Below are positions 1 to 64,000 of a DNA stretch of 64,000 nt, in pieces. Each line of letters starts with the position of its first letter. Position 1 is the first letter of the stretch. A program made the position numbers and the translations under genes. The DNA is taken from the NCBI GenBank assembly GCA_012845835.1, contig JABAKD010000026.1:13466111-13530110 (forward strand), in the 5' to 3' direction. The DNA is from Undaria pinnatifida (Eukaryota; Sar; Phaeophyceae; Laminariales; Alariaceae). Under the pieces are notes generated by a model. The model did no database searches. It was not told where the DNA came from and was given only the letters and a program-made list of their open reading frames with translations.

Positions 1-1420
1 CGGCGCACTAATTCCTCTACTATTTCCTAACCTTACTCGTCCCTCCTGACTGTACCGGCGGCGGCCTTAGCCGTTCTCGTTTAGTGTCGTGAACGCCGCC
101 GCTAAGACGTTTTTGCCCGAATTTTTAGTCCGAATATTAATAGTCAAGTGAGTAGTCGTACGCACCGAAAAAACAACAACAGTCTCCCAAACGCTAAGGG
201 CGTTGTTTGTAGTAGCTCAATGGCTGGACCCGAACGTCGGCAGCGAGCTCGAATCTAGTGGATGGCCTCCATTTTTTATTGTATTTTTGCTTTGCTTTTC
301 TTCCCCTCGAGTTCGATCTTTTTGGCGTGTATCCAGTACTCCTTTACGTCATTTTTTTGTTAGTTTTCCTTCTCTTTTTTCGGTTTGTTTTGTACGTGCC
401 CGGTCACGGACGCGTGCTACGATATAATAGAGATATCACTTTTTGTCTGAAATGATATCTGAATGATGAGGCTTCTCAACCCAAAATCGTCCGAAATACG
501 AAGGTCATTTTGCATTATTATTGTTGTTTTCCTCGGTCATGAGATTTTTCAGCCGGTAGCAGCTTTATTTTATCTCTAAATAAATCCGTTTTTGATGTAT
601 TAAGATCTTAAAGAAACCTCAGAAAGTAAGTGGTGCACCTCTATCATAACACACGTGTCCACCAAAGCAAAAAGTGACTATTATTATGATAATGCATACT
701 ATGCTGGATACCGCATGCTGTTTGCCGAACTACTGGTGGTGTTGCCATTGCCGACGCTGCTTCTGTTATTAAATTGACACAACCACCCGAGTTGTGCTGC
801 CGTCACGGGGGACAATAGCTACCAGGTATTAGGTAATGACATCTTCATCATCGTGAAGTATATAAAAAAAACTCCAAGGATGTTGTGCATTTCTCAGTTT
901 TTTTTGGGGGGGGCAGTCTTACTTCTGCATTTATCTTGTTGCTGCGTGTCTGATGGCCGCTGTTGGCACCTCGTCATGCGTTGTTTTCGACCTTTTTTTT
1001 ATAGTCGTTTCTTCGTTTTGTCATGTGTAGGTGGACACAAAGTAGCATTCGGAAGCGAGTGTCTTATCTACTGCAATTAGCACCGGGGACTATTATTGTT
1101 CTTGGGTGCTACCTGCTGGAGCACAAATCGTACCATTATCAATTAATTCGTTTTAGTTTAAGGCATGATGTTCTCTGGCGGCTGAGGTTATATCCCCCCA
1201 TCAGGCCTCTCTCCCTGTGGAAGAATTTTGTTTGGACACGTCGATATGTAGGCAACGTTTCAGGGGGAAATGGCGGTAGCGATCCACAAACACCAAGGTC
1301 GACACCAAAGTCGCAATGATGAACTGCCACCAATTATTTGCCCTTGCAAGGTAATCCGGTAACCAACGCCCAAATCACAATACCACTAACAATTCGAAAC
1401 TCTATGAACATGTACCTACT
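1..1420. other. No gene recognised
   Basis: Mixed-composition sequence. Short open frames exist on both strands, but none has a recognisable motif, repeats elsewhere in the window, or shows convincing coding character. I see no similarity to the repeat families described further on. Confidence 0.5.
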
Positions 1421-1427
1421 CCTCCGT

Positions 1428-2686
1428 CCCCCTTGCCGCCTCGGTAAGGCATGCTGAGAAGCACGCCCTAGCAGGCTTGTAGCGATCGGGGGGGGTCTTT
1501 CTGGCGGGTGCAAGGTCGGATTCACCCTCAAGGAGTGATACCTTCTTGCTGCTGCGTGTGGCCGCGAGGCTTAGGCGTGGCGGTAGAGTTTGGTCGTACG
1601 TGGTGCGTTAGGCATGGTCACCTACGATTCGCGCGCCTTTTTAGGCAGCAGAGGCGGAGCAGCAATGCTTAATCGGGAAGCTCGTCCGCGGAGGCAGGCG
1701 CCACCACGACCCACACTACGGTGCAGTCTCGGTTTGCCTGGAGGGAACTGCGCCGGCAGGAGGCTGGATTCGAAGACGAAGGAGGAGGGCAACTGGCCGT
1801 CGACGGGTGGGGAAGATCCGGATTGAACTCTCCCTGAACGAAAATTTTTGTTTTTCAGACCAGCATCGCAAGCTGCATGGAGCTTTTTGTTTTGTTTGGG
1901 ACGAGGGGGAAGAAGAACCGTTCCGAACTGAGTGTCATCAAGAGCAAGTGCGAAGGAGCGGGCCGAGTGAGCTAAGGCGATGAGGCGGCTACGGAGAACC
2001 ACAGCAAGAGGATAGCACACGGAGACCCATGACCCGCATGCACACCATCATCACGAGAGCAGCGATGTCTTTTTTTTTCAGGGTTTTTTTTCGAGGCAAT
2101 AGTACAACATATTACTTACGTCAATGATTTTTGTAGAGTTGGACTAGTTGTATACACTTCATGGGGAACGACCCCCCTCAATTTTCAAATTTCAGGCACG
2201 GGCGTTGTAGCTTCGCTGCAACCTGTCAAATAACTCGGGAAGGTGGGGCGATCATTGATAATTGTATCTTGGTTCATTGCTCGATTGCTCTTGTTTCACT
2301 ACATGCCCGCGTGTCGTCACTCCGACAGCAATTCAGACAACATGCGCGTTCGTCTGTGCTCACGATTACCGTGCGGTTCGTACGGTGCAGGCAGCCCAAC
2401 CGCCGTAGTTTGTAGCCGCGAATTGGATACTTGTGGGAACGGGGTAACTCTACGCTGTAGTTGAGTGGGTACGCGCGGCCATGGAGTTCGGTTTGCACAT
2501 TCGACTTTTTCACTTGTGCGCCTCTTCGTATCGTGCGTTTTAGGCTGGAAAGCGTAGTATTTCCTGGACAAATTTTGATTTCGTTTGGTTTTTCGGATCT
2601 TCGTAGGGCTCCACAGCACCTTTGTGGGACCACGGACTCTAGATTTTCGACAAGAGTTAATGAGAGACAAACAACAAAACAACAAC
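1428..2686 (+). mobile_element. R2 retroposon, copy A
   Basis: First of four copies of a roughly 1.25 kb dispersed family. The 5' end begins at a CCTTGCCGCCTCGGTAAGG motif. The 3' end reads GACCACGGACTCTAGATTTT, then a GAGTTAATGAGAGACAAAC segment and an AAC-rich tail. This tail architecture matches the 3' end of the LINE copies at 13.4 and 60.9 kb (GACCACGGACTTGATT, GAGTTAATGTGAGAACAAC), which suggests mobilisation by the same retrotransposition machinery. No sense-strand open frame of note exists. The long antisense frames of 132 and 149 codons recur in all copies only because the DNA is repeated. Copy B follows in inverted orientation about 250 bp downstream. I infer a non-autonomous LINE-dependent element; it could also be the 3' UTR of a second, related LINE. 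Confidence 0.7.
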
Positions 2687-2932
2687 GTACGACCACACGT
2701 ACGTCGTCGGTTTGGTCCTCCATCTATCTGTCATGTGCCAATTACTTCTCATTCGGACGAGATACGACGTATCTCTTTCAAATCAGAATGGTAACAACAG
2801 CTCCCCCTGAATAGTCGTGATACTGCTGTATGGCGTAGTACAGCCACTCACGTACTGTCGTTACGTTTTTGGTTGTGGTTGTGGTTGGGTTGTGGGTTGG
2901 GGGTTGTTACGGGGTTTTGTGGGTTAATTTTT

Positions 2933-4162
2933 ATTGTTGTTGTTATTGTTGTTGTTGTTGTTGTTGTTATCACATTACCTGTTGTCAAAAATATAGAGTC
3001 CGTGGTCACACAAAGGTGCTGGAGCCCTAGGAAGATGCGAATAACAAAATGAAATCAAGATTCCTCCAGAGTACGCGCACAAATGAAATTATCCAATGTC
3101 CAAACTGAATTCACATGGCCGCGGGTATCCACTCAACTCCGGCATAGAATTACCCCGTTCCCACAACTAACCATCTCGCGGCTACAAACTACAGCGGTTG
3201 GGCTGCCTGCACCATACGAACCGCACGGTAATCGTGAGCACGGATGAACCCTCCTGCTGTCCGGAGTGCTGTCAGAGTGACGACACGCGGGCATGCAGTG
3301 AAAAAAGAGCAGTCGAACCAAAACCCACCATACAAATAGCAATGATCCCACCGTCTTCCCGGGTTGTCTGACAGGTGGCAGCGAAGGTAGGGCGCCCGTG
3401 CCTGAAAATTGAAAATTGAAGGCGGTCGTTCCCCATGAAAGGTATACAACTGTTCCAACTCCACGAGTACAAAATATCAGTGACGTAAGTGATATGTTGG
3501 ACTACTGCCTCGTAAAAAACCCCGAAAAAAGACGATTGCTGCTCTCGTGATGATGGTGTGAATGCGGGTCGTGGGTCTCCGTGTGCCATCCACCGGCTCT
3601 GGTCCTCCATGGCCGCCTTATCGCCTAAGCTCACTCGGCCCGCTCATTCGCACTCGCTCTCGTTGACCCTCCATTCCAATCGGTTCCCCTTCTCCCCCGT
3701 CCAGAAAAACAAAATGCTCCTCGCAGCTTGCGGTGCTGATCTGAAAAACAAAACGTCTCGTTCAGGGAGAGTTCAATCCGTCTCTTCTCCTCCCGTCAAC
3801 GCTTATTTGCCCTCATCCTCCGTCGTCGAATCCAGCCTCCTGCCGTCGAAGTTTCCTCTACTCAAACCAAAACTGCGCTGTAGTGTGGCTCGTGGTGGCG
3901 CCTGCCTCCGCGCTCGAGCATCAATTGCTGGTGTGCCGTTGCTGCCTAAAAAGACGCGCAAACCGTAGGTGACCATGCCTAACGCACCACATATGACCCA
4001 ATTCTACCGTCACGCTCAACCTCGCGGCCACACATAGCAGCAAGAAGGTATCACTCCTTGAAGGTGAGTTCGGCCTTACACCTTCCAGAACGACCCCCTC
4101 ACTCGCTACAAGCCTTCCAAGGCATTCCTCGCAGCATACCTTCCAGAGACGGCAAGGGGAAG
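2933..4162 (-). mobile_element. R2 retroposon, copy B (inverted)
   Basis: Reverse-oriented copy of the 1.25 kb family. On the + strand it starts with the complement of the AAC tail (TTATTGTTGTTGTTATTG and a GTT run to about 2969), then the complement of the conserved CCACGGACTC region near 3000. It ends at the complement of the 5' motif near 4151-4160. It lies tail-to-tail with copy A and head-to-head with copy C, so A-B-C forms a palindromic cluster. The antisense frame at 3558-3968 is the same shadow seen in copies A and C. Confidence 0.7.
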
Positions 4163-4190
4163 TTCAGGAGCTATGTGCGAGCGGCCAGAA

Positions 4191-4210
4191 AATATACTTC
4201 GAAGTATATT
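4191..4210. repeat. Perfect 20 bp palindrome next to R1
   Basis: AATATACTTCGAAGTATATT is fully self-complementary. It sits a few bases outside the R1 copy that starts at about 4217. Related palindromes (ATACTYCGRAGTAT core) lie close to other R1 ends at 10079, 37354 and 58469. Confidence 0.7.
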
Positions 4211-4216
4211 ATAAAA

Positions 4217-4825
4217 AATAAAATACACTGCAGCTGTAGGATCGAATGTTTGGTCGAAACTCATCTTTGCAAGCTGTGTGTGATGCTCTGATCGCGCGTA
4301 TTACGGGTTGTGTGTCCTCGTTAGGGATATATAGGTCGGCGATTCCCCTTGCAACTACAGTGTAGCTATCAGGGTCAACAGGGTGATGTTAGTCAGTCTG
4401 TGCGCGGAAACTACAAAACCTGTTTCTGAGGGGGACAAAATCTGACAGCTGTAAAAGGAATGCATTGGTTTATTATCAAGTGAATCCTGTAAGTCGATTA
4501 ACCGGTGAGGGGGGGGCGGAGGTTTGAAGGATCTGGGGGTCTGATTTTGATCAAACGGGGGGGCGGGGGGGGGGGGGGCGGGGGGGCGGGGGGGAGGGGA
4601 GCATCCTGTAAGTCAAATAAACGGTGAGGGGGAGGGGCGGAGTTTGCAAGGACCTGGCGGCCTGACTTTGATTAAAAAAGGGGGGGGGGGGGGCTAGGGT
4701 GCCGGGGGCGGGAGGGGCAGCTCAATTTGTGCCTAGAAACTATGAATCCTTCAAGAGAATAAATATGACTTTTTTGTAAAGAATGCGCGCGGGAGGGGGC
4801 GGTGGGGGCGGGGGGCGAATACTTA
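4217..4825 (+). repeat. R1 G-tract repeat copy
   Basis: R1 is the most frequent dispersed family here. Reading inward from its terminus it has AATACACTCCAGCTGTGAGA, then GTCGAAACTCATCTTTGCAA, then GATCGCGCGTATTACGGG, GTGTGTCCTCATTAAGGATA, CAGGGTCAACAGGGTGAT, GCGCGGAAACTATAAAAC and GGGGGACAAAATCTGACAG. Long G tracts follow. This copy carries G tracts near 4505, 4555-4600 and 4680 and stops where R2 copy C begins. No credible coding region is visible. Confidence 0.75.
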
Positions 4826-4830
4826 TCCGT

Positions 4831-6080
4831 TCCCCTTGCCGCCTCGGTAAGGCATGATGCGTAGCATGCCCTAGCAGGCTTGTAGCGAGTGGGGGGGGAC
4901 TTTCTGGCGGGTGTAGGGCCTGGCTCACCCTCAAGGGGTGATACCTTCTTGCTGCCGCGTGTGGCTGCGAGGCTTAGGCGTGGCGACAGAGTTTGGTCGT
5001 ACGTGGTGCGTTAGGCATGGTCACCTACGATTCGCGCGTCTTCTTAGGCAGCAGTGGCGGAGCAGCAATGCTTAATCGGCATGCTCGTGCGCGAAGGCAG
5101 GCGCCACCACGAGCCACACTACGGCGTAGTCTCGGTTAGCGTGGAGGGAACTGCGCCGGCAGGAGGCTGGATTCGACGACGAAGGAAGAGGGCAACTGGC
5201 CGTCGACGAGCGGGGAAGCGATGGATTGAACTCTCCCTGAACGAGAATTTTTGTTTTCAGACCAGCATCGTGGAGCATTTTGTTTTGTTTGGGACATGGG
5301 AGAAGGAGAACCGTTTGGAATTGAGTGTCATCAAGAGCAAGTGCGAAGGAGCTGGCCGAGTGAGGCGATGAGGCGGCTATGGAGAACCACAGCAGGAGGA
5401 TAGCACACGGAGACCCATGACCCGCATGCACACCATCATCACGAGAGCAGCGATCGTCCTTTTTTTCAGTTTTTTTTTTCGAGGCAGTAGTACAACATGT
5501 TACTTACGTCACTGATTTTTTTAGAGTTGGACTAGTTGTATACACTTCACGGGGGACGACCTCCCGCGATTTTCAATTTTCAGGCACGGGTGTAGGTAGT
5601 AGATTCGCTGCAACCTGTCAAACAACTCGGGAAGGCGGGGCGATCATTGATATTTGTACCGTGGTTCTTGGTTCGATTGCCCTTGTTTCACTGCATGCCC
5701 GCGTGTCGTCACTTAGCACTCCAGACAGCAGGCGCGTTCGTTCGTCTGTGCTCATGATTACCGTGCGGTTCGTACGGTGCAGGCAGCCCAACCGCTGTCG
5801 TTTGTAGCCGCCAGTTGGTTGCTTGTGGGAACGGGGTAACTCTATGCTGTAGTTGAGTGGATACCCGCGGCCATGGAGTTCAGTTTGCACATTGGACCTT
5901 TTCACGTGTTCGCCTCTTCGTATCGTGCGTTTTAGGCGGGAAAGCGTAGTGATTTCCGGAGGAATTTTGATTTCGATTGGGTTTTCGGATCTTTGTAGGG
6001 CTCCACAGCACCTTTGTGGGACCACGGACTCTAGATTTTTGACAAGAGTTAATGAGAGACAAACAACACACAACAACAAC
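4831..6080 (+). mobile_element. R2 retroposon, copy C
   Basis: Third copy of the 1.25 kb family, in the same orientation as copy A, from the CCTTGCCGCCTCGGTAAGG start to the GAGTTAATGAGAGACAAAC plus AAC tail. The tail runs directly into a CAT/ATC microsatellite (about 6084-6121), as expected when a simple-repeat tail grows or is extended at the target. Frames on both strands are shadows. Confidence 0.7.
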
Positions 6081-6083
6081 TTA

Positions 6084-6087
6084 TCAC

Positions 6088-6121
<34 letters not shown>
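6084..6121. repeat. (ATC)n microsatellite
   Basis: About twelve ATC/CAT units immediately after the AAC tail of R2 copy C. They give poly-Ser and poly-Asp stretches in chance reading frames. Confidence 0.85.
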
Positions 6122-6122
<1 letters not shown>

Positions 6123-6730
6123 GGTAAAGTGTACAACCCAAAATTCGGCCAACACTCGTATACGCGCAATTCGTGTAGACTATGTTAACATATCCAAAAA
6201 AATTGTTTAGACTAATATTTTTCCTTGTTCCCAATCTCAGAATCAGTTATCGAAATCACCAAAAAAAATGTCCTTACACAATGTTGAGGAAGCGTACGTT
6301 ACCAACATTAATAGTACATACATACACATTCTCGGTTTTCTACGTACATCAGCTACATACAAGATTTCGGCGGCGTCTGCCTTTTATCTCGTAAAACCTT
6401 GTAAACTCTTCATTATTAATCGAATTGCGCAATGCATGTTGATTCAAGAGGACTGCAGAATCAAGTGTAGGATACTGTGACGCTTATTGAAACACACCCC
6501 CTATCTCAGAGCTCGCGCAAGTAAGCCCGAGAGAAAGAATTTTCGAAAACATGGCATCGGTAGGCCGGTCATTTTTGGGGCACACGTTTTTTAGTGACCC
6601 GGGTCCACAGGCGCGAGTGTGTCAATGACCTCCCTCTGCAATCTTTTGCGGTATGAATGCCTCGTTATGTTCTGTTTTATGGATGCGATTGAAAACCACC
6701 ACACACAGAGGAACCAGCTCTTCCCGGCCG
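6122..6730. other. No gene recognised
   Basis: AT-rich then mixed sequence without recognisable coding motif. It resembles none of the repeat families in the window. Confidence 0.4.
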
Positions 6731-6855
6731 TATATATATACTCACTGATTGTACGACCTACCCCAGGATATACATGATAAAAACTGATGTATTATTTCCA
6801 AAAATGTCACATTTATCCCCTCGAAATGATGTATAGTTTCCAGGCACATATTGAC

Positions 6856-6886
<31 letters not shown>

Positions 6887-7290
6887 GCCCCCAATAATAC
6901 ACTGGTGCCAAAAGCGTCACATTTATCCCCTCGGAAGGATTTATAGCTTACACGCACAAATTGCCCCTCTCCCCCCCCCCCCCGCCCCCCTCCAAACCCG
7001 CTCGCTTTTGATAAAAACCAGCCCCCCCTTTCCCTTCACAGCTGTCAGATTTTGTCCCCCTCAGGTACGGGTTTTATTGTTTCCGCGCACAGACTGACTA
7101 AAATCATCCTGTTGACCCTGATAGCTACACTGTAGTTGTAAGGGGAGTCGCCGACCTATATCCTTAATGAGGACACACAACTCGTAATGCGCGCGATCGG
7201 AGTATCACACACAGCTTGCAAAGATGAGTTTCGACGAAATCTTCGATCTCACAGCTGGAGTGTATTTTAATTTTTATAATATATATATCC
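6730..7290 (-). repeat. R1 G-tract repeat copy (inverted)
   Basis: Reverse-oriented R1. It has long C tracts at about 6859-6893 and 6968-6990. Each is flanked by repeats of a module carrying GTCACATTTATCCCCTCG and a TTTCCAGGCACA-type segment, so two degenerate roughly 110 bp submodules lie in tandem. The copy ends in the conserved terminus (GATGAGTTTCGACGAAATC, CACAGCTGGAGTGTATTTT). Confidence 0.75.
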
Positions 7291-7299
7291 TGAATTGCG

Positions 7300-8160
7300 G
7301 CGCCCCTTGCTACCCCGACGTGGTTCTTTGCAGACAAGAAACTTCAAGCAACACTTGTTTTTCATAGCGCTCTTCCTCGTGACCAGCTGCCATGGACCGT
7401 TCGCTGAAAAAAAACGCCCATTTGGCGAGGGGGGGGGGGGGGGGGGGGGGGGGAGGGGGGGGGAACCCTGAAAAGAGTATTTTCTACAGTCCTTATCTTT
7501 TCATTAAGGTACGAGTCACTCGGAAATTCAACAGAGTTTTCAGAAAAATGGGAATGGAGCCTAAAATGAGAACCAAGCGTTATCTCCAGAACCATGCGGT
7601 GTATCAGAGAACCGAAATGATCCTGCGAAACCCCTTGGCCAGCCCTGTGAGAGGAGCTCGTCAGAACGGTCATGCTCCATCTCATGCCTCCGGGTGGGCG
7701 CGAAAAGCGATATACGCTGGCTCTATGGTGATTTCTCTAGATGCTGGCTACCGAGGCGATGCCGAGGACTTCCAGCCTGAGCGACAGCTCATTCGAAGGC
7801 TGCTGTACAGCCCCACAGGACTGTCATTTCTTTTTTCAAATGTGACTTGAAACCTGTCGTGAAAACTGGGGAAACCCCCCAAAACCGTGTAACCCTCATT
7901 TCAGACGATGTACTAAGCTCGCACAGATTTTTTTTTTTTTTTTTTTTGTTACGACGGACATGATTGGTTTTTTAATGGGCTTAAGAACTGCCCGCGACAA
8001 GGCCGATTTAGTCGCATTCGAACTGGAACGGGTGTGGGAAACAAAGATCTTCGCGCGAGTACATTGCTTGCGTTGACCAAGCTTGCGAACGCAAAAAAAA
8101 TATGATCTAAAAAAACATGATTTTTTTGCGAGGTGAAAGTTTAACTAGCTTGTGGCGGGG
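7300..8160. other. Unassigned, G-homopolymer and a 152-codon open frame
   Basis: Holds a long G tract (about 7429-7461) and an open frame on the + strand at 7392-7850 running through it. The frame has a poly-Gly segment from the G tract and no motif I recognise, so I do not call it a gene. The 7850-8160 stretch has poly-T and poly-A runs only. Confidence 0.35.
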
Positions 8161-8164
8161 TATA

Positions 8165-8492
8165 CGTATGCGTAGTGATAGATACTACGGGTAATATTTA
8201 CGTGCGTGGTAGTCTTTCTCGGGTGGCAAACGGTAAATATATATATTTAGTCTTTTTCTCCACGCGTGAGTAATGAGACGCATGCACCGGTATGGACCTG
8301 GCAATCGTATACTGACTCCCGATTTCACTTTTATATGTTTCTGGTGGAGGCATGAATCGCGTCAGCCGTGATATATATATGCGTGTACCACCTTGGGTTG
8401 TCCGTGCTTTTTCCTGGGGTATTCCTCAGCTCAAGATTGACCGGAGCAAGTCCTGTGACCACGGACTTGATTATGCGAGAACAACAACAACA
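8165..8492 (+). mobile_element. LINE 3'-tail copy (5'-truncated)
   Basis: Matches the 3' end of the LINE copies at 13.4 and 60.9 kb. Shared segments include TATGCGTAGTGATAGATAC, CATGCACCGGTATGGACC, CTGACTCCCGATTTCAC, CGCGTCAGCCGTGATAT and GACCACGGACTTGATTATGC, and the copy ends in GAGAACAACAACAACA. No reverse transcriptase is included, so this is a severely 5'-truncated insertion, typical of target-primed reverse transcription. Confidence 0.75.
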
Positions 8493-8616
8493 GTTTCAGA
8501 CCTACATAGTCAGGTGCTGACCCCTGAACATTTTCAATTACTATAGTTGTAACCAAGTGCAGCGAATGTTTTCATCGGGACTGGTGGTGTATACGGCATC
8601 AAAACCTGCCGTATAC

Positions 8617-8810
8617 TAAAACCATCCTGTTGACCCTGATAGCTACACTGTAGTTGTAAGGGGAGTCGCCGGCCTATATCCTTAATGAGGACACACAACT
8701 CGTAATGCGCGCGATCGGAGTATCACACACAGCTTGCAAAGATGAGTTTCGACTAAATCTTTGATCTCATAGCTGGAGTGTATTTTCATTTTTTATATTA
8801 TATATATGGG
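8617..8810 (-). repeat. R1 partial copy (inverted)
   Basis: Only the terminal part is present, from CCTGTTGACCCTGATAGC to CATAGCTGGAGTGTATTTT. It lacks the G-tract interior. Confidence 0.75.
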
Positions 8811-9536
8811 TATACACCTGTTATTCCAGGAGCAACATGGACCGATCGATCGGAACAGTCATCATCATATCGGGACAACCAATTATCATGTTGCGGGCGA
8901 GCCATTGCGCGTTTGGTCCGAGGTTCATCAGCTTGCGGTAGAGTCCATCGAGTCGAACGTCATTTCGGACACCGATTCCGGCAAAACCAACAGACAACAC
9001 CCCAAAAGTAGGGTTGAAAGGGGGTCCAAGAAACCACTAATGATGATGATGTACGATGTACGATACCCCGCTGTAATAAAAGGAGGGGGTTGAGCCATCC
9101 CACGGTAGGTGAGGGGTTGCATCAGAAAGTCCCCGAGTTTTTCACATGAGGAGCTCAATGCCTCACCAAGAAAAATGATTTGTAGAGCATTCGTTCGCAC
9201 CACCCGACCAAGCTTCTATGCCTTACTTAGTCCAAAACAAAATGTACTCGAGAAATTACTTCATTGACGGGAAGTTCCTCACATGAGCAGCTCAACCACC
9301 CGGGGACGTTTTGGCCCAAAAACTGCAACCCCTTCCGTGGGATGACTCGGTTCGTAGGCCGACTTGGATGAGGAGAAAAAAAAAGGTGGACAAAGATATA
9401 CCAGGCGAACCGTATGTATAAGTACAACCAGGAGGATACACTTCAGTACCAGAATGATACCTACGTTGATCTGAAAAATCCCCACTAATGATTGCCACCA
9501 ACTGAATCAGACGGATATAATACATATATACTGATA
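8811..9536. other. Unassigned; weakly resembles 11.76-12.2 kb
   Basis: No gene recognised. A segment near 8940-9000 (GAGTCGAACGTCATTTCGG) resembles 11876-11900 (GAGTCCAACGTCATTTTGG), which suggests a diverged dispersed repeat shared by the two places. Confidence 0.35.
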
Positions 9537-10700
9537 TAAAAATTTTAAATACAATCCAGCTGTGAGATCGAACATGTACTGTCGAAACTCATATATTTGC
9601 AAGCTGCGTGTGATACTCCGATCGCGCGTACTACGGGTTGTGTGTCCTCATTAAGGATATAGGTCGGCGACTCCCCTTGCAATAACTACAGTGTAGCCAT
9701 CAGGGTCAACAGGATGATTTTAGTCAGTCTGTTCGCGGAAACAATAGAACCCGGTTTTGAAGGGGACAAAATCTGACAGCTGTGGAAGGAAATGCATCAG
9801 TTTATCAAGGCTTAGTGAATCCTGTAAGTCGAATGACCGGTGAGGGGAGGGCGGAGTTTTTATGGACCTGAGCGGCCTCATTTAAATCAAAATGGGGGGC
9901 GGGGGGAGGGGGGAGTGCGCTCAATTTGTGCGTAGAAACTATGAATCGTTCAAGGGGATTAATCTGACGGGAATCCAAAAAATGCACGGCGGGGGGGCAG
10001 CTCAATCTATGCGTACAAACTATACATCATTTAAGGGGATAATTGTGACGGTTTTGGAAAGAATGAACCTTTATCATGTACTCCGGAGTATATACTGTAT
10101 GTCGTAAACCTGTCAGTAGAGGTCGGAGTGTTCGAGGGAGTGGGGGTGGCGTGGGTGGGGAGATGGGGGGTGGGGGAGGGGGGGGGGGCAAGGGCTTCAG
10201 GTCGCAAAGATGTAGGGGTTATATACGCGTGGTGCTAGGTCTAAGCGACGGTGCGGGTTGTGTCGACGGAGGGGGCGTTGAGGGCGGGGGGGGGCGCGCA
10301 TTGCAGCAGCGGGGCATGGATGGCTCTTAAACGATAATGAGACGATATCCAGGGCGTAAAAGTGTTTTTTACTTCAGGCGGATGTCGATAATAATAGGTG
10401 GGGCGTTTGAGCAAGAGAGGGCGAGAAAGAAAAGAGCGGGGGGGGGGGGGGTGAAAAGGGTTTTCAAGAGGTTTAGGTCACATATATTATCGTAATGCGC
10501 GCGATCGGAGTATCACACACAGCTTGCAAAGATGAGTTTCGACGAAATCCTCGATCTCACAGCTGGAGTGTATTTTAATTTTTATAATATTATATACATT
10601 TTTTATTTTATTATTAAAATACACTCCAGCTGTGAGATCAAGGGGTTGGTCGAAATATTTGCAACACTTGTGAGTGATACTTCGATTGCGCGTATAATAC
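9537..10700 (+). repeat. R1 cluster: full module, second module and terminal hairpin
   Basis: A + oriented R1 terminus at about 9553 runs through several G-tract submodules (9895-9910, 9988, 10150-10190). It continues into a second module (GATGTAGGGGTTATATACGC; GATATCCAGGGCGTAAAAGT) and a TTTAGGTCACATATATTATC boundary near 10475. From 10493 to 10690 two R1 termini face each other, AGCTGGAGTGTATTTTAAT against ATTAAAATACACTCCAGCT, and form a long inverted repeat around 10600. Confidence 0.65.
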
Positions 10701-12640
10701 AACATGTATGTCCCAAACAATACGTCGAATTATATATGGACTACGTACGAGGAATACACAGTTTTTTGTACGCAAAACATTTGCCTACGGGCGCATACAG
10801 CATGCCACCTCACCTACAGAGATATCCTTGAAGCGTGGAGACGTACTGCAGCTGCCGAGCCTTTCTGCCAAAAGGATGGTGGTGCGTTGATTTCCAGCAG
10901 AACATCATCAAGCGTAAGGAGAGGTCGACGGGGCGGGGAGGAGTGGGAAACAGATTTCGAAGAGGGCAGGAGGAGACGGAGAGGGATGAAGAACGCGACT
11001 GATTCTGAGGGAAAGACTGGTAATCATAAATATTTCCCAGATGCAGCTCGGACCTGCAGTCGAGAATTTTGCAAAGCGGGTGGGTTCCAAGTATCATAGT
11101 CTGGGATGGGTCGCGTCCACCTAGTAATACCGGGGTATACGGCGCCAGTAATCCAACTTTCAATGCAACAGCTACAGCTCTACGACGGTTTCTACGTGGT
11201 ACACGCGACATAACGTTTCATAGCTATGGCCACTGATAGAACCAAATTGGTACGGCCGTTTTTGGACTCACGGTCTCATATTCGACATAAAACTTGGGCA
11301 GTACGACTCAACACCCCGAAATTGCTAAACAAACCGTTGGTACAGAGTAATGTGATTTATGATTTCAAGTACGGGACAAACATTACGTAAGTGGCAGTAT
11401 CGTCTCACGAAGGATATTAGTCGTAATTACTTGAAAGTTGATCGTCTATTTGGGGCGACTCTGCATTCTGCGACTAACTGAAATGGCCCTTGACATAACT
11501 GAGAGCCTACGGAAGGCGACTCGCATGATATATACCGGGCTTCAGACATGGGAAACAGTGTGAATTGAACGTCCGTTTGAACCGTGGGGGCTGTTTTACT
11601 CCATCCAGCCGTGTGTAACGACTCCATAATGACATCTGAGCTCCTCACAAGCGGTGGCAGACGGTGCACGAACCTCGCGTAGCTGCGTTTAAACACGCTG
11701 ATGTTTCTCGATCGTTGATATTGACAGCAGCAGAGATCCACTATGATCGAAAACAGCAGACAACATGTACAGGCACAACTATGCAGCCGCTACCATATCG
11801 AGCATTCTACGCCATGAACACGCCACCAGCGCCGCCATGCTGATATTTGTAGTATCGGCGGTGCCAGCATTCGTTGAGTCCAACGTCATTTTGGAAGGTG
11901 AGTCCGGAGTCGCAAACAGACGGTTCACTACAAAACCAAGGTCGAAATACGGTATGCGATGTGCCGGGGCACCATACCTCCCAGGGGAGGCCGACGGGGG
12001 GATGGGGGGGGGGGAGCAACGGTCACCCGTGATCACGACGTCGATTCGACCCACACAAGCACAACTATATGGCATCTACTTTCATGCCAGGTAGATAGGC
12101 CTGCGTTTATCTGGACGATGGCCACATTACCACCTACTGGATTAAGCGTGGATACTGTTAGCAAGTCGCAGACATGTCAAGCTCGCGGCACTACAGTAGT
12201 ACCGACCTGTCAAGCACTCCAACAGGCCTGCCGAAGGCAGATAAGGGCCGACGGGCGCATACAATATGCACAGTCTCACCTTTCGAGGACCGTGCAACAG
12301 TAGAGTTTGCAAGCCGTCTCGGCAAGAAGACGGCGGTGTGTTGAACGTGTGTCAAATTTGGAAGAGGAATAGGAGGTACAAGGTGAAGATGGCGATGGAG
12401 GAGGGGAGGAGGAATATTTATAGACGGGGGGGGGAAAAGAGAGTGCTGGAGGGGGTGAATGGGAGTCACGTGTTTTCCAGATCAAGCAAGGGGAGGAGAG
12501 TACGCTATTACTAAGAGTAGGCCCACCTGCCCGCAGGTTTGCAGATTGGTCTGGGTCGGGTCGTGCGTGGTCTCCCGGCACCGATACGTTTGAAGGATTT
12601 AACGCATCCCTGCAACCTTTCGATTGTTTGAGCTTTGTCC
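10701..12640. other. Unassigned sequence with diverged internal duplication
   Basis: Several open frames of 100-133 codons occur on both strands, none with recognisable motifs. Segments near 10790-10900 and 12250-12360 look like diverged copies of each other (GGGCGCATACA, then GCCGAGCC/AGCCGTCT, then GGTGGTGCGTTG/GGCGGTGTGTTG), each followed by purine-rich sequence. This is probably an old unclassified repeat. Confidence 0.35.
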
Positions 12641-12654
12641 CTAGAGGCATTCGT

Positions 12655-12897
12655 CAGCACCAGATTGGCTGGAGCCTGTCCTGTGACCGCGGACTTATTT
12701 ATGCGAGTCGAAGGGTGCGCCAGCTAGCGTTGGGCTCCGAAAGCAACTGAGTTAAATCGACACACGGCGCGTATGAAAATACGTGGAAGTGTGGTGAGCT
12801 AAAGCTTTATTTTTCCCCATCCGCCGGAGGACGAAAAAAAGAAAAAAGAAGAAGAAAAAAAAAATGCGAGTTAATGTGAGAACAACAACAACAACAA
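12655..12897 (+). repeat. LINE-tail fragments flanking R3 repeat
   Basis: At 12660-12710 lies a piece of the LINE tail (GGAGCCTGTCCTGTGACCG, GGACTTATTTATGCGAG). At 12868-12897 lies the terminal ATGCGAGTTAATGTGAGAAC plus AAC repeats. Between them at 12754-12835 is a segment, R3, starting ATCGACACACGGCGCGTATG. R3 recurs inverted at 63737-63823. Confidence 0.6.
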
Positions 12898-13390
12898 TCT
12901 GCGACGAATACACGACGTCAACTTTGTAAGGAAATCGAACTTTCAAATATATATGAGGTTTCCTATGCCATGTTTCAGCCGTACCACTCTAGCGGCAACT
13001 TCATCATACGCGTGATGTCGTCTCGCTCAAGTACCACACGGTATAGTAGTGCGCGTGACACGATATAGTACTGCACGTAGCGCGTACGTTACCTTATCTT
13101 ACGTGCAATCAGCCCCACCCACCGGGAAAACAAGACCACACGAGCAGGGCAAGTGCGAGAGACAGGCACGTATTTTTCAGTGACTCAGCCTAAGGTCGAA
13201 CAATACATGTTTATTACTGAAACTCGGTCACTGTACGTCTGTTCTCTGATATTGATGTTTCTTATCTAGGTCGTCAAGAAGAGGAGGTTCAGGCTGTAGA
13301 CTTTAGGGGTATTTCTTTTAGTTTCGACCAACAACTGAACCTTGAAACGAAACTGTTGGGCACTTTCTTATTCGCGGACCTATCTGTAAT
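12898..13390. other. No gene recognised
   Basis: Mixed sequence between the R3/LINE-tail fragments and the GTT tract. I see nothing I can name. Confidence 0.4.
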
Positions 13391-13402
13391 GTTTGTTGTT
13401 GT

Positions 13403-13478
<76 letters not shown>

Positions 13479-13500
13479 GCTGTTGTTGTTGTTGTTGTTT

Positions 13501-13538
<38 letters not shown>

Positions 13539-13572
13539 GCTGTTGCTGCTGTTGTTGTTGTTGTTGTTGTTC
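13391..13572 (-). repeat. 182 bp (GTT)n / (AAC)n tract at a LINE 3' end
   Basis: Nearly pure GTT with a few GTC and GCT interruptions. It begins precisely where the minus-strand LINE ends in the complement of its GAGTTAATGTGAGAACAAC-type tail. The other LINE tails in the window carry only about four to six AAC units, so this tract has expanded about tenfold. Poly-Val, poly-Leu and poly-Thr frames across it are artefacts. Confidence 0.85.
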
Positions 13573-15976
13573 TCACATCAACTCGCATAATCAAGTCTGT
13601 GGTCACAGGACAGGCTCCAGTCACTCTGGAGCTGAGGAATACCCCAGGGAAAAACACAAACAAACCAAAGGTGGTGCACGCATATATCACAGCTGACATA
13701 TTTCATGCCTCCTCCGGAAACTTGAAAAAAGTGAAATCGGGAGTCAGTCTACGATGTGCCATATCCATGCCGGTGCATACGTCTCATTACTCACGCCTGG
13801 AGAAACAAACTACTCCGATCGCCACCCAAGGAAGACTACCACGTATATATTACACGTAGTATCTACCACTACGCATACGCACGACGAGCGTAAGTCAATT
13901 GGAGAAAATAGACAAAGAAAAGAAAAAAAAGGAGATAAAGGAAAGGAAAGAAAAGATAAGAAAGCGAAACAAAACGAAAGAGGAAAGAAAAGACAAGAAA
14001 AAGACAAGAAAAGCAAGAAAAGACAATACAAGAAGAGGAAGCGAGGCAAAGAAAAAAGAAGAGATAGAAGAAAAAAAAAAAAAAAAAGAAAAATGTCATA
14101 CTCGCAGACGCTAGGAACTGGCTAAGGATGGCATTGGGCTCACAGAGGGTATCACGTCCATCATCAATGGCACCGGGGAGAGAACGCAACACGGCGACTA
14201 AGTCAGGGCGGTCTTATGCTATCTTGTGACGGCCATTAGAAGGCCCACAACTTTCAACACGATGATGGCCAAACCCAGACTTCAGTATCTTGGGCATGAC
14301 GCCCCCCCTTCCTCCCTTTATCCCTCCCCCCTCTCCCCCTCCCCCCCTCCCCCCATCCCCCCCCGGCCCCCTTCTCCCCCTCCCCCCGGCCGCTTAGATA
14401 TGCCAACGGTGGATGGCGCTGCCGCAGCCTTTGCGCGTCGCTCTGCAGCTTTGCGTCTCTCCGTTTCATGCCAATTCTGCATGAACTCGGCTCCCTCCTC
14501 TACTCTTCGAAATCATCTGCCAGCCTTCTGAGCAGCCTTTCGCCATTCTTCGAACTTCATTCCAAAGACCGACATGTCCTCCTTCAGATGATCCATCCAG
14601 TTTTTCTCTTGCCCCCTTGAGTAGCCCTTCACGCCCAGCAAGCTCCCCAAATATCACCCTCGGTGGGAGACGCTCCTCCCCCATACGTGCTACGACTCCC
14701 GCAAACAATATCCTCCGTTTGCGCACTATCGCCTCAACGCTCTCGGAATCTGTCTTGGTAAGGGTGTGGTCGTCGCGCTTTCGTTTCCACCATCCAAGGC
14801 ATCGGAGGAGCATGGAGCGGTGAACCCGTCGTAGCCTGTCATAGTCAGGCTTCTTCGGGCTCCACGTCATGCAACCTTACAGCAGTGTCTCGACCACCTC
14901 AGCTTTCAGCAACCGCACCTTCAGCCGTCAACGCACACCCGGGCGATCATAGATTTCCATCTTGTACGGCTGAAAGCACGCCCAGGCCCTCTGAAGACGC
15001 CACGTTATTTCAATGCTAAGGTCTCTGTCTGAGGTGATAGCCCCGCCCAAGTATACAAACTGGATTGTTTGTTTGTATACCTGGCCAGCTGCATTGATTG
15101 TGAAGGGCACCTTCCCCCCGCTATTGGTTTCCAGGCACATTTTCTCTGTTTTTGCCTCGGATCCTGTAAGAAGCCCGAACGACGAGCACGCAGTCACGAT
15201 AACCGTCATCATCCTCTTCAGCCCTTCTGATGATCGCGATACGATGCCCGCATCGTTCGCGTACAGCATACCCCACAATTTCTGCTCCTCCTTCCCCTCC
15301 TTCCCCCTCCGTCCGTCGACTTTGCCTGTGCGTGAAGTGCCCTTCTTCTCGCCTTCCTCCTTTCGCTGGAGCTGCACCATGTTGTCCGTGATGGCTGCAT
15401 CAGTGAGGAAGCGTTTCTCGGCTACACGCAGTACCGCCGTGGAAAATGTGTTGACCAGCAGTGGGGCAAGCACGCATCCTTGCCTGAGACCTTGCCCCAC
15501 GTCGAACTTATCCGAGCATTCTCCATCATCCAGCCGCACGCATGCTTGCATACCGTCGTGGAACTGGCAGATGACGGCGAGCATTCTCGGTGGCACGCCA
15601 AAACGAGCATCCCACAAAAGGCTTCAGTCGACGGAATTGTATGCTTTGGCGATGTCGATAAAGCACATGTAAAAGGGGGTGTCCTTCTTCCGCGCCAGTT
15701 CCTGCAGTCGTCGTACTACGAACATCGTGTCAACCGTCGAGCGTTGGGGTCTGAACCCACACTGTTCCTCCGGCAGAATGTTCTCGCGTTCGCAATAGTC
15801 ACTCAGGCGACCCGCGATGACTTTGAGGAGTACTTTGCCGGCATGAGCCACGAGGGAGATGCCACGATAATTGCCACACTCAATCCGAGCTTTCTTCTTG
15901 TGAAGCACCTTAATCGTTGCATCTTTCCATTGTTGCGGTACGCCACCCCCCCTCCACACAGCTTATGGAGTACCGC
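13573..15976 (-). mobile_element. Non-LTR retrotransposon (LINE), 5'-truncated copy 1
   Basis: Minus-strand LINE. It begins inside the linker or RT region at about 15976, has an RT remnant to about 14466, then a C/G-rich segment (about 14300-14395) and a purine-rich 3' UTR (about 13900-14095). It ends in the conserved tail reaching the GTT tract. The endonuclease and upstream ORF are missing. The 5' end abuts the tail of R2 copy D, so truncation or insertion occurred next to an older element. The second copy at 58.49-60.93 kb has the same order, including the G-rich segment and CT/AG-rich 3' UTR. Confidence 0.85.
14466..15959 (-). pseudogene. LINE reverse transcriptase remnant, catalytic D lost
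   Basis: Reverse transcriptase of a non-LTR element, which would copy element RNA into the target site. Visible in order on the minus strand: [19 protein letters not shown] (RT motif 1 region, about 15885), [15 protein letters not shown] (motif 2), [13 protein letters not shown] (motif A, near 15660-15624), [14 protein letters not shown] (motif B, about 15490), then LYANDAGIV at about 15265-15237. The canonical YADD box reads YAND here (codon 15257-15255), which should abolish catalysis. The C-terminal part includes RRVHRSMLLRCLGWWKRKRD and IVRKRRILFAGVVARMGEE. The reading is split over at least three frames. Clade is uncertain; RTE- or Jockey-like organisation is possible. It is clearly a pseudogene. 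Confidence 0.85.
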
Positions 15977-16745
15977 AGTTGTTGTTGTTATTGTTGTCAC
16001 ATTGACTCTTGTAAAAAATCAGAGCCCGTGGTCACACAAAGGTGCTGGAGCCCTAGAAAGATCCAAAAAACCAAATGAAATCAAAATTTGGATGGGAACT
16101 ACTACGCTTTCCCACCTAACACGCACGATACGAAGAAGCGCGCAAAAGTGAAAACATCTAAATGTGCGAACTGAAGTCACATGGCCGCGCGTATCCACTC
16201 AAATGCAGCAAAGAATTCCCCCGTTAACACAACTAACCAACTCGCGGCTACAAACTACAGCGGTTGGGCTGCCTGCACCGTGCGAACCGCACGGTAATCG
16301 TGAGCACAGACGAACGCGCCTGCTGTCGGGAGTGCTGTCAGAATGATGGCCCGCGGGCATGCAGTGAAACAAGAGCAATCGAACCGAAAACAACAATACA
16401 AACACCGGTATCAATGATCACCCCACCTTCCCGAGTTATTCGACAGATGGCAGCTACGACGCCCGTGCCTGAAAATTGAAATTTGCGAGGGGTCGTTTCC
16501 CATGAAGGGTACATGCAACCCTTCTACCATCTCTACAAGTAACATCTTTTACTACTCCATCGTTAAAACTCCCTGAAAAAAATGACGATCGCTGCCCTCG
16601 TGATGATGGTGTGCGTGCGGGTCGTGGGTCTCCATGTGCCATCCTCCTGCTGTGGTTCTCCATGGCCGCCTCATCGCCCTAGCTCACTCGGCCAGCTCTT
16701 TCGCATTTGCTCTCGCAGACACTCAATTCCAATCGTTTCCCGTTC
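15977..16745 (-). mobile_element. R2 retroposon, copy D (5'-truncated)
   Basis: Reverse-oriented copy beginning at the AAC tail complement (GTTGTTGTTATTGTTG at 15979) and including the conserved CCCGTGGTCACACAAAGGTG segment at 16026. It ends near 16745, about 500 bp short of the family 5' end. The 16164-16479 frames (GCLHRANRTVIVSTDERA) are the family's antisense shadow. Confidence 0.7.
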
Positions 16746-17369
16746 TCCAGTAGCACCTCTCAACGGCACCGTTTAACGGCAGTCCAGGCCCCTCGACAGC
16801 GCTGGTTGAAGAGTTTACAAACACAATCAGCAACAAACTCTCTAGCCTCTGGGTCTCGCTGCCCGCTGGACAGGCAGAGAAAACAGATCCAGCCGGTCGT
16901 TCGAGGTAGGTTTCTATGTTCGGCGTCCATTCAGATTTACCCGACACCAAGCCTAAAGCTCACACTAACATTAATCTAAGCCCCACCGTTTGGGGTGGTT
17001 GAGGTCGACATGGATGGGCAGTCGCGCGGCACCCCACCGCGGCGGATACGCGGCGTTTAAAAAAGACAACGGGTTGCCGAAATGTCAGCCTCGAACAATA
17101 AGATCGATGCATTTGTTATATGCCAGCCCGTCCTGCGTTGAGGTCGAATCCCAGCCTGACTCGTCAGCTCACAGCAGGTGGGAGATACACATATGTAAAT
17201 GACAAGGGCAAAAATCATATGGGGGGTCGACGCTTTCGTCCCAGACTCGATTGAGCAGTAGAAGAGGTGCGAGGGGCGTGGTGTCGCTGTGTTGCCTGTC
17301 TGTGCGGTATAGTAGTAGTGCATCGCTAGTCAACGCAAACAAGCCAAGACACCTAAAGCACGGCGAGGA
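16746..17369. other. No gene recognised
   Basis: Short frames only. A single tRNA B-box-like string (GGTCGAATCCC near 17140) lacks a matching A box and acceptor stem. Confidence 0.4.
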
Positions 17370-18480
17370 ACACATTACCCCGCCCCCCCCCCCCTTTGTT
17401 CCCCGCCCAGTTCGTTCGAACGCCCCACTTACAATCGAAATCGGCCCGAGTAGTAAACACTTCTAAGCAAGTGATATCACGTCATTATCTTTCTAGCCAT
17501 CCATGACGTAGCTTTCATTCATCCCCCCTCCCCCCCTCCAACGCCCCTTCCTTCCCCACACCCCGCACGATCGCCTAGACCCCACACCGCGCGTATAGCA
17601 AGCCCCTACATATATGATTAATACACGCGATCGGAGGATCACACACAATTTTGCCAAGATCAGTTTCGAATACATCCTTCATGTCATAGCTGGAGTGCAC
17701 TTAGTTATTATTATAAAAATTAAAATACACTTCATTATATGTGACCTAAACCTCTTGAAAACCCGTCCCCCCCCCCCTTGTTTTTTTCCTCGCTCTCTCT
17801 CGCTCTAACGCCCCACCTAATATCGAAATCCGCCAGAGTAATAAACTCTTCCACGCCCTGAATATCGCCTCATTATCTTTTTACAGCCGTCCATGTCGCT
17901 GCTGCAATTCTCACCCACCCCCGCCCCCAACGCCCCCTCCTTCCCCACCACCCGCACCATCGCCTAGACCTAGCGCCACGCGAATAGCAAACCCCTACAT
18001 CTATTCGACCTAACCCTCCCCGATACACATCCCCCCCCCCCTCCCCCCCAAGAAGGATTTAGAGTTTCCACAGACAATTAGCTGCCCCACCTGTCCCTCC
18101 CCCCCTCTCCCCCTCCCGCCCCCCTTTCGATCAAAATCAGGCCCCCATGTCCTTAAAAACTCCGCCCTCCCCTCGCCGGTTATTCCACTTACAGGATTCA
18201 CTTGATGAACAAACGCATTTCCTTCCACAGCGGTCAGATTTTGTCCCCCTCAGAAACGGGTCTTATAGTTTCCGCGCACAGACTGACTAAAATCACCCTG
18301 TTGACCTTGCTACAAGCTGCACGGTAGTTGCAAGGGGGGTCGCCGACCTATATCCTTAATGAGGACACACAACTAGTAATTCGCGCGATCGGAGTATCAC
18401 ACAACGTACAAATATGAGGTTCGACAAAATATTCGATCTCACAGCTGGAGTGTATTTTAATTTTAATACTATATAATATA
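17370..18480 (-). repeat. R1 copies (inverted), two modules plus terminus
   Basis: Minus-oriented. The module CGATATCACGTCATTATC-like (17468-17520) matches 34376-34420 almost exactly. A second module with CGCCTCATTATCTTTTT follows, then C tracts (18028-18050) and the full R1 terminus ending at CAGCTGGAGTGTATTTTAAT near 18460. Confidence 0.7.
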
Positions 18481-19259
18481 GACTATATGATCGTTCTTTT
18501 TTTTTCGGGGATTCGGTCAGGAGTTATCTTCGTCTCGGCTTCTTCAGTATGCGATTCGCGGTACTGGAATTCTCGGCAAATAGCTTCGTTCGAGCGCCGT
18601 CTTCGCGGGGCGGCTCCAACGCCCATCGCCCTGCCGTATCCGTTTCGCGCTTTGACGTGAACGCGGATAGACGCTGAGCGGGACAATCGAGAAGTGCGCT
18701 TTTTTTGTATTTTGGGCGGTATACGCCCGAGCTATTTTTGGATCTTGGCACATGCAGAGGTTGAACGAATAAATAAAGGACAACATTTCCAATTTGGCGC
18801 TATTTCCAAATTGGAGTCATTTCCAAATTGGCATATAAATCCCTTCCTGACGATGCCTTTTTCATGGCCGCCTCCAAACGCTTGCCCTATCGTACCTACT
18901 ACTGCTGTGTGTCGTTTCCTTTCATTTCAGTGGATCTAATGCTATATAACCAACGAAGGATGTGTCGTGAGTACGATTCTCACCCAGATCATACTTGGCA
19001 TTCACGAGCGTACGCGCTGGAGACGTTATGGATGGTTATGATAGTTGTTAGTGTTCTCCTGAGTACTACTAACTGTGCAGTACGTGGAGAGGGGATAGCT
19101 CCGGACAGTGCGCATACAAAGTCGGTGATACTCTGCAACGAACGGATAAAGAGCTATTTTAGATACACTTACTCAAGTCTCGAATCCCTTGTCCCAACTC
19201 TCTCACCGCTTCTAGTTTGTCCTCCGTGTCTACCTTCAGGCTGATTTCTCCCGTCTGCT
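18481..19259. other. No gene recognised
   Basis: Between the R1 terminus and the putative gypsy LTR. It contains an overlapping direct repetition of TTTCCAAATTGG-type motifs at about 18786-18832. The open frames up to 138 codons have no motif I recognise. Confidence 0.4.
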
Positions 19260-19572
19260 TGTTGCAACAGCTGCCTGCAAACACCAGTCTCGTCTCACGC
19301 AGTCCTTATCTAAGCGCTCGTACAATATAACAGATCTCCGGATGAAACCTCCAATAATGCCTCACGGTAACGTTCGCTGTATTCGAGCTCGGTTCGCAGT
19401 CACTCGCGCTCGTGTCAGATCAAGTTCAGGCTCCTTTTTCCCTCGTTTGGTTTTGTGTGTTTTTCGACCGAGGCCGTGAGCGGCACGCTTTCTAGACTAA
19501 TCGGCGTTATACAGACCTAGGCAGCATTCCGCCACGGGGTTTCATGTGACGTCATGTCAATCCGCCGCAACA
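19260..19572 (-). repeat. Putative gypsy 3' LTR (313 bp)
   Basis: On the minus strand the segment starts TGTTGC directly after a polypurine tract and ends GCAACA, giving a perfect 6 bp terminal inverted repeat with TG...CA ends. It holds a palindromic TGACGTCA site (19547-19554) and a TATA-like CTGTATAACG soon after. I find no second copy at 26-28 kb, so the 5' LTR is missing and the right boundary rests on the terminal motif only. Start is well supported by the PPT; the end is less certain. Confidence 0.55.
19547..19554. promoter_or_regulatory. TGACGTCA (CRE/ATF-type) palindrome in LTR
   Basis: A perfect bZIP-type palindrome 18-25 bp inside the LTR start, upstream of a TATA-like element in minus orientation. 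Stress-responsive bZIP sites are common in LTR promoters of other organisms; its function here is inferred. Confidence 0.45.
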
Positions 19573-19582
19573 CCCCCTCAGC
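19573..19582 (-). promoter_or_regulatory. Polypurine tract of gypsy element
   Basis: On the minus strand GCTGAGGGGG immediately precedes the TGTTGC start of the LTR, the expected position for the plus-strand primer of an LTR retrotransposon. Confidence 0.6.
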
Positions 19583-19953
19583 ACGGCTTCCTAAGAATAC
19601 CGTGCTAACCGGGCTGCGGATACACTGGAGTAAGAGTGAGGGCTTTTCCCCACACTTAATCGTGTTTCGAGAACCCTAAGGTTCGAATGAGTGACGTCTA
19701 CCATTTTCATGGATAGGTGTCTCTACGGGGGTAGGGGCCTTGGGCCTCGCGCTTTTTCGCATTAGGTCCCAGATCGGTACTGCTGGACTTGCTAGAATTT
19801 CCCATCAAGCGCACCAGCTCAAAGCCTATTCTTCATAACTTCCCGGCTTTTCCCGTTAACCTGGGTCGGCCGAGACCTTGATCTCACTCGCTGGTCGATC
19901 TTCGGCCAACGTCTTCTCCCTTTCTCCATCGAACTCCACTTCACGTTCCTCGT

Positions 19954-20640
19954 TTACGGGGAACCGGATTGCGAATGTCCGGTCCTCCTACCTTTCAGGA
20001 TTTCACGTTCGTTGAGCTCCTCCCGGTCTCCGTCTGCGTACCGAACCCGCCAGTACGGTAACTTGTGGTCGAAGACATTTGAAAGATGATGCTTCTTGTT
20101 TCCTTCAGCGTCCGCGGGTTTCCTCCAGATCACGGTCCCCACGGGGTGTTGTTTCAACGCATGTTCGCGGTCGATTCCTTCTCTTTCCTTCTGCATTAGC
20201 GTCGAAGTCGGCCTTACCTGGCATTTCGCTCCGTAATACGTTTCCCACAGCGCATGGGAAACGTCCAGCTGTAAAGGGGTGAAACTGCCTTGTGCCTCCT
20301 CTTCGGACAGCCACTGCGACTGTGTGCCATCCACGAATCGTCCCTTGTATCGCCACTTCCAAGCGTTGCCTTGATCCATCACAGCCTTTCTGTCTATTAG
20401 GGTATACATAGGCGACGCTACAATCGACGGCTCCGCTAGTCCGAAGTCAACTCCCCATGCCAGGTGAGCAAATTCGTCTTCGAAGTCGTGACGAAGGTCG
20501 TCCGGACGTATGTGGAACGTCTTGATATTCGCCGCTGACACTCGGCGTCGGCGAATCCTTCGCCCATTCATCGTGACGATGTAGCTTAATCCTGGTAAGA
20601 CAACTGCAGTCACCTCCCAAGATCCGGTCTAGTGCTCGTG
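19954..20640 (-). pseudogene. Gypsy C-terminal tail: integrase C-terminus, unclassified W-rich block, Tudor-like domain
   Basis: The start continues the integrase C-terminal barrel: SYIVTMNGRRIRRRRVSAAN and IKTFHIRPDDL (about 20590-20500). Next is an unclassified Trp-rich segment with WKWRYKGRFVDGTQSQWLSE (about 20362-20300), which may be chromodomain-like but I would not insist. Near the C-terminus, VGTVIWRKPAD followed by LPYWRVRYADGDREELNERE (about 20120-20000) matches the PTM/DIR17-type Tudor pattern, where a G-x-V start and a YxVxYxDGDxEEL strand form a histone-reader fold. An in-frame stop separates it from the integrase block at about 20630. I infer a targeting or chromatin-reader role, analogous to chromodomains of chromoviruses. 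Confidence 0.7.
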
Positions 20641-22166
20641 GGCTAGTTTATGATGTATCCCCTCCCTTGCCATCACAGACTCCGCCTTTTTCCCCAGCAC
20701 CTTGTCTCTGACAACAACACGGGTTTCCACCAAGACCCGACCGAGTTCAGCATTCCGGCTCTCACCACGTTTCTGTCTGTCTTCATGTTTTTTCGATAGA
20801 GCCATCCGTACATCCCGTACCTCCTTGTACGCTTGACGTTTGTCGGCCATGTAACTGTGCATCCCGCCTCTGAATTCACCACCATCTATCTCGGGGTGCG
20901 TAGCATCAAGTTGCGTGCGTGCACCACGACCGAAGAAAAGACGGAAGGGAGTTGGCTTCCCCGGTAAGCGCAGGTCCGGCGTGGTACGATGGACCCACAG
21001 TGCCGGCTGCATATACTCGTCCCATCTGCGAGGCCAAGTCTTGCACCGTTCTCCTAGTGCTTCGTGTAGCCACCCCCGCAGTCTCTCCATCGTCCCCTGT
21101 GCGCGTGGATGGTCGACAGACCCATATGCGATGGTCACGTTCAACCATTTGCATAAGCGTTGCATCACCTCTGCCGTAAACTTGGATCCCGGAACACTGC
21201 GAACATACATCGGTAGCCCAAACGTATGCATCGTTTGGAGCGGTTCCTCGCTTCTCCGAGTGCTTCTTTCGTGGGGAGCGGGAAGGCGAAAAAGAACTTG
21301 CTGGCTGTGTCGAATGCCACCAGTAGAACTTTGTTGCCTGCGTCTGAATTCACGCCCATGCCCTGGATGTCGACTTCGAGTACTTCCCCGGGTCGTAGAA
21401 ACCTCGACGGTAGCATGGCAACCCGTTGACTCGCTGACCGCTTGCGACGTCTGCATCCACACGAGAGGACGTAGTCTCTAACGTCCTTGATGAGGGTGAG
21501 CCAGCAGAACCAATTACTAATCAAGGCCGTAAATCTCGCCGTCCCCGGATGCCCATAGGTGCTGTGCGCAAGCGCCATAATCCCTGGAACGATAGATCGG
21601 GGAACTGCAAATCGTGGGATCTTTCCCCAAGGTGCTACCCACAAGAGGCCGTTATCATCCAACACATATTCGCCACCTCCTGATCCTCGGTTTCCCGCTT
21701 CCTGGAGTTCTTTCCGAATCTTGCGCAGTACCATATCTTCGTACTGCCTCTGCATCAGCTGTGGTAAATTCTGGAGAATAGCTGTCACCCTCTCCAGCAT
21801 CAATGGCTGCGACCGCTGGGACCCCCTGGTCTCTTTCCCTGATCCGCTTGAACGGTTGCTGGTGTCCTTCGGTGGTTCCTCCAACGGATCACGTTGCCGT
21901 TTCGGTTTCGAGAGGAGCTCTCTCTGTCCCCTGCGTTTGCGTGGGCGGTCAACCTCCACTGGTGGCTCAGTAGTAGTGATTGCCTGCGCCGGTGCATTCT
22001 CCATCTCCTCCTCCTCAGGTGACGGCGGTTCAGCTGCCCAGACAACTTCCGGTTCCTCGGAAGTGGCCTTTGCCTGCGATCTCGTGACCGCTCTTGTCAC
22101 CTCAAAGGCTTGCTGCGAGGTAACCCTCAAACACCATGCAGGCCAATCCTTCCAGTTCCACGACAT
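20629..22166 (-). pseudogene. Gypsy integrase, frameshifted, second catalytic Asp lost
   Basis: Integrase inserts element cDNA into the genome. The first frame (22166-21165) has an acidic linker, then the HHCC zinc-binding module: H in LAHSTYGHPGTARFTALI and C-G-C in YVLSCGCRRRKR. The catalytic core starts at GEVLEVDIQGMGVNSDAGNK (first Asp) and FDTASKFFFAFPL. After a frameshift near 21230 a second frame (21462-20629) carries YVRSVPGSKFTAEVMQ, where the usual D of DxGxxF is absent, then VDHPRAQGTMERLRGWLHEA with the catalytic Glu. Loss of one DDE residue plus the frameshift argues that this copy is dead. Confidence 0.85.
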
Positions 22167-23087
22167 CTAGTACCGGTTTTCCCAGTAAGCCTTGAACAGC
22201 TAGTAACACTGCTCGTAGCATCGGAGAAGACGTGACATCTGCGATGATGTTTGCCGCTACGGTTTGCTGACCGTCTGCAGGATCACATGGCGTTCCTGCC
22301 TCGTTGTTGTCTTGGCGTAGTCGTTGAAGTGCAACTCTTTAGTTTCTTCCAGACGTGTCGCATCCGCTGGGTGTGCGATATACCCTTCGGTCGGCTTTGC
22401 TCCCATGATGTGAGCGCGGTTCAAAGAGATGATGGGTTCGCTGAACGAATATATCGCTCGCTCTCCGTTACCTCTCTTCAGGAAGTATGCGCCCCTTCGT
22501 CCCAGAAATTCCCCTAATTCCTGAACTGGTTGCTTTATCTTCTCCAACCTCCGCTTCCATACCCGGCTGACTTCCCTTTTGTTGCAAGGCCTCCCTTGAT
22601 TCCTACCACAAATGTCCGTTTCCTCCTCCACGGAATCCATACTCGGCTCGCTAGTATCTCCGCTTTGTCCACGATGTATGACTCTCGTTCCAAAGCGGGG
22701 AGAATCTCGTCGTTCCATTCCGTCGTTCGCAGAAGGTTGCCAAAACATTCGAGTATGAAAACGCGTGCGTCTGAAGCGATGGCAGCTTGGGTTAGGCTAC
22801 TCGCTCCGGATATTTCCGCCTTCTCCCGTATCCCTTCAAACCTCCTGCAGGCGTCACCGACCACCACGTCTGGTTTCACCTCTCTTGACATGGTTAGGCA
22901 TTCCTGCGACCCTGTTGTCACCCTAAGTAGCTTCGCAACGTTGTCGAATCTGTTTGCTCTGATGCATTCCAGTACTATTCAGTCCTGGTCTACTGCTCCT
23001 CTGACCGTCAGCAATCCCTCTGATGCAAGGATGCAGCCTCCCCTCCCACAGTCGAGCATGACCACCCTAGAAGCTCCGGTGCGATGA
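22160..23087 (-). pseudogene. Cytosine-5 DNA methyltransferase-like domain inside gypsy pol
   Basis: This block lies between the RNase H/tether and the integrase, where gypsy elements normally have nothing. On the minus strand I read, in the order of C5-MTase motifs: VVMLDCGRGGCILASEGL (motif I, SAM-binding, about 23065-23010); GAVDQD (motif II); IVLECIRANRFDNV; DVVVGDACRRFEGI (motif IV, Cys codon 22849-22847, with the usual PCQ eroded to ACR); RVFILECFGNLL (motif VI, Glu kept, ENV eroded); WIPWRRKRTFVVGIKGG (motif VIII, RxR kept). A target-recognition-like part follows with SFSEPIISLNRAH, GYIAHPADATRLEE and ELHFNDYAK. It ends with a VAANIIADV-like motif X near 22240. An in-frame TGA (22979-22981) and at least two frameshifts make it a pseudogene. 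Family assignment rests on the co-linear motifs; none was checked by search. Confidence 0.75.
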
Positions 23088-24015
23088 CAAGCTTGGCCTG
23101 TTGAGTATCTGCCTCTGATGGCTCTGCGGGTGTGAGCGCCACGGCTGCAAGTACTGTAACACGTTGAGTACTAGATCCGTCCACATCTTTCAATCCTAGG
23201 GTTTCAAGGTGTACGCCGTCGAGCACTGGCCCCTGAGGTCCTTTGTAAACGTTTGGCAACGACTCGTCTCCTGGAAAAGAGTCGTCGAAATCTTCGATCA
23301 CGATGCTCTTGTTCGGTACCCGCGACATGGCGCCTGGGAGATGATGTTGTGTCCCCGGCCTCCACTTCAAGGTTATGTCGTGCTCCATCAACCTCAGAGC
23401 CCAGCGGTGGTATTTCGGTGTGGGAGATTGGCTTTTGAAGCGACAAGTCAACACTGAACAGTCCGTGATGAGGTCGCCCCCAAAGATAGGGTTGGAATTT
23501 TCTCACCACCCACATGACTGCCATGCATTCACGGTCTGTTGCTGACCTTGTGGAGCCTCCTCTCCACCACTTTTTGCTGCCGTACGCGATCACCTTTTCC
23601 ACTCCTGCGATGCATTGTGTTAGCACCGCTCCTGCTTCTATCTCACTGGCATCGGTGGACAGCGAGAACGGTTCTGTCAACACCGGCAGGGCTAGAATTG
23701 GAGGTGACGTCAAAGCTTCGATAAGCTCATTAAAATCCTTGTTTTGCTCTTCTACCCACGGGACTTCTCTTTCTTCGCTCTCTTGGTTCTGAACCTTGGA
23801 TCTCTCAGCAAGTCGGAAATGGGCGCCACCACTGTGCTGTACTGGGGTACGAATTGCCGTAAGTACCCTGTCATGCCGAGCAACCCTCGCACCTCCTTCA
23901 CCGTGTTCGGCCTTGACAGCTGCGTGATAGCATAAATGTTGCTCGGGGCTGGCCTGGTACCAAGTCTATCCACGATCATGCCGACGACCTCCATGACCGA
24001 CTGACAGAAATGCAA
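23008..24015 (-). pseudogene. Gypsy RT connection, RNase H and tether
   Basis: The connection region has TVKEVRGLLGMTGYLRQFVP (about 23905-23850), typical of gypsy RT thumb/connection. RNase H follows, with STDASEIEAGAVLTQ (catalytic Asp), YGSKKWWRGGSTRSATDREC (catalytic Glu) and, in a shifted frame, FGGDLITDCSVLTCRF in place of the usual TDH motif. The end reads HDITLKWRPGTQHHLPGAMS, equivalent to the H-x-x-x-D-x-LSR tether with the Asp changed to Gly. A frameshift near 23500 separates the two RNase H frames. Confidence 0.85.
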
Positions 24016-24033
24016 TTTCTGAACATTTACGGT

Positions 24034-24781
24034 TCAACGTCCTTGCCGTAGACACTCTAACGTTTCTCGCAGCAGTCCCCATTGATCTTCAAGGGTTTTC
24101 GACGGGATGGCGATGTCGTCCAACCAGCTCTTGATTTCCCCATCCTTGACGCTTACCAGTCGCCCTCTAACGTAGTTGGCAAACGCCGTAGGCACTGTTT
24201 TAAACCCGAAGCCGCAGCGAACGTATTCGTACAGCTTCCCGTCAGCGTCTCGAAATGCCGTCAGGTGTCGATTGTCCTCATGGATCTCGAGCTGTAAGAA
24301 TCCTGAAGCTAAATCGATGCTGGAGACATACTTCGACCCTTCCATCTCGTCCATAATATGCTGCAAGTCTCCGAGTCCACCACTCTGAGATTTGAGAAGC
24401 GCATTGATACCTCGAAAATCCTGCACAACCCGCACTGTCTGTCCCATCTTTCTTGCGAAGCGTCGAACAATTGGCGGCCCACTCGGAAGTTGATTCCCGA
24501 ATGGATCCATTTTTCTTCAGGAGCTTCACCACCTCAGTCTGAATCATCTCGCGCTGTTCCAGGCTGTAGTGTGGAATGGGCGCCACGTATGGCTTGACGT
24601 TGGGATCTTTGAGCTCCAGTCGCATGGGCACTCCTTTGCACGCTGGTACGCTCTCGGGGTTGACCGCGAACACGTCGATGTACTCGTTGAGAACGCCCAT
24701 CAATGTGTCCTTTTCGCTCGGACTGAGCTGTTCGAAGTTGGCCTCTCCCAGGTCCATCGTGGGGGCTTCGCTCGGAACCAC
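24034..24781 (-). pseudogene. Gypsy reverse transcriptase remnant
   Basis: The N-terminal RT portion reads VNPESVPACKGVPMRLELKD and QTEVVKLLKKNGSIRESTSE (24781-24500). After a frameshift near 24460 come VVQDFRGINALLKSQSGG, SSIDLASGFLQLEIHEDNRH (motif A Asp), FGFKTVPTAFANYVRG (motif B/C region) and IKSWLDDIAIPSKT, where the YxDD box reads WLDD with both Asp kept. A single frameshift divides RT and a short out-of-frame gap separates it from the RNase H block. Confidence 0.9.
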
Positions 24782-25021
24782 TGCGATTTCACGATTTCAC
24801 CCCCTTTGTTGCTCCGGTGGTCTCCCTTTGTCGTTTTGATCCCCTCGTCCTGTTTTGGGGCTTGTCAGTTCCTCCGACACCGGGTTTATGAGTGACTTCA
24901 TGCGTTCCCGATCGTAATTGTTAACAGCGTAAACCGTCGCAATCACCAGCCCCCCCTGGATCTTTACATTGTCCTTGGTAGCATTCGACTACTTGGATTG
25001 AAGTGGTATACCCGGGAACCA

Positions 25022-25819
25022 TTACTGTGCCCCCCTTGGCACTCCTAGATCCACTCCTACTTTAAGATCATAGCGTTTAGTTGATTCTACCACTACGAGC
25101 TGCTGTACTTGAGGTTGAGGGCCTTTGACAAAAGCGTCTACCTGGAGGCTGGTATCACCATGACCCTCAACGTCTTTCGCAATGCGTAGTTTCCAGTGCA
25201 AAGTGCCTTCGTCCTCCCAAACAGAGTTTCCTAACTTCATAATCCCCGCCGGGATCTTCGATTCCTCCAATTCTTCCGGTTCTTGCTCGTCCGTTGACGG
25301 TTTCACCGCGCAATAGTGGTCCCATTCGGCACACATCGCTCCTGCCGCGGCCTCTCCGACCTCCTTCGGGGCGAATGGTACCCACAATGAGGATGGTGTC
25401 GGCCGGAAACCCTCCTCACCATCGAAACTGATGATACGTCGATTGTCCGTCATGAACGCGGCTCCAAGCACCATCGCATACGGAAGTCCTTTCACCCCCC
25501 TGAACTTCACACAGAAGATTTGATCGACCGGTGCAAAGATTAGTGGCAGCAAGCACGAGCCTACCAACTCCATCGGGGGTGCGGCGCTGTTCTTTGGGTT
25601 TGCTGCGCTGAGTAGGCCCTTTCCCGTTGGATTTATCAGCGGCTTTCCCCAATCATCCCGTTCTTCGATGGATTCGATGCACTGCCGTGACACGTTGTTT
25701 CCTCTGCCCGCCCCAGTATCCACCAACACGGCAACCGGAAGTCGCCGGCTCGAGCTCGTTGCATGCCACAATGTTGCATGAACCCAAACCTGTGACGTCT
25801 TAGTTTGCAGTGCTCCCAT
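25022..25819 (-). pseudogene. Gypsy aspartic protease domain
   Basis: A 265-codon open frame. LPVAVLVDTGAGRGNNVS contains the retropepsin active-site D-T-G (near 25720), and PYAMVLGAAFMTDNRRIISF matches the later hydrophobic-hydrophobic-G strand of retropepsins (near 25460). The spacing of about 85 residues between the motifs is normal for the family. It lies directly upstream of RT in element order. The frame itself is open and may be the least decayed part of the element. Confidence 0.75.
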
Positions 25820-26420
25820 TTCCGATCGGTGAGAGGAACTCTCTGAACCCTGGCTGCTGTTGACCAGTGAACCCGGACTGCTTTTGGCCAGCGAACCCTA
25901 GCTGTTGTTGACCAGTGAACCCTGGCTGCTGTTGGCCAGTGAAATCTGACTGCTGTTGGCCAGCAAACCCTGGCTGTTGTTGGCCAGCAAACCTTGACTG
26001 TTGTTGCTGCGGCGGCCTTGGCACCACCGGACGTCCCCATCGCGATCAAGGGTGCGGTTGTGCTCCTCTTGCGGTTGTCTGTGGACCCCATCGTCCTCCA
26101 ATTTCAAACGGTGACGGTAGGGAGGGAGCGGACATCTAATTGTCGTTCCTACAGAATATGTCGGTCCTACTTCCCCTTGTCCTGCACCATCATGTGAACC
26201 CCATCCAACCTGGCCGCCCTGTGGTGGGCCTTCAACCTGGCCGCTCTGTGACGGGCCTCCCTATGGTGGGCCTCCCCTCTGGAAAGGTGCACCAAAAGCA
26301 CCCCAAAAAGGTTCCCCTCTTCCTCCCACGTTTTTTCCTCCAATCACTCCTCCCCCCCTCCCCGGGACGCCGCCCGTTTCCCTTTGACGAAACCTCTCGC
26401 TTTCCTGTCGTGTAGAGTAA
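25800..26420 (-). pseudogene. Gag-like Gln/Gly-rich repeat region
   Basis: On the minus strand (26027-25800) about seven tandem units of the type GQQQPGFTGQQQ run from about 26010 to 25850, based on 30 bp DNA repeats. Upstream frames near 26280-26170 are Gly/Pro/Gln-rich (GGPSQSGQVEGPPQGGQVGW). No zinc knuckle or capsid fold is visible. Position just before the protease supports a gag C-terminal assignment, and the element's 5' part seems missing or too diverged to see. Confidence 0.5.
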
Positions 26421-27649
26421 GATGAACTCGACAAATTTGTGCAGTACACGACGGACTCGACGACGCAGTGTTGTATCCGACGAATGGAGCTGTGCAGTAG
26501 GAGCTGTGCAATATGCAACGGACTCGATGAGGTTGCGTGGTACACGATGTACTCAACGAAGCTGCGTCGTATAAGGTGAAGATGGTATCCAACGATGTCG
26601 TCTAGAGAGACGAGTGGAGTCCAGGGGATCGATGGAGTCTAGTAACACCAAGTAGTCCTCACCAAACGGGTAGTGGCTTGGGACAAGGTGGGTGGGAAAA
26701 AGGGGTGGTGAAAGATACCGAGTACATGCATATTTACCTTTCTGGTTTGTTGAAAGTTGTCTCTTTATCATAATATACATGCAACCCTTCGAAAGCTCTA
26801 GTCTTCAATAACAGAGTAACATATGGAATCCCTTAGAGGTATATAAGGCACAACAATGATTAATATTAATGTATTCTTTACAAACCTCAAAATTCCAACG
26901 TACTTATCAAGCTTCCCCTTTATTATTACATTCTTTACAATCCTTGAGATTCCAACGTACTTGTCGAGCTTCCTCCCTTCCTATTCCAATAAGATAATGT
27001 CCCTAAACCATGTTTCTAATTCCGGTAAGTTCTTAGCATGACAAAGAGCAGCTATAGAAAGGCTTACATTCCCCATACAGAATAAAAAACTAGAACCAGT
27101 TTGCAGTATCACTACTCATGAAACACCTGTGAGAGCGACCTTGCAGTGCCTGTACAACCTGCGAAGACACAAAATCCCCATCACAAAGGCCAAAAACAAA
27201 TTGCCTGCAAAAAAAAACCTTTTCTTGTGGTCGTCTCACAGTATGCAACAAGTGTAGATCAACTAACAGACGCGAACTCATTTTCAACCTGTATGATGGA
27301 CGCAAGCACGTTTCCACAGTGATTTATCACGTACGAACTTACTCGAAATCAGTAATGATGATCCTCCTTTCCCGATGTCCTATTTGTCTCGTTTCTTGAA
27401 TCTACTTCCTACATTATATACAACTTAGTCAGCCCTTGCTATATGTTTCCAAAATTACCCAGCCCGTAGATTGCGATTTCGCGCAGTATAAAGACCAATC
27501 TGTGTACTATTCTGTACAAGGTACAACAAACATGTATCCCCAACAATAACGTATACATATAATACCCTAATCTATACTCACGACCGTGCACTGTTTTGAC
27601 CATATATACAGCAGTAGTAGGTATCGTCTATGTATGAGCAGATTATAGT
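26421..27649. other. Unassigned; degenerate CGACG-type tandem repeats, then AT-rich
   Basis: From about 26430 to 26620 there is a degenerate roughly 30-45 bp repetition of strings such as ACGGACTCGACGACGCAG, ACGGACTCGATGAGGTTGC and ACTCAACGAAGCTGCGTCG. The rest is AT-rich with a loose duplication of CCAACGTACTTATCAAGCTTC (26898) and CCAACGTACTTGTCGAGCTTC (26952). No gene recognised. Confidence 0.45.
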
Positions 27650-28350
27650 AAACGCCCCACCTACTATCGAAATCTGCCAGAGTAATAAACACTTCCACGC
27701 CCTGGATATCGCCTCGTTATCGTTTCAGAGCCGCCCATGCCGCTGCTGCAATTCCCACCCACCCCCGTCCCCAACGCCCCCTCCTTGACCGAACACCCGC
27801 ACCATCGCCTAGACCTAGCACCCCGCGTATAGCCAACCCCTACATCTATGCGACCTAAAGCCCTCCCCCCCCGCCCCCGCCCCCCCACGCGCCACATTCC
27901 CCCTCCCCCACAAGAAATATTTATAGTTTCCACGCCCAAATAGACCTGCCCCACCCATGCCCTTCCCCCCTTTCCCCCCCTCCCGCCCCACTTTTGATCA
28001 AAATCAGGCCCCCACATCCCTAAAAACTCCGCCCTCCTCTCACCGGATATTCGACTTACAGGATTGACTTGATAAACTGATGCATTTCCTTCCACAGCTG
28101 TCAGATTGTGTCCCCCTCAGAAACAGGTTTTATAGTTTCCACGCACAGACTGCCTAACATCACCCTGTTGACCCTGGTAGCTACACTGTAGTTGCAAGGG
28201 GAGTCGCCGACCTATATCCTTAATGAGGACACACAACCCGTAACACGCGCGATCGGAGTATCACACACAGCTTGCAAAGAAAGATGAGCTTTGACAAAAT
28301 ATTCGATCTCACAGATGGAGTGTATTAAAATTTCTGTAATATATCAAGTG
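27650..28350 (-). repeat. R1 copy (inverted)
   Basis: Starts with the outer module (CGCCCCACCTACTATCGAAA; GGATATCGCCTCGTTATCG), passes C tracts at 27864-27890 and 27966-27985, and ends with the terminus at about 28330. It abuts the 5.1 kb long-TIR element by about 50 bp. Confidence 0.75.
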
Positions 28351-28394
28351 CTCAAAGACGGCCCCACGTGGTAGCATGAGTGACCCAAGAAATT

Positions 28395-28770
28395 TGGGTG
28401 GTTGACGGCAACTTACGCGAGTAGGCTTGTCTGAACACGTCGGCTCTCAGGAGATTTCGACCTACCCGGGTATGCTTTATTATGCCCCCCTTGAAATTTG
28501 TTCGAGTCCCTTACGGACACTATCGTGACGTTTGAAGAGTGGTTTTATATATTATTCGAATTGAAATGCTAAAAAGGCTGAAAAGGTCAATAAGTTGTGA
28601 GATGTTTCGAAACTAGTAGATAAAAACGATAAAGGCAAGTAACCCAAAAAGGGGGGCGGAGGAAACCCGCTTCCAACCCCCCTCCTTTCCCCCCCTTCCC
28701 CCCCCCGCCCCCCTTCCCCCCAGTCCCCCCCCTGCCCTCTTGACCCCCTTTGTTCCCCCCCTCCCCCTTG
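28395..28770. repeat. Left arm of long TIR
   Basis: About 375 bp, ending in a C-rich minisatellite (28680-28800). Its complement is 33120-33497. Confidence 0.8.
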
Positions 28771-29587
28771 GTCCCCTCCTCCCCTTTCCCTTTTTCCCCT
28801 CCCTACCCAATAAACAGAAATATGCCACATGCGTCCACACACAAGAAGTATAGTATAATCCTGCGACCTTGTATACCCTCACCACAAACTCACTTAAACC
28901 CCCACTTTCCCCCACCGTAGGTTAAAAAAATGTTACCAAACTTCACACTGCTACGAAAGGCTAATGTAGCCGTCCAATTGGTGGGAAATTCGGACCCAGA
29001 AGATGGACAAGAGACAAAGCACCGGATTTACCCCCCCGCGCCCCTTCCTCCCTTCCTAGCCGACTAAACACAACTATGCCACAGGTTTAAACTCCTTTTC
29101 CCCGCCCCACTACATGCCACAGGTTTAAACACATGAAAGTTATCATGTAATACTGCAATATCTGTTGCGTTAATCCTGCCACTACTTCGTCCAGACCAAA
29201 GTACTCAATAAGCAGGCTAATCACAAATACAAAACCTTCTTGTTACCTTTTATTTCAAGGCTTCAACCCTAGCCTCGCGAAGTGTTTCTATTCAACCCAC
29301 ACAGTGTGGAAAAATAATGAATACACCTATAGTCAAACTATGAACAGCAATGGTATTATGAGTGTAATATGATACCGCTACAACCCATAGTTGTCAAGGT
29401 TGGTTGTTGCATGTTTATCTCCAGGGATAAATATGCTTATAACCATGCTTGACAAAAGCCGCGAGGGGAAAAATTTTCAAACGTCCCTCGCAACTCTTTT
29501 AGCCCCCCGACAAGCCCCCGAAGCAGTTTCTCGGCGTATATCAATACGTTTTGCGGGTATGCACAACAGCCCCCCCCCCAACCACTG

Positions 29588-29865
29588 CAAAATAATATGT
29601 ATTTGAAAACACCACTCTGAAACAACACGATAACGAAGTCTAGAACATCACCCAAAACATATACTACGTATAGCAACAACCACGCAAACACAAAATAATA
29701 CGTGTTCAAAAACACCACCCCGGAACAACACGATGACGAAGCCTAGAACATCAACTAAAACAACCGCGCGGACACAAAATAATATGTATTCGAAAAAACC
29801 ACTCTGAAACAACACGGTAACGAAGTCTAGAACGTCAACCAAGAATGCCCACACTACCATATACA
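29588..29865. repeat. Three tandem ~90-100 bp repeats
   Basis: Units start at about 29589, 29691 and 29776 with CAAAATAATATGTATTTGAA-like sequence, and share ACAACACGATAACGAAGTC and TAGAACATCA. On the minus strand they encode repeated hydrophobic stretches (DVLDFVIVLFQSGVF), a by-product of the repetition. Confidence 0.65.
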
Positions 29866-30433
29866 CGTCTACATACAAAACCCAGTCAAAAGAAGGAACC
29901 GATGTATCCTGGATTCCGAATTGAGGTCCCTACGACTCAGGAACATCGCATAGTCTACATATAGTATTTGCACACACCTAAATACGTCAAAACTGTTCGT
30001 TGCCAAATAACAGGTTCGCCAAGAACGCAAGAACAAACAGAACAAGAGACAAGGTAATCGTAGCAGCGCCCATCATTATAGCATTTGCCCACCACATCAC
30101 CTCCTTTGCAATTGGTTTTGAGCATCAGCGAACTGGGTCCAACGCATGCCCGTAGTGTTTTAGGTGGAGTGAGGAGCGGTAGTAAAAATGAAATGCGCTG
30201 TTCGATAACCTGTTCCTGACCGTCGGTATACTGAACAATCTTCGGGCCGCGTCTCCTCTGTATCAGGTGTGTGCGGAATTTTATTTGTCGTTTTCAAGCA
30301 AGCGGTTGCGTTGACATATACTACCTGGCTTGATGTAAAGGAAAGGAACACCACTCAGCGATCATCTACTACACACTAGGGCATGTTTTCATGAGCACCA
30401 CTAACAAGAACACCAGACATGGACGCGACATCA

Positions 30434-31700
30434 TCAGGACCACAACATCTTCGACGACAGTGGGGAGAAAACAGGGCGTGTAATCGTACAAAAGATAATA
30501 GATATGTGAAAATGAAGTACATCTTCTGCGTATTCTAAACACCTACGTATTTCTTCAAATAGCGCGTTCCTCCAGTCTAAAGTATCCACGTAGTTGATTG
30601 CTAAGTTGCTACAGATCTCGGCTACGTGTTCCTCAATGGCCGTGACCAATCGCACATAAAATGGGGCTGTATGCTTCTCCTCCGCATAATCTAATCTAAA
30701 CCCGGCCTGCAAATTTAAGTATGGCCTCAGCATATTTCTGCTTAAGGCACTCTGCATCCGTTGTCAGTACACAAAGGGAACCATCCTTAATACATACGGC
30801 ATACTAAGACCATCTAGAATTCCCGCGAATACACTGAAAATCCTGGTTGATGTCGCGTGCTACGACGCTGGCATTGAGGAAGAAAGAATCCAAGGTCTGG
30901 CCATACTTGAAACATGGAATTGTTCCCGTAATACTCTCCCGAAACCCAACGCATACAGGGGGTATCCTACTTAGTATATTTGGCCGCATCATCAGTAATC
31001 CGCGCAGGGGGACTACGTTGGCAATCTCACTAGTGAATCCCGTGACGATTAACTTAGGTACTTTCACCGGTTGGACCGAAGGCGTCGGGAACGAGCTCAA
31101 GTAGCGTTTCCTGAGTACATTGAAAGCCTTGTTGACGTTACCGGGAATGCCGTGTTGTCCTATGTACTTGATCATGCGGAGCAAGTTTCTGGGGGCCAAG
31201 TGCAAGATGTACGAATCCACCAAGTGTGGTCTATTATTAACAAGTCCGGCAAAGTAATTAATCCTACGCTGCCAGTCCCTCGACAGAAACACCCGCCCAT
31301 TGTGCGTTATCTTAGTAATACGCGATTTGTGCCTAGAGCGTCTGACACGTAGCATCTGCGGGAGTTGTGGCTTGGCGATTTCTCTACGCGTATGGTATCC
31401 TTTTGCGCGTGTGTGCAATCGGTTAATCCATGAGTTTTCTCTTTCTCTCCAATGGAGTGGTGTCCTCGAGTTCTCCACACCCTCTAAACACCGGGGAACT
31501 ATTTCGAGGAGAACGACTACAAATTTGTTTTGGTCTGCCTTGATTTCTCTACCTGGAGCGTCTGTTATGGAAATATGCTAACGTACAGGCTCTTGCACGT
31601 TCGTCCCACGTATGTTTTCCCGTTTTTCAAATGGACTATGGCGTAAATAGAACATGTGTCTTTGTCAGCGACTGGGCGTCTTCCACCTGCGCCGGGAACA
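30434..31700 (-). pseudogene. GIY-YIG nuclease domain gene with long C-terminal region
   Basis: On the minus strand from about 31675 I read CSIYAIVHLKNGKTYVGRTC (GIY equivalent at 31648-31640, YVGRT at 31612-31598). After a frameshift near 31585 comes FVVVLLEIVPRC and then REREN-SWINRLHT (about 31440-31400), the conserved Glu-containing end of the GIY-YIG fold. The 225-codon frame continues to 30804 with RDWQRRINYFAGLVNN and VPKLIVTGFTSEIANVVPL, then VCVGFRESITGTI. A further frame at 30757-30434 contains LNLQAGFRLDYAEEKHTAP. This layout resembles the region N-terminal to RT in Penelope-like elements with an N-terminal GIY-YIG, but RT itself is absent. The upstream frame 31947-31636 may be its N-terminus. 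Function: probable DNA nicking for element mobility. Confidence 0.65.
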
Positions 31701-32099
31701 ACGCGCCATTTTGAAATGTTTTCCCACTTTTTTGCTGGCAAAGTGCTCCTGGTGGCAAATCCCCCCCTTCCCCCTTACCATTTGTCACCCAAGCATTCCG
31801 AATCCTCCAATTCTTTTTTAGCGCAGGATGGTTAGACATCACTGTCTGTCTAGTTCGTACAAATTCATTTCGCATTATCCCTGAGGGAGATGCATCGTCC
31901 CATTCAAATGGTCTTGGGGGTATACGTTTACCCCGTGTCCGTGGCATGATTGATCGGGGGTCTAAATGCGTGGCTGTTTTTGTTTACACGTATTGTTCTT
32001 GATGGTGTGTGATCAGGTCTTCAGTTTTTTAAAGACCAGGTCGTCCAAGTGTAGTCTGCTGTGTCGTAAAGTTCATGGTGTGGTAGATGAAAGCGGTTG

Positions 32100-33020
32100 G
32101 AGAGGGGGGGGGGGGGAAGGGGTTGGGGGGGGGAAAGAGGGGCTTATATTATGATTTGATTTTCTATGTAATCGAGTTGATGGGGGTTGGGGGGGGGGGG
32201 GGGATTTAATTGTCGTGGGGTTACTCAATGTCACAGCAGTGTAATAATATGCTTTTCTGTTTCATCGCTTATGTTTCATCGTTGGAAGGAGGGGGGGGGG
32301 GGGCGGGGCGGGTTACAACAGCTTATCGCGAGGGGATTTTTCATGTGTGTAAACCTGTGGCAAATTAGGTTCAATGGGTCAGGCAGCGGGGTGGGTAAGC
32401 GTGTACCTTGAGGAGGGGGGGGGAGGGCATAATTTTCTTGAGTGTATTTCTATTTAATTGTAAGTTGATGAGGGTTAGCGAGGGGGGGGGGGGAGTAATT
32501 AAATTAGCGTAGGGATAAAACAAGGTCGCAGTGTAATGGCATACTTTTCTGTTTCATCGTTTCTGTTTCATCGTCAGGGGGGTTGGGGTGGGGGGGGGGG
32601 CTGGGGGGGCGGGGGCGGGTTGCGGGTTCCAACAGTTTATCGCGAGGGTATACAAGGTCGCAGTGTTATAACATACTTTTCATATGTGTAAACCTGTGGC
32701 AAATCATGTTAATTATGTTTAATCGGCTAGGCATGGAGGGAAGAAGGAGCGCGAGGGGGGGGGGGGGGGGGGGGGGGAATCCGGTGCGTTGTCTCTTGTA
32801 TATCTACCGGGGGGGGGGGGGGGGGGGGGGGTGAGTTTGTGGCGGGGGTATACACGGCCGCAGTATTATACTATACTTCTTATGTGTGTGGAGGCATGTG
32901 GTATATTTCTATTTAATAGGTGAGAGGGGAAGAGCAGGAAGGAAACGAGGGGTAAATATGAAGAAAAATAAAGGGGGGCGGGGGGCGGGGGGGGCGGGGG
33001 GGGGGGGGGGGGGGCGTCCC
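32100..33020. repeat. G-homopolymer minisatellite within the right TIR arm
   Basis: At least eight G tracts of 10 bp or more (for example 32104-32115, 32190-32202, 32290-32302, 32755-32777, 32809-32831, 32990-33014). They alternate with repeats of TATACAAGGTCGCAGTGT and GTGTAAACCTGTGGCAAAT. A partial internal copy of the TIR module (TCGAGTCCCTTACGGATAC complement) lies at about 33050-33120. Confidence 0.7.
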
Positions 33021-33119
33021 ACAATTTAATGACTTTGTCAGCCTTTGTAGAATTTCAATTTGTATCATATATAACCAATCTTCATACGTCACGATAGTAT
33101 CCGTAAGGGACTCGAACAT

Positions 33120-33497
33120 ATAGCAAGGGGGAGGGGGGGAACAAAGGGGGTCAAGAGGGCAGGGGGTGGACTGGGGGGAGGGGGGGGGGGGGGGGGGGAT
33201 GGAAAGGAGGGGGGTTGAAAGCGGGTTTTCCCTCGCCCCCCTTTTCGGGTTTCTTGCCTTCATCGTTTTTATCTACTAGTTTCGAAACATCTCACAATTT
33301 ATTGACCTTTTCAGCCTTTGAAGCATTTCAATTTGTATAATGTATAAAACCACTCTTCGAACGTCACGATAGTATCCGTAAGAGACTCGAACAAATTTCA
33401 AGGGGGGCACAATAAAGCATACCCGGGTGGGTCGAAATCTCCTGAGAGCCGACGTGTTCAGACAAGCCTACTCGCGTAAGTTGCCGTCAACCACCCA
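33120..33497. repeat. Right arm of long TIR
   Basis: Inverted complement of 28395-28770, ending CCGTCAACCACCCA at 33497. Confidence 0.8.
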
Positions 33498-34129
33498 ATA
33501 TATGTGGCCATACCTTACCTACCAGCTCAGTCACGGGGGGGTTATTTCGTATCCCCAACCTCCAATTTTGATGCGTGCTCGTATTCCGAAAGGACGGAAA
33601 CAATTGAAATATTTCGTCGGATTGCATACCCGTACCAATATCTATCTGCTGAACGATACGTCGTCAGCAGCATACCATTTCAAGAAGCACACAAAAAAAC
33701 AAAACGCAGAAAACAATACAAAATGCAACCACCGTTTAAAAGTCATTCACATTTCATCTCGTACTACATCCATCCTCCTCTAGTACTACTGACCCCGGCC
33801 GTCAGGCCGACCTTCCCTCCGCCTCATTGGTCTCCTGGCCGAGGCTGGGTCCTCTTTTCCACCTTATCCACCTGAGCGATTGCACCTTATCGCCCTAAGT
33901 GGCTTGACGGAAGCCAGCATTCATCACACCTACGAGTACCAACTCTACCTGTTCAAAGAAATCGAGCATTCTGCCAGCTCAATCTCCAATTCGTATCACC
34001 AGGAGTTCATCGCACGACTACGGCGGTGGTAATGTCCTGCATAAGATCCGCGAGCTAAAAAAAATATGTCACGTAGACGATCGATATATTTTTCTTGCCC
34101 TTTCCTTCCTTCTTTCCTTTCATATATAG
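33498..34129. other. No gene recognised
   Basis: Unique-looking sequence between the long-TIR element and R1. The frames at 33427-33783 and 33504-33875 overlap the TIR and have no motif I recognise. Confidence 0.4.
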
Positions 34130-35690
34130 CCCCCCCTCCGATCCCTCTTGTTCAAACGCCCCACCAAAAATGAAAATCTACCAGAGTAGTAAACACTACC
34201 AGCCGGCTGGTATCATCTCATTATCCTTCTAGACATCCATGCCATAGCTCCAACTCATCTCTCCGCCATTACCCCCCCCCCTCCCCCCGCGCTTTTGTTC
34301 CCGTCCAGTTCTTTCAAACGCCTCACTTACAATCGAAATCGGCCAGAGCAATAAACACATCTAAGCGATTGATATCACGTCATTATCTTTCTAGCCATCC
34401 ATGACGTAGCTTTCATTCATCCCGCCTCTCCCCTTACAACGCCCCCTCCTTCTCCACATCCCGCACGATCACATAGACCCAGCATCGCCCGTATAGCAAG
34501 TCCCTACACATATGATTAATCCTTGATCTCATAGCTGACTGATTCTACGATAGCCCCCCCCCAAAACCAGCGGTTTTCTTTAACGAACGTTTCATGGCTG
34601 CTCGACACGAGGAAGGATGCTATGAAAAGAGTATCTGCATATATTATCTTGTTTGCGGAGGACTATCGAACGATGACGTCCGGGTGGTAAGGGGGACCGT
34701 ATTTCAGGAGATACGGCCGGGAGTTGGTTTCAAAACCGGCGATTTCGTTAAAGAAAAGTTGGGGGGGCTACCGTAGAACCACACAGCTGGAGTGTATTAC
34801 AACAATGTTTGTGACCTAAACCTCTTCAAAACCCTTTCCGACCCCCCCCCCCCCCCCCCTCGCCCCCCCCCCCCCCTCGCCTCCCCCCCCTCCCCCCCCC
34901 CCCCCTCCCCCCCCCCCCACCCCCCCCCCCCTCCCCCCCCCCATTTTTTTTCCTCGCTTTTTCTTGCTCAAACTCCCCACCTAATATTTGATATCAAAAT
35001 CCGCCAGAGTAATAAACACTTCCATGCCCTAGACATCGCCTCATGATCTTTGTAGAGCCGTCCATGCCGCTCCGGCAATTCCCACCCCCCCCCGCCCCCA
35101 ACGCCCTTCCTTCCCCACCACCCGCACCATCGCCCAGACCTAGCACCACGCGTATAGCAACCCCTACATCTATCTATGCTACCTAAGGCCTCTCCCTCCC
35201 CCCCACCCCCTTTCCACCACATTCCCCCCCCCCCTTCCCCCACAAGGAGGATATATGGTTCCCACGCACAAATTTTCCTGCCGCACCTGTCCTTCCCCCC
35301 CTCCCCCCCTCCCGCCCCCTCTTTGATTAAAATCAGCGCCCCACGTCCTTAAAAACTCCGCCCTCCCCTAGCCGGTTATTCGACTTACAGGATTCACTTG
35401 ATAAACGGATGCATTTCCTTCCACGGCTGTCCAATTTTGTCCCCCTCAGAAACGGGTTTTATGGTTTCCGCGCACAGACTGCCTAACATCACCCTGTTGA
35501 CCCTGATAGCCACACTGTAGTTGCGAGGGGTGTCGCCGACCTATATCCTTAATGAGGACACGCAACCCGTAATACGCGCGATCAGAGTATCGCACAGCTT
35601 GCAAAGATGAGTTTCGACAAAATATTCGATCTCACAGCTGGAGTGTATTTTAATTATTATTTAGTAATAATTAAAATACAATCTTCGATC
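34130..35690 (-). repeat. R1 left arm of a 3 kb palindrome
   Basis: Minus-oriented outer modules (CATCTCATTATCCTTCTAG; CACGTCATTATCTTTCTAG), a MITE interruption, C tracts at 34843-34941 and 35084 and the full R1 terminus ending near 35655. It faces the + copy that starts near 35810. Confidence 0.75.
34538..34785. mobile_element. ~240 bp MITE inserted in R1
   Basis: The left end TTCTACGATAGCCCCCCC (34543) and the right end, whose complement is TTCTACGGTAGCCCCCCC (ending 34778), are inverted. A second inner pair is TTCTTTAACGAA (34574) and its complement TTCGTTAAAGAA (34745). It splits the R1 terminus: GATCTCATAGCTGA lies before it and CACAGCTGGAGTG after it, which gives an imperfect 8-9 bp duplication (ATAGCTGA/ACAGCTGG). 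That size suits hAT- or MULE-type non-autonomous elements. The small open frame inside is not a gene. Confidence 0.6.
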
Positions 35691-35925
35691 TCACAGCCGG
35701 AGTGTATTTTAGTTATTATTTATAAATAATTAAAATGGAGTGTATTTTAATTATTATTTATAAATAATTAAAATACACTGTATAAATAATTATTACTAAA
35801 TAATAATTAAAATACACTCCAGCTGTGAGATCGAAGATTTTGTCGAAACTCATCAGTGTATTTTAATTATTACTAATTAAATGATAATAATTAAAATACA
35901 CTCCAGCTGTGAGATCGAGAATTTT
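35640..35925. repeat. Centre of the R1 palindrome: nested AT-rich hairpins
   Basis: Several nested repeats of AGTGTATTTTAATTATTATT and the complement AATAATTAAAATACACT surround the centre. Each is a short palindrome (AATTATTATTTATAAATAAT), joining two oppositely oriented R1 termini. Such structures form cruciforms and are prone to assembly error. Confidence 0.7.
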
Positions 35926-37150
35926 GTCGAAACTCATTTTTGCAAGCTGTGTGTGATACTCCGATCGCGCGTGTTACGGGTTGTGTGTCCTCATTAAGGA
36001 TATAGGTCGGCGACTCCCCTTGCAACTACAGTGTAGCTATAAGGGTCAACAGGGTGATGTTTGGCAGTCTGTGCGCGGAAATTTTTTAAATCCCGTTTCT
36101 GAGGGGGACAAAATCTGACAGCTGTGGAAGGAAATGCATCAGTTTATCAAATGAATATTGTAAGTCGAATATCCGGTGAGGGGAGGGCGGAGTTTTGAAG
36201 GACGTGGGGGCCTGATTTTGATCAAAAGGTGGGCGGGAGGGGGGGAGGCGTGGGAGGGGACGGGTGGGGCAGGTCAATTTGTGCGTGGAAACTATAAACA
36301 TATCTTGTGGGGGAGAGGGGGGAATGTGGCGGGGGGGGCCGGATGCGGGGGGGGAGGGCTTTAGGTCGCATAGATGTAGGGGTTAGCTATACGCGTGGTG
36401 CTAGGTCTAGGCGATGGTGCGGGTAGTGGGGAAGGAGGGGGCGTTGGGGGCGGGGGTGGGTGGGAAATGCAGCAGCAGCATGGACGGCTCTCAAACTTTA
36501 ACGAGGCGATATCCAGGGCGCGGAAGTGTTTATTTCCCTGGCGGATTTCGATAGTAGGTGGGGCGTTTAAGCAGGAGGAAGCGAGGGAAGGCGGGGGAGG
36601 GGGGCGTTCAAGAGGTTTAGGTCACATATAATATTAAAATCAAGGATAAGGTCGACACTGATGCTCGCAACATTGTGTGATCCTCCGATCGCGCGTATTA
36701 ATCATATATATGTAGGAGCCTGCTGTACGCGCGGTGCTGGGTCTAGGCGATCGTGCGGGGTGTGGGAAAGGAGGGGGCGTTGGAGGGGGACAGGGGGCAT
36801 GAATGAAAGCTACGTCATGGATGGCTAGAAAGGTAATGACGTGATATCAATGGCTTATTAGTGTTTATTACTCTGGCCGATTTCGATTGTAAGTGGGGCG
36901 TTTGAACGAACTGGGCGGGGAACACCAGGGGGGGGGGGGGGAGTTGGAGCTACGGCATGGATGGCTAGATGGATGATGAGATGATATCAGCTGGCTGGTA
37001 GTGTTCACTACTCTGGCAGATTTTGATTTCAGGTGGTGCGTTTGAACAAGAGGGATCGGGGGGGGGGGGAGGGCGGGGAGCGAGCATTTCAATGTGCGCG
37101 CGGAAACTATAAACCCTTAAAGGGGAAGAATCTGACGGTTGCAGCAAGAA
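35810..37150 (+). repeat. R1 right arm, fullest copy in the window
   Basis: Runs from the terminus (CACTCCAGCTGTGAGATCGA at 35815; again at 35899) through G tracts. At least three downstream modules follow, each with a GGTCTAGGCGAT-type segment, a GCGATATCCAGGGCGCGG or GATATC segment and GGTGGGGCGTTT, ending near 37140. It shows that R1 is at least 1.3 kb and modular. Confidence 0.7.
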
Positions 37151-37399
37151 GACACCCCTTTTTATCACCCGCCTGGTAATGTTTATTTCTCTAGTGTGTT
37201 TGATGTTACATGTAGTATGCAACCCAGTTCTTAGGTGTAGTAAACAACGTGTTAAAGCTTCATAATTTGTTATGTGCGTTGATCGAAAGATAGAGTATTT
37301 TAATCGATAGGTACAATCATGCAGATACCATTATTTTTTTGCATCGCTAATTCTATACTTCGAAGTATATTATTTTATGAAAGAGATGCATATTGACAA

Positions 37400-39372
37400 A
37401 TGCAACAGGCGAGGTGATGTGGTCATGCAGTGTCACCGCCATTGAGAACGACAGGGAGATATGCGAATCGTCATTAGTTTGAAAGGAACGCTTAGCGTAC
37501 ACGCACTCAATTACGTTACTTCGTTAGCCATACTTCGCTTGGCATAGGTTAGGAGGCGATCATGCAGACGGTATGTACAGAATATCTTACGTAATAAGTT
37601 GGTAGTGCGGTTTACCGCAATTTTAGGATACCTCTCTGTATCTCCTTTTCACATCATTATTGTCTCACATATACGATTTTACGTTCATGATTTTTGCCGT
37701 GCCGATCTGGGGCTCTGAGGTCGCCAAATCCAAGACAGAGATACATCTTATAAATACACGAAGCGAGGTGACGTGGGCATGCGATGTCACCACTATTGAT
37801 CGCGAGGGTGACTTTACTTTGTTAGGCATGTGCAACTTCGTGTGGTAGAAGTTGTCAGGCGATCATGCAAACGGCCGGAGGCACGAAGTACCCTGCGTAA
37901 TAGGTTGGTAGTGTGGTCTACCGCAGTGTTAACATAACTGTCCATACTTATTACAAAATATTCTGCTTCTCTCTTCCCATTTCGATGGCTCTCCGGATTT
38001 CGTGACTTCTGTCTCCGTGGATGAGCCAGCCATGCGTCTACCACCCGTGTTGGTTGATGGTGAAGCATATCAGTATGAGGATCGATCCAGATATCTCGTG
38101 CACACGGGGAGCGCAGGGATGGAGACGTCATTCGCCGGCCTCACGCTGGAGCAGAATATGGGCTACATCAGGAAAGCTACCGTGGATGCTCCCACAGAAA
38201 TCGAGATGTGCAACGTCCGCGCCCGCGCAATAGCAGCAAGAACCTTGAGGGCTTGGAAAGCCCACAGGGACGCAAACCACAACAAGGCAACCTGCCATGA
38301 TGTTCAAGGATCAGCGCCGGGCCAGGAAAGACCTAGGACCCGCACGTTCCAGACACAGGGGCGCCGTCAGATCATGGAGGCACTCTGGGGTCTTGCTGCA
38401 TGGTGGCACAAGCAGCAGCTCACAAAACAGTCGTTTTGGACTGCCGGGATAATTGATGAAGTGAATAGGGGACGTTCTGGAAGCGAGAGAAGGTATTGCT
38501 TTACTTATGGGCTAAATAATTGGATGATGACGTGAAGAAGGGCGATGAAGAAAAGGCGGGGGCGGTAGAACAGGAGTGTCTGCCGCTGGGACCACCGCCG
38601 CCACCGCCACAATCGCCACCGCCGCCGCAGCTTCTCCCGTCCGCGAAGGAAGCGACACAGCTCCCGCTTGAACAAATCGAGCTGCGAGGAAGCCAGCAAA
38701 AGGCAAAAATAGGAGGGAATGTTTGGTTTTTTCATTGGATAGATAAGGTGTCAGATTGCGGAGACGGAGCAAAAGAAGATCGAATTGCTATTTGGGACAA
38801 AAAGAACGGGGTCGAACATCAATTGTCGAACAGCTGGTCTTGGCGCAGCCATGAGTTGAAGGGCTGCAGCAGCAGCCACAGCTACCTGGTGCTGCCGCCC
38901 CAAACCCATAGCCACCCCCACAGGCGTCGCTACCGCCGCAGCCGTCGGTCAAAGCACAGCGGCTGCCGCACCAGCAGCACCCTGAGCTATCTGGTGCTGC
39001 CGCCCCGGACCCGTGGCCACCCCCAATGTCAGCAGATCTTGATGAGAGCAACGGCGAGCGGGAGATTGGTAGGCCTTTTTTTTCTGTTTTTTGTTTTGGG
39101 AGGTCAGAGCAATCGCGGGCAAGATGGAAGCGATTGGAAGCGAGAAGGCATTGGCACTGGTTGGTCCTTCAGCATCTTTTGGGGTTGGGGGCATGAGACG
39201 CCTGGTCGGCGCCTAACCCGTCTGCGGCGAACACGTGTACGCAAAAAGGAGTGACCTGCTACGAGCTGCGAGATCGAAGAGGCACGTATTATTTTCAAGT
39301 ACTACCGAAGTAGTACCCAAACAGGCTTGTTGTTAGTCGAATGATGACACCTGGTATAAAATAACTGGTATA
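37400..39372 (+). mobile_element. R4 element, left part
   Basis: Begins with a diverged tandem duplication: GCGAGGTGATGTGGTCATGC at 37409 against GCGAGGTGACGTGGGCATGC at 37763, and CGTAATAAGTTGGTAGTGCG at 37590 against 37898. An open frame follows, and then the pogo insertion. Segments 38000-38326 and 39255-41310 (without pogo) match the minus-oriented copy at 61.15-62.06 kb, so this is a dispersed element. The type is unknown. Confidence 0.55.
38002..38535 (+). CDS. Unknown R4-encoded protein (177 codons)
   Basis: The open frame contains VSVDEPAMRLPPVLVD, RSRYLVHTGSAGMETSFAGL and TLEQNMGYIRKATVD. The same peptides appear, frame-broken, on the minus strand at 61599-62061 (VSVSEPAMRLPPVDVD; ARMETSFVGLTLEEHMGYIR). 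I do not recognise a domain. A second frame overlaps downstream (38520-39254) with a Pro-rich segment (PPPPPPQSPPPPQ) and could be a continuation after a frameshift. Presence in two copies of a dispersed repeat suggests an element-encoded protein rather than a host gene. The start is arbitrary; an upstream in-frame beginning is possible. Confidence 0.4.
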   Translation: MTSVSVDEPAMRLPPVLVDGEAYQYEDRSRYLVHTGSAGMETSFAGLTLEQNMGYIRKATVDAPTEIEMCNVRARAIAARTLRAWKAHRDANHNKATCHDVQGSAPGQERPRTRTFQTQGRRQIMEALWGLAAWWHKQQLTKQSFWTAGIIDEVNRGRSGSERRYCFTYGLNNWMMT

Positions 39373-39457
39373 CAGTAGTGGGCCCCCTGTAGTGCACTTT
39401 GAATAGTGCAACCCCGCCCGATATAGTGCAGGTAAAATCTCTGCGCACAGACGGCGC

Positions 39458-39488
39458 CCTCAATAGTGCAGGATCTGCACTATTGAGG
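39458..39488. repeat. Subterminal palindrome of pogo-like element
   Basis: CCTCAATAGTGCA and its complement TGCACTATTGAGG are separated by 5 bp. Equivalent palindromes are at 40852-40884 and 40896-40925, and at 53055-53087 and 53967-54003 in the second element. They are candidate transposase binding sites. Confidence 0.7.
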
Positions 39489-39610
39489 CAGATACCCGAT
39501 ATAGTGCGGGTTGGGCACCGCGGTGCCCCGCAATAGTGCAGGTGGAGAAACATTCACACACGCACGCGATCTAAAGAAAAACAAGACACACACTCACGAA
39601 CAGCGGATAG

Positions 39611-40180
39611 ATGCAACACAAACGCAGGCGCACGTGCTGCTGCAGACCCGAAGAGCTGTACGCAGCGCAGAGGCGCACCATGCCTTGTGCGGACGGTGAG
39701 CTGTGCCACCAACCAGACAAGACGCCGCAAGCCCCTCATGGCCACCTCTGTCATGGAGGATGTGGCGGGCGGCTCCACGGCAACTGCGGCAGCATGGTTG
39801 GCGACATCGAAACAAGGCGAATCTGCTGCTCGTGCGTCGCAAGAGCTGGCAAGCGCAAAGAGACTGGCAAGCGCAAAGAGATACCAGCTGAGGGTGCTGA
39901 GGGTGCTGGGGCGGGACCATCTCAACGCCCGACGAAGAAGAAAGGGGGGAATGTGAAGGCCTCGTGTGGTGCTCGTGCGCGGGTGGACATCAATGATAAT
40001 GGGAAGCTTGACATCCTCACGCTGATCGATGCCAAGGTCTCCTACGCGCAGATCGCAGACCGCTTCATTCAAGTGCTCTGTGCGGTTTCTTGCGACGGTG
40101 AAGTCTGACCGGAAGAAAATCGAGGCGGCGGCTGCTGCAGGTGCCGGCAGCCAGAAAACTGCACGCAAAGCAGAGGCTTG
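39611..40180 (+). pseudogene. Pogo-like transposase N-terminal fragment: Cys-rich domain plus HTH
   Basis: The frame 39611-40108 has a Cys/His-rich block: MPCADGELCHQPDK, APHGHLCHGGCGGRLHGNC and RICCSCVARAGK. The C-x4-C-H, H-x2-C-H-x2-C and C-C-x2-C spacing suggests zinc binding. After a basic linker (GPSQRPTKKKGGN) comes KLDILTLIDAKVSYAQIADR (about 40006-40065), the first helices of a pogo/CENP-B-type helix-turn-helix. A +1 frameshift near 40068 then gives FKCSVRFLATVKSDRKKIE, the recognition helix continuation. No DDE region follows before the right TIR. It would bind element ends; it could act as a repressor or be inert. Confidence 0.7.
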
Positions 40181-41013
40181 CTGCTGCTGTGAGCTCGATT
40201 TTTAAAAAAGCAAGCTCATGTTTTCCCCCGCCTTTTTACGTAGTGAAGGCGGCGGGTACGTGGTTGTTTTTTTTTTCCTTGCAGTCAGCTTCCTATGTGC
40301 CTTTCTCGTTTCTTTTGGTTTTTTTTCCCGGAACATCGCAGCGGGTGCGCCGGGCAGTCATAAGGGAGTTTGTCACGACGTTAGCAAGGGCGCGGGGTGC
40401 ATGCTTGCTTGATTTTTTTTTGCAGTGACCTTTCTGCATGTTTTTCTCTCTTTTATTTCTTGTGTTTTTTTTTTCTTGCAACATAGCAGCCGGTGCGGCG
40501 CAGGGGTCAGATAAATTGGCACGACGGAGTGAGGTTGCGCCTGGCTGGTTGTGTGTGTGTTGGTTCTTGCTAAATCGAAGCAGGTGCGCCAGGGAGACAT
40601 GAGAGTTTGATCATCACGTAATGATGGCAGGGGCAAGCAGTATGGTTGCTCGTGTTTTCGCAGTGGGCTTTATGTCGCATTATTTTAATGCACATAGTAA
40701 GTGTTTTTCTATCATGCAACATCGAGGGAAGGCAGGCAATGAGGACTGAGAGTTAGCTTCGTCCACTATTAATCCACGATCTCGATCCATTTCGTACTCT
40801 GTTGGCCCCGCAAAGCGTGGACGCCACACTCACAACGTGAAGTCGAAGAGTGCCTCAATAGTGCAGAACCTGCACTATTGAGGAATATTCAAAGCCCCAA
40901 TAGTGCAGAACCTGCACTATCGAGGGCACCCTTTTCAGTAGTAGTGCAGGTGCCTGCTATAGTGCAGGTAAATTCTCACGACAGACCCCTGCACTATATA
41001 GGGCCCGCTACTG

Positions 41014-41360
41014 TATTCAGCGGTTTATACGAGTGCTTACGATTTTTTTGGTTGACATAGCACTTCCTCGAGATAGGGTCAGTCGAATGATGCTATACTA
41101 CAACTGGTATTATCATCTCTGCTGATCAATCTCAAATACCAAAATGCTGGAATTTTTTTGTCCGTCGCATTTATTTAGCGGGATGAGCGATTTTTGATAA
41201 TAGTGATGTTTGCTACTGCCGAGCATACGATAGCGCTCACCTACGATATCGTAGAATTTTCTGTCGTATATGATAAGAGAGTATGAGTTGGCACTTTGGT
41301 TCATTTTCATTCGACCATTTTCCCTCAGTTTCAAGGGGTTAAAAATTAAATGGTTACTGC
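41014..41360 (+). mobile_element. R4 element, right part
   Basis: Continuation of R4 after the pogo insertion. Segments GGTCAGTCGAATGATGCTAT, ACTACAACTGGTAT and TTTGGTTCATTTTCATT match the complement of 61220-61400. The motif GTCGAATGATG...AACTGGTA is present on both sides of the pogo insertion and is duplicated within the R4 copy at 61.4 kb as well, so it is an internal R4 repeat. Confidence 0.6.
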
Positions 41361-42521
41361 CGAAAGCATTACTTTTGATCCTGGTGGTTGGAAAATATCA
41401 CGGTATTGATTGGTGTATTAGCGGTCTGTAGTATTGATGGATGGTACCCGGTACGTGTTCGTGGTGGTTTTTTGTTTTTATTTTGGTTGGCCAGGAAAGT
41501 TCACAAACATTTTTTTTACACACAACTGAACTTTCAACCCTACTTGGTGTTACGATTGCATTAATATCACTACCTGTGGTACTAGGTATGAGAATCGTAG
41601 TTTATTGAAAAAAAATAATGTGTGCAATATTGGATGATAGGATTGTGTTCACCCCCCCAATGCCGCACAAGATCGAGTGATCAGGGGGAAAGGGTAAATA
41701 GAGAGGATAAAAAAACAAAAACAAAAAATAGATGGATATAAGGCTTGTACTATCCACAGGTGATCACACGACATGCACGAACGAAGGCACAGCAGTAGTA
41801 TACGAGCAAAACATTTGCTGTTTTTGAGAGCGTTTGACAAGGAAATTCAAGATTGTATCTTTGAGCTGGTGGGGTGGAAAGAGATATCGATCGTCCACGT
41901 ACGTGACATAATATTTTCAGCTCGGGTATTTACCGCGGGACATTACCATCGCCTACGAGTCTTGCGACGAACTCCTGATGATACGAATTGGAGGTCGAGC
42001 TCGCGGGATGCTAGATTTCTTCGAACAGGTAGTGTAGGTAGGTGTGATGAATGCTGGCTTCCGTAGTTGTAAAAGCACATGTATGTCCTAATAAAAGTGT
42101 CCTGTAATACCAACTCGTGTTGAGAGCTTGGTATATGGACTAAAAATTCAGAGCCGAAGTGGTTGGGGCAAAATGTGGCTTGACTCCGGAGTTTGGGAGT
42201 TTGACGCTGGATTGGGGGAGAAAAACTTTTATAATGTTTTAGCTCATTTTTTGGGTCATGTAATAACAGTTGAAGGCAATGCCCTTACACTTTGTTTGGG
42301 TTTGAGGATTCTACTTTTGAGTTCGCATTAATCTAGTATGGAATGAGGATTACGACAGCCAGTTGTCACGAGCAGGAGGGACGTAAGATTCACTATGTGC
42401 TGTAGGATTCACTACGTGCACAATTTCATGTCCGAGAATCGAACTCGGGTCTGCGTTGATACTAATAGTTACACTATTTTTGTTTTTGCCTGGGCCATGT
42501 TGAAAACGGGAAAATTATATC
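41361..42521. other. No gene recognised; one tRNA T-arm-like motif
   Basis: Open frames 41773-42066 and 42128-42331 have no motif I recognise. On the minus strand near 42448-42430 a perfect T-arm (CCGAGTTCGATTCTCGG) is present without a matching D-arm or acceptor, perhaps the remains of a tRNA-derived SINE. Confidence 0.4.
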
Positions 42522-42730
42522 TTTTGGTCTCCTCTTGACGAAAATATGCGTGTTCATTAATATCATGGTGTTCCCCCGCCCCGCGGGGGAGGGTGGGGGG
42601 GTAGGAAACTGACGGCTCACCCTCGTCCGGTTTTCCTTGCCCCCCTCTCCCTCCCCCGCTCCCTCGCCCGGCTATTGTACGCGGCTGAGCTGCCCCCCTT
42701 CCCGACAGATAACCTCAACAACCAGAAGCC
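42522..42730 (-). repeat. Split direct repeat B2
   Basis: From TTTTGGTCTCCTCTTGACGA to CAACAACCAGAAGCCC on the + strand. Nearly identical to 43171-43380. Confidence 0.8.
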
Positions 42731-42868
42731 CCCCCCCCCCGAAGGCACGCACACACCGGAAGATGAAGGAATTAATCCCTGCCCTTCCTTCCTTCCCTCC
42801 TCTCGCCCCCCTCCCCCTTCCTGCGCTTTAGCCCTCCTGCTTGTGAAGCATTCGGGTGGGAGGGTGGG

Positions 42869-43171
42869 AGATTGCGATTGGTGTCTCCCCGTGCCACCTC
42901 TCTACCCCTATGCTCCTGCCGATGTGTTCTCCCTACTGCTACTGCTGCTGCTGTTGCTGCTGCGTGGGCGCTACTCCCTTCTTCCTCTACCGGTTGTTGT
43001 GTCCGATACTCGCTGCTGGTGTGCTGCTGGTGTGCTACGTTGTTGCTGCTGAGGTCCTCCTATTTTCCGCTATTCCTTCCCCTGGAACCACCCCCCCCCC
43101 CTATGCTACCCGGTTCTCCGATATTTCCTCTTCGTTCCGCCAAACATCAGACTGTTCCGACATTCTTACAT
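42869..43171 (-). repeat. Split direct repeat A2
   Basis: From AGATTGCGATTGGTGTCTCC to CTGTTCCGACATTCTTACAT on the + strand. Nearly identical to 49528-49831, about 6.66 kb away, in the same orientation. Contains a CTG/TGC-rich stretch. Confidence 0.85.
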
Positions 43172-43380
43172 TTTGGTCTCCTCTTGACGAAAATATGCGT
43201 GTTCATTAATATCATGGTGTTCCGCCGCCCCGCGGGGGAGGGTGGGGGGGGTGGAAACTGACGGCTCACCCTCGTCCGGTTTTCCTTGCCCCCCTCTCCC
43301 TCCCCCGCTCCCTCTCCCGGCTATTGTACGCGGCTGACCTGCCCCCCTTCCCGACAGATAACCTCAACAACCAGAAGCCC
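43171..43380 (-). repeat. Split direct repeat B1
   Basis: Directly adjoins A2 at 43171 and borders the YR coding remnant on its other side. Confidence 0.8.
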
Positions 43381-43466
43381 ATTCGGAAGCCGCGTTCTAC
43401 GCCCGCGCCTACGCTATTCTACCCTCGCCCCCGCCCCCCCCCCCCCCATCATGTCCCTTGCCCCGG

Positions 43467-44990
43467 CTATCTGCCCGGCGCTCCTGACCTCCCTACCGAT
43501 ATCTTTGACACCCAAAGGGGGTCTTCCATATTCGATCTCACGTACCCCATGAATGCCTGCGCCGCCAACCTTCCTTTTATCTTGATCACCCACGGCTGTG
43601 TTCCCATCTCCGCCAGCCTTGTCGCTCCCTCTATCCTTCGGGAGTGCAGGGCGAATTCCTCTGGAACCAGCTCTCCCACTGCCCCCTTCCCTTGCTTCTT
43701 CCATTTCCTCCACACTCTCCCTAGCCCGCTCCTTAAGCAAATCGTCGCTTGCCCTTTCGTCCATACCTTCCATCTTCCCCCGCTACTGTATGTCATCAGC
43801 GGGGCGTCCCCCCCCCCCCGGAACCGTCCTCCCGTATTAGCCTACTAGCTCCGCCATCAGGTCCACTACGTTCCCTTCCACCCCCCCTCGACCCCCCTCA
43901 GATCCTTTAGTTCTCACGGCTACCGCGCTTTGTCTCCCCTGGTCTCCCTTCCCCCCCTTGAGACAGACCCCCACCGTATCCGCGGCTTCCTTCCCTCCCG
44001 GTCCCAGCTGCACCCCTTTCTCGAAGAAAGCCACATCCCCCCGACTCAAGCAGTAAACCTCATGCACCTTTCCTCTTCCTCCGCGAATAGTTCCGAGGCC
44101 TTCAGCAGCAGCTGATACGTCAGTGCCAGCCCAATCCACACTATCCTCCCCCCTACCCCCCACGCGCCGATACTCTCCTCCAACACCCTGATCATCTCCC
44201 ACGTCAGCGGCCTCCTTACCCGTGCCTGGTTCCTCGCCTCCGCATGCGCCTTCCTGATTTCTTTCTTTACTGCCTGAATCCTGAAGTGCTGCAGCGGCAG
44301 AGACAGCCCCCCCACTGCTCGTGATAAAGTTAACCGCCACTCCTTTGCATTCTCCTCCTACACCCCTCCCGCCCGCTCCGCTTGCCCCCGCCGGTTGCCC
44401 TCTTCGCCGCCCTCCCTCTCCCAGCCCTCCCTCGCACCCCCCCATCCATAGATGGGGGCGCCACGTCCAGCCACGCCCGCGTTGCTTTGAACTCCGGTAC
44501 TGGTAGAGGCCCGGCCTCTTCCGCCGTCGGCCACGTTTTCACCCTCCGCTTCATCATCAGCGCTTGCGTCCCCACCTCTTCCCCCAACTCCGCTAGGTCC
44601 ATCTTGAACCGCGTCACGAACCGCCCCCCCCTCTCCCCCCTTTCTCTCGCCCATTCATATGCAGCTTGCTCAGCTGCAGAAGCCACCGCACCCTTTCCAA
44701 CGCCCACCCCACCTTCCCCAAGCCCACTCCTATATTTATCCACATCTCTCCCCCCACACCAGCCACGACCCCCAACCGTCGATCTCCTTTCATCTGCGTC
44801 TTCCCCCTGTCTTCCCCAGGCGCTCCATAGCGCCCCTCCACAGTAGCGCCCCTCCACAGTAGGGGCACCTCCCGTTCTGCCTTGTGCAGCTCGTGCGCGG
44901 TTCCGTTGCTGCGCTCTTTCCCTCCTCTCTCCCAAATGGCTCCCTTTCCACGCCTCACCTCTTCGGCCCCGTTGCCACAGGCTCACCTTC
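43467..44990 (-). pseudogene. Tyrosine recombinase remnant
   Basis: Tyrosine recombinases integrate circular cDNA or DNA through a covalent 3' phosphotyrosine. On the minus strand: AVKKEIRKAHAEARNQARV, RRPLTWEMIRVLEESIGAWG and LALTYQLLLKASELFAEEEE (44270-44090; the box normally carrying the first catalytic Arg reads LKASEL). After a frameshift near 44075: KVHEVYCLSRGDVAFF and KGGKGDQGRQSAVAVRTKG (catalytic Lys/beta region). In a third frame (43796-43467): FALHSRRIEGATRLAEMGTQ (H-x-x-R), VIKIKGRLAAQAFMGYVRSN (the Tyr codon). The H-x-x-R and Tyr are present; the first Arg appears to be Lys. The frame 44986-44330 upstream may be its N-terminal domain. Three frames mean that it is broken as sequenced. 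Confidence 0.75.
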
Positions 44991-47900
44991 CATGATCGTG
45001 TGCGGTCCCGTTGCCGCTCACTCCCCCCCTTTCCCTTTGCGCGGCCCCTTTCTCTTTGCGCGACCCCTTTCTCCGCCTTTTCCCCGTCCTGGCCGTTCTC
45101 TGTCGTCGCCCCTCAGCCCCCTTTTCTTTGCCTCGTCGTTCCCCGTTCTGTGTGGCCCCTCTGCCGCGTTCTCCCCTCGTCTGGTCGTGTACGTCCCAGT
45201 TTCCGCACCCCCCCCCTCGTCCCCTTCTTGCGCGGTTCGTTGTCACATCTCCCCCTGCCGTGTCGTGTGCGGCCCCGTTGCCGCGTCCCCGCCCCCCCCT
45301 GGTCGTGTACGGCCACACTGCCGCACACCTCTTCCCCCTCCTTGCGCGGCCCCTTGCCGCGTCCCCCCCCCCCCGACCAGGTCGTGTACGGCCCCGCTGC
45401 CGCCGCCCCCTTCCTAGTTTATGCGGCCCCGTTTCGGCGTTCCTTCCCCCGCTTGGTCGTGTACGGCCCGATGCCGCACCCCCCCCCACCCCCTTTGTTT
45501 GCGCGGCCCCTTTTGCCGTCCCCCCCCCCGCCTGGTCGTGCATGACCCCGTTGTCGCACGCCTCTCCCCCCTTCTTGCGCGGCCCCATTGCCGCATCCCA
45601 CCCCCGACAAGCTCGTGTACGGCCCCGTTGCCGCGCACCTCCCCCACTTCTTGCGCGTCTCCGTTGCCACGCCCGTTGACCAGGTCATGAACGGCCCCGT
45701 TGCCGCATATATCCCCCCCTTTCTTGCGCGGCCCCGTTGTCACGTGCTACCCCCGACAAGGTCGTGTATGGCCCCGCTGCCGCACACCTCTCCCTCCTTT
45801 TTACGCGGCCCTGTTGCTGCGTCCCCTCCCTGACCAGGTCGTGCGCCCCCCCCCCCGGCAAAGTCGTGAACGACCCCGTTGCCCCCCCCTCCCACCTCCC
45901 CCCCCCTGTTTGCGCGGTCCCCTTTCCGCGCCCCCCCCCAAGCCTGGTTGTGTACAGCCCCGTTACCGCACCCCCACCCCCCCTTTTTTTGTGCGGCCTC
46001 CTTGCCGCATTATCTTCCGTACCTGCTCGTGTACGACCCCGTTGTTGCACCCCCCTTCCCCCCCACGATGCCACGTTCAAGCCCCCGGGCGGCTAATTCG
46101 TATACGACCCTGTTGCAGCCCCTACCCCCCCCCCCCCGGCCTCCCCCTTCTTTGCGCGGCCCCGTTGCCGCGTCCCCCCCCCCCCATCCTGGTGAAGTAC
46201 GGCCACGCTGCCGCACATCCTTTCACCCATTCTTGCGCGGCCCCGCTGCCGCGTCCCAACCCCGACCAGGTCGTGTACAGTCCCGTTGCCGCCCCTTCCC
46301 CCCCCCCCCTAGGTTACGCGGCCCCGTTTCCGCGTTCCTTCCCCCGCTTTGTCGTGTACGGCCCGTTGCTCACCCCCCCCCCCCTCCTTTTGCTCGGCCC
46401 CGTTGCCGTGTCCCCACCCCACCTGTTCGTGCGTGACCCCGTTGTCGCACGCCTTCCCCTTTCTTGCACGGCCCCGTTGCCGCATCCCACCCCGGACAAG
46501 GTCGTGTACGGCCCCGTTGCCGCACACCCCCCCTTCCTTGCACGGCCCCGTAGCCGCGCCCCCCGACCAGGTCGTGAACGGCCCCGTTGCCGCATCCCAA
46601 CCCGGACAAGGTCGTGTACGGCCCCGTTGCCGCACACCCCGCCTTTCTTGCACGGCCCCGTTGCCGCATCCTACCCCCGACAAGGTCGTGTACAGCCCCG
46701 TTGTCGCGCACCCCCCCTTTCTTGCGCGGCCCCGTGGCCGCGCCCCCTGACCAGGTCGTGAACGGCCCCGTTGCCGCATCCCACCCTGGACAAGGTCGTG
46801 TACGGCCCCGTTGCCGCAAACCCCCCCTTTCTTGCACGGCCCCGTAGCCGCGCCCCCCGACCAGGTCGTGAACGGCCCCGTTGCCGCATCCCACCCCGGA
46901 CAAGGTCGTGTACGGCCCCGTTGCCGCACACCCCTCCTTCCTTGCACGGCACCGTTGCCGCATCCCACCCCCGACAAGGTCGTGTACGGCCCCGTTGCCG
47001 CACACCCCCCCTTTCTTGCGCGGCCCCGTGGCCGCGCCCCCCCGACCAGGTCGTGAACGGCCCGTTGCCGCATCCCACCCCGGACAAGGTCGTGTACGGC
47101 CCCGTTGCCGCACACCCCCCCTTTCTTGCACGGCACCGTTGCCGCATCCCAACCCCGACAAGGTCGTGTACGGCCCCGTTGCCGCACACCCTCCCTTTCT
47201 TGCGCGGCCCCGTGGCCGCGCCCCCCGACCAGGTCGTGAACGGCCCCGTTGCCGCCCACCCCCCCCCCCTTTTTTCTCCCGCGCGGCCCCGTTGCCGCGT
47301 TCCCCTCCCCCTTGGTCGTGTACGGCCCCATCGCCGCCCATTCCCACCCCCTTTCATTTCGCGGCCCCGTTGCCGCGTTCCCCCCGGCCTGAACGTGCGC
47401 GACCCCATTGTCGCGCACCCCCCGTTTGTTTAAGCCCGCGGCCCCACCGCCGTCGCTCTGCGTGGCCCCGTTGCCACGTCCCCTCCCGGACTGATCGTCG
47501 TGTGCAGCCCCGTTGCTGCACACGCACACCCCCTTTATTTGCGCGGCCCCGTTGCCGCGCTTCACCCAGGCCGGGTCGTGTACGGTCCCGTTACCGCACA
47601 CCACCCCCCACACGTTTTGCGTGGCACCTTTGCCTCGCACCCCCATTTGCTAAAACCCGCGGCCTGGCCGCCGTCGCCCTGCGCGGCCCCGTCGCCACGT
47701 TCGTTCCCTACCTGATTGTGTGCGGCCCCGTTGCCGCACACACACACCCGTTTTCTTTGCGCGGCCCCGTTGCCGTGCTCCCCCCCGGCCGGGTCGTGTA
47801 CGGTCTCGTTGCAGTACACCCCCCCCCCCCCCTTTTCACGGCCCTTTCTCCGCGCACCCCCCCGTTTATTAAAGCTCGCGGCCTGGCCGCCGTCGCTCCC

Positions 47901-48300
47901 CCCTTTTCCTAGTTCGGTACTTCTTATTCGCGGCCTTCCCGCCCCGATACCCCTAGCTTCTCCTTCCTGTTCCTGTCCGGTTCTTTCCCCGTACCCTCCT
48001 TCCCCCCTTCCTCTCGCGCGCCCTATCCCCCGTGTTCCTTCATCCCCTTCCGTCACCTACTGTCTTTCCCTTTCCTTTCCGTATTTTCCTTCCTGTTCCT
48101 GTTCCCCTCTGGTTTTCCCCTCTGTTGTTCCCCTAAAGTTCTTCGCGCGCTTTACGTCAATATGTGGTTGCTCTGCGCGGCTCCGTCGCCGCGTTCTTTC
48201 CCGACCTGGTTGTGTGCGGCCCCGTTGCCGCACACCCCCCCCTCTTTCCTTTTCGCGGCCCCGCTGCCCCGTCCCCCCCCGGCCGGGTCGTGAACTCTAT
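44990..48300 (-). repeat. Hairpin minisatellite array (~60 units of ~36 bp)
   Basis: Each unit centres on a GGC-CCCGTT-GCC type motif on the + strand, a stem with a conserved 6-base loop (AACGGG on the minus strand). Between 46490 and 47260 units group in 74-77 and 110 bp higher-order periods. Outer units diverge but keep pairing: GTGCGCGAC/GTCGCGCAC (47395-47418, 9 bp), CGTGTGCAGC/GCTGCACACG (47499-47524, 10 bp), TGTGTGCGGC/GCCGCACACA (47717-47742, 10 bp), GTGTGCGGC/GCCGCACAC (48212-48235). Very long frames on both strands (up to 445 codons) are by-products of the repeat. It lies between A1 and the YR gene. Confidence 0.85.
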
Positions 48301-49527
48301 CCTGCTTGCCCCGTCCTTCCTAGATTCATTGCCTCAACTCGCCACCCCTTCCCCCCCCCGCGCCGTTGATCTCCTGTTTTGAAAATGTCTACTTGTACGC
48401 ATGTATATATTCGTCCCCCCCCCCCAGCGACCCCCCTCCTCCCCGCCCGTTGCCACCCGCCTCATCCGTTCCGTAGCAGTCACACTTTACACCGCTATTA
48501 ATAGTCTGAACAGTATATAAAGTGGTATCGTAATCTCTGAGTAATAGCAATTAGGGTTAGTAGTAGAGTGCAGTATAGCAGCATCAGCAGCAGTAGTAGT
48601 GTAGTAGTACTACTAGTACTGGTAGTAGTAGTCGTATTAGTATTAGCGGTAGTAGTGATAGTAGCATTCTAGTAGTATTAACACTGCAAGGCCAGAATAT
48701 TAACAGTACTATGCTTAGGCTGTAGACTAGTGCCGTTAGTGGTTAGTACGCGTAGCGGCTGTGGTGATATCGTGGAGCTCGTTCCGGTGACGGTAAATGT
48801 CACCGCGTCACTGCTGCGGTAAATATTAAATACAATCTCCTGGCTTTCCATGTTATATGATTACGTTCCAATATTTGTTTCCGTGGTGTTTTCCGTCCTA
48901 TACCGCACCCTACTGGTTTGATATACCAGAGTAGTGCACGGTCTAAAATAATACAAAGATCTCGACTAGCTATTAATAGCAGCCAATCCAACACACAAGC
49001 CTGCGGATAAATATCAAATTGCCGAGGGTCCCTCCCCGGCCTCTGTCTCATACGAACTCCCCCTAATCGGATTTTTTTTTGGCTCCTTTTACGTTTTGGG
49101 TTTTCTCTAGTGGCTTTTGATGTAATGCATGGCTTCAGGGAACAGATCGCTGCGCTACCCATACACTCGGGACTCGCCTAACTGTTTGTTCTCAGTATGC
49201 GTCATGGTGTCGCAAATATGTCCTTACTCTTGAATCTCTGCGTTAACCTGCTCGTTCGGCATCCCTATACGACCACGCTTGTACAACATTCCTTCTTATT
49301 TCTTCTCTTCTCATCCACAGCAGTCCATACAACACGCGCTCACCACGATGTGTGCTTTTCTTGAGTAGCTTGTGATCGATGACACTACTACTGTTTTACC
49401 TGCTGTATCCCTGTTCTCCTATGCTCCTGTCGTACGACCTTCCTTCTAATCTGCTGACCCTCCTGTGTTGCTGCTGCTGCTTCCATTGAAGCTGCATCAT
49501 CTGTCGCACTCTCCTGCCCAGAAATGT
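48301..49527. other. Element interior, no gene recognised; TAG-rich microsatellite
   Basis: Includes a degenerate TAG/AGT microsatellite (about 48555-48690). The minus frame 48800-49162 (120 codons) has no motif I recognise. This is where a gag-like ORF would lie in a YR retroelement. Confidence 0.4.
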
Positions 49528-49831
49528 AGATTGCGGTTGGTGTCTCCCCGTGCCACCTCTCTACCCCTATGCTCCTGCCGATGTGTTCTCCCTACTGCTA
49601 CTGCTGCTGCTGTTGCTGCTGCGTGGGCGCTACTCCCTTCTTCCTCTACCTGTTGTTGTGTCCGATGCTCGCTGCTGGTGTGCTGCTGGTGTGCTACGTT
49701 GTTGCTGCTGAGGTCCTCCTATTTTCCGCTATTCCTTCCCCTGGAACCACCCCCCCCCCCCTATGCTACCCGGTTCTCCGATATTTCCTCTTCGTTCCGC
49801 CAAACTCCAGACTGTTCCGACATTCTTGCAT
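49528..49831 (-). repeat. Split direct repeat A1
   Basis: Outer repeat of the YR element; see A2 for its partner. It ends at GACATTCTTGCAT, after which similarity to A2 stops. Confidence 0.85.
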
Positions 49832-50036
49832 CTTTATGTTACCACTAGGATTTTGCTAGATCGATGGTTTGGAAACAAATTAATTTGGGGGAACAAGTAT
49901 CGGTTGTTTTCGAGTAATAATGGCCGACGAAATTTGATACCTGGTATTTTATACAAGGTTCCCCTTCGGAAGGTGGACACGTGCCTCCCGGGGGCGACGC
50001 AAGTCGAATGACTACAACTAACTGATGATGAAGTAT

Positions 50037-50489
50037 TTATGCAGAAGGTGTATATCGGAGGGATGCGTAGTCAACGACAAATGATTCTTTATGATCTACA
50101 TGACCTTGATTTGCTCCAGCTAAGATGCTGTCGTGGAAAGTGTTGAAACCTGATCCTGGGATAACGGTGTACAAATTGGTTGTGATGTGGGCAATAATAT
50201 GTGCACGGACGATGTGATGTAAAGCTGGGTTGTTGTGCACACGACGCGAGATACATCTTAATAAACATGCACCATCACCAATCTCGGGAATAATGGACCA
50301 TTGACCAGAATTGTTATTGTTGCCGATGTTGTTGTCTTCATCATTTTCGCTGTCTGATGGGTTTGTACTGCTGTCGCTGCTGTTACAGGAATCTTTGGTG
50401 TCAATTTGTTGTTTGTTTTCTGTGTCCAGCATTTTTCCCCGCGCGCTTATACCGATGTTTGTTGCCGATATGGTCTGTTGTGTGCACAT
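50037..50489 (-). pseudogene. OTU-type cysteine protease fragment, copy 1
   Basis: A 150-codon frame. It has an Asn/Ser/Asp-rich N-terminal segment (NSSDSSTNPSDSENDEDN), then WSIIPEIGDGACLLRCISRR (the OTU active-site D-G-x-C with catalytic Cys) and HHIVRAHIIAHITTNLYTVI (the helix after it). OTU proteins remove ubiquitin-like modifiers. The C-terminal half with the catalytic His is missing: the frame ends soon after AGANQGHVDHKESF. So it is either a first exon or a truncated gene. Copy 2 is about 650 bp away in the same direction. Acidic low-complexity plus OTU is also seen in mobile-element and viral proteins. Confidence 0.65.
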
Positions 50490-51287
50490 CGTTACTTTTG
50501 CTTGAGTTGTGTTGCTATTTTATATCTCTTTATACAGGTTTCGCTACTGCTGTATGGTAACCACCGCCGTGTCAATTGTGAGGGAGAACTCACAGTAAAC
50601 TTAGAGTCTATGGACTACGTGCTGCTTGCTGGTGATGCTGCTGACGGAACTTTGCAAGACAAACGGAACTTTTTCGGGCACGTTGGCGTTGTTTGTTCCG
50701 TTCAGAAAAATATATTGTCTACACCGACAAATGATTCTTTATTATCTACATGACCTTGATTTGCTCCAGCTAAGATGCTGTCGTGGAAGGTGTTGAAACC
50801 TGATCCTGGGATAACGGTGTACAAATTGGTTGTGATGTGGGCAATAATATGTGCACGGACGATGTGATGTAAAGCTGGGTTGTTGTGCACACGACGCGAG
50901 ATACATCTTAATAAACATGCACCATCACCAATCTCGGGAATAATGGACCATTGACCAGAATTGTTATTGTTGCCGCTATTGTTGTCTTGATCATTTTTGC
51001 TGTCTGATGGGTTTGTACTGCTGTCGCTGCTGTTAGAGGAATCATTGGTGTCAATTTGTTGTTTGTTTTCTGTGTCCAGTATTTTTCCCCGCGTGCTTAT
51101 ACCGATGTTTGTTGCCGATATGGTCTGTTGTGTGCACATCGTTACTTTTGCTTGAGTTGTGTTGCTACTTTATATCTCTTTATACAGGTTTCGCTACTGC
51201 TGTATGGTATCCACCGTGTCAATTGTGAGGGAGAACTCACAGTAAACTTAGAGTCTATGGACTACGTGCTGCTTGCTGGTGGTGCTC
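50077..51287. repeat. Tandem duplication, period ~651 bp
   Basis: 50077-50640 and 50728-51287 are nearly identical. A third partial piece (51462-51607) retains only the part from ACCGATGTTTGTTGCCG to GAGGGAGAACTCAC. Confidence 0.85.
50702..51139 (-). pseudogene. OTU-type cysteine protease fragment, copy 2
   Basis: A 145-codon frame almost identical to copy 1 up to AGANQGHVD, then it diverges and stops (KESFVGVDNIFF) at the duplication junction. It has the same EIGDGACLLRCIS core. Differences such as TKDSCNS to TNDSSNS and ENDEDN to KNDQDN lie in the acidic linker and the OTU core is unchanged, so the protein may have been under constraint at or after duplication; the sample is small. Confidence 0.6.
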
Positions 51288-51461
51288 TATTGTAAAACCG
51301 CTGTGTATGTTCTTTTGATGAGAGTAAACGTCTTGTGTATTTATTCTCCTCGGTCCATCCAGAAAAAAATCCCGTTCTCAATAAAATTTGATTTTTTATG
51401 ATCTATATATTATTGCCGCTCTCTGCGGTTGCTTGCTGCTGCTGTGATCGTAGACAGTTCA

Positions 51462-51607
51462 TACCGATGTTTGTTGCCGATATGGTCTGTTGTGTGCACA
51501 TCGTTACTTTTGCTTGGGTTGTGTTGCTACTTTATATCTCTTTATACAGGTTTCGCTACTGCTGTATGGTAACCACCGTGTCAATTGTGAGGGAGAACTC
51601 ACTGTAA
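51462..51607 (-). repeat. Third, deleted unit of the OTU duplication
   Basis: Carries the 5' flank and first codons of the OTU frame, but the protease core is absent. It follows a segment resembling the start of the unit (TTTTATGATCTATATATTAT). Confidence 0.7.
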
Positions 51608-52972
51608 TAATGACATAGTTCACGTCGTTGCAGCGGGTACATATACACCGCGCCCGCGTCTAGCAGTGCGGGAAAATTCTCTCGCAAATACATTTTGATG
51701 CCACCCCGATGTACGTGCGAGGACTAAAGTTCCACCGTGTGTGTAGTAGACGTATTTAAGCCGGACGATATGCCTATATTTTAGGCTCTAAACCAAATTA
51801 AGCCCTATCATCATGTCTTAAATGTCTACAAAATAGGTCTATTTTACCGACCTAACGACCACGGCAGACCACGGTGAGATATGGATTTTCCCAAAATATG
51901 CACTTGGGCACATTTTGGCCCAAGTGCATTTTTGAATCAATTTTCCGAGTATTTTCCAGCAAACAACAGCATTTCAGACGACAAAAGCTGGAGGAAACAT
52001 CAGACGGATGCCTACATTTCGAGGGTGGAAATTGAACCGGGTTGAGGGCCAGTCCTGCTGTGCTGCTGTACTGACTGCCACACTGAGGCACACCGAAGGC
52101 GGCAGACGCCTGCGAGGTATCCTTCATATGAAGCGAGTATGGAGTACGAAGCACTCAATGTTTTTGCCAGGCACCAGTTATTTGTTTTGGCCGTTTGTTT
52201 AAGCTCGCACAGCATGGGCAGGGGAGGGTCTTTCTCGAAGTTTCCACCCACTCATGTGCTGACTCATGACATAAATCCTCGTCTTGCCATCTGCGTCTGG
52301 AGTAGTGCAGAAATATCATAGTCTATTTTCAAGTAGTTTGATCTTTCCTCGGCTTTTCTTTTTATGCGTACTGAAAGAGACCACTATTTCGAGTTTTAGA
52401 CATATGGTGTTTTTTTTATGCGTTTAAGGTCGAAGTATCGAATGGCCTAGCTCTTCCAGTTGGAAGTACTTAAGACCTAACCTCGAGGCTTAAATACGTC
52501 TAGTGTGTGGTTGCCCGGGGACAGAAGCGTCTCGTACCCCACAAAATAGAGCCAGTCTCGGCGGCTTTCCGCGGCCATAGCTTGCGCCACGGAAGTCCCA
52601 TGAGCCCGGAACACGGCTGATAATATACCGACGGGTAGTCTGATCGCATTGCAGAAGAAAGCACACCAAAAAACTCTGCGCCGGCGGAGAAAAAGGGACG
52701 GACTAGGCAAAAAAATCAAAATGGTACATATGCATATGATGATTTCAGAATTGAATTTGCTTGATCCAAGGATTGGGAGTATGATAATTTGAGGTGAAAT
52801 ATTGGTGGTTTCGGGGTTATTTTAGGCCTGGTTTATTGAACAACAATCGAGGGTTTTCTTTCTGTTTTTCTTACACTGCTTGATTCTACTGCACTCTTGA
52901 TCGGCCAATTTTTTATCAGCGATTTTTGTTAAGATTACTGCGGTTCAATTCCGCTAGCTACGTCGTTCGGTA
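51608..52972. other. No gene recognised; one strong hairpin
   Basis: Contains the perfect inverted repeat ATGCACTTGGGC / GCCCAAGTGCAT with an 8-base loop (51898-51929), extended by A/T-rich partial pairing. Frames on the minus strand at 51852-52154 and 52477-52719 have no motif I recognise. Confidence 0.45.
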
Positions 52973-54085
52973 GAGTACTGGGCCCTCTATAGTGCAAGTT
53001 GAACAGTGCAGGTGCCCGGTATTGTGCAGGTAAAATCTCTGGACACAGTCAGCGCCCTCGATAGTGCAGGACCTGCACTATTGAGGCAGATCTCGCTATA
53101 GTCCGGGTTAGGCACCGCGGTGCCCCGCAACAGTCCAGGTTGGACACACACACGGACAGACTAACAGCGGACAGACGCGACACAGAAACCAGGGTGCATG
53201 TATGTGCTGCTGCAGACCCGAAGAGCTCTACGCAGCACAGAGGCGCACCATGCCTTGTGCGGACAGTGAACTGTGCCATCAACAAGAGAGAACGCCGCAA
53301 GCCCCTTATGGCCACGTCTGTCAGGGAGGATGTAGCGAGCGGCTCCACGGTATTTTCGGCAGCATGTTTGACGACCACGAAACGAAGCGCATCTGCAGCA
53401 CGTGCGTCGCCGAGGCTGGCCGGCGCAAAACGTCACCAGCTGAGGGTGCTGGGGCGGGACCATCTCAACGCCCGACGAATACGAAGGGGGGGGGTGAGAA
53501 AGGTTCTGGTTCTCGTGCGCGTTCGGACAATAACGCGAAGGTTGAGATTCTTAAGTTTGTCGCGACGTTGTGAGAGCGAGGGGTACATGGTTGTTTGTTT
53601 TTCTTGCGGTGCGCTTGCTGTCGTGCTTGTCTTGGTTTGTTTGTGTTCGTTTTTTCTCGCAGCATCAAAGCGGGTGCGCCAGGCAGACATGAGAGAGTTT
53701 TGTCACCGCGTAATGAGGGCGGGGGGCAGTAGCACATGGTTGCTCGTGTTTTTGCAGTGCGCTTCCTGTTGTGTTTCTTTTTCCGTTTTTTCTTTTTCTA
53801 TCTTGCAACATCGAAGGAAGGCAATAAGGATGGAGATTTAGCTTCGTCCACTAATAAAAAAATAAAAATAAAATCGATCCATTTTGTACTCTGTTAGCCC
53901 TGCAAAGCGTGAGCGCCACACCATGAAGTCAAAGAGAGCCTCATCCTGCACTTTTTAGGGATATTCAACACCTCAATAGTGCCGAACCTGCACTATTGAG
54001 GCACTCTTATGAGTAGTGCAGGTGCCCGCTATAGTGCTGGTAAAATCTCTGAACACACCCCTGCACTATAGCGGGCCCAGTACTG
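52973..54085 (+). mobile_element. Pogo-like DNA transposon, 1113 bp (internally deleted)
   Basis: TA flanks at 52971-52972 and 54086-54087. TIRs are GAGTACTGGGCCC and GGGCCCAGTACTG; the first base on the left is mutated from the expected C. It shares subterminal palindromes and the coding region with the 39.4 kb element but is about 530 bp shorter, mostly in the 3' half after the HTH. Confidence 0.8.
53202..53573 (+). pseudogene. Pogo-like Cys-rich protein, HTH truncated
   Basis: The Cys/His block is conserved relative to the first copy: MPCADSELCHQQER, APYGHVCQGGCSERLHGIF and RICSTCVAEAGRRK keep most Cys and His positions. The linker GAGAGPSQRPTNTKGGGEKG leads to ARSDNNAKVEILKFVATL and a stop, so the helix-turn-helix ends after its first helix. 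Synonymous-type differences in the Cys block (for example HGHLCHGG against YGHVCQGG) might mean past selection; this needs a codon test. Confidence 0.6.
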
Positions 54086-54087
54086 TA

Positions 54088-54954
54088 CACGTAAATCATA
54101 GGGATATAGCCTAGACATGGAAAGCGCACGCTTGAATAAACGAGGAGGAGGTAGTGATTACGATTACTGCACCATAAACAGCCACACAGCAGAATTGTGA
54201 GTGACTGCATCCCCGGGGCCTCGAAGGTTGTGTTATACAAGTTCGGGCAAATCGACATGGTTTGTACTCTCGTGCAAGTAATATAGGTGCGTATCAGTAA
54301 GAGCACACACAGCGATGATCTACCACACACAACATGCTTTTTGTCTGTGACTTATTATAATATGGCATGGGGAGAGGGTGCACCAAAAACAGGGAATACA
54401 TTTTCGACACCAAAATCAAGAGGAAATATCGTTCCTCCTCCACGCCAAGGTGATAGTAAGTAGGCAGTGTCCACGGAAGAAACCAGTGGTGGCATGCATT
54501 CCTCTGGTATCGCATTTGTTTGTGTTTTTTTCCCCCGAGAAGATTCTGTGGGTAAATATAGGCGGTGTTCTTTGTTGTTTCTGTGGTCCCTGACTCCGTT
54601 GCTGTGGTCGTTTGCCGGTCAAGTGCAAGCGGTCGTGATGGTACGTAACTGAAAAATAAGTTTGTGTAGCTTCGTACTCGACGTGCTCCTTGCTGATGAT
54701 TGCTGATTGATAATATCTTCAAGGGAGTTTTATTTTTTTGGCACACATCAATTTTCCAGCTTCTGGACATACCAGCCGTGGTCGCAGGTGTCGTCCTTCC
54801 CATCCCCTCCCCGGTTATGCCTTTGGCGCATAGGGTTCAGCACCCACTAATCGTCGATTTTCCACTGAGTGCGTTTTGCTAACTCATGCTCTCGCGATTT
54901 CCGCAAGTCAATTAGTGCACGAGAAAACGTCCAACGAAAACACACACGAGGACT
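54088..54954. other. No gene recognised
   Basis: A 169-codon frame on the minus strand (54294-54803) has no motif I recognise. Confidence 0.35.
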
Positions 54955-54962
54955 GACTCGGG

Positions 54963-55035
54963 GAGATTCGAACTCACGAAGCTGACCTATACCAGGCTCG
55001 AGGATAACCTGATAGGCCACCGGGGAAGTGAGTGA
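54963..55035 (-). ncRNA. tRNA-like sequence (SINE head or tRNA pseudogene)
   Basis: The minus strand reads CCCCGGTGGCCTATCAGGTT (A-box-like TGGCCTATCAGG) and, about 40 nt on, GAGTTCGAATCTCCCCGAG, a good B box with a T-stem. The acceptor ends do not pair convincingly, so it is not called as a functional tRNA. A second tRNA-like 5' half lies head-to-head at 55051. Confidence 0.4.
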
Positions 55036-55050
55036 TATAGAACCGATCGC

Positions 55051-55130
55051 CCCGGTGGTCTAGTGGGAGTTACACTTGAATAACACTACACTGCTAATAC
55101 TGGCATTGATCCTCGAGTTAAATAACCGCC
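55051..55130 (+). ncRNA. Second tRNA-like 5' half, head-to-head
   Basis: GCCCCGGTGGTCTAGTGGGA holds a good A-box match (TGGTCTAGTGG). The B box is poor. With the minus-strand copy it makes an inverted CCACCGGGG...CCCCGGTGG pair. Confidence 0.3.
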
Positions 55131-55955
55131 GTCGTGAGCTTTGTGTGCTTTGCTTGTTTGCAGAAATATACTAGGGATAAAGGATCAACTGACTGCTGAA
55201 ATCGCCTAGCAGCATGGATAGGCACAATTCGACGCGAATCAACAAGGGAAAAAAATGCTGAACTCTTCTCGCGATAAAAATTAGGGCAGGTACCGTAGTG
55301 GGGAGCCCGCTATATGACCCCGAATCTGAGTTGTACTACTGGGAGGGCGAGCGTAGTGCGAAAATCACAATACATGGGATGGGAAAAAGAAAAAGCGATG
55401 TGTATTGCTGCTGCTGTAATTATAATACGATACCATAAATAAAAATCTTACCCACGTGGTAAATTACAAGTACCAACAACGCAGCTTGTAAGTATGAGTA
55501 TTGACCCAAAATTCGTCGAACTCACGGATGACGTCCTTAATTTTTTTTTATATAATACGATACTCAAGCAAGTTGAACCGATCGACTCCATCTGGACAGA
55601 CTGCTGTTATACAAGTGGTCCAAATACAACTTCTCCAATCACAGGCAAGTATGAGATGATAGTCATTGAACTTGCTGAACTTCTTAGTGAGTGGTGGTTT
55701 GCTCTATCCACGAACACCGCCCGAGCCGATCAATCGGATGTTCGGTTAGACGGTGCGGGGTGGTATCGAGGCAAGGAGTCAAATGAAATATCCGCGTGCC
55801 GCGGGGTTAGGGGATACGAAAAAACGTTCAGCAGTACTAGTAGCGCGAGTTGCCCCATTTTCTCTAGCTTTAAATATCTTGAAGGATTTTCGAACCGGGG
55901 TTGGACCCTGTTCTGTGGTGCTGGCGTTGTATACAAACCTCAGCCTGCTAAGGCT
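55131..55955. other. No gene recognised; diverged R1-like terminus
   Basis: The 224-codon frame from 55494 begins in sequence resembling the R1 terminus: GCAGCTTGTAAGTATGAGTA corresponds to GCTTGCAAAGATGAGTTTCG. It is therefore doubtful as a gene. Confidence 0.4.
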
Positions 55956-56840
55956 TCAACAGCGTGCGGTGTGGTGTCGACCCGGGAGATGTCGGTTTTT
56001 GTCCCCTGTTTGTTGGAGTTGATGGTGGTTGGAAGGATTTCCGGAACGGCGGTGGAGCCCAATCATCATGGGTGTGCGTCGGAACGCCCCCCCCGTTTGC
56101 TGGTCTATCTCCTCCCTTTAAGGCACTACGATCTGCACAGCCAATCAAGGATAAGCCAATGTGAATAGATTACTGTCGCACCGTCATGCGGGGCTGTGTC
56201 GACCCGCGGGAAAAATCAGGTATCGTCCCCGGTTTGTCACGATTAATGAAACAGGCACAGGACTCTATTTCTCCCATGCATGGCGGTGCTGCCCTTATGT
56301 TCGAGCCCCGGCCAATCAGCGGTGCGCGAATATGTTTGGAGTTCCGCGTTGTGCGGAGTGGTGTTGAAATGGTAGATCATTATTCTTGTTCCCGCGTTTT
56401 TTGTGCTTTAGATATTCGGGGAACTCTTGGGTCGGGGATGGGACCTTATCTTCCACGTGTGCGACGGAAATGCCCCCCATTGATGGACCTCTGTCCTCCT
56501 AGGACGGCGCTGTGGAGCTCGAACAAATAGGCGATTAGCCATCGGGATTAGGGTTTTCTCACCATACAGGGTGGTGTCGACACGTGAAATCTCGGTTTGC
56601 TTCCCTCGTTGATGGAAGTTTTAGAGATGTGGAACGACACTTGGACCGGGAATGGGACCTTATATCCTCCCTTTGTTGAACTGGCTCAATATGCGAACCA
56701 TGGCTAATCAGAAAATCGGCCGATGGGGTTGGGATTTCCATACCGTGCCGGGAGGTATCAACCCGGAGGGTATCCGTGTTCGTCTCCGGGTTGTCCGAGC
56801 TGTCGATGTGTGGATGGATCCCGATTCCGGCATGTGACCC
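55956..56840. repeat. Degenerate ~200 bp tandem repeats
   Basis: Four diverged occurrences of a GGTGTGGTGTCGACCCGGGA-type motif at about 55969, 56189, 56570 and 56743. Shared followers include TGGGACCTTATCTTCC / TGGGACCTTATATCCTCC and GCCAATCA / GGCTAATCA. Confidence 0.5.
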
Positions 56841-58039
56841 TATTGTGCCCGGGTGACGCCATTAATGCTGGTCAATGAGCGATCAGTCAAAAATGGCATG
56901 TTTGTAATTTTGTCTGTATAAACTCGAGCCTGGAATCCTTGACTCTGGAAATTGTAAGCGCTGTGGTCGCGTACTGTATCTACAAGAAGTGAGCAATTTT
57001 CACAGCTGACAACAAGCATCAGAATTTCAACAGCATTCGAGGAGTTGAATGACAAAGGCAGCCATACCACCGTGTTTTGCGCTGGGAACAACGTCAGCAC
57101 GTCTTTCCACGATCAGACAACACGCAGACCGTCGGTCTGGGAGGCTCGGATCTAGATGATGATATTATATAATGCATTGTATACTTCAGAAGCTGACTCA
57201 GTACGCGCCTTTCAGTGACTACGAAGAGAAAACGCAGCGGACATGGCAAGTCATCTTACTGGCCCCATATGCTTGATTGGAAAAAAATATAATAAGAAAT
57301 ACACTCCACACGTTTCGTCGCCACACTAAAGGGTCAGTCGGCGTGTGCTCGGATTTATCCGATCGAAATGTAATGAATAAAGCTCGGAATGGGATTCACT
57401 TAAAAACGGTTGCTATTGATAGTAGAGCATTTTGGTAAAATTGTAAGTCTATGTCAAACTCTTATCATTATCTCACATACTGTACGCGCAGACTATGATT
57501 GATGGTGTGTGGTGTCTTTTTCTACTCCACCAAGTATTGAATCGAACAATTCGAATTGCTGCCCTGCCCTACCAGACGCATGGGTGTCGGTGTAAGCCGG
57601 CACCCATGCGGAACCCTTGTACCGTGATATTAACCCTCACATGCCACTGAAAAACAAGACATAAAATAAGTACATAGTCTATACTCTCAGTTATACGAGA
57701 ATAGTACATACATCCTCGTACTATGTCCGTCCGCTCGCCATCGAAAGAAAAAAGGTTGGTGGGCGGAAGAAACCACGATTGATCTGGTCCAATGATCGAC
57801 CGCAGTCCAGTTGTAAACAACAGCTCTGTCTGTTCGCGTGTTCTATCTATCTGCCAGCACAGTTCCGCGGGGTATCCACTTGGTATCTCCACGAGCACAA
57901 TCGACCAAACAATGTCAGCTGCTGCTGTCAAATTTAGCTACGTACGTACTTCGCCACAAAAAAGTATGAACCATAACGCCGAATTCTCTCTATAAACAAC
58001 AAACTCCATACTATTCTTATCGGTTCCCGATTCCTAAAA
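56841..58039. other. No gene recognised
   Basis: Mixed to AT-rich. CGCATGGGTGTCGG and CCGGCACCCATGCG (about 57579-57611) form an imperfect hairpin, CGCATGGGTG / CACCCATGCG. The frames have no motif I recognise. Confidence 0.4.
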
Positions 58040-58118
58040 ATAGTTCTCAATAGCAGATCCTGGGGACTGACTACCTAAAGACGGCATTGTGCTCGTAAAG
58101 GGTGTCAAGGTGTACATT
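58040..58118 (-). mobile_element. LINE 3' UTR fragment
   Basis: ACCTAAAGACGGCATTGTGC and CGTAAAGGGTGTCAAG resemble the minus-strand LINE segment near 14120-14155 (GCTAAGGATGGCATTGGGCT; CAGAGGGTATCACG). The similarity stops at the R1 copy. Confidence 0.45.
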
Positions 58119-58460
58119 TCGATCAAAATCAGACCCCCATGTCCGTTAAAACTCCGCCCTCCCCTCACCCGATATTCGACTTACAGGATTCACTTGATAA
58201 TAATATAGTCTAATGCATTTCCTTTTACAGCTATCAGATTTTGTCCCCCTCAGAAACGGGCTTTATAGTTTCCACGCACAGACTGACTAACATCACCCTG
58301 TTGACCCTGATAGCTACACTGTAGTTGCAAGGGAAGTCGCCGACCTATATCCTTAATGAGGACACAGAACCGTAATACGAGCGATCAGAGTATGACACAC
58401 AGCTTGCAAAGATGAGTTTCGACAAAATTTTCGATCTTACAGCTGGAGTATATTTTGATA
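58117..58460 (-). repeat. R1 partial copy (inverted)
   Basis: From CGATCAAAATCAGACCCCCA to GATCTTACAGCTGGAGTATA. The palindrome ATACTCCGGAGTAT (58469-58482) lies just outside, followed by the LINE. Confidence 0.75.
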
Positions 58461-58489
58461 CTCTTATTATACTCCGGAGTATTATTGTA

Positions 58490-59760
58490 CTTGTGCTTTA
58501 TCGACCTTACCAAAGCATATGACTCCGTCGACCGAAGCATTCTGTGAGATGTCCTTGCCCGTTTAGGCGTGCCACCGAGAATGCTCACCGTCATCCGCCA
58601 ATTCCACGACGGCATGCAAGCGTGCGTGCGGTTGGATGATACGTTCGACGTGGGGCAAGGTCTCAGGCAAGGATGCGTGCTCGCGCCACTGATGTTTAAC
58701 ATGTTTTTCACGGCGGTACCGCATGTGCCCGAGAAACGCTTCCTCGTTGATGCAGCCATCATGGACAACGTGGTGCAGCTCCAACGAAAGGAGAAAGGCG
58801 AGAAGAAGGGTACTTCACGCACAGACAGGCAAAGTCGACGGGCGAAGGGGATAGGAGGAGGATGAGGAATATATAGAGATTGTAGGGTATGCTTTACGCG
58901 GACGATGCGGCCATTGTATCGCGACCGTCTGAAGGGCTGTAGAGGATGATGACGGTGATCGTGACGGCGTGCTCGGCGTTTGGGCTGACGGTCTCCGAGG
59001 GTGAAAACAGATGTTATGTACCTGCAAACCAAAGCCCGGGGGAAGGTGTCGTTCACAACCAATGCAGCCGGCCAGTTATGCAAACAAGAATCGAGTGTGT
59101 GTACTTGACCGGGCTATCACCGCAGACAGAGACCTTAGCATTCAAATAACGTGGCGTCTTCAGAGGGCCTGGGCGTGCGTCCATCGGTACAAGATGGAAA
59201 TCTATGATTTCCCGGGTGTGCGCTTACGGTTGAAGGTGCGGTTGCTGAAAGCTGAGGTGGTCGAGACACAGCCTTACGGTTGCATGACGTGGAGCCCGAA
59301 GAAGCCTGACTATGAAAGGCTACGACGGGTTCACCACTCCATGCTCCTTCGATTCCTCGGATGACGGAAACGGAATCGCGACGACAACACCCTATCGTAC
59401 GCCGACGCGCTCGTCAGGACAGCTTTCGAGACCATACAGGCGATAGTGCGCAAACGGATTTTTTTTTTAGCGGGATTCGTAGCACGTATTAGGGAGGTGC
59501 GTCTGCCACAGAGGGTGATGTTTGGGGAGCTTGTTGGAGGTAAGGGATATTCAGGGGGGCAAGAGAAGGACTGGATGGCTCATCTGAAGGAGGATATGTC
59601 GGTCTTTGTAATGAAATTTGAACGGTGGCGAAAGGCTGCTTAGAAAGCGGTGAGATGGTTTCGACGAGTAGAGGAGGGAGCCGAGTTGTTCATGTGCAAG
59701 TGGCATGAAACGGAGAGGCGCAAAGCTGAAGAGCGACCCGCAAAGGCTGCGACACTGCCA
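58490..59760 (+). pseudogene. LINE reverse transcriptase remnant with intact YADD
   Basis: Visible: CFIDLTKAYDSVDRSIL (motif A), [19 protein letters not shown] (motif B), and MLYADDAAIVSR with YADD intact at 58895-58906, unlike the YAND of the first copy. Downstream: [38 protein letters not shown] and RLPQRVMFGELVGGKGYSGG. Stops and frameshifts break it into at least four frames (58569-58865, 59011-59364, 59446-59643, 59650-60168). The 5' part of RT and the endonuclease are missing, so it cannot work despite the intact box. Confidence 0.85.
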
Positions 59761-60928
59761 TCAACCGTCGGCATCTCTAGAGGGAGGGGGGAGGGGGGGA
59801 GGGGGGGAGAGGAGAGGGGAGGAGGGGGAGGAGAGGGGAGGAGGGGGAGGAGAGGGGAGGAGGGGGAGGAGAGGGGAGGAGGGGGAGGAGAGAAAGAGGG
59901 TGGGCGGGGCGGGGGAGGGGGGCAGGGGGCAGGGGGGGGGGGGTGGGAGGGGGGAGGGGGGGGGGGGTGGGGGGGAGGGGAGGGGGGGGGGGGGGGAAGG
60001 GGGGAAGGGAGGGGTGAGGAAGAATGGGGGAAAGAGAGGGTGGGGGGGGGTGGGGGGCAATGCCCAAGAGACTCAAGTCAAGAGACTCAAGTCTGGGTCT
60101 ATCCATCATCTTCTTGCAACTTGTGGGCCTTCCAATCGCCGTCACAAGATAGCGTAAGACCGCCCTGACTTCTTCGCCATGTTGCGGTCTGTCCCCAGTG
60201 CCATTGATGATGCACTTGATAATTTCTATGAGCCCAATGCCGTCTTCAGTCAGTTTTTAGGGGCTGCTAGTATGACATATTTTTTCTCCTTTTTTTTTCC
60301 TTGCTTCCTCTTCTTGTCTTGTCTTTTCTTGCTTTTCTTGCCTTCTTCTCTTTTTTTCCTTTCTTCTTTCGAATTTTCGCATTCTTTTCTTCTCTTTTCT
60401 TTGCTTTATCTTACTTTCATTTTTTTGTTCATTTGTTTTCTAATTGACTTGCTTCTGTCTTGTGTATGCGTAGTGGTACTACGTGCAAAATATACGTGGA
60501 AGTCTTTCTCGGGTGGGAAGCGGTATGGTCGGTTTTTCCAGTCGCGAGTAGTGAGACGCATGCACCAGTATGGACCTGGCACATCGTAGGCTGACTCCCG
60601 ATTTCACTTTATATGTGTCTGATGTAGGAATGAATTGCGTCAGCTGTGATATAGACTATGCGTGTACCACCTTTGGTTTGTGCTTTTCCCTGGCACTGGA
60701 GTATTCCTCAGCCTCAGAGTGACTGGAGCCCGTGACAACCTTTACATGGTTATTATGATAGTTAATGTGAGAACAACAACAACAAATATTGGATATAGAC
60801 TATGCGTGTACCACCTTTGGTTTGGATTTTCCCTGGCACTGGAGTATTGCTCAGCCTCAGAGTGACTGGAGCCCGTGACAACCTTTGCATGGTTAATATG
60901 ATAGTTAATGTGAGAACAACAACAACAA
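58490..60928 (+). mobile_element. Non-LTR retrotransposon (LINE), 5'-truncated copy 2
   Basis: Starts within RT motif A and runs through RT, C-terminal region, a G-rich segment (59780-60050) and a CT-rich 3' UTR (60285-60440). It ends in the conserved tail with AAC repeats at 60928. Truncated further than copy 1 at the 5' side. The tail shows a 144 bp tandem duplication (60650-60786 and 60794-60928), each unit ending GTTAATGTGAGAACAACAAC. Confidence 0.85.
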
Positions 60929-61149
60929 TTATTGCAGGTATGGTATTCGGCAGGGTTGAAATTTCAGTTTTGTGGTAAAAACACAATCACGCTATCCATC
61001 ACCTGTCGTTTTTGCAACAAGCAGTATGAAGCACGGATGAGTATATGTGAACTTTTCCTGGGTCTGACCGAAAAATACTCGTTCCGAGTACCATGAAAGG
61101 CTATTACCATATACGTCATCTTTTCTTGCGACCAAGATCAAAAGTCATG
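60929..61149. other. No gene recognised
   Basis: Short spacer between the LINE tail and the R4 copy. Confidence 0.4.
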
Positions 61150-62060
61150 TTTTTGGCAGTTAGTTGTCATTTTTCCTCAACTCTTTTGAACTGAGGATAT
61201 ATATATATATGTTTAATTGAAAATGAACCAAAGGGCCAACCAATATCATATACGACGGAAAATTCGGTTATCACAGAAAAGCGCTGTCACATCATGTCAT
61301 CCATCCAAAATCCAGCATTTCAGTATTTACGCTTGATTACAAGAGTATTAGTATACCAGTTGTAGTATAGCATCACTCGACTGACCCTACCTCGAGCAAG
61401 TGCTATGTCCACCAGAAAAGTCGTAATCGTTATATATACCGCAAAATATTTACCAGTTGTAGTAGATCACCATTCGACTGACAAGCATGTTTTGATACTA
61501 CTGCTGTATGTAGTACCTGAGAATAGTACGTGACTGTTTATCCCAGAGCTCGTAGTTTTATCCCGGCGATGATCGTTGAACATCATATGGAAGCTTGCCT
61601 AGTTGTGTTTTGCGACCCCATGGGTTTTCCAAGCCCTCTCTATCAAGGATCTTGCTGCTGTTGTGCAGAATTTGTGTTTTTTTTTTTTCTGAAGAGTCCC
61701 TGATGGTAGCTTGTTCCTGATGTAGCCCATATGCTCCTCCAGCGTGAGGCCGACGAATGACGTCTCCATCCTGGCGTTCACAGTTTGCACGAGATATCTC
61801 GATCGATACGTTATACTAGTATGTTTGAACGTCCACGTCCACGGGGGGTAGACGCATGGCTGGCTCGCTCACGGAGACAGAAATCACGAAATCCGGAGAG
61901 AAATCGGGCGGGGAAGAGAGAAGATATAGGAAATATACATCAAAGTGTCGCCGTTTTGGAAACCTCTCTGAACGTACATGCTGCACTAAATATAAACTAA
62001 ATATATCTGCACTGAGCCATAGGGGGCTCAACTCGAACGTATGGAAGATTGGGACCGCCA
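61150..62060 (-). mobile_element. R4 element copy, internally deleted
   Basis: Reverse-oriented. 61610-61910 matches 38000-38326. Similarity then jumps to the equivalent of 39255, so about 920 bp present in the first copy is missing here. 61220-61530 matches the sequence on both sides of the pogo insertion but has no pogo, giving an empty site near 61455. The coding remnant (VSVSEPAMRLPPVDVD; MGYIRNKL) is frameshifted, in part by a T/A homopolymer at 61676-61690. Confidence 0.6.
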
Positions 62061-63159
62061 ATCATATAAATAGTTGCACTCTACAATCTCCTCCGTAGGT
62101 TCTATAACATACATCATACATCAGACTTGTGCACAGGCATAAATCAACGTAAGATACGCTATTTTTTTAAATTACTTAATTGGAACGTATGATCCAGTTT
62201 TTTCAGCAAGACTACGCTTAATGTCGAACACAGGCAGGAAATATTGTTGATAACTTTGCTCAAAAATTTCTACATACATGCCTTGGAATGCCTCCAACCG
62301 GTTCGTGCAAAATGCGGCGCATTTGTTTTCTCGCCCCCGCTGGGAAAAAGCCTGAATAGCATTGAAGAAGTAGAAGGACTGTCATTGGTCGATACGAGGT
62401 TTTCTCTTAGATACAACAGCCCGACCTAGGCCGTCAAAATGAAAATGTCTGCCATAGGCATGAACGATTGCGGTTGATTCGCAGCGAACTATCCCGCTGT
62501 GCTCGCTTCTATGTGGCCATTGTCCATGCCATTGCATGTCACCTCCCTTCTGTTTTGAGCTCGTCGTCGTACGGTTGAGGTACGAAGAAACCCGTACGTA
62601 CTCGGTGAGAACAGCAGTATGTACGACGAGCATGAACGCCAATTGACGACATTGGCAAGCACACAACAGCTGGTGTAGCAGGAGTAGCCGAAGGGCGAAA
62701 CTTCTAGCACATAATGCAGCAACTAGTAGCAACCAGAACTACAGCAGATAGCTCAAAGTGCAGTGCGAGTGCCGTTGGCAAGTTTAGTCGTACACGCATC
62801 ACTCTGTCCAATATATAACAACCGTTTATTTCTATATTGATGAAGATAAAAATGGTACATTTCCCGTAAGAATGATACGTCGTACGAGCGGACGTTCTGG
62901 TGTGCTGCTGCCGGGAGACCATCGAACACACCGCATGTTTTACCCAAACAAGAGCCAACAAGAGGCAAGGCAGGGGCCCCCGACACAGAGACACGTGACA
63001 ACCACGGCCAGCTGTCGATCGCGTAATTGGCCGGTATTCCGTGCTCAGGTGGGTGTATCGGAAGTCGTTCGTAGAACTACTGCTGTAGACCGTCGAAAGA
63101 CCACGTGACATGTGGCATCCCGTTGTGGTGGCAGCCTCGCCAGTAGACCCCCCGAAAAA
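62061..63159. other. No gene recognised
   Basis: Mixed sequence. The frames on both strands around 62382-63243 have no motif I recognise, and the longest overlaps the LINE tail antisense. Confidence 0.4.
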
Positions 63160-63588
63160 TATTTTTCTATTCTTTTTCTTGGCCCCATGCACCCATTTCC
63201 TTTCCTTTCCTTTCTCTTCTTTGTTCTTTGTTTCTTTTTCCAATTGACTTGCGTCTGTTGTGCGTATGCGTAGTGATAGATACTACGTGTGATATATACG
63301 TGGTAGTCTTTCTTGGGTGGCAAGCGGTATAGTCGGTTTTCCCAGGCGCGAGTAATGAGACTTATGCACCGGTATGGACCTGGCACATCGTATACTGACT
63401 CCCGATCTCACTTTTATATGTTTCTGGGGGAGGCATGAATTGCGTCAGCTGTGATTCATGCGTGTGCACCACCCTTCGGTTGTTTGTGTTTTTCCCCTAG
63501 GTTATTCCTCTGCTCCGGAGTGACTGGAACCAGTCCTGTGACCACGGACTTGATTGTGCGAGTTAATGTGAGAACAACAACAACAACT
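63160..63588 (+). mobile_element. LINE 3'-tail copy
   Basis: CT-rich start (63175-63240), CAATTGACTTGCGTCTGTTG, TGACTCCCGATCTCAC, GACCACGGACTTGATTGTGC and GAGTTAATGTGAGAACAACA to the AAC end at 63588. Severely 5'-truncated. Confidence 0.75.
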
Positions 63589-64000
63589 GAAATATTGCCT
63601 GTTTCTTGACCTTTCAGCTGCTTCCTGCAAATTTGGTTTTTCTGCCAACACGATTTTTTTGAACCTTTTCGCGATTTTTTCTTTTTTTGTGTAGTAAGTT
63701 GAACTTCCTACCCTTTGCCGTTTTTATTTTTTTTTTTTGTATCCCTCGGCGGATGGGGAAAAATAAAGCTTTATTTAGCTCACCACACTTCCACGTATTT
63801 TCATACGCGTCGTGTGTCGATAATTTGCCGCCTGTGCATTAGTTGCGGAACGGTCCAGCTTTAGCTTTTCTTTGATTACCCATTTTTTTTTTGTAGTTGA
63901 CGAAGCTTCATCGGCTGAGATCTAGGCTTGGCTCATCAGCTCCACACCGCACAGCACCCCATCGCAGTGCTATAGCTCACAGCAACGTAGCGCTGTGCAG
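63589..64000. other. R3 repeat (inverted) and unassigned window end
   Basis: 63737-63823 is the complement of R3 at 12754-12835 (shared CGTGGAAGTGTGGTGAGCT complement and GGCGGATGGGGAAAAATAAA). The rest is T-rich with nothing recognisable. Confidence 0.5.

What the first reader, a model, noticed from the sequence alone, without database searches (positions are those of the whole stretch)
22160..23087. Gypsy retrotransposon with an embedded cytosine-5 DNA methyltransferase-like domain
Between RNase H and integrase there is a co-linear series of C5-MTase motifs: LDCGRGGCILASEGL (I), GAVDQD (II), VVVGDACRRF (IV, Cys kept), FILECFGNLL (VI), WRRKRTFVVGIK (VIII), an EPIISLNRAH / HPADATRLEE C-terminal part and a VAANIIADV motif X. 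From memory, capture of C5-MTases by eukaryotic retrotransposons has been reported in some algae and dinoflagellates; the position here, between RNase H and IN, is striking. An element that methylates DNA could self-mark its copies or affect host silencing. This copy is decayed.
Basis: partly seen in the sequence, partly recalled or inferred. Interest (0 to 1): 0.88.

Follow-up and report, generated by a model that had tools for sequence, protein, structure and literature searches.

The report
Altered DNA methyltransferase inside kelp retrotransposon
A jumping gene of the edible kelp Undaria carries, between two of its own enzymes, a piece derived from DNA-methylating enzymes whose active-site signature was found rewritten in the copies examined, which is odd because brown algae are reported to lack the usual DNA methylation enzymes.

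Summary
Window 22111-23065 (minus strand) is a decayed C5-cytosine-methyltransferase-derived domain in a Ty3/gypsy Pol, between RNase H and integrase. Pfam alone misses it (13.3 bits, cut-off 22). Profile comparison of the family with 56 prokaryotic and phage sequences taken as C5-MTases gives 96.8% probability with motifs I, II, IV, VI, VIII in register; 100 column shuffles reach at most 1.7%. The genome is Undaria pinnatifida: one contig length equals the published N50. It holds 128 listed matches; 44 are near full length, 17 of these without a stop in the domain. One of six copies checked has identical LTRs.

The family itself is rewritten: GGPPCQ is commonly GDACRR, ENV is ECL, QRRxR is WRRKR. 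A 1431-residue open Pol frame from an unnamed source (domain 42% identical) has no cysteine at the motif IV position; motif IV is the least conserved segment between them. pN/pS of the domain matches RNase H plus linker in the same copies. Best reading: a captured methyltransferase kept for its fold or nucleic-acid handling, probably not for 5mC marking. Precedent: KnitGypsy-Dnmt3 (Klebsormidium), with canonical residues.

The parts
22111..23065 (-). C5-MTase-derived domain (decayed copy): one in-frame TGA at 22979-22981, frame changes between 22565 and 22562 and in 22263-22281
   Evidence: tblastn of P0001; translations; hhalign
23012..23056 (-). motif I (SAM loop) LDCGRGGCILASEGL
22982..22999 (-). 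motif II GAVDQD
22838..22873 (-). motif IV PDVVVGDACRRF (family form; canonical GGPPCQ absent)
22730..22759 (-). motif VI FILECFGNLL (Glu kept, Asn-Val changed)
22595..22642 (-). motif VIII VWIPWRRKRTFVVGIK (two Arg kept, Gln to Trp)
22111..22562 (-). C-terminal half (target-recognition position, possible motifs IX-X); its middle is the best conserved stretch between P0001 and P0091
   Evidence: (global mode)
23471..23758 (-). RNase H (PF17919/PF17917)
24043..24432 (-). reverse transcriptase (RVT_1)
25025..25792 (-). protease region with DTGA, homologous to residues 12-294 of P0091
21441..21605 (-). integrase zinc-binding H2C2 (PF17921)
21264..21395 (-). integrase core, weak in this copy (rve, E 0.043), clear in sister copy L194 (4.4e-9)
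19999..20073 (-). C-terminal PTM/DIR17-like Tudor match, below cut-off (E 1.8e-4, 21.7 of 27.2 bits)
19134..19572 (-). 3' LTR, 92.5% identical to an LTR of a sister copy; no 5' LTR found in the window
25845..27465 (-). 5' remainder incl. decayed gag and a 24-bp repeat array; similarity to sister copy L196 ends at 27465

Best explanation
A Ty3/gypsy lineage captured a C5-cytosine methyltransferase, perhaps of prokaryote- or virus-like type, into Pol behind RNase H, before the split between the Undaria family and the lineage of P0091. Shown: homology, position, family-wide change of the catalytic motifs, constraint comparable with RNase H plus linker, nearly or fully identical LTRs in some copies. 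Inferred: the domain no longer works as an ordinary 5mC writer. It is kept as a folded module that binds nucleic acid, and perhaps S-adenosylmethionine or its product, on the new cDNA or the integration complex: next to integrase it could hold the cDNA end, space RNase H and integrase in the particle, or help choose the target together with the C-terminal Tudor-like domain. The window holds a broken copy.
Against: In the Undaria family a Cys stays at the motif IV position (14 of 16 open copies), Glu of motif VI in 16 of 16, and both Arg of motif VIII in 14 of 16, so some activity cannot be excluded. pN/pS near 0.55 is only moderate, includes decay after insertion, and the segment values rest on few synonymous changes (VII-VIII pS 0.03). 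The good model used 41 canonical MTases in its 53-row alignment and is partly circular; without them it was unusable (pLDDT 41.6). A kelp, Saccharina, is reported with about 1.4% methylated cytosines, so 5mC may not be wholly absent in kelps. Nucleic-acid binding was not measured. A search for sister elements without the domain was not done.
Confidence: 0.6

Rival explanations
1. An active but unusual C5-methyltransferase: the DAC cysteine and the LEC glutamate still do the chemistry, and the element methylates its own cDNA or RNA.
For: Cys kept in 14 of 16 open copies, Glu in 16 of 16, Arg pair in 14 of 16, G-rich motif I mostly kept. SymbioDIRS-Dnmt3 domains are active on CG (PMC5890265).
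Against: In the 12 family rows of A6, PP before Cys is never present, N after Glu never, V after it once (the fragment P0062), and Q of motif VIII never; P0091 has no Cys there; weakest constraint lies over motifs IV-VIII; host clade reported without DNA methyltransferases other than DNMT2 homologues.
Confidence: 0.2
2. A passenger: a neutral relic of a captured enzyme, carried because Pol must stay in one frame.
For: Moderate pN/pS of 0.56 and relaxed catalytic segments.
Against: Constraint equals that on RNase H plus linker in the same copies; 42% identity with P0091 over the whole domain, near the protease region (40%) and below RT (47-49%); an in-frame relic could have been deleted.
Confidence: 0.15
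3. Not a methyltransferase: chance resemblance or another Rossmann-like fold.
For: No curated cut-off is reached; PDB sequence searches with the window piece and with A3 found no MTase; P0091 has no PF00145, PHROG or PDB C5-MTase match; the model without MTase rows was poor.
Against: Profile comparison with shuffles and other Pol segments as controls, co-linear motifs, PHROG 363 and dcm as best named hits for P0001.
Confidence: 0.04

Closest known systems
KnitGypsy-Dnmt3 (Klebsormidium nitens; de Mendoza et al. 2018, PMC5890265)
   Same: C5-MTase domain inside the Pol ORF of an LTR gypsy element, without introns, in several copies
   Different: Dnmt3 class with conserved key residues and Ka/Ks below 0.2; the domain here compares better with prokaryote-type C5-MTases, has altered motifs IV, VI and VIII, and pN/pS near 0.55. 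The exact place of the domain in that Pol is in a figure that I could not see.
SymbioDIRS-Dnmt3 and SymbioLINE-Dnmt (dinoflagellates, PMC5890265)
   Same: retrotransposons carrying a C5-MTase
   Different: other element classes; SymbioDIRS domains methylate CG de novo in yeast
Gypsy-10_Ec32, Tudor-bearing gypsy of Ectocarpus (PMC12477816, passages)
   Same: brown-algal gypsy with a C-terminal Tudor-like domain
   Different: 'methyltransferase' occurs twice in that main text, neither time for a gypsy element; I did not compare its sequence
Catalytically altered DNMT paralogues (DNMT3L, recalled; DRM3, PMC2965745, search listing only)
   Same: C5-MTase relative kept after loss of the canonical active site
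   Different: host genes that help an active DNMT; no such partner is reported for brown algae

Membership tests
C5-cytosine DNA methyltransferase (PF00145) | score above the Pfam gathering cut-off (22 bits) | tested here: not met
   window piece 13.3 bits, read-through 14.3, best relative P0001 21.8
C5-cytosine DNA methyltransferase (PF00145) | co-linear motifs I, II, IV, VI, VIII; profile homology | tested here: met
C5-cytosine DNA methyltransferase (PF00145) | motif IV PC(Q) with nucleophilic Cys | tested here: not met
   0 of 28 proteins with a readable motif IV (89 scanned) and 0 of 16 open copies have PC; Cys itself in 14 of 16
C5-cytosine DNA methyltransferase (PF00145) | motif VI ENV | tested here: not met
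   EC followed by L in 15 of 16 open copies and by F in one; Glu in 16 of 16
C5-cytosine DNA methyltransferase (PF00145) | motif VIII RxR arginines | tested here: met
   both in 14 of 16 open copies; Gln changed to Trp
C5-cytosine DNA methyltransferase (PF00145) | C5-MTase fold | tested here: inconclusive
C5-cytosine DNA methyltransferase (PF00145) | methyl transfer activity | not testable with these tools
   needs purified protein
Ty3/gypsy LTR retrotransposon | LTRs and Pol order PR-RT-RH-IN | tested here: met
   LTR pairs (alignments of 441-444 columns) in six of six sister copies examined; domains
KnitGypsy-Dnmt3 | domain of Dnmt3 class | tested here: inconclusive
   family against human DNMT3A alone scores 11.7, lowest of 58 single sequences; DNMT1 22.2, rank 48; Klebsormidium sequences not available
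KnitGypsy-Dnmt3 | conserved key catalytic residues | tested here: not met
Tudor-bearing gypsy (Gypsy-10_Ec32 lineage) | C-terminal Tudor domain | tested here: inconclusive
   PF21743 E 1.8e-4 (window) and 0.0012 (L194), both below cut-off; not seen in the L197 frame
Tudor-bearing gypsy (Gypsy-10_Ec32 lineage) | RT phylogeny | not tested
   no Ectocarpus sequence available

The most novel reading that the evidence does not exclude
In a clade reported to have lost cytosine DNA methylation, a retrotransposon lineage keeps a C5-methyltransferase fold as a working, non-methylating part of Pol: a pseudoenzyme that handles cDNA or the target beside integrase, a role that I found described for no retroelement in the papers seen.
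Probability: 0.45. Interest if true: 0.85.

Novelty: new variant of a known kind. Interest (0 to 1): 0.7.

Why it matters
It adds what looks like an independent capture of a C5-MTase by a retrotransposon and shows that such a domain can persist, under constraint like that on RNase H plus linker, with its catalytic signature rewritten and in a host clade described as lacking DNMT1, DNMT3 and DNMT5. That separates 'elements carry DNMTs' from 'elements methylate DNA' and makes the question of what these domains do directly testable. It also shows that threshold searches with PF00145 can miss such domains: the best family member scanned falls 0.2 bits below the cut-off.

Tried and rejected
Repeats at 17.8-18.5 kb and 27.65-28.34 kb, 9.8 kb apart, looked like LTRs but occur at many other places of the window; rejected. 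The real LTR was found from sister copies. The first structure job on close relatives only was unusable. PDB sequence searches with the window piece and with A3 gave no MTase. A viral-contig scan with A3 found no relative. For P0091, Pfam shows no PF00145 match and no integrase, PHROGs nothing, and the PDB search RT/RNase H entries plus four weak rows, one of them (2pxx, E 0.09) within the domain, but no C5-MTase. An early profile of phage MTases gave 95.6% and 94.3%, but with motif IV out of register and nothing in global mode, so I rest on the broader profile; two of its 56 sequences (L122, L125) come from frames outside the tblastn match and may not be MTases. A charophyte host was considered early and dropped. 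PF00145 over the whole genome finds two other places only at E 0.001; DNMT2, expected from the literature, is either one of these or was missed, since exons are searched singly, so absence of host DNMTs rests on the papers and not on my search. The SRA-domain search (PF02182) did not complete, and the planned search for RNase H copies without the domain was not made. The literature searches in which I saw no report of this domain in brown-algal gypsy elements were made, in an open-licence library only and with capped lists.

Full report
What is in the window. On the minus strand a decayed Ty3/gypsy element runs from about 27465 to 19134. Its pieces are a 5' remainder with decayed gag, a protease region with DTGA, RT (24043-24432), RNase H (23471-23758), the domain in question (22111-23065), integrase H2C2 (21441-21605), a weak integrase core, a weak C-terminal Tudor match and one 439-bp 3' LTR (19134-19572). 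No 5' LTR was found. Pol is broken: a frame change between 23071 and 23065, a TGA at 22979-22981, a frame change between 22565 and 22562, and another in 22263-22281, besides breaks in the RT and integrase parts.

Is the domain a methyltransferase? Curated thresholds say no: PF00145 gives 13.3 bits for the open window piece, 14.3 for a read-through and 21.8 of 22 for the best relative scanned, P0001 (of nine relatives scanned four reach E 0.05 or better and four, P0002, P0004, P0015 and P0043, show no match, as does P0019, whose frame ends in mid-domain). PHROG 363 'DNA methyltransferase' gives 4e-4 and TIGR00675 dcm 0.0023 for P0001, far below its cut-off. Profile comparison says yes. I aligned 14 family sequences and compared them by hhalign with 56 sequences taken as C5-MTases, one from a phage record and the others from bacterial and archaeal genome loci: 96.8% probability, E 2.2e-10, score 78.0, 163 columns, with motifs I, II, IV, VI and VIII falling on their counterparts. 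Controls: 100 column shuffles reach at most 1.7% (score 22.6), the reversed alignment 0.4%, and the protease, RT, RNase H and tail segments of P0091 0.4-1.4%; the P0091 domain alone reaches 88.3%, P0001 96.4%, P0002 84.3%, but P0004 only 16.1% and the short P0062 3.3%. The open window piece alone, nothing mended, reaches 86.7%. A narrower phage MTase profile gave 94.3% locally but with motif IV out of register, and nothing in global mode.

Relatives. A protein search found 43 proteins and a profile search 88, among them the window's own piece P0053. Most carry the source tag 'ena' and are 70-98% identical to the query; I infer that they come largely from this genome. Several join RNase H to the domain (P0008, P0019, P0043) or the domain to integrase (P0015) in one open frame. 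A search for longer proteins found one: P0091, 1431 residues, from an unnamed assembly, with RT, RNase H and then the domain at 42% identity; no integrase match lies in that frame.

Genome copies. The whole-genome search places the window at C33:13466111-13530110 of a 511,146,479-base assembly and lists 128 matches, a lower bound in which some copies are split. By my count of that list 44 matches cover nearly the whole domain (from residue 9 or before to 315 or beyond), and 17 of the 44 have no stop in it; open frames reach 1694 residues. Contig C34 is 16,510,065 bases long, exactly the scaffold N50 published for Undaria pinnatifida, whose size (511 Mb) and GC content (50.1%; window 50.7%) also fit (PMC7058681, passages). 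I take the host as Undaria. A divergent copy at C34:490883-491854 (41-42% identical, two stops) is a second lineage in the same genome. In six of the 17 open-domain copies, chosen for this, the LTR pairs are about 440 bp long and 100, 99.5, 97.7, 96.8, 95.9 and 88.0% identical. Open frames of one sister copy hold RT, RNase H, a sub-threshold PF00145 match (0.0035), H2C2, rve and a weak Tudor match; those of another hold RT, H2C2 and rve without a Tudor match.

The active site. In register with 41 canonical MTases, the family mostly keeps the glycines of motif I, an acidic residue in motif II, a Cys at the motif IV position, the Glu of motif VI, and the Pro and two Arg of motif VIII. It changes F of motif I to D (not in P0091), GPPCQ to DACR (one residue shorter), ENV to ECL, and Q of motif VIII to W. 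None of the 28 family proteins in which motif IV could be read has PC (89 were scanned, most being fragments), nor has any of 16 open genomic copies: 13 DAC, 1 DTC, 1 DAR, 1 DAW (16 of the 17 stop-free copies were used, one of three neighbouring copies on C22 left out). P0062 has CDAGRR, P0091 ICNIAKG, and the divergent Undaria copy HAC.

Constraint. Pooled Nei-Gojobori pN/pS over 16 open copies is 0.557 (codon bootstrap 0.442-0.763). In the 12 copies where RNase H plus linker could be read too (four of them with stops there, which were skipped), it is 0.545 for the domain and 0.537 for RNase H plus linker. By segment: I-III 0.50, IV-VI 0.84, VII-VIII 1.89, 165-220 0.37, IX-X 0.40; the pairs are not independent and synonymous counts are small, so only the trend is used. 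Between P0001 and P0091 the motif IV segment (54-100) is 20% identical, against 49% for 1-53 and 51% for 201-280. In the 41 MTase rows GPPC and Q are invariant. Both results point to a kept fold with a released active site, though in the Undaria family Cys and Glu persist.

Structure. With close relatives alone AlphaFold2 gave nothing usable (pLDDT 41.6). With 12 family rows and 41 MTases the core is confident apart from the motif IV loop, and the target-recognition region is not; the 50 rows shown by Foldseek and by VIA-align are C5-MTase-family entries. As the alignment contained MTases, this shows compatibility and is not independent proof.

Origin and precedent. Against single sequences the family scores highest with prokaryotic enzymes (best 54.3, median 29.6), DNMT1 22.2 (rank 48 of 58), DNMT3A 11.7 (last), DNMT2 18.9. 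This suggests, without proving, a prokaryote- or virus-like source and not Dnmt3. The precedent is de Mendoza et al. 2018 (PMC5890265; abstract, sections on Symbiodinium elements, charophyte elements, yeast assay and discussion read): KnitGypsy-Dnmt3 carries the DNMT in Pol with conserved residues and Ka/Ks below 0.2, and its yeast assay was inconclusive. For brown algae, PMC13076208 (passages) reports no DNA methyltransferases except DNMT2 homologues, and PMC6916402 (passages) only DNMT2 in Saccharina, with about 1.4% of cytosines methylated, which sits uneasily with a clade free of 5mC; PMC12344493 (passages) mentions early-branching brown algae with DNMT1, another small conflict. The Ectocarpus TE paper (PMC12477816, passages) describes gypsy elements with chromo, Tudor and NADAR domains; 'methyltransferase' occurs twice in its main text, neither time for a gypsy element.

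Mechanism. Most likely the domain is a pseudoenzyme-like part of Pol that binds cDNA, the RNA/DNA hybrid or target DNA beside integrase. The steps that are shown are homology, position, altered motifs, constraint and LTR identity; binding and its use are inferred. Rivals are an active atypical enzyme (0.2) and a neutral relic (0.15).

Noticed in passing
G000:C33:9584045-9584356 and 9595022-9595297 (L192, L193): The only two PF00145 matches at E 0.001 or better that the whole-genome search listed lie 11 kb apart, as short pieces (one with a stop) with motifs such as LLENM and GNSVVPA; they may be relics of an inserted virus or a host DNMT2-like gene.
   Followed up: partly
window 17373-18475, 27649-28344, 34267-36939, 4205-4752, 7029-7285, 9535-10596, 58117-58471: A dispersed repeat in pieces of roughly 0.1-1.1 kb, mostly 75-90% identical, in both orientations; two copies flank the gypsy element and mimic LTRs.
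   Followed up: partly
window 19999-20073 and L194 C-terminus: Weak PTM/DIR17-like Tudor match at the end of Pol, recalling the Tudor-bearing Ectocarpus gypsy family.
   Followed up: partly
window 14931-15623 (-): Reverse transcriptase fragment (RVT_1, 3.1e-6, just below cut-off), by eye of non-LTR type; the frame at 58385-59113 looks by eye like the antisense of a relative.
   Followed up: no
window 50037-50519 and 50702-51169 (-): Two near-identical neighbouring open frames with a GDGACLLRCIS motif that recalls OTU proteases (recalled); Pfam gave no clear family for the one scanned.
   Followed up: partly
window 44300-48400: Long C-rich low-complexity region, open in several frames on both strands; probably not coding.
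   Followed up: no
P0015: Its end (LLYTSPSPRD) looks like sequencing-adapter read-through (recalled), yet the cluster holds 133 member sequences; perhaps transcript assemblies.
   Followed up: no
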